Origin: Siphonodentalium dalli | Lineage: Eukaryota; Mollusca; Scaphopoda; Gadilida; Siphonodentaliidae | Direction: 5' to 3' | Assembly: GCA_032622095.1 (NCBI GenBank) | Contig: CP136064.1 | Span: 260,813,863 to 260,877,862 of the forward strand | Length of the DNA stretch: 64,000 nt | Shown here: in pieces, positions 1-64,000 of the stretch | Position numbering within the stretch: position 1 is the first letter of the stretch | Layout: each line of letters opens with the position of its first letter | Program-made: the position numbers and the translations under genes | Notes under the pieces: model-generated | Seen by the model: only the letters and a program-made list of their open reading frames with translations | The model's database searches: none | Told to the model about the DNA's origin: nothing

Positions 1-61
1 TAGCAGAATGAGGTCCCCAGAGGGTGAATTTGGTGATGCTAGCCTGCTGTTTGCAAGCTTG
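1..61. mobile_element. A element remnant at the window edge
   Basis: Holds gcagaatgaggtccccagag and ggtgatgctagcc, then jumps to a TIR end (tgcaagcttg). Internally deleted. Confidence 0.65.
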
Positions 62-393
62 ATGTCTTCAGTGAAGTTCTGTCCCGCTCATTGAATATCG
101 GGGTTGCTTTGGTTATTGTTAGAACCAATTATAGCTGATATTAAAACCGATCATTTATAAATATCTTAAAGTTATGACCCCAGCGTTGCCATTCACAGCT
201 TGTTTCTTGTTGTTTGCCATTGACTGAATAATGTAATTAAGTATAATGATCTCTTAATTAAACGGCACGTGTGATTAGCTTCAACCTCTTGGCTAACACT
301 GCTACATATTTCTTCGCTAATAACCGGAGTAGGGGTGCAGGAACATAATATGATTATAAAAACACAGGACATGTTATGTTAGCCCCTTCTGCA

Positions 394-634
394 CTAAAGT
401 ATTATTGATGAGTAGTTATCCTGTAGGAAACGTTCAGATAATACATAACCATAGGTCATTTGTTGAACTTTTTATCTGAACATTTCCCTCAAACGAAAAT
501 GGTTTATTTTAAACTTGTATTATCTGTCGTCTGCTTATTTGACATGAAAACCCCTCCAGATGAACATCCCTGCAAATCAATTGACAGTTCCGATGTACAC
601 TGAATGTATTGGAGAAACCATTAAGTATAGAAAG
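394..634. mobile_element. Z0: degraded Z element
   Basis: attattgatgagtagttatc, gtcatttgttgaactttt, ccctccagatgaacatccct, agtatagaaagg with TTAA 635-638. The left end is not intact. Confidence 0.65.
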
Positions 635-661
635 GTTAATATGTCATCTTATAGTCTGTAG

Positions 662-873
662 TATAGTAATGCTCTAATTAATCGACCTCTTAACCACAGC
701 ATAATTATGGGTAACTTTTCAGGATTTAGTCGGAAATATGGCTTGTTGCCATTCATCGGAAAGCTCGAGAGCTTTCCGATGAATGGCAACAAGCCATATT
801 TCCGACTAAATCCTGAAAAGTTACCCATAATTCTGCTGTGGTTAAGAGGTCGATTAATTAGAGCATTACTGTA
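662..873. mobile_element. B1: TA-flanked near-perfect palindrome (~212 bp)
   Basis: Arms read tatagtaatgctctaatta...cttgttgccattcatcggaa and return as the reverse complement, meeting at gaaagctcgagagctttc (a tiny loop). Like the other B copies it is bounded by TA next to CAGTAATG-type ends, as in Tc1/mariner MITEs. Confidence 0.9.
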
Positions 874-1193
874 TATTGTATGCAATCAGGACATGTGAAA
901 TCAATTCCCACATGGTTAAAATTCAGAGTTCATCAACAGATCTATAGTTAGGCTAACATCGGGAAGATTATCTCACAACTCATATATGGAATGTTATAGT
1001 CTCTTGATGGTTGGTGTGTAATGTTATAGTCTATTGATGGTTGGTGTGTAAAGTCTGATGTTCTCATTCTAAACCTGTCCAATATATTAAACTAAACAGA
1101 CCTGACTTCAAATCGTCACAACAAGAAAATATGAAAAGCGAAGACTACTAATTCTATTACCTACATGTACATGTATATGTCTGCCAAGTCTGT
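874..1193. other. no gene or clear repeat seen
   Basis: AT-rich; only a short duplication (gttggtgtgtaatgttatag / gttggtgtgtaaagtctg, ~1008-1055). Confidence 0.5.
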
Positions 1194-1197
1194 TTAA

Positions 1198-1935
1198 AGA
1201 TGGTCTATCTCTTACAGGCCACAATTACAACAACAACATCATTTTTGTAAAATCCGATTTGAGGTTGTAGAGCATAATATCTGACATTCTGCCTTAACCC
1301 TTTCAGTGCCAGGGGCCGATCTCATCGGCCCTAATTTACGGTCTGTAAAATCGGCCCTAAAAAAATAAAAAACCTTTTTTTTTTTTTTAGATTTTAAAAA
1401 AATTATTAAAATTGTCAAAAATTGTAAACAATAATAACAAATGATGAAAAATTGTTAGGCCAATGCATTCTCTTATATATGCGAGGCGACCTATGGTCGA
1501 CTCGCATATATAAGAGAATGCATTGGCACAGGGTATATGGGTTGATACAAAAATCGGACCTGGCACTCAAAGGGTTAATGGAAACTGCTAACAAGATATG
1601 GTTCTCCCGCATGCTACACTCCGAACTTGTCTGCAAGGCTCTATTGGGTGGCAGTCAAGTTATGTGAGGGATCGATTCCATTTGTACCTAACACTCAATT
1701 TCATTGAGAGTTCGAAGCATAGCAAGTGGGAGAACTCTAAACTTTATCTGAGATCACCTGAAGATTCATGGCCGATCTGTTCTAAAAATAGCCCATAAAA
1801 ATTTCCAATTGGTTGTATGTATTATACCAGAAAATTTGAAATAAAATCATTATTAATGGATGCAAGCTTTTCCGGACAGGAGTCTTCGATTCATATTTAT
1901 TTTTTTATACCCAGGAAACTATATACGATATACGG
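1198..1935. mobile_element. U0: degraded U element containing D1
   Basis: ttTTAAagatggtctatctctt at left, tgtatgtattataccagaaa, gtcttcgattcatatttatt and ttatacccaggaaactatat at right. The inserted D1 and unrelated sequence make the limits approximate. Confidence 0.55.
1298..1574. mobile_element. D1: TTAA element with TIR CCCTTTCAGTGCCAGG
   Basis: TTAA 1294-1297 and 1575-1578. Termini ccctttcagtgccaggggcc and gacctggcactcaaaggg; a second inner stem pairs gccgatctcatcggc. It contains one hairpin (1458-1527) of the type found in C. Confidence 0.9.
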
Positions 1936-2066
1936 TATAAGGAAATTGTATAATCTGTTATAATCTGGCTATATGACAGTTGTTTGTTCAGATTTACAGA
2001 CAGCAAATACATGTAAGTTGAATCTATTTTGATTGTCTAATTGCTCAACAAATATTTAGTGTAAAA

Positions 2067-2675
2067 TACAGTAATTCCCTAAATAATCGACTCCTTTACC
2101 ACAGCAGATTTATGGGTAATTTTTCAGGATTTAGTTGGAAATATGGCTTGTTGCCATTCATCGGAAAGCTCTGTGAGAGCTTTCCGATGAATGGCAACAA
2201 GCCATATTTCCGACTAAATCCTGAAAAATTACCCATAATTCTGCTGTGGTTAACCCTTTACCCAACAAACCGGCCAAAACCGGCCAAATAAAGCTGCAAC
2301 AGCCTAAATTATCTTGGGTCTGTCTCAATAAAACCATACAAATATGGATATCATTGGAACCGGCTCATTGACCACACTGTGATGGTTACAGTTATGCCCT
2401 GTGCCAATGCATTCTCTTATATATGCGAGTCGACCATAGGTCGCCTCGCATATATAAGAGAATGCATTGGCCTAAAAAAAATCTTTTTTTAACACTTTTT
2501 ACCATTTTTTCTTACATTCTTTAACAATTTTATAATTTAATGTGTTAACCCAATGCATTCTCTTATATATGCGAGGCGACCTATGGTCGACTCGCATATA
2601 TAAGAGAATGCATTGGCACAGGGCCCTTCTGTTGGGTAAAGGGTTAAGGGGTCGATTATTTAGGGCATTACTATA
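2067..2675. mobile_element. B2: palindrome interrupted by C1
   Basis: Left arm tacagtaattccctaaataa..., centre at ctctgtgagag, right arm broken at gctgtggTTAA by C1 (2254-2643) and resuming TTAAggggtcgattatttag. Confidence 0.92.
2254..2643. mobile_element. C1: TTAA element (piggyBac-like termini) inside B2
   Basis: TIR CCCTTTACCCAACA with TTAA at 2250-2253 and 2644-2647. It contains a cggccaaaaccggcc segment, a gattgttac/ccttgacc-like stretch and two ~69-bp hairpins (2404-2472, 2550-2618). The B palindrome gives the empty site. The class (piggyBac or Kolobok) is inferred from TTAA and the CCCTTT ends. Confidence 0.9.
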
Positions 2676-3108
2676 CATCTCTAGATCTTGTGTTCAGATT
2701 ACTGTGTTGACGGGATTCCCTCTATTTCATTTATTATGGATCCATGTAGTTTGTGATATCAAGGTAGTGTGCAAATGAAGTTTCCCAGTGTTCGTCTTCA
2801 ATGGGGAGGGGCCCGTGCAGTTGAAAAAGTTAGATATCCCTCTCCAGTAAAGATCACCTCGCCATATCAGATTATTTCTTCTCTGTATTTGTACAGCAGA
2901 GATGTCACTTCGCCCTGGCTAAACATAAGGGAATAGTAACATAATTCAGGGATTAAAGAACTTTTTGGTACATGTTGCAGAAGGACTACATGAAATTACA
3001 CTAGAACAAGAAATTTATGATATGCAAGTGCATGTGCACATTTAAAGTGCAGGTGCACAAAGCAGACAGTTAGTTCACAGGAACCACAGAGAGAGAGATA
3101 AACAATCA
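2676..3108. other. no gene or clear repeat seen
   Basis: AT-rich non-coding sequence with a short tgcaagtgcatgtgcaca motif (3022-3062). Confidence 0.45.
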
Positions 3109-3116
3109 TTAGAATG

Positions 3117-3370
3117 CAAGCCTTGAAATAGTGTGCCTGTCATTTGCAGAATGAGGTCCCCAGAGGGTGAATTTAGTGATGCTACCCCGCATAGCGGGCT
3201 AGCATCACCAAATTCACCCTCTGGGGACCTCATTCTGCTTACACCTCAGCAGAATGAGGTTCCCAGAGGGTGAATTTGGTGATGCTAGCCTGCTATACAG
3301 GGTAGCATCACTAAATTCACCCTCTGGGGACCTCATTCTGCAAATGACAGACACACTATTTCAAGGCTTG
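3117..3370. mobile_element. A1: short double-hairpin element, 8-bp TSD
   Basis: TIR CAAGCCTTGAAATAGTGTG at both ends. Two hairpins built from gcagaatgaggtccccagag...ctctggggacctcattctgc are joined by a short spacer (ttacacctca). TSD TTAGAATG at 3109-3116 and 3371-3378. Confidence 0.9.
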
Positions 3371-3513
3371 TTAGAATGTCTGGCAAATCGAGAATAAATT
3401 AATAAAAAATTAGCTTCATTCCTGGCTTTCCTCAGAAGGAAACCATTCATCATGATATCTGTATGAATTGCGTGTTCAGGTGACACCAAGCCTGAATACA
3501 AATAGTGTGTCAC

Positions 3514-3972
3514 CAAGCCTGAATACATATCGTGTGTCTGTCATTTGCAGAATAAGGTTCCCAGAGGGCAAATATAGTGACGCTATTCCGCATAGCGGGC
3601 TAGTATTGGAAAATTCAGCCTCTGGGTACCTCATTCTGCATGGCCTCATCTGCCTTGGGAGACAGCCTCAGATTGAAGTTCTCAAATGGTGAATATTGTG
3701 ATGTACACCCATTGGGAACCTCGATTATGCAATGAGTAGTCTGCCAATTTGGGGATAGAGAAACTAAACTAAAAAAGAAATAGAATATATGTGAATAAGT
3801 TTCTATAGAAATTTGATAATAAAGAAATTTCCAGAGAAGATGAGGCCTAAGCAGAATGAGGTCCCCAGAGGGTGAATTTAGTGCTGCTAGCCCGCTATGC
3901 GTGATAGTGTCACTAAATTTGCTCTCTGGGGACCTCATTCTGCAAATGACAGACACACTAAACTAAGGCTTG
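3514..3972. mobile_element. A2: long double-hairpin element
   Basis: Left hairpin, a central region (ttcccaatggg / aattgaagttc arms, gggatagagaaactaaac) and right hairpin ending ctaaggcttg. The left TIR start is itself repeated (caagcctgaataca at 3487 and 3514). No clean TSD. Confidence 0.8.
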
Positions 3973-4673
3973 GTCATGACAAAGAATCAAGTATAAAAAA
4001 AAAACTCCAAGGAGACATCACTATCACAGAGAAATTCTGAAACTTGTCACTGATAGAGATATATATTGCTGGAATTTTTACTTGTTCCTTGCCCTAACTA
4101 ACCATACACTATCATCACCGAGAGCTGGCCACATATGTGTCTTACATAACATCACGATCAGTGGAAAATTTTAGCAACTAACCCCAACCCCTGGGAAGAA
4201 ACAAGAAGGGCTTTTGTTATGATTTTTTTCGAAAATGGCCAAAGAAAATATCATTTGGCAGGGCATATAATTTGTACGATTCTCCCAAATGATTCTTGCA
4301 AAGTGAAACATGAGAATCAAGTTTGATTCTCACGTATCAAGTTTGATTCTCGCGTACATACCAATACATGTACATGTATCTCTGCTTTGTTATATAAAGA
4401 CATCATGTCATAGCTATTAGGCCAGTGTGTTTTTTTTTCATTTGGCCAACAGTAAATCTTTCAAAATTGAAAGCTATACATGTACATGTACAATAAATAT
4501 TGCAATTCTGCATTCCTGTCACATTCACATCATCTCATTTGACTGAAGATACCGGCCCTACCGGGAGAGGGTAAACTTTTTAAAGATTTGAAAGTAAGAT
4601 ATTACTGTTGAGAAATTGACTCAGTGCACTGAATTTTCAAACAGTCTATAACATGGAAGGAGTGATACACCAT
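3973..4673. other. no gene seen
   Basis: Only a small repeat of caagtttgattctc.cgta (4318-4360) stands out. Confidence 0.45.
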
Positions 4674-4674
4674 A

Positions 4675-4693
4675 CCCCCCCCCCCCCCCCCCC
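4675..4693. repeat. C homopolymer (19 bp)
   Basis: Uninterrupted cytosines; length is prone to assembly error. Confidence 0.9.
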
Positions 4694-4825
4694 TCCCAAC
4701 AAACTTTTGGCATAATCATGATTTGAATTTGATTTTCTTACCCTCAAACTTGTGAATCAGCTTTGATTCTCGCAAAAATGGATGGAATAGAAACTGCTAC
4801 ACAAAGATTTTTTTTTTTTTTTTTT

Positions 4826-5082
4826 AGTTTCTCTACATTATACCCCCAAATTGGCAGATGACACATTGCATAATCGAGGTTCCCAATTGGTGTACATCAC
4901 AATATTCACCATTTGGTAACTTCAATCTGAGTCTATGTCTCCCATAGCATAATGATGCCATGCAGAATGAGGTCCCCAGAGGGTGAATTTGGTGATGCTA
5001 GCCCGCTATGTGGGATAGCATCACTAAATTCACTCTCTGTGGAACTCATTTTGCAAATGACAGGCACACTGAACTCAGACTT
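4826..5082. mobile_element. A3: left-truncated A element
   Basis: Retains the centre (tttagtttctctacattata; ttcccaattggtgtacatca) and the right hairpin, ending aactcagacttg. Confidence 0.75.
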
Positions 5083-5137
5083 GATCTCAATGAAAAACCC
5101 TTACATTTGCTGTCTGCTTAAAACGTTGCATGCACAA

Positions 5138-5275
5138 TACAGTAATGCTCTAAGTAATCGACTTCGGGGAGAGCTTTCCGATGAATGGCAACAAGCCATA
5201 TTTCCGATTAAATCCTGAAAAGTTACCCATAATTCTGCTGTGGTTAAGAAGTCGATTACTTAGAGCATTACTGTA
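5138..5275. mobile_element. B3: B palindrome with most of the left arm deleted
   Basis: tacagtaatgctctaagtaa at left, jump to gagctttccgatgaatggca, complete right arm. Confidence 0.85.
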
Positions 5276-6159
5276 TGCTTCTAAAAGATAGGGGATCTAG
5301 AAATGATATGGTAATATTTTACCAACCACTATAAAAGAGTCGAGTTCAGAAATTAAAATGATATTTATCTACAATGTTTGACATTTATCGGAAGGACAAT
5401 GTATCGGAATATGAAATTAGGGAGTCATGTATTAATTCCCCAGGCTATGCGTATCTTCAGAGTAACAGTGCATCAATCCTGCTATTAAATCCGAAGCATC
5501 ACAGCATGATAGCATCCTCGTTCACACAGCACGCATTATCTATACCATCATTTTTTTCCGTCCCCTTAACACAATTCACAAGTCTGTAAAATCAATACGA
5601 AACTGCGGCAATTGTCGGTCGTGTTGAGCAGTTCCTTAATGAGAAATGTTACTGTTGGCCGGCATCGGCAAATTTTCTCGAAGTTAATCTTCTGAGGGTT
5701 TGAGCAGTCTGACACAGTATGTCATATACAGGTCTGAAAGTGTCAAGCCTACATGCAATAATTACTGGTATGATATGTCTGTCTGTCTGTTTGTTTGTGA
5801 TTTTTCTCCTGGATCTATTTTAAATTAGGTGTGATGACTCGGGGTACCCTGGCGGATGTTACAACAGTGTTAATTTTTTTTTTAATTTAATTAAAAAAAA
5901 ATTTAATTTAATTTGTTTTCAAAGTGAGCAAGTAGTTAAATCTAAATAACAATTCTAAAATTATTTATTTTTTTTATCAAAATGTTTAAAAGATCAAAAT
6001 GTGCACCTTGCTCACAAAGTGCCAGGCCCCTATGCCGCTGAATAAAGGCCACAAAATGAGCCTGTAACAGCTAGTAGTCAAGATATTAAATGAGAGAATT
6101 GAGTAACATACGTCCTAACAGAGTTTATGAATGTTTGATAGCGGCAGATCTTATATACT
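5276..6159. other. no gene seen; AT palindrome
   Basis: ttttttttttaatttaatta / aaaaaaaaatttaatttaat (5875-5920) is a self-complementary AT tract. The rest is unremarkable. Confidence 0.45.
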
Positions 6160-6329
6160 TACAGTAATGCCATAAATAATCGACTCCTTAACCACAGCAG
6201 AATTATGGGTAACTTTTCAGGCTTTAGTCGGAAATATGACTTGTTGCCATATTTCCGAATAAAAAATCCTGAAAAAATACCCATAATTCTGCTGTGGTTA
6301 AGGAGTTAATTATTTAGGGCATTACTGTA
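6160..6329. mobile_element. B4: B palindrome lacking the central stem
   Basis: Ends tacagtaatgccataaat and attactgta. The centre stops at tgttgcca without the aaagctc segment. Confidence 0.85.
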
Positions 6330-6627
6330 GTTACAGATTTCAGCTTGAAATACTGTCAACTCAACAAATCTATCTGAGTAAACTGTCTGACAAGCTCTCC
6401 CATAAGACCTCACACACTCTATCTGTGAAGTGAAGAAATCCCTCCAAGGTTGGTTTTAGAATGGATAAGCTTGTCTGAACTTGGTTTTAGAATGGATAAG
6501 GCTTGTCACAAGGAACTCAATTTCACAGATAAAGCTGCAAAGATGTTTGTGTGACACCCATCAAATATACCCAAGACAATTGAGTCTGTGCATATAATCA
6601 AGGGTTATACTATAAAGTCTGATTATA

Positions 6628-7000
6628 GTGTGCCTGTCATGTGCAGAATGAGGTCCCCAGAGGGTGAGTTTAGTGACGCTATCCCGCACAGTGGGCTAGC
6701 ATCACTAAATTCACCCTCTGGGAACCTCATTCTGCATAGCCTCATCTGCTATGGGAGACATAGACTCAGATTGAAGATTGATGTGTCGTCTGCCAATTTG
6801 GGGACATAGAGAAACTAAACTAAAGAAATAGAATCTACTAGTATGTGAAGAAGTTTCTATAGAAATTTGATAATAAAGAAATTTCCGGAGAAGATGAGGC
6901 CTAAGCAGAATAAGGTCCCCAGAGGGTGAACTCAGTGATGCTAGCCCGCTATGCGCGATAGCGTCACTAAATTCACCCTCTGGGCACCTTATTCTGCAAA
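6628..7000. mobile_element. A4: A element with eroded ends
   Basis: Both hairpins and the centre are present, but the terminal CAAGCC ends are lost or mutated; the left side reads attatagtgtgcctgtc. Confidence 0.78.
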
Positions 7001-7107
7001 TTAAATCATTTGATTCAGACAGTAATCGCTTCATTTGAAGATCTCACTCCCTTCCATGAAGACATGACAATGTACATGTATTCATGTTTCAACTGAAAAC
7101 ATCATTT

Positions 7108-7445
7108 TAAAGTGATATGAAACACTCCGGTAGGGTGATCAAATAAAATTGGAGAATATTATGGCTCAAAGTACAATGTAGTTATTTTTACGAATATTAA
7201 TGGAAATTGACAACACATACTAACATTCTTATATATTAAATAAAAACAATGACTCTAGATGGCGAAATCATTTGCGTTAGTTTATCGCCGATTGTTGCGT
7301 CCCGAATCGAGATGTAAATATTTACAATTGAGCGTAGTTCAGACGATGTTTTCTATGTAGTGGTACGGTAGATTTCTTTGAAATTTCGGTGATGTTAGTA
7401 TAATGATACATTCCCCAGGTTGGCATAGCGCCTGAGTACTAACTC
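7108..7445 (-). mobile_element. V1: V repeat, minus orientation
   Basis: ttaaagtgatatgaaacact, ccggtagggtgatcaaata, ttgcgtcccgaatcgagatg and gaaatttcggtgatgtta match V2/V3 reversed. Confidence 0.8.
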
Positions 7446-7446
7446 A

Positions 7447-7554
7447 TACAGTAATGCCCCAAGTAAACGACTTCTTAACCACAGCAGAATTATGGGAAAA
7501 GTTACCCATAATTCTACTGTGGTTAAGGAGTCGTTTACTTAGGGCATTACTGTA
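7447..7554. mobile_element. B5: minimal B palindrome (108 bp)
   Basis: Only the outer ~50 bp of each arm remain, joined at tatgggaaaagttaccc. Confidence 0.85.
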
Positions 7555-7593
7555 AGTTTATCGCAGCCGAACAAGTCCATAATATGTCTTTAA

Positions 7594-7824
7594 CCCTTTA
7601 AGTGCCAGGTCCGATTTTTGTATCAACCCATATACCCTGTGCCAATGCATTCTCTTATATATGCGAGTCGACCATAGGTCGCCTCGCATATATAAGAGAA
7701 TGCATTGGCCTTTTTTTTTTTTTTTTACAATTTTTTACAATTTTAATAATTTATTCTTATATTCTTTAACAGACTTATTTTGTAGGTTTAGGGCCGATGA
7801 GATCGGCCCCTGGCACTCAAATGG
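7594..7824. mobile_element. D2: D element abutting a Z element
   Basis: ccctttaagtgccaggtccg ... cccctggcactcaaatgg, one hairpin (7641-7709). TTAA 7590-7593 and 7825-7828; the right TTAA is also the left TTAA of the Z element at 7829. Confidence 0.9.
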
Positions 7825-7828
7825 TTAA

Positions 7829-8087
7829 TCCTTTCTTTGCTACTCACTGACGAGTATCAGTAGTTCCCTTAGGAAATGACATATGGCCATTTGTTAAACC
7901 TATTATCTGAACATTTGTTGAACTTATTATCTGAACATTTCCCCCCCCAATGTGTAGAATCCTTATGCATTTTTATTGTCTATTTTTTGCCTGCTTACAT
8001 TTCCTGAACATCCCTACAAACGAATAATTGATCATTCCAATGTACACTTTTATAACTGATGGGAGAATTCATTCAGAAAAGAAAGGG
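7829..8087. mobile_element. Z1: complete Z element abutting D2
   Basis: TTAA 7825-7828 (shared with D2) and 8088-8091; tcctttctttgctactcact ... ttcagaaaagaaaggg. Confidence 0.83.
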
Positions 8088-8091
8088 TTAA

Positions 8092-8620
8092 TCCGACACA
8101 TGGCCATCTAGAAGAGTACAGTAAAACTCATTTAGACTTTTAAGGAAGCAACGGGGGTTTTCCTTCTGTATATATAAAGTACCCTAACTACCGGTAACAA
8201 ATTTAATATCTTAATACTCCCAACCTACATGTACATGTATATATATGCAGTATTGAGATGCTTTCACTTGTATAGCAGGCTACAGACCATATCCTAAGTA
8301 CCTGACATAATAAGGTTTCACCACTTAGTTATGCCTTTAATGACAAACAATTAATAAGATGGTGTATTTCCTCTGACATATTAAAATCCAGATGATAATC
8401 TTTACAATGCTGACATGTGTTAAATGTTCCCCACAAATGTATTGTGCAATTGCAGTCACAATGGTCAATTGGAGAACACAGGCGTGACATTACTACATTA
8501 ATCAATGCATTCAGTCTGTAGAATAATTGATGCTTAACTTCCACAATCATAGTAGCATCACAGACATGGGAAAGGTTTAGATTAAAACACTTCTAACTTC
8601 TCTTGTCAAAGCTTTAGCAT
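8092..8620. other. no gene or repeat recognised
   Basis: AT-rich sequence between Z1 and the ~33-bp array. Confidence 0.45.
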
Positions 8621-10431
8621 AATATAATATCACCCCAGATTAATCCTTCAGCAGACTATATATACCCCAGATTAATCCTTTAGCAGACTATAATATCACC
8701 CCAGATTAACCTTTTAGCAGACTATAATATCACCCCAGAATAACCCTTGAGCAGCCTATAATATCACCCCAAGAGTAACCCTTTGGCAGACTATAATATC
8801 ACCCAGAATAACCCTTTAGCAGCCTATAATATACCCGACAAGATTAACCCTTTAGCAGACTATAATATCACCCCAAGATTAACCCTTTAGCAGACTATAA
8901 TATCACCCCAGATTAACCCTTTAACAGACTATATCACCCCAGATTAACCCTTTAGCAGACTAGATCACCCCATATTAACATTTTAGCAGACTATAATATC
9001 ACCCCAGAATAACCCTTTAGCAGACTATAATTATCACCCCAAGATTAACCCTTTAGCAGACTATATCACCCCAGAATAACCCTTTAGCAGATTATAATAT
9101 CACCCCAAGATTAACCCTTTAGCAGACTATAATATCACCCCAGAATAACCCTTTAGCAGACTATATCACCCCAGATTAACCCTTTAACAGACTATATCAC
9201 CCCAGATTAACCCTTTAGCAGACTAGATCACCCAATATTAACATTTTAGCAGACTATAATATCACCCCAGAATAACCCTTTAGCAGACTATAATATCACC
9301 CCAGAATAACCCTTTAGCAGACTATATCACCCCAGATTAACCCTTTAGCAGACTAGATCACCCCATATTAACATTTTAGCAGACTATAATATCACCCCAG
9401 AATAACCCTTTAGCAGACTATATCACCCCAGAATAACCCTTTAACAGACTATATCACCCCAGATTAACCCTTTAGCAGACTAGATACCCCATATTAACAT
9501 TTTAGCAGACTATAATATCACCCCAGAATAACCCTTTAGCAGACTATATCACCCCAGATTAACCCTTTAGCAGACTATAATATCACCCCAAGATTAACCC
9601 TTTAGCAGACTATAATATCACCCCAAGATTAACCCTTTAGCAGACTATAATATCACCCCAGATTAACCCTTTAGAAGACTAGATCACCCCATATTAACAT
9701 TTTAGCAGACAATAATATCACCCCAGAATAACCCTTTAGCAGACTATATCACCCCAAGATTAACCCATTAGCAGACTATATCACCCCAGCATAACCATTT
9801 AGCAGACTATATCACCCCAGATTAACCCTTTAACAGACTATATCACCCCAGATTAACCCTTTAGAAGACTATAATATCACCCCAGATTAACCCTTTAGCA
9901 GACTATAATATCACCCCAAGATTAACCCTTTAGCAGACTATATCACCCCAGATTAACCCCTTAACAGACTATATCACCCCAGATTAACCCTTTAGAAGAC
10001 TATAATATCACCCCAGATTAACCCTTTAGCAGACTATAATATCACCCAAGAATAACCCTTTAGCAGACTATATCACCCCAGATTAACCCTTTAACAGACT
10101 ATATGACCCCAGATTAACCCTTTAGCAGACTAGGTTACCTCATATTAACATTTTAGCAGACTATAATATCACCCCAGAATAACCCTTTAGCAGACTATAA
10201 TTATCACCCCAAGATTAACCCTTTAGCAGACTATAATATCACCCCAGAATAACCCTTTAGCAGACTATAATTATCACCCCAAGATTAACCCTTTAGCAGA
10301 CTATAATATCACCCCAGAATAACCCTTTAGCAGACTATATCACCCCAGATTAACCCTTTAGCAGACTAGATCACCCCATATTAACATTTTAGCAGACTAT
10401 AATATCACCCCAGAATAACCCTTTAGCAGAC
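8621..10431. repeat. ~31-34-bp minisatellite with TTAACCCTTT in each unit
   Basis: About 1.8 kb of units like atattaccccag variants: 'ataatatcaccccag' + 'attaaccctttagcagact', with length variants lacking the taat. Higher-order blocks recur, such as the group containing 'agatcaccccatattaacat'. Most units contain TTAACCCTTT, which is the flank-plus-terminus of the C, D, E and Z elements in this window. The array ends abruptly in an A element (10431). Confidence 0.95.
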
Positions 10432-10715
10432 TTCAGATTGAAGTTCCCAAGTTGAAGTTGGTGATATTCACCCATTAGTCATCTCGATTATGCATTTTAT
10501 CTTCTGCAGATTTAGGGATATAGAACAAAAAGTAACTAAAAACAATGTTAATTTGAGATTATAGATACATGTACTTTCTAGGAGACGAGGTCTAAGCAGA
10601 AAGGTCACCAGAGGGTGAATTTTGTGATGCTAGCCCACTGTGTGGGATAGCATCACTAAATTCACCCACTGGGGACCTCATTCTGCAAATGACAGACACA
10701 CTATTTGCAGGCTTG
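10431..10715. mobile_element. A5: partial A element between two arrays
   Basis: Starts mid-element at cttcagattgaagttccc where the ~33-bp array stops. The right hairpin and TIR (tttgcaggcttg) are intact. The 391-bp satellite begins just after. Confidence 0.78.
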
Positions 10716-10730
10716 AGTGCAACTATAAAT

Positions 10731-12860
10731 AATAATCCCTTCCAACAAAGACCCTCTAGACATATCCGTGACAGCAGAGACACCATTTTTGTCACTGTTT
10801 AAAGTTACTCAATCCGATTAAGCACCCCTAAATTACTATTTCTTTGGCTTCGGGGGTAAAAAATATTTGAATCGAGTCGAGGAACCCACCCTTCAAAGCT
10901 CAGAGTGATCAGATATCGATTTTTGAAGTTTGTTAATTTTTGGAAATGTGGTCCACTTCCTCGAGCTCAAACAGACAAATTGCGGGTGTAAGATGGATAA
11001 CTCGAAAATCAAGTGGTTACTATTAACAATAATAACCACTTGATTTCAGAGTGTAACTGTGATGAGAACAGAGCAACATTCGTGCCATGAAAAAGCTATT
11101 ACCATATCCCATATCCACAATGACACGCGGTCCCAAAAGGGATGGTGCGTTACTTTGTCAATCATTGGAAGCAACAGTTAGATTTACTAGAATCAATATC
11201 TTAGTGCGTCGTCTCGTCTTTGGACAATAAGTGAAAAAATTTACACTTTCAACCAAATTTTTTGAGAAAAATAATTACCAATTGGAAAAATTTCCAAAAT
11301 TTGAGGTACAAGTTGAGGGATGGTGTTTAGAGCAATTATAATATTAATCCCTTCCAACAAAGACCCTCTCGACATATCCGTGACAGCAGACATTTTTGTC
11401 GCTGTTATATATCACATTCTGTAGACGACAGACTTATTTAGATTCCGATTTGACCCCAAGCTGAGTGAGAGCAACATTCGTGCCATGAAAAAGCTATTAC
11501 CATATCCACAATAACACGAGGTCCCCAAAGGAATGGTGCGTTACTTTGTCAATCATTGGAAGCAACAGTTAGATTTACTAGAATCAATATCTTACTGCGT
11601 CGTCTCGTCTTTGGACAATAAATGAACAAATTTACACTTTCAACCAAATTTTTTGAGAAAAATAATTACCAATTGGAAAAATTTCCAAAATTTGAGGTAC
11701 AAGTTGAGGGATGGTGTTTAGAGCAATTATAATATTAATCCCTTCCAACAAAGACCCTCTCGACATATCCGTGACAGCAGACATTTTTGTCGCTGTTATA
11801 TATCACATTCTGTAGACGACAGACTTATTTAGATTCCGATTTGACCCCAAGCTGAGTGAGAGCAACATTCGTGCCATGAAAAAGCTATTACCATATCCAC
11901 AATGACACGAGGTCCCCAAAGGAATGGTGCGTTACTTTGTCAATCATTGGAAGCAACAGTTAGATTTACTAGAATCAATATCTTACTGCGTCGTCTCGTC
12001 TTTGGACAATAAATGAAAAAATTTACACTTTCAACCAAATTTTTTGAGAAAAATAATTACCAATTGGAAAAATTTCCAAAATTTGAGGTACAAGTTGAGG
12101 GATGGTGTTTAGAGCAATTATAATATTAATCCCTTCCAACAAAGACCCTCTCGACATATCCGTGACAGCAGACATTTTTGTCGCTGTTATATATCACATT
12201 CTGTAGACGACAGACTTATTTAGATTCCGATTTGACCCCAAGCTGAGTGAGAGCAACATTCGTGCCATGAAAAAGCTATTACCATATCCACAATGACACG
12301 ATGTCCCCAAAGGAATGGTGCGTTACTTTGTCAATCATTGGACGCAACAGTTAGATTTACTAGAATCAATATCTCACTGTATCGTCTTATCTTTTGACAA
12401 TAAATTAAAAAATTTACACTTTCAGCCAAATTTTTTGAGAAAAATAATTACCAATTGGAAAAATTTCCAACCATGTAGGGAAATTTCCAACCATGGGGGA
12501 TCGGGGGAAATTTCCAAAAGTTGAGGTACGAGTTGAGGGATGGTGTTTAGAGCAATTATAAATATTAATTCCTTCCAACAAAGACCCTCTAGATATACCT
12601 GTATCCGTGACAGCAGAGAAACCATTTTTTTGACACTGTTTAAAATATTACACTCGGTCGGTGACCGATTTATTTAGATTCAAATTTGACCCAAAGCTGA
12701 GTGTGACTATGATGACAACAGCACACCATTCGTGCCATGATAAAGCTATTACCATGTCCACAACGACACCGCAGCCCCCGGAGGGATGGTGTGTTACTTA
12801 GTCAATCACTGGATGCCACAATTAGATTTGCTGGAATCAATATTTCACTGTGTCGTCTCT
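10731..12860. repeat. 391-bp satellite, about five units, first one interrupted by element G1
   Basis: The start motif attaatccc-ttccaacaaag recurs at 11343, 11734 and 12125, exactly 391 bp apart, with near-identical units. The next unit is longer (to 12563) through a local duplication of aaatttccaaccatg. The last (12564-12860) and first (10731) are diverged. Unit 1 is broken at its cactgTTTAAA site by G1 (10799-11049). The unit has short open stretches but no sustained frame. I do not recognise a gene origin. Confidence 0.9.
10799..11049. mobile_element. G1: partial G element inside the 391-bp satellite
   Basis: Joins the satellite at tgTTTAAAG, with ttactcaatccgattaagca, ctatttctttggcttcgggg and gattcgag-like blocks. 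It ends in a short palindrome (gtggttactattaacaataa...ccacttgattt). The right half of the element is missing. Confidence 0.78.
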
Positions 12861-13072
12861 ACCCCTGTCCATGATTTGCTCAATGTGCGAACATGAGACG
12901 ATAGTCTACTGTTTGGTGACTGATCACCATGCAAGCACAAGTCCACTCCTGTATCCAGATATCACTAATTATTCATCCAATCTGAGGATTTATAGTACAA
13001 TTCCATAGGCTGGTACACTAAACATACATGTCCTTTTAGATGATCTTGCTATATACATTGATCAGTTCTCCA

Positions 13073-13457
13073 CAAGCCTCAGTTTAGTGTGCCTGTCATT
13101 TGCAGAATGAGGTCCCCAGAGGGTGAATTTAGTGATGCTATCCCGCATAATTTCTATTGAAACTTCTTCACATAGATTCTATTTCTTTTTTAGTTTGGTT
13201 TCTCTATATCCACAAATTGGCAAAAGACACATAATCGAGGTTCCCAATGGGTGTACATGTACATCACAATATTCACCATTTGGGAACTTCAATCTGAGTC
13301 TATGTCTCCCAAGGCTGATGAGATCATGCAGAATGAGGTCCCCAGAGGGTGAATTTGATGATGCTAGATTGCTAGCCCGCAATGCAGGCTAGAATCACTA
13401 AATACACTCTCTGGGGTTCTCATTCTGCAAACGACAGGCACACTAAACTCAGACTTG
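13073..13457. mobile_element. A6: A element
   Basis: Left TIR caagcctcagtttagtgtgc and right TIR ctcagacttg. The left hairpin is shortened to one arm, and the centre is inverted relative to A2. No clear TSD. Confidence 0.75.
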
Positions 13458-13570
13458 ATGAGTCTAGTGAAGGCCAGATCCCATGACCTGTATCTACTTG
13501 ATATAGTATGCATGTTATTGTTTCTTTGTTCACTGTTTATAATTATATGTTCTTAACATACAATGTATAT

Positions 13571-13963
13571 CATTGAGGGTATCAACCCCCCTCCCCCCTG
13601 AATCCTGAATACCAGTTAATTTTGGGGGGTGAATCCTGAATACATGTTAAGAAATAATATGCGATAAATGACATACAAATTGACTGTTTTAATATACCGG
13701 TTAATTAAAAGTTTGGAATTGGAACACAAATCAAATGTAGTTTCCGGACGCTTTCCGGTTAACGACAGAAGAGACGCCGGTCGCGTTATGGGCGTTATGA
13801 GGCCGTTATGATACGATTAATGATACTTTATGATGTCATGGTGGTCGAATATGCCCAAGAAGCTACTCTACCCACTCATTCGGGGGTATGAATCCCGCGT
13901 ATGGCTTCAAAACACCCTGAATCCAGCGAACCGAAAAGGGGAGGTGATACCCTCATCATTGAT
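13571..13963. mobile_element. possible element with ends CATTGAGGGTATCA
   Basis: cattgagggtatcaaccccc at left and gaggtgataccctcatcatt at right are imperfect inverted ends. Inside, gaatcctgaatac is repeated and there is a GC-richer block (gttatgggcgttatgaggcc). Single copy here, so tentative. Confidence 0.4.
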
Positions 13964-14732
13964 ACAGGTAATTGTTTCATTTGTATTTGTAATCACGGAA
14001 TACTGCTCTTGCGAGTGTATACAATAAACATCTATCTATCTATCTACTAGTATCTATCTATCTATGCACTTTATTTGGTACACAAAATTTGGTCAGCCAC
14101 TGACATGAATTTAAATCATTTATAATGGCCGAAAGAAGCAAATATATTTGTAACCAACTATTGAAAGCTATTGCTAAAAATATTGAAAAGGTTTGGAACC
14201 AATATTTCAACCAAATTTGAATTGAATCAAATATTTGTAGGAAAAAATCTCAATGTTTAGAATAGAAAACTGTAGTGTGCAGTGTAAAACCTATGTCAAG
14301 GTGCATTTCTTGGACAGCAACCATTATTATCCAAGTTTTATTGTGATGTCATTAAAGTGGTGGGCGCGCAGTGTATAGGAAATATTTCACTATTGGAATG
14401 CCCAATTAAGGGAATTATATAGATTTTAACAGTAAAACTCTGAATTACATTTGGGGGCCACACTATGAAGAGTAATAATAGAAAAATATACACTACAATG
14501 ACTACATCTATGATTTTGTTCGATGAATTAAATCTTATAAACTCTATTGATACATGCACATGCACATGTCACATGTTACTGTATTTTATGTCAACATCTA
14601 GTTTTATGGGTGGTGGAAAGACTGCACATAATTTTAGAGAGTCACTATATAATGACTAGTCGTCTCCTAAGCCTGTTAAGTTTATGTGAAAATAAAGCTA
14701 TATACATGTAAGGACTTCCTTTTTAAGGATGT
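13964..14732. other. no gene recognised
   Basis: AT-rich; the block tatataatgactagtcgtct...cctgttaagtttatgtgaaa (14648-14695) recurs at 15000-15050 and 15057-15105, on either side of the SINE. Confidence 0.5.
14029..14064. repeat. (CTAT)n microsatellite
   Basis: Short run of ATCT tetranucleotides with one interruption. Confidence 0.9.
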
Positions 14733-15000
14733 TCCCGCAGGCGAGGTGGTTATAGGTCGTGGATAAGATCATCACAGTCTGGGCTAGACGAGGTTGGCGC
14801 GAGTTCAAACCCTGGCATGGATGAAAATCGGGACCGATTTTCAAGCTTGATTTGGTTTGGGGAAAATCTCAATGTGCCATTCCGATTGACACATGGCGAT
14901 TTTGATAAGAAATGAGAAGAATTTGTTCATGCTCACTGAGTTAAGCAAATATGAAGAATGAACATGCATATAGTGAGTCCATGCCTCCATAACTCTGACT
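14733..15000 (+). mobile_element. tRNA-derived SINE, copy 1
   Basis: A-box-like gcgaggtggttataggtcg and B-box-like gcgagttcaaaccc are spaced as in tRNA genes. A shared body follows: aaaatcgg...tttcaagctt, tcaatgt.ccattc, gaatttgttca.gctcact and gagtccatgcctcc. A second copy at 35042 matches end to end, giving the boundaries. Confidence 0.78.
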
Positions 15001-15308
15001 TATATAATGACTAATTGTCTCCAAAGCCTGTTAAGTTTATGTGAAAATCATGCTATAAAATGACCAGTCGTCCTCCAAAGCCTGTTAAGAGTATGTGAAA
15101 TAAAGTAATAAATAAGCATTTAATGATTTCTTCTTCAAAGATTATGTATGATGTATGATGGAAAATGGCCCAGAAGCACTGTGTCATCAGTCTGCAGACG
15201 TGTGACAATGACTCCTATCACTACATAGAGTGCGTCATGCCGCAGACAGATCCGATATCAAACATATCATTACCCCAGAGGCTCATTAATGAGGGTTCAC
15301 ACCCAAGA

Positions 15309-15632
15309 TTGATGATTGATTGATTGATTGATTGGGGTTTAATGGTCACTTTCAGTAACTAAGGCCATATCACGTCATTGCCAGTTTTAGTGGTGGAGGA
15401 AATCTGCCCACTTTTGCACACTTACAGCTAATCTAACAGTGATTTCAATGGCTGATAAACTCATCGACCATATGTGGCAAACCACTGGCCATCGGCGGGT
15501 AACTGGCAACTCCACCAGATAACGATTTTGAGTTACAAAGTCCTCGATGGAAACATGTGGATTTGAACCCTTATCGCCAACGCTGGAGGGCAAAACAGCT
15601 TGGAGTGGTTCCCCTAACCGATTGAGCCACCC
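15309..15632 (-). mobile_element. tRNA-derived SINE on the minus strand with a 13-bp target duplication
   Basis: On the minus strand the element starts GGGTGGCTCAATCGGTTAGG (A box TGGCTCAATCGG), has B box GGGTTCAAATCC (rc of 15560-15571) and ends in a (TCAAT)n tail (15310-15340). It is bracketed by a perfect 13-bp direct repeat, TTCACACCCAAGA, at 15296-15308 and 15633-15645, the signature of LINE-driven insertion. Its sequence is unrelated to the SINE at 14733. Confidence 0.85.
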
Positions 15633-16043
15633 TTCACACCCAAGACAAACATGTCAAATGTGATGTCACACAATAAGTGTATGAGGACTAATTTCACACC
15701 CAGGATGAACACATCAAATGTCTTGTTACAAAATGAGGGTATTAATGACATGCACTCAGGGTTGCTGGTTGCCAAATTGGCTAATGGCCAGATTTTTTTC
15801 TAAAATAGCAAAAGTATCACACAAAACAGTAAATTATGTGACACACCGGGAAGCAAAAATATATATTTCAACCCAGAATAAACAAAACTCAAAATAACCA
15901 AAATAAAACTCTATGATCTTGAGCGCCTTCTCATGGAAGAACCGCATACCAAATATCAAGAAATTCTCTTAAATATTGCTCAAGTTATCAACCGGATAAC
16001 AAAAAAACTTTGCTCCATACCTATAAAACCGCCAACCATTTAA

Positions 16044-16457
16044 AGATGAATAATCCGAATTAACGCTCCCAAATGACTATTTCTTTGGCTTCGGGGGTAA
16101 ATAATATCAGATATCAATTTTTTTAATTTGTTATTTCCCTGAGATATATAATTTTTGGCAGCCTGGCAAATATTTGTCAAGATGACTGTTTCAGACCAAA
16201 TTGCAGATAGATGGATAACTCTAAAATCAAGTGGCTTTGGATTTTAGATATACGACAAATCCAACCAAATTTTGTTGAACAAAATGTTGATAATTAACAC
16301 ATTTTGGACAATTTTATACTATAGTTGACTGTTTTAAGCATTATTTTTGGGCAATTAATCGATTCTGAAATTTCTGATAACTGAAGCGGTATTTCAAAAT
16401 ATTTTGTTGCTGTTGGAATCTGATGATATGGGGACCATCGAATTGGATTGAGTACCT
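16044..16457. mobile_element. G2: G element
   Basis: TTAA 16040-16043 and 16458-16461; right end attggattgagtacct, interior ctatttctttggcttcgggg and gatggataactctaaaatca. Confidence 0.8.
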
Positions 16458-16849
16458 TTAACGACATTCAACAATACAAGATAAACGTGCGAACAGTGCT
16501 CCAAGCTCCATACCTATAAAACCATTTAAGGTAACGGTAAAACATTTGTCTTCGGAGATTAGCCATGTTAAACAAACAAAAAGTGAACGATAGGCTGTCT
16601 GAGGGCCTATGGTGTATTAAAAGCCACTGGTGGTGTAGTCCAACAAATCGATTCATGCTGGATCTGTAAACATGACAGCCATGATTGCTTGCACATTCCA
16701 TGTTTGTTCTAATAATTTACAGAATGGGATATTCTTGTAATTAGCACACAACCCAATCCTGTAAAACAGGAAAGCTGACTGATTTAAAGATAAGAACACT
16801 GGTTGTGTAAAGTGACCCTCAGAGGTGGCAGATATATGCCTTACATTAA

Positions 16850-17089
16850 CTCTTTGAGTGCCAGGTCCGATTTTTGTATCGACCCATATACCCTGTGCCA
16901 ATGCATTCTCTTATATATGCGAGTCGACCATAGGTCGCCTCGCATATATAAGAGAATGCATTGGCTTAACATTTTTTTTTTTTTTTTTTTTTTTTTACAA
17001 TTATTTACAATTTTAATAATTTATTCTTATATTCTTTAACAGACTTATTTTGTAGGTTTAGGGCCGATGAGATCGGCCCCTGGCACTCT
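16850..17089. mobile_element. D3: D element with the right terminus cut
   Basis: ctctttgagtgccaggtccg, one hairpin (16896-16964), ending ccctggcactc, where Z sequence starts. TTAA only on the left (16846-16849). Confidence 0.85.
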
Positions 17090-17548
17090 GTTTACTGAAT
17101 ACCAGCAGATTCTCCCATTCAGTAATAGAAGTACAGTAATGCCCTAAGTAATCGACTCCTTAACGCAGCAGAATTATGGGTAACTTTTCAGGATTTAGTC
17201 GGAAATATGGCTTGTTGCCATTCATCGGAAACTCTCAATGAAACTTGTTGCCATTCAACGGAAAGCTCTCACTGAAACTCTCAGAAACATTACAACCTTA
17301 AAGCAAATATAATTTTTTGAATGGCAACAAGCCATATTTCCGACAAAATCCTGAAAAGTTACCCATAATTCTGCTGCGTTTAAGGAGTCGATTACTTAGG
17401 GCATGACTGTATACATTGGAATGATCTATTATTAATTTGGAGGGCTGTTCAGCTAATAAAAGAAGACAGACAGACAAAAATATAACTCTAGTACGGAAGG
17501 ATTCATATTCTTTGGTGGGAAATGTTCAGATAATAAGTTCAACAAATG
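17090..17548. mobile_element. Z2: Z element containing B6 and leading into the 31-bp array
   Basis: tgtttactgaataccagcag, attctcccattcagtaat, then B6, then tacattggaatgatctatta and gaaatgttcagataataagt. Confidence 0.75.
17132..17411. mobile_element. B6: B palindrome inserted in a Z element at TA
   Basis: tacagtaatgccctaagtaa ... gcatgactgta, with an expanded centre holding two gaaactctca-type repeats. The host Z element (aagTAtacattgg in other copies) gives the empty site, confirming a TA duplication. Confidence 0.88.
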
Positions 17549-17993
17549 AATTACCATTCCATCACTACTGGTATATGTTAATTACCATTCCATCACTACT
17601 GGTATATGCTAATTACCATTCCATCACTACTGGTATATGTTAATTACCATTCCATCACTACTGGTATATGTTAATTACCATTCCATCACTACTGGTATAT
17701 GTTAATTACAATTCCATCACTACTGGTATATGCTAATTACCATTCCATCACTACTGGTATATGCTAATTACCATCCCATCACTACTGGTATATGCTAATT
17801 ACCATTCCATCACTACTGGTATATGCTAATTACCATTCCATCACTACTGGTATATGCTATTTACCATACCATTCCATCACTACTGGTATATGTTAATTAC
17901 CATCCCATCACTACTGGTATATGCTAATTACCATCCCATCACTACTGGTATATGCTAATTACCATTCCATCACTACTGGTATATGCTAATCTT
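17549..17993. repeat. 31-bp minisatellite, ~14 copies
   Basis: Units aattaccattccatcactac + tggtatatgct in direct tandem with few substitutions. One unit carries a short insertion (ttaccatacc, ~17865). The array starts inside a Z element (see 17090). Confidence 0.95.
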
Positions 17994-18606
17994 CCAACAT
18001 TCCCCAATCGCTTGAATGTTCTAGCATCCAAAATATATGAGTACATGTACAGGTACGTTTTCCTGCATGGAGGTACTCAAATCTTGATGGGACAGACATA
18101 CGGATCATTCATCTAGTCCACTAAACGCAGAAACGTTGTGGGTCACAAAATGCCATATTGTGACCAGGGGTATGTGTATAAAAAACCAACAGTGTACCGG
18201 TTCATACACACAGGATCTATAAACATGGTGCCAGTGATTCCTTCCACATTCCATGTTTGTTCTTATAAAATATGGAAAAGGAGATTCTGTAATTAACACA
18301 TAACCAAGTCATGTTAAACAGGAGAGCGGACTAATTTACAGATGTGGTGGTGCAGAGTTGGATTATTTAACATTGATGGTCATTTAGAGATAAGAATATC
18401 AATCATGCAAGGTTACCATATGAGGTGGCCGAGATATGCCTTATATTGTATACATATACCAGCAATAATATAAGTAGCTGTAGTTTGTTCTTATAATTTA
18501 GAGAATGGCAAATTCCTGTAACTAGAACATAAGCAAATTGTGTTAAACAGGAGTGCGTTCTGTTTTACGAATTATTTTAACATTGATGGTAATTTTCAGA
18601 CATTTT

Positions 18607-19549
18607 GAGATAATCTATCTCTTTGTAAACACGTTTTATATAGTTTCAGGGGTTTAAAATGTTAGATATGAATCAAAGACCCATGTCCAGATATGCTTCT
18701 ATCGATTAATATTGATTATATTTAGAATATTTTCTGGCATAAAGATGGGTGATCGTTTAGCTAACAACCAATAGTGGTTACTGTAAACAGAAACCAGAAA
18801 TTTTATTGTGTAATTTTGTCACATACATACATTAATTATACTCATTATCGCGTGTAATTATAGAATATAACAATACAAACAATCAATCCGGGACATTTGA
18901 TGTTCGATGCGTGCAATGGCAGCACTCTAATAATCTCTATCACTAACTGATATAGCATGAATCGGTCTTTTATAAAAATAGAACAAATAAATGTCCCTTT
19001 TAATCATTGCATTGTATCAGAAAATAATCGAAATAAAATCAATATTAACCCTTTACCCAACAGAACGGCCCTGTGCCAATGCATTCTCTTATATATGCGA
19101 GTCGACCATAGGTCGCCTCGCATATATAAGAGAATGCATTGGCTTAACACATTAAAAATTATAAAATTGTTAAAGAATGTAAGAAAAAATGGTAAAAAGT
19201 GTTAAAAAAAGATTTTTTTTAGGCCAATGCATTCTCTTATATATGCGAGGCGACCTATGGTCGACTCGCATATATAAGAGAATGCATTGGCACAGGGTAT
19301 AACTGTAACTATCACAATGTGGTCAAGGAGCCGGTTCCAATGATATCCATATTTGTATGGTTCTATTGAGACAGACCGAAGATATTTTAGGCCGTTGAAG
19401 CTTTATTTGGCCGGTTTTGGCCAGTTTGTTGGGTAAAGGGTTAAGTGACAGAGGCATTTCTGGATAGGGGTCTTCAATTCATATTTATTATTTTATACCC
19501 ACAAAACTATTTCAAATTTGTTACATGTACATAAAGAGATAATCTATCT
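18607..19549. mobile_element. U1: U element containing C2
   Basis: gagataatctatctctttgt ... agatatgaatcaaagaccca ... C2 ... gtcttcaattcatatttatt ... aaagagataatctatct. C3 starts at the TTAA that closes it. Confidence 0.8.
19049..19440. mobile_element. C2: complete C element inside a U element
   Basis: Opens CCCTTTACCCAACAGAACGG with hairpins at 19075-19143 and 19223-19292, then the tgtggtcaaggagccggttc / tatccatatttgtatggttc block, ending tttgttgggtaaaggg. TTAA at 19045-19048 and 19441-19444. Confidence 0.92.
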
Positions 19550-19553
19550 TTAA

Positions 19554-19947
19554 CCCTTTACCCAACAAACCGGCCAAAACCGGCCAAATAAAGCTTCAAC
19601 AGCCTAAAATATCTTCGGTCTGTCTCAATAGAACCATACAAATATGGATATCATTGGAACCGGCTCCTTGACCACATTGTGATTGTTACAGTTATGCCCT
19701 GTGCCAATGCATTCTCTTATATATGCGAGTCGACCATAGGTCGCCTCGCATATATAAGAGAATGCATTGGCCTAAAAAAAAATCTTTTTTTAAACACTTT
19801 TTACCATTTTTTCTTACATTCTTTAACAATTTTATAATTTTTAATGTGTTAAGCCAATGCATTCTCTTATATATGCGAGGCGACCTATGGTCGACTCGCA
19901 TATATAAGAGAATGCATTGGCACCAGGGCCCTTCTGTTGGGTAAGGG
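19554..19947. mobile_element. C3: C element in opposite orientation, 113 bp after C2
   Basis: Starts with the end that closes C2 (cccaacaaaccggccaaaac) and finishes gggcccttctgttgggtaaggg (one A lost). TTAA at 19550-19553 and 19948-19951. C2 and C3 form a large inverted pair. Confidence 0.92.
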
Positions 19948-19951
19948 TTAA

Positions 19952-20660
19952 CCTTACTAAATAGATTTTCCCAAAGTTCTTCTTGTTAATGCCTAATGTG
20001 TAGGGTGTGGAGAGTGAAGATCAACTCTCTCTCTCTCTCTATCTCTCTTTGTGATGCTGAGGTACTGTGCTGGGAGTTCAGTTGGGTTGTGGAGATTTCT
20101 TGTTCCTGAGATATGTGCATGCACGTTTTGTCCCCCCCGTGCGAGTCATCATTATCGTGGGTTACTGTAGCGAGGGACATGCTTGGTGTGGGGAGATTGA
20201 TATCACCGGATGTGACACTGGTGAGAGAGATGCTCCTGGCCATATTGCAGGTGATTGAGTTGCAAGTAAAGAAAATTAGGGGAGGATGATCCTCCAGGGA
20301 GGTTCTCAATCACTTAAAAATCCAATAAATGACCAAGTGCTTTCAACAACTGGTTATCTTCATCAGGACCAGGGATCTATTGGTTACACCTGTCAGTAAG
20401 CCCATCCTTGAAGATAAGCCAAGTCTGGGTTTTTTACCCTAAATAAAACATGGGGTGGTCTTCGTAGTTAAGCCCACCCCCATTTTTGAGCATTTGGAAG
20501 GTGAATAGAATCACATGTTTCTATCCTGTAGAATACACATCTTATTCTATTCTTAATTGTTGGATCAATCAAAGAGGTATCAAATAAATAAAATCAAAGG
20601 ATGTGTCACTTATTGTTCACACCTCTATCAGAGTAAATCCAATGGGATGTGGAGTAATGA
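19952..20660. other. unassigned region before the gap
   Basis: Contains a (CT)n run (20030-20050), a locally GC-richer block (20100-20260) and cttcatcaggaccagg-type text. A 107-codon minus-strand frame (19986-20309) has low-complexity ends and no motif I recognise. Confidence 0.4.
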
Positions 20661-20666
20661 CTTTTT

Positions 20667-20766
20667 NNNNNNNNNNNNNNNNNNNNNNNNNNNNNNNNNN
20701 NNNNNNNNNNNNNNNNNNNNNNNNNNNNNNNNNNNNNNNNNNNNNNNNNNNNNNNNNNNNNNNNNN
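20667..20766. other. assembly gap (100 N)
   Basis: Exactly 100 Ns, the usual placeholder for a gap of unknown length. It lies about 25 bp before the 48-bp tandem array, so the gap probably reflects unresolved array or flanking repeat. Confidence 0.95.
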
Positions 20767-20788
20767 TGTGATGAAGATGTGTTGTAAC

Positions 20789-22328
20789 CTAGGCTGCAGT
20801 CATAGGAACAACTGTTGTGATGTAAGATTGAGTTGATACCTGGCTGCAGTCATAGAACACCTGTGTGATGTAAGATTGAGTTGATATCTGGCTGCAGTCA
20901 TAGAACACCTGTGTGATGTAAGATTGAGTTGATACCTGGCTGCAGTCATAGAACACCTGTGTGATGTAGTAAGATTGAGTTGATATCTGGCTGCCATCAT
21001 AGAACACCTGTGTGATGTAAGATTGAGTTGATATCTGGCTGCCATCATAGAACACCTGTGTGATGTAAGATTGAGTTGATATCTGGCTGCAGTCATAGAA
21101 CACCTGTGTGATGTAAGATTGAGTTGATATATGGCTGCCATCATAGAACACCTGTGTTATGTAAGATTGAGTTGATATCTGGCTGCAGTCATAGAACACC
21201 TGTGTGATGTAAGATTGAGTTGATATATGGCTGCCATCATAGAACACCTGTGTGATGTAAGATTGAGTTGATATCTGGCTGCAGTCATAGAACACCTGTG
21301 TGATGTAAGATTGAGTTGATATCTGGCTGCCGTCATAGAACACCTGTGTGATGTAAGATTGAGTTGATACCTGGCTGCAGTCATAGAACACCTGTGTGAT
21401 GTAAGATTGAGTTGATATCTGGCTGCCGTCATAGAACACCTGTGTGATGTAAGATTGAGTTGATACCTGGCTTCAGTCATAGAACACCTGTGTGATGTAA
21501 GATTGAGTTGATATCTGGCTTCAGTCATAGAACACCTGTGTGATGTAAGATTGAGTTGATATCTGGCTGCAGTCATAGAACACCTGTGTGATGTAAGATT
21601 GAGTTGATACCTGGCTGCCGTCATAGAACACCTGTGTGATGTAAGATTGAGTTGATACCTGGCTGCAGTCATAGAACACCTGTGTGATGTAAGATTGAGT
21701 TGATATCTGGCTGCCATCATAGAACACCTGTGTGATGTAAGATTGAGTTGATATCTGGCTTCAGTCATAGAACACCTGTGTGATGTAAGATTGAGTTGAT
21801 ATCTGGCTGCCATCATAGAACACCTGTGTGATGTAAGATTGAGTTGATATCTGGCTGCCATCATAGAACACCTGTGTGATGTAAGATTGAGTTGATATCT
21901 GGCTGCAGTCATAGAACACCTGTGTGATGTAAGATTGAGTTGATACCTGGCTGCCGTCATAGAACACCTGTGTTATGTAAGATTGACTTGATATCTGGCT
22001 GCCGTCATAGAACACCTGTGTGATGTAAGATTGAGTTGATACCTGGCTGCCGTCATAGAACACCTGTGTGATGTAAGATTGAGTTGATATCTGGCTGCAG
22101 TCATAGAACACCTGTGTGATGTAAGATGAGTTGATACCTGGCTGCAGTCATAGAACACCTGTGTGATGTAAGATTGAGTTGATATCTGGCTTCAGTCATA
22201 GAACACCTGTGTGATGTAAGATTGAGTTGATATCTGGCTGCCATCATAGAACACCTGTGTGATGTAAGATTGAGTTGATATCTGGCTGCCGTCATAGAAC
22301 ACCTGTGTGATGTAAGATTGAGTTGATT
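20789..22328. repeat. 48-bp minisatellite, about 32 copies
   Basis: Tandem units of the form tgtgatgtaagattgagttg + atatctggctgcagtcatag + aacacctg. Variants alternate ata/atac and gcagtc/gccatc/gccgtc/ttcagtc. The unit length is a multiple of three, so the minus strand is open in two frames as 16-residue repeats (FYDGSQISTQSYITQ and MTAARYQLNLTSHRCS). The ttcag variant puts a stop in one frame, and one unit near 22126 has lost a base, which argues against coding. Confidence 0.95.
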
Positions 22329-22342
22329 GCCAGATGGCAACA

Positions 22343-22620
22343 GGATATAAGTTTCAGTGCACAAATGTCTGATGACATCATGTGATTTTGTCTGATTGAC
22401 AGATGCCATGTTTCAACCAGGTGCTGTGATGTCATCAACATGGAATTTTCCATGGTTGCTTTTGATTGACATGGGTTAGGGTATTCGGGTCAAACATCTA
22501 TACTCTGAGCCACCTGGTGTGATGTCATCAGCATGGGATTTTCCAAAGTTGTCCTGTGAGTCTGTGATTGACAGGTGTCAGGGAATCGGGTCATGAACAC
22601 GTGTGCTTTGATTCCCTGAG
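22343..22620. repeat. two imperfect ~110-bp copies after the 48-bp array
   Basis: gtgctgtgatgtcatcaaca / ggtgtgatgtcatcagcatg, tggaattttccatggttg / gggattttccaaagttg, and tattcgggtcaaaca / aatcgggtcatgaaca recur in order. Confidence 0.65.
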
Positions 22621-22729
22621 TGGAGTTCTGAGGTCATGAACAGATTTCAGGACAGAGTCAGCATGTCAATAAAATGTGCTGAAACTCAATGAAAATATTT
22701 TATGTTAGGACCAGTCTTAGGCCTCTAAG

Positions 22730-22990
22730 TATACCCCCTTTAAAAAGGGGGGGGGGGGGGGTATACTGTTTTGCACCTGTCCATGCATGCCTGCGTCTGA
22801 CCGATGTCTGTTCATGTCATAACTTGAACAGTAGTGCTCGGATCTCAATGAAATTTGGTATGGATGTTCACTATAAGGACGTTTAATAGTGGGTTCCATG
22901 GTTTTGTTCGGAGAGCTGAGACCCGAGTTTTTGAGGTAACAATGTTTGTTGGTATTTTCATAATCAGGGGTGATGGCACATCTGAAAACC
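22730..22990. mobile_element. P2: TATACCCCC repeat fragment
   Basis: Opens tatacccccttt with a G-rich run that pairs to it (22746-22763), then catgtcataacttgaacagt and tcaatgaaatttggtatgga, the repeat vocabulary of P1 and P4. The right boundary is unclear. Confidence 0.5.
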
Positions 22991-23309
22991 CATTTCTTGG
23001 GACGTGTAGTGGATGCCCTTGTCTGAATATATATTTTTTTTAATCTCGATCAATAATAGCAACATAGACGTGCAATATGCTTATTAACGTGCACAATTGG
23101 TGTATAGACTAATCAGTTGTGTATTCGTGGAAATTCTGGGGAAAGCGCGACACCCATGACGTTTTATGATAACGTCAGCAAAAAATGTGTCACTGATTCA
23201 ACAAAACATGCATGTTTAACATAGCGTGAATAATAAATGTTCTAAGACAGGTAACCCAGTTACAATTGCAGTGATCGTCTGTGAATAGTATGCGCTATTA
23301 TTTGTCAAC
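22991..23309. other. no gene recognised
   Basis: Sequence after the P2 fragment; no repeat seen. Confidence 0.4.
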
Positions 23310-23442
23310 AAGATTATGCCTAAGCAGAATTAGGTCTCCAGAGGATGAATTTGGTGTTAGCCCGCTGTGTGGGGTAGCGTCACTAAATTCACCCTCTGGG
23401 GACCTCTTTCTGAAAATGACAGACGCACTATTTCAAGACTTT
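23310..23442. mobile_element. A7: single-hairpin A fragment
   Basis: gcagaattaggtctccagag ... ctctggggacctctttctg, then gacagacgcactatttcaag. Confidence 0.7.
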
Positions 23443-24549
23443 GCCATAGGAGTCAATATTAGTTTGAAACACTGTATGACTTAAATATTGATGAAAAACA
23501 CACAGTTTTCGTTGAATTGAGTGACCTGAATATACCACATTGTAATGAAATAAGCTGATTTCTTGCTGCTTCAGTCGATAAAATAATCAAATTGCTTCAC
23601 TCAAGCAGTAACAACCATTTGACATTTAACCAGAAATTTTCTCTAATTTGAATTTTCAATAAATTCCAAAGCAATCATTCTGTAGATTGTGAACCTTAGT
23701 CCTGGAAAAGGATTTCATTTTTTTGATTAATAGCCAATTCCATGTTCGCAGCCAGAACATGCTACGTAATTTCCAGAATTCTTCTTATTGGTCGACCAGG
23801 TATTACCACATTAGTCGAAACAGTTCCCATATACAAATCAATCAGTTTCTGTACTAAAGTAAATTTTCACTAAATACATGTAGTTGATTGATTCTCGTTC
23901 CATTACAATGTAATTGTGCCCAAGGATAGAGAGCTAATATTTCTAGAGTTCTTTTTGGAATATTCACTGATATTCTCTACGTCGGTGCTTTGAGGACAAC
24001 ACTATATTTACTTCAGACAGACTGCTTTGTAACTTTAGACATGAAATCAGATATAGCCTTTGAAGCCTTATTAATTACTGTAGGTGATGAGGTCCTAAGG
24101 ACTATTTGAGGATTGTACTCTTATATCAGACTGTGCCATACGTGATGAGGCTTCAACAGCTATTTCTGATTTCCATGTCTGCACTTTTATATATTCTCTG
24201 TCTGTTTTCTCACTAATGGCTATTTGTATCATAAAAATAATCCGATTGAACTGACGCTCGGATTTCATTTGTCAGGGATTTTGACAGTTGCGGAAAATGA
24301 ATTGTCATTATCTTTGTCATTTTGAATCTGTGACATAATTTACAATAAATGAATAATCAGTTTCTCCTTTAGTGCAGATGCACTAAATGGTTGTTTGATC
24401 CAAGTTCCAGTGCAACGTAAATGTTGTCCCAAGAATAGAGAGCTAATATTTCTAGAGTTCTTTTTGGAATATTCACTGATATTCTCTGCGTCAGACAGAC
24501 TGCTTTGTAACTTTAGACATGAAATGAGATATAGCTGTTGAAGCCTTAT

Positions 24550-25167
24550 TATACCCCCCGCAACGAAGTTAGGGGGGGTATACTGGAGTCAGCTCGTCCA
24601 TCTGTCCGTCCGTCGTCCGTCCATGGACACAAATTTGTCCGGAGTTTTTCTCAGTCGTTTTTTTTATAAATTTCCGTGAAACTTGGCACAGGCATCAACC
24701 ACCATGGGAACCCGTGCACCTGCGATTATGATGTCTGTCTGACTTTTTTTGGTGGAGTTATTCCCCCTTTTTCGACTTAGAACATTTTTGCAACATGCCT
24801 AATTTTGTCCGAGCTTTTATTTCTACATTTTTAGGTCAATGTTTTTTAATCTTGGCTGATATTTATAGTACCATGAGAACCTGTGCACATGCGATTATGA
24901 TGTCTGTCCGCCTTTTTTTGTGGAGTTATTCCCCTTTTTCGACTTAGAACATTTTTGCAAAATGCATAATTTTGTCCGAGCTTTTATTCCTACATTTTTC
25001 GGTCAACAGGTTTAATATTACGGTTAGGTTTGTGCACCTGCAATGGGAACTGTTATTTTATTATTTTAACTAAATGTTTACTGACATGTTAGTATTAGTA
25101 TTAGTATTTTAAAAACACGGGGGGGGGGGGGGTATCCTTAGTCCCTTTGGGACAGTCACACCTCTAG
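24550..25167. mobile_element. P1: TATACCCCC...CTAG element, Helitron/Helentron-like by insertion pattern
   Basis: It starts tataccccccgcaacgaagt and ends cagtcacacctctag. Duplicated sequence at 24060 shows the empty site (gccttattaattactg), so no more than 1-3 bp of target were duplicated. A CTAG 3' end and near-absent duplication would fit rolling-circle elements. It contains repeated halves (~24720 and ~24890: cgattatgatgtctgtc). Confidence 0.5.
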
Positions 25168-26428
25168 TTAATTACTGTAGGTGATGAGGTCATAAGGACA
25201 AGTTGAGGACTATACTCTATATTCAAGATGAAAGTTTAGCAAGGGAAGCCTAACTGTCTTTGTATAGCATTTGTCAGTATGAGTTCTCGTAAGTTACTTG
25301 TTAAGTTTGATTACTTAGGTAATAAGTATTTGGTATACTAGTACTACGTTTATAGTTTTTACTGATTTCGCTTGGGTTAAGCTCTTCAGGTGTTTGTCAC
25401 GATCAGCAATAAGATTTTTTGTCTGAATAAGAGGGACGAGGTCTTGCACTGTTTCATTTGTATAGAGAAATTCCGGGTGGTGACCTTTAGGTTGACCTTG
25501 ACCTTATGTTAACCTTGACCTAGTTTTATTTTGTAAAGGTTACATGTCACAGTACATTCAGAGAACATGTTGTGAATTTGTTTAGGTTCTAAACACTTGT
25601 GATAGCTAGTGTTTTAGATTTGTTCCGCCATATATTCAGCTGTACTTCAGACTGTGACATACGTGATAAAGCTTCAACAGCTATTTCTGATTTCCATGTC
25701 TGCAGTCTGCACTTTTAAATATTCTCTGTCTGTTTTCTCATTAATGGCTATTTGTATCATAAAAATAATCCGATTGAACTGAAGCTCGGATTTCATTTGT
25801 CAGGGATTTTGACAGTTGCGGAAAATGAATTGTCATTATCTTTGTTATTTTGAATCTGTGACATAATTTACAATAATTCAAACTATAAAACCATGTTAAT
25901 GGAAACAGTTCCCATGAATAATCCGTTTCTCCTTTAGTGCAGATGCACTAAATGGTGTTTGATCCGAGTTCCATTACAACATAATCACATCCAACTTCCA
26001 AGAATAGGGAGCCAATAATTCTGCAGCCAATATTTCTACAGCCAATTCTACAGCCAATATTTCTACAGCCAATTCTACAGCCAATATTTCTAGTGTTCTC
26101 TTTGGAATATTCGCTGCTATTCTCTACGTCAGTGTTTTAAGGCCAACACTATACTACGTTTACTTCAGACAGACTACTTTGTAACTTTAAACATGGAAAT
26201 CAAATAGCTCTTGAAACACATTATCAATTACTCTAAGTGGTGAGATCCTAAGGACTATTTGAGGACTTTACTCTATATTCACCCGTAGTTCGGACTGTGT
26301 CATAAGTGACGAGGCTTCAACAGCTATTTCTGATTTCCGTGTCTACACTTTTAAATATTCTCCTTCTATTTTCACACTATTGGCTATTTGTATTATAAAA
26401 AATAAACAGATTCACCTGAATCTCTGAA

Positions 26429-26573
26429 CAAGCCTGGAAATAGTGTGTCTGTCATTTGCAGAATGAGGTCCCCAGAGGGTGGATTTAGCAATGCCATTCC
26501 ACATGGCAGGCTAACATCATCAAATTCACCATCTGGGAACCTCGTTCTGATGAGGCCTCAACTGCTAAGAGAT
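26429..26573. mobile_element. A8: left half of an A element
   Basis: TIR caagcctggaaatagtgtgt, then one diverged hairpin. The rest is replaced by the local duplication at 26590. Confidence 0.72.
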
Positions 26574-26715
26574 ACCTATTATTATTACTTACTGTAATTG
26601 ATCAGGTTGCAATGTCTATTTGCGGGCTTTGCTCTATATTCATCTGTACATCAGACTGTGCCATAAGTGATAAGGCTTCAATGGCTATTTCTGATTTCCA
26701 TGTCTACACTTTTAA

Positions 26716-27150
26716 AGGTACTCATTCCGATTTGATGGTCCCCATATCATCAGATTCCAATAACAACAACATTTTTTTTGAAATGCCACTTCAGTTATCA
26801 GAATTGATTAATTGCCCAAAATTAATGCTAACCACAATCAAGTATAGTATAAAATTTCCCAAAACGTGCTATTTATCAACATTTTGTTCAACGAAATTTG
26901 GCTGGATTTGCCAAATATCTCACCCAAAGCCAATTGATGTTAGAGTTACCCATCTGCATCCGCATCGGCTCGTCAGCTTTTTTTCAGGCCACTAAAAAGT
27001 ACCAGTGGTGAAAATTAATAGATTTCAAAAATCGATATCCGATCAATCTGAGTGTTTATGGGTGGGTTCCTCGACTCGATTCAAATATTTTTTACCCCCC
27101 GAAGTCAAAGAAATAGTAATTTGCGAGCGTTAATCGGATAATGCATCTTT
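26716..27150. mobile_element. G3: G element
   Basis: After TTAA: aggtactcattccgatttga; interior cagttatcagaattgattaa and gttcctcgactcgattcaaa. The right end is eroded (cggataatgcatcttt). A short Z copy follows. Confidence 0.78.
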
Positions 27151-27156
27151 CTATAC

Positions 27157-27392
27157 AATTATTCATTGATGAGTTGTCCCTTAGGAAATGTTTGGATAAT
27201 AAGCTCGACAAACAACCATAGGCCGTTTGTTGAACTTATATTTGAATATTTCCCTTCCATGAATAAAATCCTTCTGCAATTGTATTATTGGCCGTCTGCT
27301 TTAATTTCCTGAACATTCCTCCAGATGAAAAATAGACCATTCCATTGTATACTTTTATAACTGAATGGGAGAATCTATTTAGAAAGAAGGTG
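27157..27392. mobile_element. Z3: Z element
   Basis: ttattcattgatgagttgtc ... gggagaatctatttagaaag; TTAA 27393-27396. O1 follows after a short U-like stretch. Confidence 0.75.
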
Positions 27393-27410
27393 TTAAAGAT
27401 GGCTCATCTA

Positions 27411-28634
27411 TTTTTAGTCGAGTTTTTGAAAAAACTCGACTTATGGTTTGACGAGGGACGGTTGGCGGGCGGGCGGGCGGACCTAAAGAATGCCTTATAA
27501 CTTTGACATTTGTGAACGGATTCAAACAAATTTTGGTATGGCAGTTGCTCCCAATGACTATTTACTGCCTGTAGAAAATGGGTCACGTCCGAAATTTTTA
27601 ACAAGAGTTATCCATCTAATAGATGGTTTTTAGTTAAGTTTTTCACCGATAGCGCGATAACTCACGCAAATATTAACCAATTTCAACAATATTTGGTATA
27701 TGAGACTCTTGCAACAATATCTCAGACGAGTTCGAAAATCACGTTTGTCCGAATTTTTTTTCCGGAGTTATGGGTCTTAGTTTGTCTATTTTTAGCAATT
27801 TTATCACTGTTGGCGCGATAACTCGATGAAATGTTAACCGATTTCAACAATATTTGGCATATGAGTCTCTTGCAACAATATCTCGGACGAGTTCGAAAAC
27901 CAGGTTTGTCCAAATATTTTTCCCGGAGTTATGGGTCTTAGTTTGTCTATTTTTAGCAATTTTATCACCGTTAGCGCGATAACTCGATGAAATATTAACC
28001 GATTTCAACAATATTTGGTATATGAGTCTCCTGCAACAATATCTCGGACGAGATCGTAATTCAGGTTTGTCTGAATTTTTTTCGCAGAGTTATTGGTCTT
28101 AGTTTGTCTATTTTTAGCAATTTTATCACCGTTAGCGTGATAACTCGATGAGATATTAACCGATTTCAACAATATTTGGTATATGAGTCTCCTGCAACAA
28201 TATCTCGGACGAGTTTCGAAAACCAGGTTTGTCCAAATTTTTTTTCGCAGAGTTATGGGTCTTAGTTTGTCTATTTTTAGCAATGTTATCACCGTTAGCG
28301 CGATAACTCAATGAAATATTAACCGATTTAAACAATATTTGGTATATGAGTCTATTGCAACAATATCTCGGACGAGTTCGAAAACCTGGTTTGTCCGAAG
28401 AAAAAAATCCGGAGTTATGGGTCTTAGTTTGTCTATTTTAATCACAATTTTATCACCGTTAGTGCGATAACTCAATGAAATATTAACGGATTCAATTGAT
28501 ATTTGGTATATAGGTCTATTGCAATAATATACCACCGTCCAACTTTTTTCCCCGGAGTTGTGCCCTTATTGGCAGAAGTTTGGTTCGACTGCCAAAAAAC
28601 TCGACAAAAGCATCTTAGATGCGTACCCCTTGTT
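27411..28634. mobile_element. O1: element with ~161-bp tandem core
   Basis: It opens with a hairpin, tagtcgagttttt-gaaaaaactcgact (27415-27442). About six ~161-bp units then repeat gggtcttagtttgtctattt, tagcgcgataactcgatgaa, gatttcaacaatatttggta and atatctcggacgagttcgaa. It ends near aaaaaactcgac (28595) and gcatcttagatgcg. A short-hairpin boundary plus a ~160-bp tandem core resembles bivalve pearl/Helentron-type elements; that class call is inference. Confidence 0.7.
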
Positions 28635-28647
28635 ATATCAACTTTTA

Positions 28648-28880
28648 TTATCCCCCGCAAAATGAAATTTTCGGGGGATATAGGAATGGGTTCTGTCTGT
28701 CCGTCCCGAATTTGTAAGAGTCATAACTTGAACAAATGTCAACGGATTTCACAGATATTTGGTATATGAGTTCATTTGACCATTACCTAGAATGAGTACG
28801 CAAGCCAGGTTCGGCCGGATATTTTTACCGGAGTTATTGGACTTTGTTTATTATTTTTGTCGATTATATATAAGATTATA
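28648..28880. mobile_element. P3: TATCCCCCGC repeat, right-truncated
   Basis: Starts tatcccccgcaaaatgaaat pairing with ttttcgggggata, then the same 'gtaagagtcataacttgaac' and 'ttggtatatgagttca' segments as P4. It is cut where an E remnant begins. Confidence 0.6.
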
Positions 28881-28885
28881 CTGGA

Positions 28886-28937
28886 TTATACTGGCACAGG
28901 ATCTTTAATGCTGCACCAGCTCCTGTCATGAAAGGTT
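28886..28937. mobile_element. E right-end remnant
   Basis: actggcacaggatctttaat, gctgcaccagctcctgtcat and gaaagg are the E right end. It is followed by sequence duplicated after D4 (29680-29760). Confidence 0.6.
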
Positions 28938-28997
28938 GAAGCTGCCCAATTTCTATAACTATTTTATAACATGCAAACTTTCATTGTCTTCATTTAA

Positions 28998-29227
28998 CCC
29001 CTGCATGACGAGAGCTTCCTGAAAGTTTTGGGAAAGCCCTGTGCCAATGCATTCTCTTATATATGCAAGTCAGCAGTAGCCCATAGGGAGCCTCACATAT
29101 ATAAGAGAATACATTGGCCTAACAATATTTACCTTGACCTTGTAAGCCAGTGCATTCTCTTATATATGCAAGGCTTCCCATCGGAGACTTGCATATGTAA
29201 GAGAATGGACTGTCACAGGATCTTTAA
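28998..29227. mobile_element. E1: TTAA element with TIR CCCTTTCATGAC, cut by D4
   Basis: TTAA 28994-28997, then cccctgcatgacgagagctt, two E-type hairpins (loops gcccatagggagc / cccatcgg) separated by aacaatatttaccttgacct. The sequence stops at ggatctTTAA where D4 starts, and the right end is missing beyond D4. Confidence 0.82.
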
Positions 29228-29679
29228 CCCTTTCAGTGCCAGGGGCCGATCTCATCGGTCCTAATTTACGGTCTGTAAAATCGTCCCTAAAAAAAAAAAA
29301 CATTTAGATTTTTTTGGGTTGAAATTTTTTTGGGTATGCTTAAGCATGCTATAGCGAATTTAAAAACAAACTGGATAAAACCTTAGGGGCATGTTATAAC
29401 TCAAAACTATCACCAAGAATTCATAGTAATAATTTTGATGCCCATAAAGCGTAAGATTCCCTGGCACTAAACCTACAAAATAAGTCTGTTAAAGAATATA
29501 AGAAAAAATTATTAAAATTGTAAAAAATTGTAAAAAATAATAACAAAGATGAAAAATTGTTAGGCCAATGCATTCTCTTATATATGCGAGGTGACCTATG
29601 GTCGACTCGCATATATAAGAGAATGCATTGGCACAGGGTATATGGGTTGATACAAAAATTGGACCTGGCACTGAAAGGG
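29228..29679. mobile_element. D4: long D element inserted in E1
   Basis: ccctttcagtgccaggggcc ... ggcactgaaaggg, with an extra segment (ggtatgcttaagcatgctat ... gcccataaagcgtaagatt) shared in inverse with D6, and one hairpin (29565-29634). TTAA 29224-29227 lies in the ggatcTTTAAtg tail of E1. Confidence 0.88.
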
Positions 29680-29759
29680 TTAAGCTTCCCTATTTCTTTC
29701 AAACTATTCTCTAACATGCAAATCCATAACATGCAAATTTTCATTGTCTTCATTTAACA

Positions 29760-29978
29760 TTGCTGAAGTGATTTCCAGGATTTCTCAAGGTGTAACGCAC
29801 AAGTTAAATAATTGATTGACATTCTGGTCACATACTAAACGCATTTGTGCTTTTAATGCCACAAGCAGGTTTCTACTTAACAAGATAGCAAGTGGTTTGT
29901 AAGACTCGTTGGTGTCAGACGGCATTAATGATGTTTCGATTATTGGTTCTAATTATTGATTTTTTTCTTTTTCTACAG
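29760..29978 (+). other. end of the upstream arrestin intron
   Basis: Sequence leading into the acceptor at 29978; its branch region and polypyrimidine tract are normal. No exon seen. Confidence 0.6.
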
Positions 29979-30065
29979 ATACTCAGACCCCTCACAAAAA
30001 GAAAATCTTGGCATCGTCGTCTCTTACAAAGTTAAAGTCAAGTTAATAATGGGGTTTGGTTCAGG
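29979..30065 (+). CDS. ARRB: beta-arrestin, internal coding exon (third from last)
   Basis: Arrestins bind activated, phosphorylated GPCRs at the plasma membrane, stop G-protein coupling and recruit the endocytic machinery. A pyrimidine-rich acceptor (ttttctacag, ending 29978) precedes the exon and a GTGAGT donor starts at 30066. The exon opens with the last base of a split codon and then reads YSDPSQK-ENLGIVVSYKVKVKL-IMGFGSG, the penultimate strand of the arrestin C-domain; ENLGI(V/I)VSYKVKVKL is a strongly conserved beta-arrestin segment. It ends with two bases (GG) of a codon completed by the exon at 36886. At 87 nt it falls below the length cut of usual ORF listings. The preceding exons (N-domain, lariat loop) were not found upstream. 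Family assignment is firm; an exact orthologue name is not possible. Confidence 0.93.
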
Positions 30066-30198
30066 GTGAGTATTAGTCACAGACATAGATAATATCTATA
30101 TATATCCTTTGATCGGATAATGGTCTTATTGGATGAGCAAATTATATACACTTATGACTATTAACACCTTAGAGGGCGTTTCTTAGAGTATTTACATA

Positions 30199-30830
30199 GT
30201 TATCCCCCGCCAAATTAAAAATTTGCGGGGGATATAGTTATGGGTTCCGTCCGTCGTGCCGTCCGTCCCGAATTTGTAAGACTCATAACTTGAACAAATG
30301 TAAACGTATTTAAAAGATTTGTGGTATATGAGTTCACCTGACCATTACTAGAATGAGTTTGCAAGCCAGGTCTGGCCAGATATTTTTACCGGAGTTATTG
30401 GACTTTGTTTATTATTTTTGTCGAATTTACCAAATAGCAAATAGACGACGTCCCAGGGCTCATTTCCACAAATCTCAACGGATTTCAAAGATATTTGGTA
30501 TATGAGTTCACCTGACCATTACCTAGAATGAGTTCGCAAGCCAGTTCTAGCCAGATATTTTTACCGGAGTTATTGGACTTTGTTTATTATTTTTGTCGAA
30601 TTTACCAAATAGCAAATAGACAACGTCCCAGGGCTCATTTCCACACATCTCAACAGATTTCAATGATATTTGGTATATGAGTTCCCATGACCAGTACCTA
30701 AAATGAGTTCGCAAGCCATGATTTTTGACAAAATCCCACCTCTTGTTTAGCGCATACTGAGAATGTAAACATTATTGCGAATGCACTTCCCCAACTGCAC
30801 AATTAGGCGGGGGATACCGCCGTCTGCGAC
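30199..30830. mobile_element. P4: TATCCCCCGC element with ~174-bp internal repeats, in an arrestin intron
   Basis: Terminal tatcccccgccaaattaaaa pairs with atttgcgggggata just inside. Two to three internal copies (near 30322, 30496, 30669) contain ggtatatgagttca, gagttcgcaagcca and ccggagttattggactttgt. It closes near gcgggggataccgcc (30807). Confidence 0.7.
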
Positions 30831-31039
30831 TGCTTGTTTTATTTAGTATGATGAAATGGTGAGCCAATAATGAAATGTTCTCTCGATAACGACGGCCACA
30901 TTGATGTTGCCACAAAAACTGCTGGCACTAACAGAGAAAACATCTCCTGAATTTACGTTCACATGACCAGAGACTTGAAGTATTCTGTTATGTAGCATGC
31001 ATCAGCACTGTATGTCATCTATATATATCAAAGAGTAGG

Positions 31040-31195
31040 ATATGTCTGTCTTATATATGAGAGTCACCCATAGGGTGCCTCAAATATATAAGAGAATGCA
31101 TTGGCCTAACAATATTTACCTTGATCTTGTAAGCAGTGCATTCTCTTTTTATGTGAAGCTCCTATGGAAGACTCGCATATCTAAGAGAATGCGCC
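31040..31195. mobile_element. E2: E fragment (arrestin intron)
   Basis: Both hairpins in degraded form around aacaatatttaccttgatct; both termini absent. Confidence 0.7.
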
Positions 31196-31285
31196 ATACC
31201 AACAGACCCATTAACACATGTGTCTTTATGTGTTTATTACATGCCACCTCATCCTGGAATCCATGAATTAAAAAAAAAACGGAAC

Positions 31286-31563
31286 TACTGTAATGCTCTA
31301 AGTAATCGACCCCTTAACCACAGCAGAATTATGGGTAACTTTTCAGGATTTAGTCGGAAATATGGCATGTTGCATTCATTGGAAAGCTCTCAGTGAGAGC
31401 TTTCCGATGAATGGCAACAAGCCATATTTCCGACTAAATCCTGAAAAGTTACCCATAATTGTGAGAGCTTTCCAATGAATGGCAACAAGCCATATTTCCT
31501 ACTAAATCCTGAAAAGTTACCCATAATTCTGCTGTGGTTAAAGGTGTCGATTACTGTAAAGGG
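31286..31563. mobile_element. B7: B palindrome with a duplicated arm (arrestin intron)
   Basis: tactgtaatgctctaagtaa; after the first right arm (to acccataatt, 31460) a second partial arm starts at gtgagagctttccaatgaat. Confidence 0.82.
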
Positions 31564-31961
31564 CTTGTTTTGTCATGTGTGATAATGCTTTATTTTATTG
31601 TTCCGGCTTCATGGTTGAGGGACATGTCTTTGGACATCTACGGGATGCGTATGGAATGTATGTTCCACACAGATTTGTAAATATGGAACAACACGATCAC
31701 TGTAATTGTAGTAACAGGCTTGTAATAAATGTGTTTACGGACCCATTTTGATCCCTGAAGGCCTGAACTGGCGAGGAAGATGACACAAGCAATTATTACA
31801 GGGTACAATTTAACAGCTCCAAACCACCATAGGCCTTTCACACCAGGATGTTACTCCTATAAAATTTAAAATATGGTTGTAATGTAGAGTGAGAGAACCA
31901 TTTATTGTTCTATATACAGCGTCGGCAGGATGTCAGTTTTATCTCGCTGCTATAGTCTCTA
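31564..31961. other. intron sequence, nothing recognised
   Basis: No repeat shared with the rest of the window was seen. Confidence 0.4.
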
Positions 31962-31965
31962 TTAA

Positions 31966-32035
31966 CCCTTACATGACTGGAGTTTCCTGAAATTTTGCGA
32001 AGCCCTGTGTATTCTCTTATATATGCAAGTCTCGG
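31966..32035. mobile_element. E3: left-end E fragment
   Basis: TTAA 31962-31965, cccttacatgactggagttt, start of the first hairpin, then unrelated sequence. Confidence 0.7.
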
Positions 32036-32412
32036 AACTGTTCAAACATATCGCAATATATTTCTTCTGAAAGAATCGCGATACATCTGTAATCAGAACA
32101 GCTCCCTTAACAAATAAACCCCCTGGTGTTCAACTGACATACTTTGTTTTTCATTTTAAAATCATGCACCATTTTGTTTTGTTTATGGTCTTGGTGCCGT
32201 TGATGTTGAAATTGGCTAAATGAATATGCAGACTGAAACAATAAACATTTTCAATGAAATGCATGCATGTTTATTGGAATACCAGACTAATAATCTCTCT
32301 GTAGGTTGTATTGTTTGTGCTGTTAAGTCAGTTATTATCCCCTGCAAATAAAGTTTGGTGGGGCGTCCGTCCGTGATTATGTCTGTGCATCTGTTACAAC
32401 TTTGATGCTTAA

Positions 32413-32819
32413 AGGTACTCAATCCAATTTGATGGTCCTCATATAATCAGATTCCAACAACAACAACATTTATAGAATAGAAATGCCTCTTCAGTTATCA
32501 GAATTGATTAATTGCCCCAAAATAATGCTAACCACTGTCAACTATAGTATAAAATTGCCCGAAACGTGTTAATTAATCAACATGTTGTTCGATGAAATTT
32601 GGCCTTAATATCAACACAAAGCATCTTGATTTTAGACTTATCGATGTTCATCCGTAATTTTTCCGAAACCGTCGGCTCGTCAACTTTTTACTGGGCCACT
32701 AATAAGTCTCGATTGTGAATAATAATTTATTTTTAAAATTTATATCTAATAACTCTGAGCTTTGATAGGTGGGTTCCTTGACTCGAATCAAATATTTTTT
32801 ACACCCGAAAACAAATAAA
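32413..32819. mobile_element. G4: G element truncated by B8 (arrestin intron)
   Basis: TTAA 32409-32412, aggtactcaatccaatttga, ccttgactcgaatcaaatat, then B8 begins without the right TIR. Confidence 0.78.
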
Positions 32820-32926
32820 TAGAGCTTTCCGATGAATGGCAACAAGCCATGTTTCTGACTAAATCCTGAAAAGTTACCCATAATTCTGCTGTGGTTAAGG
32901 AGTCGATTATTTAGGGCATAATGTAT
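32820..32926. mobile_element. B8: right half of a B palindrome
   Basis: Begins at the centre (agagctttccgatgaatggc) and runs to tatttagggcataatgta. It directly joins the G4 element. Confidence 0.8.
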
Positions 32927-33386
32927 AACAGCAGTAATAGTTAGTTTTTATCAGTTTCTTAGCATGATAACATGAACAAATATCAACTGATTTTTTTTTT
33001 TTTTTGTATTTGCAACTCATTATTTAATCAACGATCTCTTGATCAAGTTCAAAAACAAGTTTGATCTTCCTACTTTATGTGCGATAACATGTACCAGTAT
33101 TAATTGTTGATATTTGGTATAATTTCACATATGGTTAAATTTATTTTTATTTTAAACCCAATTTAATTTTTCATATATCCACACCTTGCTTTAAAGACAC
33201 TGTCAAATAAAAAAAATAGAATATTTGCCCATGCAAGTAGAACTCTGACAAAGCATAGGCTATCTTGTGACTTCGGTTTTAGACAAGATTATTATACAGC
33301 ACTGTCAGCTGATATCTGTATTGAAATCTGTCAATAAAAATTGATCAACGATCATGCTAGCAGAAACACCTGAACAAAATTATGCC
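32927..33386. other. intron sequence, nothing recognised
   Basis: AT-rich; weak resemblance to P-type text (caacgatctcttgatcaagttc). Confidence 0.35.
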
Positions 33387-33602
33387 TACATTAATGCCCT
33401 AAATAATAGACTCCTTAACCACAGAAGAATTATGGGTAATTTTTCAGGATTTAGTCGGAAATATGGCTTGTTACCATTCAACAGAAGCTCTGACTGAGAG
33501 CTTTCCGATGAATGGCAACAAGCCATATTTCCGACTAAATCCTGAAAAATTACCCATAATTCTTCTGTGGTTAAGGAGTCTATTATTTAGGGCATTACTG
33601 TA
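33387..33602. mobile_element. B9: B palindrome (arrestin intron)
   Basis: tacattaatgccctaaataa ... ttagggcattactgta; centre gctctgactgagagc. Confidence 0.88.
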
Positions 33603-33700
33603 TTTTATCTTAATATTCTCCCTCCCTCCTCCCCTGGCTTTGAGCCAAAAAATGCGTAAACCAAGTACTAAAAATAAAATGCCTAAGATGTATGAATTAA

Positions 33701-34072
33701 AGGCCTGTTTAATTTTTGAGTCACCGATTATATTTTTTTATAGTGCCTTGATATACGGTTTTAATAACAATCTATGCCATGAAATATGTTTAAAATACTA
33801 TAATTCATCACCAATTGAAACATCTGCATCTCAGATGGTGCCCATAGAGAAACAGCTAAAATCATAGAAAGATTTCCCCAATTATGGCTCCCAGAATGCA
33901 ACAGAATTCAAACTAAAAATATATTTTCAATTGAAGGAGAATAACTCTATAACTTAGATATAGTGTTATTCCCCTTCCATTGAATAAAATGAAATGACCA
34001 CAGAACACAAGTCGATATCTCAACGAAAACAACATGTTCACAGTTTATTACACCGAATAAGTTGATAATACA
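33701..34072 (-). mobile_element. W3: W element, minus orientation (arrestin intron)
   Basis: ttaaaggcctgtttaatttt at left; interior matches the W consensus reversed (tatagtgccttgatatacgg, attatggctcccagaatgca, taactctata, gtttattacac). The right end is eroded into B10. Confidence 0.78.
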
Positions 34073-34074
34073 AT

Positions 34075-34112
34075 TAGTTAATTGGTCGATTAATTAGAGC
34101 ATTACTGTACTT
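34075..34112. mobile_element. B10: terminal B fragment
   Basis: Only ggtcgattaattagagcatt and actgta remain. Confidence 0.65.
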
Positions 34113-34189
34113 CATTACATTCTGCCTTGCTTTCTTCATGCAAAACAATTTGAAGAAAAACTGGTAAAATGTGGTAATTTCTATGACTT

Positions 34190-34301
34190 TAATAAGTCGA
34201 TACATGGCCATTACAATAAGAAATGAGAACTGGTTCATGCTCACGGAAGAAAGCCAATTTGAAGAAATGAACATTCATACTGAGTCCGTGCCTCTATAAA
34301 T
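34190..34301 (+). mobile_element. tRNA-derived SINE, 3' fragment
   Basis: Only the tail half is present: gtcgatacatggccatt, agaaatgagaactggttcat and gagtccgtgcctctataa. The hAT-like F1 element starts directly after it. Confidence 0.75.
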
Positions 34302-34306
34302 ATTAT

Positions 34307-34881
34307 CAGTGTCCGCGCTGGACTGAAAATTACTTTTGCCAAATAATTTGCCAAATGAAAATATTTTTTGCCAAACAATTTTAGCATTTGCCAAATGCTA
34401 TCCTGATAGTACCTCAAGTCTTATGTTTGGACACTCGCGGTTTGGACGACTTTTGATATCGATAGAAAAGCAGTTAGTTAATAATTAGTAACTCGCATCT
34501 CGATTGTGGTTTATCATACAACAATAAGCCAATCACTGAACAATACAATGGTACTCTGCTGCACCAGAAGGGCATATCACAAGAGGATTAGCTATGTAAA
34601 CACCACCACCACACTAAATAGTAGTAATCCCTCCAACCACCAGTACAAATGCTATGAGATTCACTGCATCTTAATAGAGGTGTTAACTTTTCCTAAACCT
34701 CATACAACTCCACCAATATAAATATGTTGTAAGAGTTTCCTGAAATGAATGGTATTGATTGACCAATATTTTTCAACATTCTTGAGGAACTAACAAGTGA
34801 CTTGCCAAATGAAAATATTTTTTGCCAAATGTGAATTATTTTTGCCATTGGCAAATTTGGCAAGTGGCAGCGCGAACCCTG
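34307..34881. mobile_element. F1: hAT-like non-autonomous element, 8-bp TSD
   Basis: Ends are CAGTGTCCGCGCTG and CAGCGCGAACCCTG, inverted. It is flanked by AATATTAT at 34299-34306 and 34882-34889, a perfect 8-bp duplication as made by hAT transposases. The interior has repeated ttgccaaatgaaaatatttt motifs and no transposase. Confidence 0.85.
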
Positions 34882-35041
34882 AATATTATATATATACACC
34901 AGTATCACTAATCGCATGGCCACAGATATAATTTCGTAGGAAGTGCATTGTGCTGTTCTAATATAATGTTAGATCCGTTCTATGTCAATATTCGAACCCA
35001 TGTTCAGACTGGTACTCTTCCAAACTCTTGGTGAAAAGGCT

Positions 35042-35313
35042 GCCTTTTAAGGATGTCTCCTTAGCCAAAGTGGTTAGGATGTGGATACAATCATCACAGT
35101 CTGGCCTTGACAAGGTTGGCACTGGTTCAAACCCTGACATGGGTGAAAATCGGAACTGAATTTCAAGCTTTATTTGAGTTGAGAGACATCTCAATGTTCC
35201 ATTCAGATCGATACATGGCCATTTCGATGAGATATGAGAATTTGTTCACGCTCACTTAAGTAAGCAAATTTGAAGCAATGGACACTCATACTGAGTCCGT
35301 GCGTCCTTAAATC
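35042..35313 (+). mobile_element. tRNA-derived SINE, copy 2 (arrestin intron)
   Basis: The A box fits better here (tagccaaagtggttagg); the B box is ctggttcaaaccc. The body and tail are as in copy 1 (gagtccgtgcgtcc). Confidence 0.8.
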
Positions 35314-35505
35314 TTATATGTATTTATGGACCTTTGCTATCATGACGATATGAAGATACCTCAGGCTGATATCTCAGCTGATATCAAACTAACCAAGTAA
35401 TAATCTCGATATATCGCATCTCATTAAATATAATAAACTTGGTTATGCGAAAAATGGATGTCATTGCTCATCTCATGAAGACCTTGAAGCATCATTATTA
35501 AGTTT

Positions 35506-35721
35506 TACAGTAAAGCCCTAGTAATCGACCTCTTAACCACAGCAGAATTATGGGTAACTTTTCAGGATTTAGTCGGAAATATGGCTTGTTGCCATTCATC
35601 TGAAAGCTCTCAGGGAGAGCTTTCCGATAAATGGCAACAAGCCATATTTCCGACTAAATCCTGAAAAGTTACCCATAATTCTGCTGTGGTTAAGAGGTCG
35701 ATTACTTTGGGCATTACTGTA
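35506..35721. mobile_element. B11: B palindrome (arrestin intron)
   Basis: tacagtaaagccctagtaat ... tttgggcattactgta; centre gctctcagggagagc. Confidence 0.88.
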
Positions 35722-35937
35722 CATGGTCAGCTTTTAGTCAATATTCACACAGAAAGTTAGAGTAGACAGGAGTCAATGGTCCTTCAGCATCCTGTCACCG
35801 TACAGAGAGGGATTAATTAACAGCTATTGATGTGTTTTCACCGACCTTATTGCTCATTTTCTCAGCCATCAAGGCAGAATTGCTTCATTTATTGCTTCTA
35901 AATGATGATTGACGTGATCCTCCTCAACCCTGTTTAA

Positions 35938-36079
35938 CCCCTTCTTTACTAAATGGATTACCCATTCAGTCATAAAAGTATACATTGGAATGGTGTATTA
36001 TTCATGTGGAGGGGTGTTGAGGAAATGTAAGCAGATGACAGAGAGAGGAAATAATAATACAAGTGCAGATGGATTTCTA
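35938..36079. mobile_element. Z4: left half of a Z element abutting E4
   Basis: TTAA 35934-35937; cccttctttactaaatggat ... atgtggaggggtgttgagga; stops at the TTAA that opens E4. Confidence 0.75.
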
Positions 36080-36083
36080 TTAA

Positions 36084-36570
36084 CCCTTCCATGACTGGAG
36101 CTTCCTGAAACTTTGCGAAAACCCATTCTCTTATATATGTTAGTCTCCCATAGGCAGGGTCTGCGCTGGACCGTAATTTACTTTTGCCAAATAATTTGCC
36201 AAATGAAAATATTTTTTGCAAAATCAAGAGGACTAGTAATCCATCCAACCATCAGTACTAATGCTATGAGATTAACTGCTTCTTAATAGATGTGTTATCT
36301 TACCCTAAACCTTATAAAACACCACTAATATAATTAAGATGTAAGAGTTTCCTGAAATTAATGGTATTGATTGACCAATATTTTTCAAATTGCTTGAAGA
36401 ATTAAAAAGTGACTTGCCAAATGAATATATTTTTTGCCAAATGTGAATTATTTTTGCCATTGGCAAATTTGGCAAGTGGCAGCGCGAACCCTGCCCATAG
36501 GGAGCCTTGGATATATAAGAAAATACATGTGCCTCAAAATATTGACCTTGACCTTGTAAGTCATGCAACT
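36084..36570. mobile_element. E4: E element interrupted by F2, right-truncated
   Basis: TTAA 36080-36083, cccttccatgactggagctt, hairpin split in its loop by F2 with CCCATAGG duplication, then aaatattgaccttgaccttg and stop. Confidence 0.85.
36155..36493. mobile_element. F2: hAT-like element inserted inside element E4
   Basis: Terminal CAGGGTCTGCGCTG and CAGCGCGAACCCTG, with 8-bp TSD CCCATAGG at 36147-36154 and 36494-36501. CCCATAGG is the loop of the E-type hairpin (tctCCCATAGGgag), so the empty site is known from other E copies. Its body shares the right ~170 bp and other segments with F1. Confidence 0.9.
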
Positions 36571-36885
36571 ATGTGAACTGATACTTATGCATCTTGAACA
36601 AATCTTAATATCTTATATTTACGTACATATAATGTTTCTTCCACTTCTCCGATAGAGCAACAAATGTCACACACTCTGTGCTAATTTGGTCATTAACCAA
36701 CTAACTGCATTGGCTGTCATTTTTAGCCATCATATTCCATTAACCACAAAGATCCCAGACATCACCGGACATGGTCAGACATTAACGACTAATAGACTAC
36801 ATGATTATTCATCATGTTGGGTTTTGGCAGTGTGCCAACACCGTACTCTCCGAACTTAATCATTTTTGCTTTTTGTTTTTTTCAG

Positions 36886-37032
36886 GGATTTGGCAGTGGA
36901 ACTTCCATTCACATTAACCCATCCTAAGCCATTAGACTCACCGCCTCCATCCAGACCATCTAGTGCAGCTCCACCTAGTGGAGAAAACTATGACACGCCC
37001 ATTGACACAAATCTCATACAGTTAGAAACAAG
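36886..37032 (+). CDS. ARRB: beta-arrestin, penultimate coding exon with clathrin box
   Basis: The acceptor gttttttttcag ends at 36885 and the donor GTAGGT begins at 37033. The first base completes the split glycine codon, after which the exon reads [15 protein letters not shown], the last C-domain strand and its characteristic T(H/M)PKP turn. A Pro/Ser-rich linker ([15 protein letters not shown]) follows, then [18 protein letters not shown] fits the clathrin-box consensus L-hydrophobic-x-hydrophobic-D/E and sits where beta-arrestins carry LIELD or LIEFE. Visual arrestins usually lack this box, so beta-arrestin is favoured. The exon ends in AG, which joins T of the next exon to make Ser. Confidence 0.94.
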
Positions 37033-38092
37033 GTAGGTTGATTTTTTCTGTAGTCCAAAAATTAAAGATAAATGTTCCACTTCCAGTAAGAAACAGTGTC
37101 TTTGATTGGTCAGAGAGCCGCGCAGCATATCCCATGTTTACATTTAGAGCCATTAACATATTGAAACCAAGACAACCATTTCATCGCCTCTCCTTTGCCT
37201 GCTTTATCATAACATCATTTACGGAAGAATGTCAAATTTCCATGAATGACCAGAACTATCGGCAGAACATATTATATTTGTTATTTTCGCGACTCGGTTG
37301 AACATAGGCTCCAAGCTGTCAATGTCACACCATGTTACCGTCAATCCACCACAATAACTTATAATGTTCTGATTCGTGTTGATATTCTATTGAACTTTGA
37401 AGGCTACTCTTATACAACAATTGATTTTATAATGCACTCGATATCATGGATACAAAAAGAGGTTTAGCAAGGGATGTCTAACTGTCTTAATATAGTGTTG
37501 TTCGGAAAAAGTTCTCGAAAGTTGCTTGTTAAGTTTTCTAACTTTTGTTTTAACTCGTTTCACCCGTACAAACATAAATTATTTTAATATAAAATAACAA
37601 CTACGAATTCTAGCAACTTAGTTTTAATCTGGAAAGACAGGTAAACTTATTTAGCTTCAGTGTGCATATCATGCAACATATTACAATATATATATAATAC
37701 ATGTACAATATACATATTTATGTATCATGAATATCCCATATTTTATCATGATTACTCTTTGATATACAGGCATATTAATCCCTACAAGAAATTGATTGAC
37801 ATTCAGACTGCAATATTAATAAACAAATCTTTCACTTTCAAAACAAATTTATTATAAAAAAAACATTATAATGGGTGGGTGGGAGGGTGCTGCACACACT
37901 TTTGAAGCTGAACGTAGAATGATCGCTATATCTACCGTCTCTCCACAATACCTTAGCAGTCCATGCTTAAGCCATCCAAAATATTATACGAATACTCCTC
38001 ATGCGTAATCATCCTCCACAAATCACCGAAATAATTCTTCATTGAACTTCAATAAATTAATTTATTTATGATAGTTTGTTTTATACAAATAT

Positions 38093-38708
38093 AATTTTCG
38101 ATGCCAAGATCACATTATATACCACATATTCCATATTATATACCATTTGGAAGAGGAACCAAAAATATATATATATTCTACCAGAATACACAACACCTGT
38201 GGCCTAGGAGTGTCCACCAAGTGACAGAGATTCTCAGATTCACACCGAAACTTCTCCCGTTATTTACCCCAGAATGCATCAAAATTCACAACTAAGAGAT
38301 AAAGTTGTTCCCCTTCCATAGAGAATAATAGACTGGGAGTTCAGACTAGATCTAAATTAAGCATAGAACACATGTCGTTACCTTGACAAAAACACAGATT
38401 ATTGACCAGATATGTTTTGAAGCTTCCTAATATGACATACATTATGCCCTAAGTAATCGACCTCTTAACCAAAGCAGAATTATGGGTAACTTTTCAGGAT
38501 TTAGTCGGAAATATGGCTTGTTGCCATTCATCGGAAAGCTCTCGCCGAGAGCTTTCCAATGAATGGCAACAAGCCATATTTCCGACTAAATCTGACTAAA
38601 TCCTGAAAAGTTACCCATAATTCTGCTTTGGTTAAGAGGTCGATTACTTAGGGCATTACTGTATGTTGTATCTAATGTGATCTAGAGATTCGAAAATTAA
38701 GTGAGCCT
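38093..38708. mobile_element. W4: W element with B12 inside (arrestin intron)
   Basis: aattttcgatgccaagatca, attatataccatttggaaga ... B12 ... agattcgaaaattaagtgag and cctTTAA (38709-38712). Confidence 0.75.
38438..38663. mobile_element. B12: B palindrome nested in W4
   Basis: tacattatgccctaagtaat ... gggcattactgta; centre gctctcgccgagagc. The right arm has a short duplication (gactaaatctgactaaatc). Both sides are W sequence. Confidence 0.88.
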
Positions 38709-38953
38709 TTAATGCAGTTGATTTCACATGATTTAAGCTCCTCATGTGATATTCACAATCAGCAATCGAATACGGACAACCAACCATTGAATAGGCATAT
38801 CTGGACCTCTACACAAAAGCAATAATGTACACAACAAAACACTTTTTAGATGTTCTAACTAACAGCAAACCATGTCTAAAAGTGATAAAAATTCACACAG
38901 ACGATGATCAATATAGTTGGCGCGAATAAAGCTTGACTGGATATTCCAACTTT

Positions 38954-39256
38954 GGATTAAACATCCAGAGGGCACGAACAGGTCAACACCTAATGTGACC
39001 TTCATTCTTACCGTGGATTAAACATCCAGAGGGCACGAACAGGTCAACACCTAATGTGACCTTCATTCTTACCGTGGATTAAACATCCAGAGGGCACGAA
39101 CAGGTCAACACCTAATGTGACCTTCATTCTTACCGTGGATTAAACATCCAGAGGGCACGAACAGGTCAACACCTAATGTGACCTTCATTCTTACCGTGGA
39201 TTAAACATCCAGAGGGCACGAACAGGTCAACACCTAACGTGACCTTCATTCTTACC
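38954..39256. repeat. 61-bp tandem array, 5 copies, in the last arrestin intron
   Basis: Units begin ggattaaacatccagagggc and end accttcattcttaccgt. The copies are almost identical, so the array is young or homogenised. Confidence 0.93.
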
Positions 39257-39322
39257 TTCATCATGGATAGTATCTTTCTCATATATAAAAAAGCATGTCT
39301 ATTATTCAAAGAAATTATTTAA

Positions 39323-39575
39323 ACCTTCCATGACTGGAGCTTCCTGAAACTTTGCGAAAACCCTGTGCTAATACATTCATTATATATACGAGTCACCCAT
39401 AGGGAGACTTGCATATTTAAGAGAATACATTGGCCTAACATTATTTACCTTGACGTTGTAAGCCATGCATTCTCTTATATATACGAGGCTCCCTATGGAA
39501 GACTCACATATATAAAAGAATGCACTGGTACAGGATATTTAATGATGCACCAGCGCAGCTCCTGCCATGAAAAGG
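39323..39575. mobile_element. E5: complete E element (last arrestin intron)
   Basis: TTAA 39319-39322 and 39576-39579; accttccatgactggagctt ... gcagctcctgccatgaaaagg; two hairpins around aacattatttaccttgacgt. Confidence 0.85.
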
Positions 39576-39576
39576 T

Positions 39577-39915
39577 TAAACACAACGGTATAAATCAGTA
39601 CGTTCAATATATAAGATTTAGACATGACGGTATAAATCAATACATTCTATACGGTATAAATCAAATCAATACATTCAATATATAAGCTTTAGACATAACG
39701 GTATAAATTAATACGTTCAATATATAAGCTTTAGACATAACGGTATAAATTAATACGTTCAATATATAAGCTTTAGACATAACAGTCTAAATCAATACAT
39801 TCAATATATAAGCTTTACACATAACAGTCTAAATCAATACATTTAATATATAAGATTTAAACATAACGGTCTAAATCAATACGTTCAATATATAAGCTTT
39901 AGACTTAACGGAAAC
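39577..39915. repeat. ~42-bp AT-rich tandem array in the last arrestin intron
   Basis: About eight units of gacataacggtataaatca + atacgttcaatatataagct + tta, more diverged than the neighbouring 61-bp array. It begins at the right end of element E5. Confidence 0.88.
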
Positions 39916-40048
39916 TGACTGTTTTTACTTTCTATTACATTTTATCCAATAATGTACTAAAATTTTAAACTACATTCTCGATTTAACATGTTTGGGGGTG
40001 TAGCAACTATTAATATACCACAATTTGCAAATCGTTTTTGTTGTTTAA

Positions 40049-40372
40049 CCCTTTACCCAACAGAACGGCCCTGTGCCAATGCATTCTCTTATATATGCGA
40101 GTCGACCATAGGTCGCCTCGCATATATAAGAGAATGCATTGGCTTAACACATATTAAAAATGATAAAATTGTCAAAGAATGTAGAAAAATATTATAAAAA
40201 TTGTTTAAAAATGTAAGAAAAAATTATAAAATTGTTAAAGAATGTAAGAAAAAATGGTAAAAAGTGTTAAAAAAAGATTTTTTTAGGCCAATGCATTCTC
40301 TTATATATTTTTTTTACAATTTTAATAATTTATTCTTATATTCTTAACATACTTATTTTGTAGGTTAAAGGG
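40049..40372. mobile_element. C4: chimeric C/D element beside the arrestin acceptor
   Basis: The left end is C (CCCTTTACCCAACAGAACGG) with one hairpin. After a second hairpin that is cut at cttatatat, the sequence switches to the D-type tract (ttttttacaattttaataat ... cttattttgtaggtt) and closes aaaggg. TTAA at 40045-40048 and 40373-40376. Confidence 0.82.
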
Positions 40373-40374
40373 TT

Positions 40375-40532
40375 AAAACTTTGATAACCACTTCATCAAT
40401 TACATTATTCTTTTTCAGTGGTGACCAGTTTCATGTACATAAAGATGTTTATGTTCTTTAAAACTTTGATAAACACTTCATCAATTACATGTTTCTTTTT
40501 CAGTGGTGATCAGTTTCATGTACATAAAGATG
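40375..40532 (+). repeat. tandem duplication of the last intron-exon boundary of beta-arrestin
   Basis: Two 73-bp copies (40375-40447 and 40460-40532) are separated by 12 bp. They differ at only a handful of positions, for example gacc versus gatc. The left copy begins immediately at the right end of the TTAA element C4 (TTAA 40373-40376). The right copy also has TTAA at its matching start (40458-40461), so the target TTAA was part of the duplicated unit. Confidence 0.85.
40419..40461 (+). other. duplicated splice acceptor and truncated alternative terminal exon of beta-arrestin
   Basis: Seen: the 73 bp at 40375-40447 reappear at 40460-40532 with only a few mismatches, covering the polypyrimidine tract, the AG and the first 29 coding bases. 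Using the AG at 40417-40418 the frame reads S-GDQFHVHKDVYVL and hits TAA at 40459-40461. Such a transcript would keep the clathrin box from the previous exon but lose FxxFxxxR. The 85-bp offset is not a multiple of three, so the two copies cannot be read through as one exon. Whether the upstream site is used is unknown; it may be a non-functional copy. Confidence 0.6.
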
Positions 40533-40603
40533 ATGATTTTATATTTGAGGATTTCGCGAGACTTCGTCTGAAAGGGCAGGACGAGGATGATACGGAAGCA
40601 TGA
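40504..40603 (+). CDS. ARRB: beta-arrestin, terminal coding exon with AP2-binding motif
   Basis: The acceptor tttctttttcag ends at 40503. With AG from the previous exon the frame continues S-GDQFHVHKDDDFIFEDFARLRLKGQDEDDTEA and stops at TGA 40601-40603. FEDFARLR matches the FxxFxxxR motif that binds the AP2 beta-appendage; the same residues, with the basic R and K, are held in the inactive arrestin fold. The acidic tail is typical of beta-arrestins. A second, nearly identical acceptor and exon start lies 85 bp upstream (40419). The coding part is 100 nt; 3' UTR follows. Confidence 0.94.
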
Positions 40604-40678
40604 CAACTTGACGTTTGTCAATGTTTTGTTCTGAATGTGTTGATATGGACACTTTGATGCTCAATGTTACACTCAGCC

Positions 40679-40955
40679 TTGTATAGATAGCTGGGACTAT
40701 CAACCAAATCAACTGAGTCTGTTGTTTCACATGTTTCATCTTCACTGTAATCCTAATTTCTTCATGTTTTAATCATGTGACTGATGTCAGCGGTCAGAAG
40801 AAACATGTAATATCCTTGTATAGATAGCTGGGACTATCAACCAAACCACCTGAGTCTTGTTTAACATGTTGATTTAACTATAATCCTAAAGTGGAAATTC
40901 TTCATGTTTTAATCATGTTACTGATGTCAGAGGTCATAGGTCAGGAGAAGCATGT
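40679..40955 (+). repeat. two-copy ~138-bp tandem duplication in the beta-arrestin 3' UTR
   Basis: Both copies contain tgtatagatagctgggacta, cctaa...ttcttcatgttttaatcatgt and actgatgtcag followed by aggtca-like sequence. The starts are about 138 bp apart (40679 and 40817). A third weaker piece with ataatcatgtgactga lies near 41000. Confidence 0.75.
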
Positions 40956-41040
40956 TTGTTTTCTTGCTGATGGAATCTTACTCTAATTTCTCTATCTTAT
41001 AATCATGTGACTGAATCAGAATTATTTTGTGAGTGCTTAA

Positions 41041-41163
41041 CACTGTCATGACAGGAGCTGCGCTGGTGCAGCATTAAATATCCTGTGCCAGTGCATTCTC
41101 TTATATTGTGAGTCTCCCATAGGGAGCCTCGCATATATAAGAGAATGCACTGGTTTACAAGGG
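41041..41163. mobile_element. E6: single-hairpin E element abutting a Z element
   Basis: TTAA 41037-41040, cactgtcatgacaggagctg, one E hairpin, tacaaggg, TTAA 41164-41167. That TTAA is also the left flank of the Z element at 41168. Confidence 0.8.
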
Positions 41164-41167
41164 TTAA

Positions 41168-41423
41168 CGTTCTCTATACTAAACACTCATTTAACGGTTA
41201 CCCTTCTCTATACTAAACACTCATTAAAGGGTTATTTAACCTTCTCTATACTAAACACTCATTTACGAGTAGTTCTGATCAATGAATTGGAATCCTTCTG
41301 TATTTGTATTATCTTTTCATCTGCCTCTCCTCTGCTCATTGTTTTCTGGACACCGCTCCAAATGAATGACAGACCATTCTAATATATATTTTTATATCTG
41401 GCTGAAAGAATCCATTTAATGGG
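41168..41423. mobile_element. Z5: Z element with triplicated terminus
   Basis: TTAA 41164-41167 (shared with E6) and 41424-41427. The left end ttctctatactaaacactca occurs three times ~30-45 bp apart (41170, 41206, 41253). Confidence 0.78.
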
Positions 41424-41427
41424 TTAA

Positions 41428-42279
41428 TTGCCAATCTCAGAATATATATCAGAATGTTTTCCCAATTGTTCAATTAATCTTACAATGAGCAAGTGTAGTT
41501 CTGATATCAAATAGAAGGCAAATTATGTTACTGCTGAATGTCTGTTCATTTATCAAGAACAATTGTCATTGACTGCGTCTAGCACAAAGAATTGACAGCA
41601 ATTCATCAACATAGTTGGTTGCCATGGAGATCTGATGTGGCTTTAACTTGATTTGCCTTTGTGCAGTCTTCGTATTTTATTTTGCATCAATGACAGTAAT
41701 TTTCTGCAGTGCATCAGCTGAGTGCATGCATTATTTTGTTCATCAAACTTATGAACAGGATATCACTAATTAATTTCTTTGATTGCTAGAGCATGCCTTA
41801 TATTTTCACGAACCCATGCTTTATTTTTTCAGCAAATCAAAGAACACAGAATAAATGAATTGAATTGAAATAATTCTTTTATGAGATAACTGCACAGTTA
41901 ATTAGTTGGTTTACAAACCTGCAAACAACTTTTTTTTACCAAAAATGCCAAAAAATAATATAAAAAGTTCAATTTTTTTTTTTTGCCCATTGCGTTGAGT
42001 TTGTATAAGACATCTCACGAAACTGTTCTATCAGTCATAATAGTATGCGATATCAAGAATAATTGAAATACCAATGTGTTGATTTTATTTATATCAAATT
42101 AATCCTGCTTCTGCCAAAAAGACTTTTCAATTTTAAAATTCAAGGCATATTTTTGTTTTGGTTGTTGATTGTCAATCATACATATTTTCTGTCAGGTCAG
42201 TTTGGTGTCCGCTCAATGCTTTTGTTATCTCGATCTTAATTTATAAATTAAATTATAACTGATGCACTTCTCGACATAT
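41428..42279. other. intergenic or distal 3' UTR, nothing recognised
   Basis: AT-rich, holds the AATAAA at 41850 and T runs near 41930-41980. Confidence 0.4.
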
Positions 42280-42475
42280 AAAGTGATGCCCTAAATAATA
42301 GACTCCTTAACCACAGCAGAATTTAGTCGGAAATATGGCTTGTTTCCATTCATTGGAAAGCTCTCACTGAGAGCTTTCCGATGAATGGCAACATGCCATA
42401 TTTCTGACTAAATCCTGAAAAATTACCCATAATTCTGCTGTGGTTAAAGAGTCGATTATTTAGGGCATTACTGTA
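42280..42475. mobile_element. B13: B palindrome with an eroded left end
   Basis: gtgatgccctaaataatag ... ttagggcattactgta. Confidence 0.82.
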
Positions 42476-42681
42476 TATTCATCTCTCTATCATTCTCTCG
42501 CTTTTAGTCTCTTTATAGAACTCGTATTCATTTACTATTGTATTTCTCATATTTGACAGATCTGTAACTTATAGTTTATTAATTAAGAAACTAATCATTC
42601 ACACCTAATTTGTATTCACTTCTGTTATATTTATTACAAATTTGGGTCAATTGCTTTGTCCCAGGTTCATACCTCATTTAA

Positions 42682-42933
42682 CCCTTTCTATACTAAATGG
42701 ATTCTCCCACTCAGTTATAAAAGTATACAATGGAATATCCTATTATTCATCTGGAGGGGTTTTCACGAAAAATAAGCAGACGACAGATAATAAAAGTGCG
42801 GAAGAAGTCCTATGCATTGGAGGGAAATGTTCAGATAATAAGTTCATCAAACGACTAACTGTCATTTTAACTTATTATCTTAATATTTCCTATGGGGTTA
42901 CTGCTCGTCAATGAGTATTTAGTAAAGAAAGGG
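42682..42933. mobile_element. Z6: complete Z element
   Basis: TTAA 42678-42681 and 42934-42937; ccctttctatactaaatgga ... gtatttagtaaagaaaggg. Confidence 0.87.
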
Positions 42934-43182
42934 TTAATTTAACATTGATAACTTTTTGTTTGATTATAGTCATTGCGGATGATGATACTTCATGATTTTT
43001 TCTTACATTATGTTTAGAATTGGTAGAATTCTTTTCAAAAAATTGCTAACAGCCTTTCTCTTGTCTTGGCTCCGTGCCGGGCTCTCATTTACCACAATCT
43101 TCCTCTTGTCTTGGCTCCATGCCCTGGACATATTTATCATACTAATCTTCAACGTCATGCATTTATTATCTGTTTCTAGGGG

Positions 43183-43606
43183 CAAGCCTTGAAATAGCAG
43201 AATGAGGTCCCCAGAGGATAAATTTAATGTTGCTACCCCACACAAGGCTAGCATCACTATATTCACCCTCTGGGGACAACATTCTTCTTAGGTCTCATCT
43301 TCTGGGAAGTATCTATAATCTCAAATTAACATTGTTTTAGTTACTTTTTCCCTTCTCTTGAGTTTCTACATGTTTTTCCCCTAATTTGCAAATATTAAAA
43401 TGCATAATCGAGGTGACTAATGGGTGAACATCACCAACTTCAATCTGATGATCCTAGGTCTCTCATAGCAGTTGAGGCCTAAGTAGAGAATGAAGTCTCC
43501 AGAGGGTGAATTTGGTGATTCTAGCCTGCTGTGTTGGATGGCGTCACTAAATTCACCCTCTGTGGACCTCATTCTGCAAATATCAGAACCACTATTTCAA
43601 GGCTTG
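43183..43606. mobile_element. A9: long A element with 8-bp TSD
   Basis: TIR caagccttgaaatag...ctatttcaaggcttg with TSD TCTAGGGG (43175-43182) / TCTAGGGA (43607-43614), one mismatch. Two hairpins and a centre with cttcaatctgat. Confidence 0.85.
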
Positions 43607-43797
43607 TCTAGGGAATAATTCAATATGTACATCAAAATAGGGCATATGACTACATTCTTAATACTTATTGAAATCCACCATGAAAGGCCTTTGAAACAAT
43701 TATGGGTATTCAAATTACATCATCTCATAGGTCATGAAAAAAATACTGGAGATCATGGACATGCAATACAATATAACCCTAGACTTCACATAATTAA

Positions 43798-44151
43798 AGA
43801 TGGTCTATCTCTTCCTATAACAAGTTCTATGTAGTTTCTGTGGTATAAAATAATAGATATGAGTCAAAGACACCTGTCTGGAAATATTTCTATCAACTAA
43901 TTTTGATTTTATTACGAATTTTCTGGTATAATATACATACAATAAATTTGGGACATTTTACGTCTCGTGTTCGTTCGGAGCGTACCAAGCAGGAGAACTC
44001 TAACTAAAAAATGTCCCATTTGATTATCGCATTATACAAGAAAATATTGATATAAAATAAATATTAATTTGCATTTCCAGACATGTGTCTTCATATTTAT
44101 TATTTTATACCCCGGAAACTATATAACACGTAGGAAGAGATAGACTATCTA
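43798..44151. mobile_element. U2: U element
   Basis: TTAA 43794-43797; agatggtctatctcttccta ... taggaagagatagactatct; interior ctcgtgttcgttcggagcgt. The right TTAA is mutated (ctataag). Confidence 0.83.
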
Positions 44152-44313
44152 TAAGAATTGATCTATTTGCCATTATACAGGATGATTAATTGATTAAAAT
44201 GCAGCTGTTTGTAGACTGGGGGGGGGGGGAATTGTCAAATTAAATATTGTGTCAATAAGAAAAGACTAGGTACTCTCCAGCCAGCCAGATTACAGTATTA
44301 ATACTGGTTCAAA

Positions 44314-44768
44314 TACAGTAATGCCCTAAATAATCGACTCCTTAACCACAGCAGAATTATGGGTGATTTTTCAGGATTTACTTGGAAATATGACTTGTTG
44401 CCATTCATCGGAAAGCTCTCCCCCGACTAAATCCTGAAACGTTACCCATAATTCTGCTGTGGTTAACCCTTTACCCAACAGAACGGCCCTGTGCCAATGC
44501 ATTCTCTTATATAGGTCGCCTCGCATATATAAGAGAATGCATTGGCTTAACACATTAAAAATTCTAAAATTGTTAAAGAATGAAAGAAAAAATGGTAAAA
44601 AGTTTTTAAAAAAGGAGGTCAAGGAGCCGGTTCCAATGATGTCCATATTTGTATGGTTCTATTGAGACAGACCGAAGATATTTTAGGCTGTTGCAGCTTT
44701 ATTTGGCCGGTTTTGGCCGTTTTGTTGGGTAAAGGGTTAAGGAGTCGATTACTTAGAGCATTACATTA
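44314..44768. mobile_element. B14: B palindrome interrupted by C5
   Basis: tacagtaatgccctaaataa; the right arm is broken at gctgtggTTAA by C5 (44467-44736) and resumes TTAAggagtcgattacttag. Confidence 0.9.
44467..44736. mobile_element. C5: internally deleted C element inside B14
   Basis: CCCTTTACCCAACAGAACGG ... ttttgttgggtaaaggg, TTAA 44463-44466 and 44737-44740. One hairpin with a shortened loop; the second hairpin is missing. Confidence 0.9.
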
Positions 44769-44967
44769 TATTCATCGCAATCTAGTAGACTTCATCTTCG
44801 AGTTTTTATCAGTCAACGATAATTATTACGGATTATTCTTTGCATCTTGTTGCTTTTATAATTACTGCTAAATACTATGATTCTCACAAATGTTTACTCC
44901 GCCAGACATGCACTCCATATTTGGAAGCCGCATCGTCTTAGAAAATGAAAAGTGAATGGGAGATTAA

Positions 44968-45211
44968 CCCTTTACCCAACAAACCGGCCAAAACCGGCCA
45001 AATAAAGCTTCAACAGCCTAAAATATCTTCGGTCTGTCTCAATAGAACCATACAAATATGGATATCATTGGAACCGGCTCCTTGACCACATTGTGATAGT
45101 TACAGTTATGCCCTGTGCCAATGCATTCTCTTATATATGCGAGGCGACCTATGGTCGACTCGCATATATAAGAGAATGCATTGGCACAGGGCCGTTCTGT
45201 TGGGTAAAGGG
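44968..45211. mobile_element. C6: short C element
   Basis: cccaacaaaccggccaaaac ... one hairpin ... ccgttctgttgggtaaaggg, TTAA 44964-44967 and 45212-45215. Confidence 0.9.
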
Positions 45212-45293
45212 TTAAGAGATGTAGATCTGAAATGATCACCGTCGGCTTTTCAAAGAGACTGCAGTCAATGAATCCAAGTTTTATGACAATTAA

Positions 45294-45713
45294 AGATATT
45301 CAATCTGATTAAACGCTCCTAAATCACTATTTCTTTGGCTTTGGGGGTAAAAAATATTTGATTCGAGTCGAGGAACCCACCCATAAAAGCTCAGAGTGAT
45401 CAGATATCGATTTTTGAAGTTTGTTAATTTTTGAAGACAAAATTGAGGGTGTAAGATGGATAACTCTAAAATCAAGTGGTTATTATTGTTAATAGTAACC
45501 ACTTGATTTTCGAGTTATCCATCTTATAACTGCAATTTGTCCGTTTGAGCACGTGGTTCTGGTCCACATCTCCAAAAATTAACAAACTTTAAAAATTTAT
45601 ATCTGATCACTCTTGAGCTTTGGTGGGTGGGTTCCTCGACTCGAATAAAATATTTTTTACCCCCAAAGCCAAAGAAATAGTAATTTAGGAGCGTCTAATA
45701 TGATTCAGTACCT
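45294..45713. mobile_element. G5: fully palindromic G element
   Basis: TTAA 45290-45293 and 45714-45717. The two ~200-bp halves are reverse complements meeting at gtggttattattgttaatag/taaccac: ctatttctttggctttgggg pairs with ccccaaagccaaagaaatag. Confidence 0.85.
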
Positions 45714-45805
45714 TTAAGATTGCTCTTTCAGCTAATATTTCCCCCTGATAGGAGTACAGTCCTCATTATACCTGTAACAGTGTTTCAAAGGTCTTTAATG
45801 CCATT

Positions 45806-46023
45806 TACAGTAATGCTCTAAATAATCGACTCCTTAACCACAGAATAATTATGGGTAATTTTTTCAGGATTTAGCTGGAAATATGGCTTGTTGCCATTCA
45901 TCGGAAAGCTCTCACTGAGAGATTTCCGATGAATGCCAACAAGCCATATTTCCGACTATATCCTGAAAAATTACCCATAATTCTGCTGTGGTTAAGGAGT
46001 CAATTATTTAGAGCATTACTGTA
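45806..46023. mobile_element. B15: B palindrome
   Basis: tacagtaatgctctaaataa ... gagcattactgta; centre gctctcactgagaga. Confidence 0.9.
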
Positions 46024-46388
46024 TCTTTTAACATCCGGTGAGAACCCAAGTAATTGATATTTATTTGCTTTTATAGGATTTATTTATCATATGCTAATTA
46101 GTATTCATTTGTCAGTTTATATTTCCTTTTTTCATTTATATCTCCTGTAATTTGTATAGATCCATATATATATGTATAAGTTTTGAAGAAAGTCGACGTA
46201 TAAAAATGTATACACTATGCCAGACTTGTGATTTTACTCTGTTGGATATAAGATGCTCGTAAATGAACTAAGAATATTATGCGCAAATATAGTCTGCGCT
46301 GAATTTAGTAAATTATTATAGTCGTTTAATATACAATTATACACGCTTCATTCTAATCCAGCATAAAATATTTTTGGTGAGAAAAATG

Positions 46389-46853
46389 AACTAAGATCTA
46401 TGGGAGGTAACTCTAGGAACTAATATCTATGAGAGATAACTCTATAGGTTTTACAATCTGTGGGAGCCAACATTACTGCAAACTCCAGGCAGAATTATCT
46501 CCCATCGCTCCGCTGAGATACCACTGCCATAATGACATTAATTGGTAAGGAATTCTTACGTGTTTTTAGTTCTTATGTTTTAGGATTAAAATTGTCTATC
46601 TCAGTTCATATTGTTCTTATCAATACCGAAAGAATTACCATTATTGCAAACTTTATAAAAAATTTGGTGGTCAAAACAAGATAATAGGTGACTAAATAGT
46701 AGTAAATACAGTTCCGCGACGATATGTAAAAATAGATTTATCGTCGGCAAAGTACACTCATTGTGGCAGTGATATATCGCAGCGATAGCATAGAGGGCGC
46801 TGTATGGAGTTTGACATTACTGTAGGAACTAAGATCTATGGGAGGTAACTCTA
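46389..46853. repeat. direct repeats flanking ~410 bp
   Basis: aactaagatctatgggaggt + aactcta occurs at 46389 and 46828, and a diverged copy follows the first (aactaatatctatgagagat). Between them is ordinary AT-rich sequence. Confidence 0.5.
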
Positions 46854-47124
46854 TAAGAACTAGAGAGTTCAGACTTAAAGTTGCTTAATATATTGAGAGC
46901 TGATAACATCTCATGCAGTACATTTTATGGTGTTTCAGAAACATGTCCCTACCCATATTGTATTATTGTCATTTTTTGTAAATATGTGACCTAAAAACAT
47001 CCAAGCCTGGATTAAGTGCGTCTAGCATGGCGGGCCAGCATAACCAAATCCCCCTCTGTGGACCTTAATTATTAAATAGTGACCAGACTCCCGGAAAACT
47101 GAACCCAAAAATCATACAAATTGT

Positions 47125-47505
47125 AAATATTGAGGGTTCCAAGCAGTGTTAGTAAAAAACATAACAATTCAAAATATTTCAGGCTGTGTTTAAAAACATA
47201 CAAATTCAAAATATTTCAGGCTGTGTTTAAAAACATACAAATTCAAAATATTCAGGGTTCCAAGCAGTGTTAGTAAAAAACATAACAATTCAAAATATTC
47301 AGGGTTCCAAGCAGTGTTAGTGAAAAACATAACAATTCAAAATATTCAGGGTTCCAAGCAGTGTTAGTAAAAAACATAACAATTCAAAATATTCAGGGTT
47401 CCAAGCAGTGTTAGTAAAAAACATAACAATTCAAAATATTCAGGGTTCCAAGCAGTGTTAGTAAAAAACATAACAATTCAAAATATTCAGGGTTCCAGGC
47501 CGTGT
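47125..47505. repeat. 47-bp tandem array with a ~37-bp variant at its start
   Basis: Six units of gggttccaagcagtgttagt + aaaaaacataacaattcaaa + atattca, preceded by two shorter units (ctgtgtttaaaaacatacaa...tttcagg). Confidence 0.92.
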
Positions 47506-47622
47506 TAGTCACAAAATTGATCTTATAGTTTGTTTCTAAAGAAAAATCCAAAAAGTTCCACCTTGAAATTTATGGTTATTTTTATTTTTTGTTTCAATGA
47601 ATTAGAGGGACACGGAGATAAA

Positions 47623-47704
47623 TTAGCATTAATTTCCCATTAAGATTGCTCTGTTGGTATTTATTAGCATTAATTTCCCATTAAGATTGCTCTGTTGGTA
47701 TTTT
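47623..47704. repeat. two-copy 41-bp tandem repeat
   Basis: ttagcattaatttcccatta followed by agattgctctgttggtattt, repeated without visible change. Confidence 0.9.
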
Positions 47705-47815
47705 AACTTGATAAAAACAAAAACTACTCTTATAAAATACTTTTTTCATAAGAAAAGAGAGGTATACAAAATTGTAATGTTTACACACATGAATATTCAG
47801 TGGAAGAATTATTAA

Positions 47816-48045
47816 CCCTTTCATGACGGGAACTTCTTAAAATTTTTGTTAAAACCCTGTGCCAATGCATTCTCCTATATATGCGAGTCTCCCATAGAGA
47901 TCCTCGCATATACAAGAAATACATTGGTCTAACAATATTTACCATGACCTTGTAAGCCAGTGCAATCTCTCATACATGCGAGGCTCCCTATGGGAGACTT
48001 GCATATATAAGAGAATGCACCATCATAGCTCTCGTCATGAAAGGG
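47816..48045. mobile_element. E7: complete E element
   Basis: TTAA 47812-47815 and 48046-48049; ccctttcatgacgggaactt ... ctctcgtcatgaaaggg; two hairpins. Confidence 0.87.
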
Positions 48046-48219
48046 TTAAGGATGTTGTTGTAATCGACGGTTTTGAGCTCTGAATATATCTTTACACCCA
48101 TCCTCATGGGATTACTCTTTAAGATCTGAAACTTTACTCATGCCGTACAGTTTGTTCTCCACTTATGCATTTAGCAATCTGCCAACAGCTTATAAGTGAA
48201 ATGTAAATGCGTTTCTTAA

Positions 48220-48468
48220 AGGTACTCAATCCGATCAGACGCTCCTAAATTATTGTTTCTTTGGCTTCAGGGGTAAAAAATATTTGATTCGAGTCGAGGA
48301 ACCTACCCATCAAAGCTCAAGAGTGATCAGATATAAATTATTGAAGTTTGTTATTTCAATGGTTTCTGGGCCAGAAGCACAAGGTCAAACGGACGGTCTT
48401 GTAGATAAAGATGGATAACTCTAAAATCAAGTGGTAATAATAGGAGCATCTGATCGGATTGAGTACCT
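48220..48468. mobile_element. G6: G element abutting E8
   Basis: TTAA 48216-48219; aggtactcaatccgatcaga ... tgatcggattgagtacct; TTAA 48469-48472 shared with E8. Confidence 0.88.
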
Positions 48469-48472
48469 TTAA

Positions 48473-48712
48473 CCCTTTCACCCTTTCATGACAACATCTG
48501 CATTGGTGCAGCATTAAAGATCCTGTGCCAGTGCATTCTCTTATATATACGAGCCTCCCACGAGGATCCTGGTATATATAAGAGAATGCAATGGCTTACA
48601 AGGTGAAGGTAAATATTGTTAGGCCAATGCATTCTCTTAAATATGTGAGGCGCCCTATGAGAATGCATTGGCACATTTCGCAAAATTTCAGGAAGCTCCA
48701 GTCATTGAAGGG
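48473..48712. mobile_element. E8: E element abutting G6
   Basis: Left TTAA 48469-48472 is shared with the right end of G6. The left end is doubled (ccctttcaccctttcatgac). Two hairpins, the right end cagtcattgaaggg, TTAA 48713-48716. Confidence 0.85.
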
Positions 48713-48716
48713 TTAA

Positions 48717-49505
48717 GGTTTAAATAGACAGTAGTTAACTGTTTTGAGTAGTGTACAGTTTTTCTCCTCGAGTGAGATGTGGAGAATTATACTTACGAGG
48801 CGTTAGCCGAGTTAAAATAATCCTCGCATCTCACAAGATGAGATAAACGGAACGATATTCAGAACTGTTGTTTTTATTATATCTTCTATACTAGTTTGTT
48901 ATCGCTCAGACCACAATGAAATACACGGTCAGACGTTATGTGTTCTTAAGCAACAACATCACCAGCAATAAGGCGCAAGGATACCGAATGACGCAAAAAT
49001 ATGATGTACTGCTGAGAGTAGAGTAACATCTTGAGAGTGGAATAACATGTTCTGTCTTCTAGGCATGGGGATACGATTTATATTTTGACGTAAAAAGTTG
49101 ATGAAAATATAATAAAAGAGATTTTCTGATCATTCATATAGACCCCTACAGTGTATTGATATGAGGTATTGATATGGTGTATTGATGAGAACATAAATCA
49201 ATCCATAAAAAGATTATATTTTTACACAATATGGGAAAAAAGTTGTAGGATGAGTTCGTAAGCCACACTAATTACCTAAACGCATTCTCAAAAAAGGTCT
49301 TCATAAAAAGCTTCAGGTCATATGCAGCATTATTCCACTGTCCTTACCACAACACAAATCCCATCTTTCATGACCAATGGCTTGGGTACACCATTTGCCA
49401 GGGTAGGATTTGTGATCAATATCACAATCTTTGGACACTTTCACTTTGTCATCCTCATCCCGTCTCTTTGGACACTAAGCATGCTATAATGTTATCATGT
49501 AAGAT
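48717..49505. other. no gene recognised
   Basis: A stem gagatgtggagaattatact...cctcgcatctcac (48770-48830) is imperfect. Otherwise unremarkable. Confidence 0.4.
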
Positions 49506-49509
49506 GATA

Positions 49510-49752
49510 ACCCTTTCATGACAGGGGGCTGCGCTGGTGCATGATTAAAGATCATGTGACAGTGCATTCTTTTATATATGCGAGCCTCGGTTATATAAGA
49601 GAATGCACTGGCTTACAAGGTGAAAGTAAACATTATTAGGCCAATGTGTTCTCTTATATATGCAAGGCTCCCTATGGGAGACTCGCATATATAAGAGAAT
49701 GCATTGGCACAGGGTTTTCGCAAAATTTCAGGATTCTCCAGTCATGGAAGGG
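49510..49752. mobile_element. E9: E element
   Basis: Left flank ATAA (mutated TTAA, 49506-49509), ccctttcatgacagggggct; right ctccagtcatggaaggg and TTAA 49753-49756. Two hairpins around aacattattagg. Confidence 0.84.
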
Positions 49753-50112
49753 TTAATTAAATACATGGTAGATATGCGTTCATGCTAATCCATTGTTGGA
49801 GAATTGTCTGTGTGGTATACTTGCTATTTTATTTCATTTCAACTTTCAATACTCTTTACTCTTAGTTTTTCCCATGTTGTATTAAATTATTTATCCTTTT
49901 TACAAATATTATTTTATAGAATAATATTGATACCAGACTAAAATATTTTATAAAAATTTAGATCAATTGGCTTTAACTTGCTCTACTTTCATGTTTAAAT
50001 CAATTTGATTGAACCTCGATGTTAAAATCATTGCATTTTTACAGGAATTAAATATTTCAATGTGATTTGCATATCTCTACTTACAGATTACAATGGATAG
50101 AGGATGTGACAC

Positions 50113-50948
50113 CAAGTCTGGATTTAGTTGTATCTGACATTTGCGGGCTAGCATCACTAAATTCACCCTCTGGGGACCTTATTCTGCTTAGGCCTCATCT
50201 GCTATGGGAGACCTGGGATCAGATTGAAGTTCCCCAGTTGAAGTTGGTGATTTTCACCCATTAGTCACCTCAATTATGCAATATATCTTCTGCAAATTAA
50301 CCCTTTACCCAACAGAAGGGCCCTGTGCCAATGCATTCTCTTATATATGCGAGTCGACCATAGGTCGCCTCGCATATATAAGAGAATGCATTGGCTTAAC
50401 ACATTAAAAATTATAAAATTGTTAAAGAATGTAAGAAAAAATGGTAAAAAGTGTTAAAAAAAAAATATTGTTTTTAGGCCAATGCATTCTCTTATATATG
50501 CGAGGCGACCTATGGTCGACTCGCATATATAAGAGAATGCATTGGCACAGGGCATAACTGTAACTATCTCAATGTGGTCAAGGAGCCGGTTCCAATGATA
50601 TCCATATTTGTATGGTTTTATTGAGACAGACCCAAGATAATTTAGGCTGTTGCAGCTTTTTTTGGCCGGTTTGTTGGGTAAAGGGTTAAAATTAGGGGAT
50701 ATAGAAACTGATAATTAGGGGATATAGAAACTGATAATTAGGGGATATAGAAACTGAACAGAAAGGAAAAAGTATCTAAAACAATGTTAACTTGAGACTG
50801 TAGATACTTCTCAGAAGATGAGGCCTAAGCAGAATGAGGTCCTCGGAGGGTGAATTTAATTATGCTAGCCCACTGCAGGATAGCATCACTAAATTCACCC
50901 TCTGAGGACCTCATTCTGCAAATGTCAGACACACTATATCTAGGCTTG
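50113..50948. mobile_element. A10: long A element split by C7
   Basis: Left TIR caagtctggatttag, right tatctaggcttg. TSD TGTGACAC (50105-50112) / TATGACAC (50949-50956), 7 of 8. C7 sits in its tctgcaaaTTAA centre. The adjoining aattaggggatatagaaact is triplicated (50689-50757). Confidence 0.82.
50301..50685. mobile_element. C7: complete C element inside A10
   Basis: CCCTTTACCCAACAGAAGGG, two hairpins (50327-50395 and 50479-50548), ending tttgttgggtaaaggg. TTAA 50297-50300 and 50686-50689. Confidence 0.92.
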
Positions 50949-51067
50949 TATGACACTTCATCAAAGCAATAAATTGTTATTATTTACAACTTGTTTCGAT
51001 TGTATGGCAACAATGATGATCATGAATTTGAAGAGCATAACTCAAGAAATAATCTTCATATCTTTAA

Positions 51068-51348
51068 CCCTTTACCCAACAAAACGGCCAAAAACGGCCA
51101 AATAAAGCTTCAACAGCCTAAAATATCTTCGGTCTGTCTCAATAAAACCATACAAATATGGATATCATTGGAACCGGTTCATTGACCACATTGTGATGCT
51201 TACAGTTATGCCCTGTGCCAATGCATTCTCTTATATATGCGAGTCGACCATAGGTCGCCTCGCATATATAAGAGAATGCATTGGCCTATGGTCGACTCGC
51301 ATATATAAGAGAATGCATTGGCACAGGGCCCTTCTGTTGGGTAAAGGG
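51068..51348. mobile_element. C8: C element with fused hairpins
   Basis: cccaacaaaacggccaaaaa ... cttctgttgggtaaaggg; the spacer between the two hairpins is deleted so they share an arm (51216-51322). TTAA 51064-51067 and 51349-51352. Confidence 0.9.
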
Positions 51349-51387
51349 TTAAGACATATTATGGACTTGTTTGAGTGTGTAAAACTG

Positions 51388-51719
51388 ATAAGTTAGTACC
51401 CAGGTACTATGTCAACCTGGTAAATATAGCATTCTACTAACATTGCCGAAAATTTCATAGAAATCGACCATACCACTCCATAGAAAATATCGTCTGTACT
51501 ATGCTCAATTGTAAATATTTACATCTCGATTCGGGACGCAACTATCTGCGATAAACTAACAAAAATGATTTTGTCATCGAGAGCCATTGCATTTAATTAT
51601 TATATAAGAGTGGCGGTGTGTGTGGTCAATTTGTATTAATATTCGTAGAAATAAGAACTTTGAATAAGAATATTCTCTATTTCTATTTTATCACCCTACC
51701 GGAGTGTTTCACATCACTT
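51388..51719. mobile_element. V2: V repeat
   Basis: cattgccgaaaatttcatag, accactccatagaaaatatc, ctcgattcgggacgcaacta, caccctaccggagtgtttca, ending catcacTTTAA. Confidence 0.8.
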
Positions 51720-51994
51720 TAATACGATTACAAATTATAAACACGATGGTCCAAATCACAAATATGAATCACGAAGCAATCAAGTTTTTTTGTGGTAGGC
51801 ACCACTGTGTTTATTCTGTGTTATAATATCAAGATATGAAGATTGTTTCTTATAATTATATAACATTATCGGCCTGAAATGCATTTAGAACCCCGAAATA
51901 TCGTTTCCTACATTCTGTGTTAATTTTCACCTTGTTGTATTTATTTCAAGGCATTTTTGGAACCTAAGGTCAAAATACCATTCAAGATCAGGTG

Positions 51995-52174
51995 TACAGT
52001 AATGCTCTAAGTAATCGACTTCTTAACCACAGCAGAATTATGGGTAACTTTTCAGGATTTAGTCGGAAATATGGCTTGTTGCCATTCATCGGAAAGCTCT
52101 CCCCGACTAAATCCTGAAAAGTTACCCATAATTCTGCTGTGGTTAAGGGGTCAATTACTTAGAGCATTACTGTA
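51995..52174. mobile_element. B16: B palindrome without central stem
   Basis: tacagtaatgctctaagtaa ... gagcattactgta; the middle of the right arm is deleted after gaaagctctcccc. Confidence 0.88.
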
Positions 52175-52184
52175 TGTTTATTAA

Positions 52185-52381
52185 GCCTTCCATGGCTGGA
52201 GTTACCTCCCTTATTAAGCCTTCCATGACTGGAGCTTCCTGAAATTTATCGAAAACCCTGTATTATTAGGCCAATGTATTCTCTTATATATGCGAGGCTC
52301 CCTATGAAGACTCGCATATATAAGACAATGCACTGGCACAGGAACTTTAATGCTGCACCAGCAGCTCCTATCATGAAAGGG
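52185..52381. mobile_element. E10: E element with duplicated left end
   Basis: TTAA 52181-52184; gccttccat(g)ctggag occurs twice (52185 and 52218, each after TTAA). One hairpin, right end tcctatcatgaaaggg, TTAA 52382-52385. Confidence 0.82.
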
Positions 52382-52441
52382 TTAAGATAACTAAATAAAT
52401 CTGTGCATCACAATACCGAGGCAATCAACAATCATATCTGC

Positions 52442-52658
52442 TACAGTAATGTCCTAAATAATCGACTCCTTAACCACAGCAGAATTATGGGTAACATTTC
52501 AGGATTTAGTCAGAAATATGGCTTGTTGCCATTCATCAGAAAGCTCTCAATGAGAGCTTTCCGATGAATGGCAACAAGCTATATTTCCATCTAAATCCTG
52601 AAAAGTTACCCATAATTCTACTGTGGTTAAGGTGTCGATTATTCAGGGCATTACTGTA
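52442..52658. mobile_element. B17: B palindrome
   Basis: tacagtaatgtcctaaataa ... cagggcattactgta; centre gctctcaatgagagc. Confidence 0.9.
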
Positions 52659-53161
52659 CATTTGTAAAATGATTGTCCGTATCATCACTAATCCTTGAGA
52701 TTCAACTTTAAAGTTGCTTCAGTCTGCGATAATTTCATAGGTTCGTAGTCGTTCTTGTATAACTCTTTATGATGAATCTCACTGGGGTTTTATGATGTAT
52801 GTTTTATCAAGGAAATCTGCCGCCCACATAATTTTGTCGGTGTATCAGATTGTGTTCTTAAGAACTTGAAATAATACTAACACTTTTTTTTTTTGTCTCA
52901 ATAATTTTTGTCAGTTTTCAGGAAATGTTGTATATATCACTTCCTTGCTACATAATTTATGAAGCATGCCAAAAATTGTAAATATTTGTAACGGCATCTG
53001 TGCTGGTACTGACATGGCTACGTCGTATTGGTTATACTTATATGAAGTAAGAGTAAGAAAAGTATTGGAAAGAAAATTGATGTACAAACTTTCCAACAAT
53101 TTTGTGCATGTACGACAGATACACATGTACGACAGATACACATGCTGGCAGACAAATGATA
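52659..53161. other. no gene recognised
   Basis: Contains a short duplication of tgtacgacagatacaca (53108-53142). Confidence 0.4.
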
Positions 53162-53169
53162 GTAATAGA

Positions 53170-53611
53170 CAAGCCTGCAAATAGGGTGCCTGTCATTTAC
53201 AGAATGAGGTCCCCAGAGGGTGAATTTAGTGACGCTACCCCGCATAGCGGGCTAGCATCACTAAATTCACCCTCTGGAGACCTCATTCTGCTTAGGCCTC
53301 ATCATCTTGGAAGTATCTACAGTATCAAATTAACATTGTTTTTAGTTTTTCCCTTCTGGGAAGTTTCTATATCCCCTAATTTGCAGCAGATAAAATGCAT
53401 AATCGAGGTTCCCAATGGGTGAACATCACCAACTTCAACTGGGGAACTTCAATCTGATCCTAGGTCTGCCATAGCAGTTGAGAGCCTTAGCAGAATGAGG
53501 TCCCCAGAGGGTGAATTTAGTGATGTAAGCCCGCTATGCGGGATAGCGTCACTAAATTCACCCTCTGGGGACCTCATTCTGCAAATGACAGACACGCTAT
53601 TTGCAGACTTG
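53170..53611. mobile_element. A11: complete 442-bp A element, perfect TSD
   Basis: The best full-length copy. TIR CAAGCCTGCAAATAG and its inverse, both hairpins complete, TSD GTAATAGA at 53162-53169 and 53612-53619. Confidence 0.92.
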
Positions 53612-53805
53612 GTAATAGAAGCTCTGGAGTTTAAAGGAGTTTATTTTATTCTTCTTTGGGGTGAGTCGTAATAACAGGTTCCGGATCATCACTGCTTTTA
53701 CAAACCTATGTTGCCCGCTGAGAGACGTATGGGTGACCAATGTCCAGCTCTAAAGTATCGACAATGGAGCTTTCCACACATAAGTGGGAGGAGCTTTCAG
53801 TTGCA

Positions 53806-55422
53806 TTGAGAAATAATTTAGGGTGTATTTGAGCACACATGCTGTAGCCAGCTGTAGCTGTGGCTTATAAGATATGTACAGTAGAAAGCTACAGCGGCCA
53901 GGGAAATAAATGGCGACTATCACTAAAGTGACTAAACATTGTATTCCGACTCTGATAGGGGCATTTCTTATCAGGGAGATATTTTTAGTCGAGTTTTTTT
54001 CCAAAACTCGACTTATAGTTTGATGAGGGACGGTGGACAGGCGGGCGGCGTGTTTTGCTTATAACTCAACCGTTTATTGACGGATTAAAAGAAATTTTGG
54101 TGTGTGAGTACATATCCATGCACGTAAGCTGCAGACAAATCGGGTTTGTCCGCACATTTATTACAGAGTTATGGCCCTTTGCCATTTTTCACTGATTTTA
54201 GGCTCGTTAGCGCAACAATTTCAACAAACGTTAACTGATTCAATTGAAATTTGGGATATAGGTGTCTCCCAAGAATATCTCGGACGAGTTCGAAAACCGG
54301 GCTGGTCTGATAAAATTTGATAGAGTTATGGCCCTTAATTAGTCATTTTTCACGAATTTTCAGCTCGTTAGCGCGATAACTTCAACAAACGTTATCCGAT
54401 TTGATTGAAATTTGGTATATAGGTGTCTCCCAAGAATATCTCGGTCGAGTTCGAAAACCGGCCAGGTCCGATAAAATTTGATAGAGTTATGGCCCTTAAT
54501 TAGTCATTTTTCACGAATTTTCAGCTCGTTGGCGCGATAACTTCAACAAACGTTATCCGATTTGATTGAAATTTTGATATATAGGTGTCTCCCAAGAATA
54601 CCTCGGACGAGTTAGAAAACCGGCCCGGTCCGATAAAATTTGATAGAGTTATGGTCCTTAAGTAGTCATTTTGTACGAATTTTGAGCTCGTTAGCACGAT
54701 AACTTCAACAAACGTCATCTGATTCAACTAAAATTTGGTATATAAGTGTCTTCCAATAATATCCTGGACGAGTTCGAAAACCAGCCTGGCCCAATAAAAT
54801 TTGATAGAGTTATGGCCCTTAATTAGTCATTTTTTCGTGAATTTTTAGCTCGTTAGCGCGATAACTTCAACAAACGTCCTCCGATTTGATAAAATTTTCA
54901 CCAGCGGTAAGCCACCGAAAACGAGACACAGCATCTCTGATGCCACCTCTTGTTTTTAATACTGCTCCCTGGCCAGTGGGGACCCATAATTGTCATTTCC
55001 ATTTTGTTGGCATCGAACTAAATATTTTATATCTATGACATATTTCTTGCTTGGTGAATAATTAAACTTATTTCATAAAAATATATATAATTATATCTTG
55101 TTTATATATCCCTATTTAGAACAGATATATATTTCACATATCCTACACTTTTAAATATGAGATTTATGGAGGCATGGACTTAGTACTTGTGTTAATTGCT
55201 TCAAATGTGCTTGCTTCATTGAGCGATACCATTGGTGAATAGATATAGCAACATTATGCCGCTACACTATTATCTATCAGTCACATTCCAAGTTCGGAGT
55301 ACCGATACAACAGTTAGTGACCACCAGTTATGGCCGGCTGCAGCTTTCTGTAGCTTTCTACTGCGCATGCCTAGCCAGGTGTAGCCTGTGATGCTCAAAT
55401 ATACCCTTAATTAGTTTCTACA
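53806..55422. repeat. ~150-bp inverted repeat pair flanking O2
   Basis: Left arm 53806-53959 and right arm 55273-55422 are diverged reverse complements. Shared blocks are gtatttgagca, acagtagaaagctacag, tggctta/cctggcta and cactaa...ttgtat. The outer pair with ~1.3 kb spacer looks like an older foldback unit that later received O2. Confidence 0.65.
53982..54957. mobile_element. O2: second element with ~165-bp tandem core
   Basis: Same opening hairpin (tagtcgagttttttt...aaaactcgactta) and about five units with gttatggcccttaattagtc, agctcgttagcgcgataact, caacaaacgtt and aatatctcggacgagttcga. It closes gcatctctgatgccacctct. It lies in the spacer of the inverted pair 53806/55422. Confidence 0.7.
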
Positions 55423-55715
55423 GTGTTCATATATGTGCTATTATCATACACCTGAGAAGGTACATTCTTTTCACCTTTAGTTGTGAAAATATGACCGATC
55501 TCACGCAAAATGACAAATAGTTTTATTATCATGAATAAATTTCCAACATCATGCACAAATCAATATAATTTGACAGGTAAAACACATAAGGGACAGGTGT
55601 GACACCAATTACCTCTCATGTGAAGGACTGTATTATCTGTATACTACAGTACTGATTGATTGCTATTATTTTTGTGCAATAAGCATTTATACTGACATCT
55701 ATAGATCTATTTTAA

Positions 55716-55941
55716 CCCTTTCAGTGCCAAGTTCGATTTTTGTATCAACCCATATTTCCTTGATCAAATGTATTGATTATAATAATTTGATACATTGATG
55801 GAAAGAGCTCTTAGCTCTAAGAAATGTTCTTAGTTCTTAGAGCTCTTTCCATCAATGTATCACATTATTATAATCAATAAATTTGAAAAATGATCAAGGA
55901 AATATGGGTTGATACAAAAATCGGACTTGGCACTGAAAGGG
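55716..55941. mobile_element. D5: D termini with an unrelated core palindrome
   Basis: TTAA 55712-55715 and 55942-55945. The ends are D (ccctttcagtgccaagttcg / tcggacttggcactgaaaggg), but the shared hairpin is absent. The whole interior is its own palindrome (ccttgatcaaatgtattgat ... ggaaagagctcttagctcta and back). Confidence 0.9.
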
Positions 55942-55945
55942 TTAA

Positions 55946-56345
55946 ATAATGAATTTCCTTATTTTTTTGAGTGCAATGATCTGCAGAATTTATACTGACA
56001 TCTATATATCTATCAAATTATTAATTTCCATATTTTTTAGTGCAAACGACAATTACACATAGAAATGCACAAATCATTTACAAAAACAATGTTATTTGTT
56101 GGAGGTATATAATTTTAGCATCATTTCAATTTCATCTCATCACAATGATTTTTATGTAGAGTACTTACATGTCAGCTTATCCAATCATCTACCATCATGT
56201 GTATAAATATACACATACAACTGCTAACAGTATAAACTTATAGAATTATCACATTTTGTCAAGCATCCTGCAGCAAGGCCAACAATAGTTGAATCAATTT
56301 TCATTAAAAATTCATAAAAACTTGTCACAGAATGTTTACTGAAAT
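55946..56345. other. no gene recognised
   Basis: AT-rich; tttatactgacatctata (55989) repeats sequence found just before D5 (55687). Confidence 0.45.
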
Positions 56346-56760
56346 CAGTTCTCAAAATATGGTGCTGGATATTTGCAGAATGAGGTCCACAGAGGGTGAA
56401 TTTAGTGATGTTACCCTGTACAGTGGGCTAGCGTCATCATCAAATTCATCCTCTGAGAACCTCATTCTGCATGGCCTCCGCCGTCTTCTATAAGAGACCT
56501 GGACACAGGTTTAAGTTCCCCGATGGTGAAAATGGCACCTCGATTATACATTTTGTCACGTGCCAATATTGGGATATAGAGAAAGTAAAAAAACTTTTAA
56601 ATTTGATAATAAAGATACTTTCCAGAGAAGATTAGGCCTGAGTAGATGAGGTCCCCAGAGGGTAATTTAGTGATGCTAGCCCACTGCGGGGTAGCGTCAC
56701 TAACTTCACCCTCTGGAGACCTTATTCTGCTAATGTCCAGCACCATATTTTGAGGACTTG
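56346..56760. mobile_element. A12: variant A element with different outer TIR
   Basis: Same hairpins, but the outer arms read ctcaaaatatggtgctgga and the inverse tccagcaccatattttgagg, so the TIR has diverged from the CAAGCCTTGAAATAG type. No clear TSD. Confidence 0.78.
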
Positions 56761-56823
56761 GAATTGACCCCACTGTTCTTAGATCTCTATGTAATGTAAG
56801 GTCTGGATATGATATATCTCATG

Positions 56824-56954
56824 TACAGTAATGCTCTAAGTAATCGACTCCTTAACCACAGCAGAATTATGGTAACTTTTCAGGATTTAGTCGGAAATAT
56901 GGCTTGTTGCCATTCATTGTGGTTAAGGAGTCGATTACTTAGGCCATTACTGTA
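56824..56954. mobile_element. B18: B palindrome with most of the right arm deleted
   Basis: tacagtaatgctctaagtaa ... gttgccattcat, then tgtggttaaggagtcgatta and cattactgta. Confidence 0.85.
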
Positions 56955-57133
56955 TGTTATATTTATCTTATAACTTCTTTCCATCTAAAAGAGACCCAAA
57001 TTATTTGTTTTCTCAAGGGCCAAGCAAGTCTTATTTCACAACATGATCATTCTTATCTTGATCTTTATTTTTGTATATTAAATTACTACATATCTCGCCT
57101 GTTCTTTGCCAAATTCTTATTAAGTTAATTCTT

Positions 57134-57376
57134 AGCCTTTCCATGAAATGTTGTGAAAACCATGTGCCAATGCATTATCTTATATATGCGAGTCTCCCAT
57201 AAGGAGCCATGCATATATAAGTGAATACATTGGCCTAACAATATTTACCTTGACCTTGCAGGCCAGTGAATTCTCTTGTATATGCGAGGCTCCCTATGGG
57301 AGACTCGCATTTATAAGAGAATGCACTGGCACAGGATCTTTAATGCTGCACCAGTGCAGCTCCCGTCATGAAAGGG
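57134..57376. mobile_element. E11: E element, left end eroded
   Basis: gcctttccatgaaatg, two hairpins around aacaatatttaccttgacct, right end gctcccgtcatgaaaggg with TTAA 57377-57380. Confidence 0.84.
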
Positions 57377-57709
57377 TTAATAAGTTTGAAATCCAATAAG
57401 AATTATACAATTGTGTTGACGACACATGGAGAGAAACGATGAACTACTTGTTTATTTTGTCAGGATTTCTGTGCAAATAGCCAGGTTCAGGTTACTGATG
57501 TGTGACTTCTGACTTAAGTAGCATTCAGACAAATCTGTTGTGTTGGTCCGTACGTTGAGATGACACAATCTGTTGTCTGCGTCAACCCTTCACACATTAT
57601 AATGCAGAGCTTCCAATTTATAATTGCAGCTAATAAGTTTGGTATTGGAATAAATGCAATAATTCGAATCAATCTGTCTACTAAATAAATGCTAAGACAA
57701 TGTTAAACC

Positions 57710-57933
57710 CAAGCCTTGAAATAGTGTGTCTGTCATTTGCAGAATGAGGTCCCCAGAGGATGAATTTAGTGATGCTACCCTGCATAGCGGGCTAGCATCA
57801 CCAAATTCACCCTCTGGGAACCTCATTCTGCTGAGGTGTAAGCAGAATGAGGTCCCCAGAGGGTGAATTTGGTGATGCTAGCCCGCTCTGGGGACCTCAT
57901 TCTGCAAATGACAGACACCCTATTTCAGGCTTG
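57710..57933. mobile_element. A13: short double-hairpin A element, perfect TSD
   Basis: TIR caagccttgaaatagtgtgt and inverse (tatttcaggcttg). TSD GTTAAACC at 57702-57709 and 57934-57941. The second hairpin has lost part of one arm. Confidence 0.92.
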
Positions 57934-57941
57934 GTTAAACC

Positions 57942-58224
57942 TGTCAAATTCCCAAAAGTTAAACACTTTTTTACATGAATACAATATGTGGCAAGTTCGA
58001 CACAAAGAATCTGAATGGAATGGTCATATATGTGTAGGTGCAGGGATCATGTGACCTTCATTCAGAAGTCACATCTATGTAACTGAATCTGGCTAAAAAT
58101 GATTTGGACAGTATCATTCTAGGAATTCATTGATTTTCCCAGTGATACAGCTGAGAGCTATGAATATTTTGATTTGCTGGAATCGCAATTTCAGATTCAA
58201 GTCCTAACAGTTCTGACTTATAAA
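57942..58224. other. no gene or repeat recognised
   Basis: Ordinary sequence between A13 and G7. Confidence 0.4.
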
Positions 58225-58228
58225 TTAA

Positions 58229-58635
58229 AGGTACTCAATCCGATTTGATGGTCCCCATATCATCAGATTCCAACAACAATTTTTTTTTGAAATGCCGCTT
58301 CAGTTACCAGAATCGATTAATTGTTCAAAAAATAATTCCGCTAACCACCGTCAACTACAGTATAAAATTGCCCAAAACCTGTTATTTATCCAAAAAAAAT
58401 TCACGAAAGCCACTTGATTCTAGAGTTATCCATCTTCATCCACAAGACCATTGGCTCGTCGACTTTTTTTACAGGTCGCTAAAAAGTACCAGTGATGAAA
58501 AATAATAGATTTCAAAAATCGATATCAGATCGCTCTGAGCTTTGTTGGGTGGGTTCCTCGACTCAAATCAAATATTATTTACCCCCGAAGCCAAAGAAAT
58601 AGTAATTTGGGGGCTTTAATTCAGATTATGCATCT
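58229..58635. mobile_element. G7: G element
   Basis: TTAA 58225-58228 and 58636-58639; aggtactcaatccgatttga, cagattatgcatct; interior as in G3. Confidence 0.83.
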
Positions 58636-58908
58636 TTAACATATTCTAGACATTTAAATGTGTGACATAAATTGAATTATTCACCAGAGATGATTGGTTA
58701 TTTAGTATATACATTTGTAATTTGATTATAAAACTGGGCTGTATAGTTGACTTTTATTTAGCCCTCTAGATCTAGATATTTGTTCTGTTAAAACGAGATA
58801 TTTTTATTGTTTGATGTAATCTCCTGTTTTACTTTGTATACCTGTGAAATAAATGTGGGAATACTAGTGTTTGGGTTTGTTTTATTATACTATTAAAGGC
58901 CCACTTAA

Positions 58909-59309
58909 CCCTTTCAGTGCCAGGTCCGATTTTTGTATCAACCCATATACCCTGTGCCAATGCATATATAAGAGAATGCATTGGCCTAACAATTTTTCAT
59001 CCTTTGTTAATAGTTTTTACAATTTTTTACAATTATAATATTTTTTTCTTATATTCTTTAGCAGACATATTTTGTAGGTTTATAGCCAGGGTATCTTACG
59101 TTTTTCATGGGCATCAAAATTATTACTATGAATACTTGGTGATAGTTTTGAGTTATAACATGCCCCTAAGTTTTATCCAGTTTGTTTTTAAATTCGCTAT
59201 AGCGTGCTTAAGCATACCCAAAAAAATCTTTTAAAAAATGTATTTTTTTAGGGCCGATTTTACAGACCGTAAATTAGGGCTGATAAGATCGGCCCTGGCA
59301 CTGAAAGGG
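58909..59309. mobile_element. D6: long D element with collapsed hairpin
   Basis: ccctttcagtgccaggtccg ... ggccctggcactgaaaggg, TTAA 58905-58908 and 59310-59313. The hairpin is reduced to ccaatgcatatataagagaatgcattgg. It is inserted at a TTAA of a W terminus (ttaaaggcccacTTAA). Confidence 0.88.
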
Positions 59310-59324
59310 TTAAAAACATTATGG

Positions 59325-59619
59325 ACTTCATTCTACTACATCGCCGAAAATCTCAAGCAAATCTACCGTACCACTCCATAGAAAACATCATATGAACTAT
59401 GCTCAATTGTAAATATTTACTTCTCGATTCGGGACGCAACTATCGGCGATAAAGTAACAAAAACGATTTCGCTATCGAGAGTCACTAAATTTAATTAATA
59501 TATAATAATGATGGTGTATCTGGTTAGTTTGGATTTAGTATTTGTAAAAATAACTATTTTGAGCAATATTATCATCCATTACTATTTTATCACCCTACCG
59601 GAGTGTTTCACATCACTTT
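59325..59619. mobile_element. V3: V repeat inside a W element
   Basis: catcgccgaaaatctcaagc ... caccctaccggagtgtttca; the sequence right after is W (gttttcgaaccccc). D6 is immediately upstream. Confidence 0.8.
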
Positions 59620-59742
59620 AGTTTTCGAACCCCCAGATAATTTAATATAAAATATTTGCCATATTATATACCATTTGAAAGAGGAAGCTCCAAAACATAG
59701 TATTATCAACTTTTTCAGTGTAATAAACTGAGAACATGTTGT
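59616..59742. mobile_element. W2: W fragment after V3
   Basis: gttttcgaacccccagataa, atatataccatttgaaagag, aaactgagaacatgtt; cut by A14. Its terminal ttaaaggcccac is found 700 bp upstream at 58893, before D6. Confidence 0.75.
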
Positions 59743-59743
59743 T

Positions 59744-60179
59744 TAGTGTGCCTGTCATTTGCAGACTGAGGTCCCCACAGGGCGAATTTAGTGACGCATA
59801 GTGGGCTAGCATCACTAGATTCACCCTCTGGGGACCTCATTCTGCTTAGGCATCATCTTCTCTGGAAAGTTTCTTTATTATCAAATTTCTATAGAAACTT
59901 TTTCACATTGATTCTATTTCTTTTTTAGTTTAGTTTCTCTATATCCCCAAATTGGCAGACGACACATTGCATAATTGAGGTTCCCAATGGGTGTACATCA
60001 CAATATTCACCATTTTGGGAACTTCAATCTGAGTCTGTCTCCCATAGCAGATGAGGCCTACGCAGAATGAGGTTCCCAGAGGGTGAATTTGGTGATGCTA
60101 GCTCGTTGTGCGGGATAGCATCACTAAATTCACCCTCTGGGGACCTCATTCTGCAAATGACGGGCAATAATCAGGCTTG
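59744..60179. mobile_element. A14: long A element adjoining a W fragment
   Basis: Both hairpins and the centre (ttagtttctctatatcccca). The right TIR is atcaggcttg; the left end is eroded against the W piece. Confidence 0.75.
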
Positions 60180-60332
60180 CCTACAGTTATTGGAAACAAA
60201 CCAACTTTGCAATCACTGAAAGGATTATGCAGCCTAATGTGCTGTCCATCTTACTGACTGAACCACTGGGGCCCCTAATTCAAGGGATTTCTAAGAAAAA
60301 AGTAACCAATGTAACATCAGTTGATAGGTTAA

Positions 60333-60709
60333 AAATGATCTATCTCTTCCTACACATGTTTTATAAAGTTTGCGGGTTATAAAACAATAGACATGTATCT
60401 AAGACACCTGTCTGGAAACTCTTCTATCAACTAAAATGATTTTATATCAATATTTTCTTACATAATGCGATAATGATGTGGGAATTTTAAAAAAAAATAA
60501 TTTTACAATTTTAGAGTTAACCCGCATGGTACGTTCCGAATGAACACGAGCCGTAAATTGTCCCAAATTGATTGTATGTATATTATACCAAACAATTTCA
60601 ACTAAAAACAAAATAAATTGATAGAAGCATTTCTAGAGGTGTGTCTTCGATTCATATTTATTACCCAGGAATCAAAATAAAACTTGTTATAGGAAGAGAT
60701 AGACCATCT
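60333..60709. mobile_element. U3: complete U element
   Basis: TTAA 60329-60332 and 60710-60713; aatgatctatctcttcctac ... ataggaagagatagaccatct. It interrupts the tandem-repeat region that continues at 60712. Confidence 0.85.
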
Positions 60710-60711
60710 TT

Positions 60712-61715
60712 AAGAATCCTGATGTACCGACTGTAACCATGCAGTTACTAAAGTAACCATAAGTAACCACATGTACTGGCTGTACCTTGTGTGTCCATGG
60801 GCTTGAAATGATGTCTGGGAATATGTTTTCTAAAATTTATCCTTGCATATTCGGATTTCTACAGGAAAACAAGAGCATCGATAGGGCGTGGCAAAATACG
60901 CCCTTTAGCCATTTCGAATTGTACTATCGCAAAATAAGATAATACTTTGAGCTTACATTTGAAGAAAATCTGATATACCCCTAATTTCAATGCCAAAATG
61001 TGGTCAAATTCTAAGTCGAAAAATGGCCGTAACTCATGTAAAAATAATTAAGACAGAACCTATATTCAAACTTGGTCTGTATCTTTAGCTGGGAAATACA
61101 CATACCAACTTTGGTTCAGATCAAATAATCCAAACTGGAGTTATTGATCGGAAACCAAAAATGTTAACGGACAGACAGACGGACGGACAGACTGATAACA
61201 TAATACGACCTTTTTTCAAAAAAGGCGTATAAAAATAAAACTAACCAATGTAACAGCTGAATGTAACATTATTTGATAGGTAAAGTTGCCAGAAGTAACC
61301 ATTTGTACACCGAGTGCCAATGGGCTTGAAATGAGTTCAGGGAATATGTTTTCTTATTTGTACCTAATGTTCCCTGGTATTTTGGGATTTCTAAGAAAGA
61401 CAAATAAAAGTAACCAATGTAACATTAATTGACACATGTAGGTAAATTAATCAGAAGTAACTACATGTACCGGCTGTACACTATGCCCATGGGCTTGAAA
61501 AGAGTTTAGGGAATGTTTTCTAATTTGTACCCAATGTACCTCGTATCCTGGAATTTCCAAGAAACCAAACAAAAAAGTAACCAATGTAACATTAATTGAT
61601 GGGTAATGTAGCCAGAAGTAACCACATGTACCCTGTGTACCAATGAGCTGTAAATTAGTTCTGGGAATATGTTTTCTAATTTGTACCCAATGTTCCTTGA
61701 CACCCTGAGAGGAAG
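60712..61715. repeat. ~155-170-bp tandem repeat, four copies, one interrupted
   Basis: Each copy carries aaccaatgtaaca, cagaagtaacca(c)atgta, ccatgggcttgaaatga and gggaatatgttttcta in order. The first copy is split by the element at 60870-61231. A fragment of the same unit lies before U3 (60300-60328). Confidence 0.85.
60870..61231. mobile_element. ~360-bp element inserted in a tandem repeat
   Basis: It opens caagagcatcgatagggcgt and closes with gacggacagactgataacat ... aaaaaaggcgtataaaa. Comparison with the next tandem copy, which runs uninterrupted from ggatttctaagaaa to taaccaatg, shows it was inserted. The class is unknown; similar blocks are common in mollusc DNA (recollection, not a search). 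Confidence 0.6.
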
Positions 61716-61755
61716 AGAGCTAATTTGAGTAGATGTACATTGTAATAACATACAC

Positions 61756-61949
61756 TACAGTAATGCCCTAAATAATCGACTCCTTAACCACAGCAGAATT
61801 ATGGGTAATTTTTCAGGATTTAGTCGGAATATGGCTTGTTGCCATTCATCAGAAAGCTCTTACTGAGAGCTTTCCAATTAATGGCAACAAGTAATATTAC
61901 CCATAATTCCGCTGTGGTTAAGGAGTCGATTATTTAGGGCATTACTGTA
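61756..61949. mobile_element. B19: B palindrome
   Basis: tacagtaatgccctaaataa ... ttagggcattactgta, with part of the right arm deleted near caacaagtaat. A15 begins within a few bases of its end. Confidence 0.88.
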
Positions 61950-61954
61950 ACTGA

Positions 61955-62276
61955 CAAGCCTGGAAATAGTGTGACATTTGCAGAATGACGTCCCCAGAGG
62001 ATGAATTTAGTGATGCTACCCCACACAGTGATAAATGAGTGAACATTCACCACAACTGCGGAACTTCGATCTGATCCTAGGTATCCCATAGCAGTCACCT
62101 CGATTATGCATTTTATCTTCTGAAAATTAGGGGATATAGAAACTGAACAGAAGGGAAAAAGTAACTAAAAACAATGTTAATTTGAGACATTAGATACTTC
62201 CCAGAAGATGAGGCCTAAGCAGAATGAGGTCCTCAGAGGGTGAATTTAGCAATGACAGACAGTATTTCAAGGCTTG
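61955..62276. mobile_element. A15: internally rearranged A element
   Basis: TIR caagcctggaaatagtgtg and tatttcaaggcttg, both hairpins reduced to single arms. It abuts B19. Confidence 0.75.
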
Positions 62277-62480
62277 CTCACCCCATTTTGAAATATTATA
62301 ATTTGATGGGCGATTTTGTTCAATCTAAACCTATATATATATGACCCATGATCTCTTTTAATTAATGGAATGTCTGAAAAATGGGTCAATCTTTCTACAA
62401 TATAGAAAATTATTTATCCAAGGAATCAACATGCGTTATTTTACTGAATTCTCACCACAATGAAGCAAGCAATTTCTTAA

Positions 62481-62881
62481 AGGTCCACTTAATTTTCGAA
62501 CCCCCAGATAATTTCATATTATATACCATTTGAAAGAGGAAGCTCCAAAACCTTGTAGTATCACATTATTCTGTGTAATAAACTGAGAACATGTTTTTGT
62601 TGAGATACCAACTTGTGTCCTGTGCTCAAGTTCATTAATTTCAATGGAAGGGATATAACTCTATATTTTAAGATTGAATTTGGCTGCATTCTGAGAGCCA
62701 TAATGGGGGAAATCTTGCTATGATTTCAGCTGTTTTATATGGGCATTTTCTGAGACACAGACGTTTGAAATGGTGATGATTTGTAGTATTTTAATCATAT
62801 TTTATGACATAAATTGTTATTAAAATGGTGTATCAAGGTACTATAAAAAAAAAATCAGTGATTCGAAAATTAAATGGGCCT
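62481..62881. mobile_element. W1: complete W element
   Basis: TTAA 62477-62480 and 62882-62885; aggtccacttaattttcgaa ... ttcgaaaattaaatgggcct as ~22-bp TIRs. No coding capacity. Confidence 0.85.
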
Positions 62882-63046
62882 TTAAATTTATACAAATCAG
62901 CTTCTTTTTTTTGTGGCTTCATCGACTAGGAAATTCATGCTATTTATTAAAACTGAGGTTTGAAAATAGCGATCTACCAGTAGGAAACAACATTGGGTGC
63001 ATGGGTAGATCTAGATCGATACCCCAGACTAATTATGCCAGTTTAA

Positions 63047-63377
63047 AGGTACTCAATCCGATTCGATGGTCCCCATATCATCAGATTCCAAAAATAAACA
63101 AATTTGAAATGCCGCTTCAGTTATCAGAATCGAGTAATTGCCCAACAATAATGCTAACCAGCGTCAACTATAGTATAAATTGCTCAAAATCTGTTATTTG
63201 TCAACATTTTGTTCAACAAAATTTTGCCGGTTTGTCAAATATCTGACACAAAAAAGCCACTTGATTTTAGAGTTATCCATCTGACCACTCTGAGCTTTGA
63301 CTTGAATCAAATATTTGTTTTTACCCCCAAAGCCAAGGAAATAGTAATTTGCGAGCGTTGATTTGGATTATGCATCT
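63047..63377. mobile_element. G8: G element
   Basis: TTAA 63043-63046 and 63378-63381; aggtactcaatccgattcga ... ttggattatgcatct. The preceding atgccagtttaaaggta is repeated at ~63466. Confidence 0.82.
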
Positions 63378-63674
63378 TTAATATATATATTTAGATCAAA
63401 CATTGAAATCTTCTAACTTCGCCCGTCAAGAAATATCAGACTATAGTATATTCGTCACAGTGTTATGCCAGTTTAAAGGTATTCGTCACAGTGTAGGAGA
63501 TCATGCCATGAATCTCTACTCTGGCTAACGCCCGTAAAGATCATATCCCACCAGTAAAAAACCTGGGAACTTTTTGAAGTTTTGACAGGGAACCTAATAA
63601 AGTCTAACAAATATCGCGGGGAACAGCTGGGGAATTGCAGGGAATATATTTCTTTGTTGTTATCTGTTTCTTAA

Positions 63675-63911
63675 CCCTTTGAGTGCCAGGGGCCGATCTT
63701 ATCGGCCCTAAACCTACAAAATAAGTCTGTTAAGAATATAAGAATGAATTATTAAAATTGTAAAAAAAAAACAAAACAAAAAAAACATTTGTTAGGCCAA
63801 TGCATTCTCTTATATATGCGAGGCGACCTATGGTCGACTCGCATATATAAGAGAATGCATTGCCACAGGGTATATGGGTTGATACAAAAATCGGACCTGG
63901 CACTCAAAGTG
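63675..63911. mobile_element. D7: D element
   Basis: ccctttgagtgccaggggcc ... ggcactcaaagtg, one hairpin (63799-63867). TTAA 63671-63674 and 63912-63915. Confidence 0.9.
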
Positions 63912-64000
63912 TTAATAATGTACTTCACTGTAGGTGATGGTCCCAACTCATCGAATTATGGCATTTTTCCTGGGTAATTAATTTGATGTTAATTGCAATA

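Follow-up and report, generated by a model that had tools for sequence, protein, structure and literature searches.

A doubled splice acceptor at the last beta-arrestin exon of the scaphopod Siphonodentalium dalli, probably one allele on an unpurged haplotig

Results and discussion

The window carries the 3' part of a beta-arrestin gene

The window, by which we mean the whole stretch that was analysed, comprises 64,000 nucleotides of Siphonodentalium dalli DNA (GCA_032622095.1, contig CP136064.1, positions 260,813,863 to 260,877,862 of the forward strand). The assembly amounts to 2.23 Gb in 9 contigs; the chromosome holding the window is referred to as C4, and window-frame positions above 64000 lie beyond the window. 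Exons were searched with a human beta-arrestin-2 sequence and are named roughly by the human start residue. Three exons in the window match this query in order (residues 311-333, 335-378 and 383-403), and the remaining matches, with E values of 2.4 and up, are noise. Of the exons found for the beta-arrestin gene, just the last three lie in the window. The features are listed in Table 1.

Table 1. Features of the beta-arrestin locus (window positions unless marked C4)
Feature	Position	Strand	Basis
Run of exactly 100 N, taken as scaffold gap	20667..20766	.	N count; only N run in window
Portion of the 109,436-bp contig inside the window, probable alternate haplotype	20767..64000	+	Inverted match to C4:260563.6k-260681.2k
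Beta-arrestin exon 'YSDPSQKENLGIVVSYKVKVKLIMGFGSG', identical in complete gene	29980..30067	+	Exon search; exon end approximate
Penultimate exon with LIQLE	36887..37032	+	Exon search, comparison with other copy
TTAA-flanked MITE, ends CCCTTT...AAAGGG, at left edge of copy 1	40049..40372	.	Sequence inspection
Copy 1: intron end, polypyrimidine tract, AG, 29 coding bases 40419-40447	40373..40457	+	Repeat search, TRF, translation
Copy 2: intron end, AG 40502-40503, full last coding exon 40504-40603 with FEDFARLR	40458..40603	+	Repeat search, translation
Second run of exactly 100 N	Window-frame 130203-130302 = C4:260944065-260944164	.	N count beyond window
Exon 162 acceptor array, 25 x 48 bp	C4:260692987-260694189 (reverse-complement frame 5812-7014)	-	Repeat search, TRF

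Each of the last three exons occurs a second time on the minus strand of C4, at a distance of about 178-200 kb. In the penultimate exon the two copies show one difference in 145 bases and the same translation over 48 codons. Among the best candidates scored, exons for residues 18-306, including residues 123-162, matched only on the minus strand, and the window copy had no match before residue ~307 and hence no complete N-domain; therefore the complete gene lies there (about C4:260730.4k to 260654.8k), and the window contains its 3' part. The exon 263-306 is single copy by DNA search. Neither gene copy yielded an exon for residues 1-17.

In a PDB search with the joined exon peptides of the complete gene, beta-arrestins 2 and 1 were the best hits (E from 1.4e-88), followed by cone arrestin (8.4e-56) and visual arrestin (1.3e-51), among the best 60 of 66 matches. 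By this sequence similarity, the gene is closest to the beta-arrestins and not to the visual or cone arrestins. The joined exons of the complete gene scored 61.2 bits against Pfam Arrestin_C (PF02752; cut-off 27.7), and the three window exons alone scored 20.1 bits, below the cut-off.

The acceptor of the last exon is doubled

A repeat search revealed two 83-nt copies near the start of the last exon (40373-40455 and 40458-40540), which are 92% alike at a spacing of 85; TRF described the same duplication with a period of 85, 1.9 copies and 94% matches. The clean core of 74 bp (40373-40446 versus 40458-40531) contains four mismatches. The acceptor AGs lie at 40417-40418 in copy 1 and at 40502-40503 in copy 2. 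The 29 coding bases that follow (40419-40447 versus 40504-40532) are identical except at 40425, the sole coding mismatch between the copies (GAC/GAT), which is synonymous as read by eye from the codon.

Joining 37032 to 40504 gives a peptide ending ...LIQLETSGDQFHVHKDDDFIFEDFARLRLKGQDEDDTEA, with the TGA at 40601-40603 and the normal tail. This frame carries both LIQLE, the clathrin box, and FEDFARLR, the AP2 motif FxxFxxxR. Joining 37032 to 40419 gives instead ...LIQLETSGDQFHVHKDVYVL: the frame of copy 1 runs on as VYVL to a TAA (40459-40461) that sits inside copy 2. The predicted product of the upstream acceptor lacks 23 residues, gains four (VYVL), and ends KDVYVL.

The first-pass annotation had described this arrangement correctly. 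Its statement that the polypyrimidine tract, the AG and the first 29 coding bases are duplicated 85 bp upstream was confirmed by the repeat search, TRF and base comparison. Its reading of the frame from the upstream AG, through to KDVYVL and the TAA, agrees with the translation and has the right coordinates. The proposed retention of the clathrin box and loss of FxxFxxxR were likewise found in the translation, where LIQLE is kept and FEDFARLR lost.

Further repeats were seen nearby. A second tandem duplication, of about 140 bp by eye, lies in the 3' untranslated region (window 40680-40955), where the other copy has an extra piece, and the last intron contains a long inverted repeat (window ~38475-38660), parts of which match many other places in the window. 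A search of Rfam at gathering cut-offs gave no match within the window.

The exons lie on a separate contig with an inverted counterpart

The two 100-N runs enclose a contig of 109,436 bp (C4:260834629-260944064) that carries the arrestin exons and whose first base, 20767, directly follows the first gap. Homology to the region of the complete gene begins at this base, within a tandem array, and the main chain starts at 20982. From there to window-frame 102476 we counted 1,134 mismatches in 75,841 aligned bases (1.5%; a few blocks overlap), together with many large insertions. Homology blocks in the same direction extend to window-frame 125310 of the contig (20767-130202). Its last ~4.9 kb (125310-130202) have no partner in the counterpart region down to 260550001, and a 600-base sample near its right end matched repeats only. 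The counterpart (C4:260550001-260700000) is free of N. Neither of two samples taken beyond the contig, nor one from the contig to its left, had a comparable partner.

The exons are thus found on a separate, gap-bounded contig with homology over nearly its whole length at haplotype-like divergence. Because it is bounded by 100-N runs and matches, inverted and at ~1.5% divergence, an N-free stretch containing the complete gene, the contig is best read as an unpurged haplotig and the duplication as one allele. This is the pattern known as false heterotype duplication, in which a divergent haplotype enters the assembly as an additional locus, generally set off by a gap, and produces a false gene gain (PMC9516828, in extract). 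As there, a divergent copy separated by gaps would create an apparent extra gene; the call made here uses gaps and homology, where read depth and k-mers would be further criteria.

Alternatively, a true inverted segmental duplication could have left a truncated 3' fragment about 178-200 kb from the complete gene and on the opposite strand, which would make no arrestin. Inverted homology on one chromosome would be expected from such an event, as would the presence of the last three exons only, with residues 18-306 matching solely on the other strand. However, both ends of the contig are marked by 100 N, which fit better as assembly gaps, the homology sets in directly behind the gap, within a tandem array, and a divergence of ~1.5% with many insertions is as between haplotypes. 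We therefore regard a segmental duplication as distinctly improbable.

Copy 1 is broken in the complete gene

At the matching place the complete gene has two unit starts (C4:260655917 and C4:260654983). The first reads TTAAAACTTTGATAAACACTTCATCAATTACATTA and is followed by a MITE-like inverted repeat (CCAAGCC...GGCTTGG). The remnant of copy 1 ends ...AATTACATTA, cut after ACATTA and before its AG, and continues with CCAAGCC...; its acceptor and exon bases are gone. The second unit start leads via TTTTCTTTTTCAG into a last exon that is identical over 100 bases. Because copy 1 is interrupted after ACATTA, the complete gene has a single usable acceptor for the last exon, and a second one is not common to both assembled copies.

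The differences between copies 1 and 2 within the window, and the differently broken copy 1 on the other contig, rule out a sequence-quality artefact as the source of the duplication.

The TTAA-flanked element at the left edge of copy 1 (Table 1) is presumably piggyBac-like. In the other gene copy, an element sharing its 3' half occupies the same TTAA and likewise borders copy 1 on the left. The 15-base stretch 40447-40461, whose last four bases are the TTAA of copy 2, matches 40034-40048, which closes with the TTAA at 40045-40048, at 13 of 15 positions; among the 561 TTAA contexts of the window, only 40034-40048 reaches at least 13/15. Copies 1 and 2 differ at 4 of 74 positions where 1.1 would be expected at the allelic rate (Poisson 0.026), and at 6 of 89 when the 15-bp flank is included (Poisson 0.0025). 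Since this divergence exceeds the allelic expectation, the duplication may have arisen before the two alleles did, with a sound acceptor retained since. The simplest order of events, to which the divergence lends weak support, would be duplication, followed by insertion of the element, with copy 1 decaying in the other allele thereafter. Together with the 13/15 flank match, the divergence suggests that the element inserted after the duplication, at a site now filled in both gene copies, but precise excision of an element from copy 2, or independent events, would account for these observations equally well.

Other junctions of the gene are duplicated as well

Tandem arrays with a period of at least 20 are common in the window (29 merged arrays, 15.7% of its length), and the last exon is not the only exon of the gene with a copied boundary. 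Exon 18 of the complete gene is preceded, 79 bp upstream, by another acceptor with its exon start (C4:260729800-260731000), and exon 235 by another acceptor 61 bp upstream (about C4:260684543-260684604; reverse-complement frame 15397-15458). Exon 162 is preceded by 25 acceptor units at an exact spacing of 48 bp (TRF: 25.0 copies, 97%). Each unit consists of the last 20 intron bases and the first 28 bases of the exon, and all are in frame and free of stops. The donor of exon 162 is tandemly copied too, as a 56-bp unit in 2.4 copies (locus L015, about 2804-2937).

The predicted consequences of using an upstream acceptor differ between these exons: a stop for exon 18, a frameshift and stop for exon 235, and in-frame insertions of 16 amino acids for exon 162. 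Among 24 units of the exon 162 array we found six types of variant, of which two are synonymous, four are not and none is a stop; the possible single changes stand at 33:100:11 in the same order. These counts give no sign that the open frame of the array is under selection at the protein level.

A junction was scored as duplicated when a second copy with at least 22/26 bases lay within 100 bp. Counting each junction of the two gene copies once, duplication affects 4 of the 11 acceptors and 1 of the 10 donors; for the complete copy alone the figure is 3 of 11 acceptors. Of 4,000 random positions within 45 kb of the gene, 294 (7.4%) scored by the same criterion; three further stretches gave 228, 382 and 257 of 4,000 each (5.7-9.6%). 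The binomial probabilities, both post hoc, are 0.0025-0.016 for 4/11 and 0.022-0.080 for 3/11. The excess of acceptor duplications in this gene is suggestive, as a post hoc observation.

The mixed outcomes look like indiscriminate duplication tolerated by splicing and not like isoform design. A reading in which acceptor duplications recurrently diversify the arrestin, with the exon 162 array inserting 0-24 x NSVRLAIRKLNVLIYR and the last-exon duplication toggling the AP2 motif to give an allele-dependent set of proteins, appears very improbable to us.

Choice between the two acceptors and the predicted truncated product

Depending on the acceptor, the last intron is 3,386 or 3,471 bp long. At -20 to -5, both tracts contain 12 pyrimidines in 16 positions. 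Two rules make opposite predictions for such a pair. Classically, the upstream of two competing 3' sites is preferred across the intron (PMC9225289, in extract, citing Reed and Maniatis). Under exon definition, when the flanking introns exceed 200-250 nt, preference goes to the sites closest across the exon, as found for human internal exons (PMC9225289, in extract). Given the long intron and the equal pyrimidine content, acceptor 40504 should dominate, as judged by analogy from human internal exons to the terminal exon of another animal.

The equal tracts and the classical rule favouring the upstream acceptor also mean that the window allele could make the truncated product in quantity. If the upstream acceptor won, the allele would yield arrestin mostly without the AP2 motif, and heterozygotes would show altered endocytosis, with no adaptive role for the duplication. 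The 12/16 pyrimidines in both tracts and the intron-proximity rule (PMC9225289, in extract) are consistent with such an allele-specific loss of function. Against it stand the intron lengths, which fall in the range of exon definition, for which the reverse preference was observed (extract of PMC9225289), and the fact that copy 1 offers just 29 shared exon bases. We hold this outcome to be unlikely.

As to the protein, the claim that Arg and Phe contacts of the tail hold the inactive state is in accord with extracts of two reports. In beta-arrestin-2, the C-tail is kept in place by Arg394 of the polar core and by the three-element contact that strand XX makes (PMC12331092, in extract). In p44, a C-terminally truncated splice form of visual arrestin that is pre-activated, the last 35 residues of the bovine protein are replaced by one Ala (PMC7331637, in extract). 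The predicted 40419 product is p44-like, as the C-tail with the polar-core Arg is absent and the chain ends KDVYVL. In both cases alternative splicing at the 3' end would yield a protein without the C-tail, which maintains the inactive state. They differ in that here 23 residues would be replaced by VYVL, and in that p44 is an expressed isoform of visual arrestin, whereas the present variant is predicted from the genomic sequence, in one of two assembled copies.

Another reading of the doubled acceptor, after the first-pass annotation, is a regulated beta-arrestin isoform, endocytosis-defective or open and analogous to p44. The frame and the stop are as predicted for it, and loss of the tail would remove the Arg and strand XX contacts (PMC12331092, in extract), for which p44 (PMC7331637, in extract) is a precedent. 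Decay needs an exon junction downstream of the stop, and this stop would lie in the last exon with no such junction to trigger it. Yet the doubled acceptor is absent from the other copy, three further acceptors of the gene are duplicated with unrelated outcomes, and under the exon-centric rule a long intron makes the downstream acceptor the favoured one (PMC9225289, in extract). A regulated isoform is not supported, and we judge it highly improbable. As two near-identical acceptors would compete for one donor, the arrangement resembles tandem alternative 3' splice acceptors. Unlike in the NAGNAG-type shift, a known class of tandem acceptors, the second acceptor here belongs to an 85-bp tandem copy and comes with a polypyrimidine tract of its own. 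In the listed titles and abstract beginnings of the literature on duplicated acceptors and arrestin splicing, nothing on this case was found, which is no proof of absence.

Most probably, the last-exon duplication is an allele on an unpurged haplotig, a by-product of tandem duplication that is mostly bypassed by splicing. A tandem duplication of ~85 bp has taken in the 3' end of the last intron together with the first bases of the last beta-arrestin exon. The haplotig in the window would carry the doubled acceptor, and the other haplotype would be the assembled complete gene with one working acceptor, its copy 1 having been interrupted by a MITE-like element and rearranged. The source would be a regional process of tandem duplication that has also affected the gene at three further acceptors and a donor; such duplications may persist since use of the most downstream acceptor still produces the normal mRNA.

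For the first-pass annotation this means that the frame, the stop, the motif loss and the chemistry stand, and that a fixed splicing device is not supported. The gene had been credited with an isoform-making acceptor; the window copy is a 3' fragment on a probable alternate haplotype, and the complete gene has one acceptor. The other copy, which is without the doubled acceptor, rules it out as a fixed feature of the gene.

An assembly artefact, in which an allele is placed as a second locus, can thus make an ordinary heterozygous duplication look like a splicing innovation. Should the acceptors be in use, one animal's two alleles would constitute a natural test of the function of the beta-arrestin AP2 motif, and the 25-copy array one of how the spliceosome chooses among near-identical acceptors.

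Duplicated junctions outside the arrestin gene

As controls, we inspected 11 myosin-head loci (of 85 matches) and four arrestin-domain loci (of 21). A duplication across the match start was found in 0 of these 15, not all match starts being exon starts. One control locus (L006) has duplications ending 21 bases before the match start and another (L050) has one downstream. In two myosin loci, L055 (C4:288891502-288891705) and L057 (C4:291684522-291684719), a 67-bp duplication spans the exon end and the donor. As this pair shows a donor-spanning duplication, the process is not confined to the arrestin gene. The two loci are ~95-97% alike and lie in opposite orientation on a single chromosome, so that they could represent a further haplotype pair or else a genuine duplication. 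At C4:274.2-275.5 Mb, matches to myosin-head exons are numerous in both orientations, several of them with an internal TAG, as if a cluster had expanded or partly decayed there.
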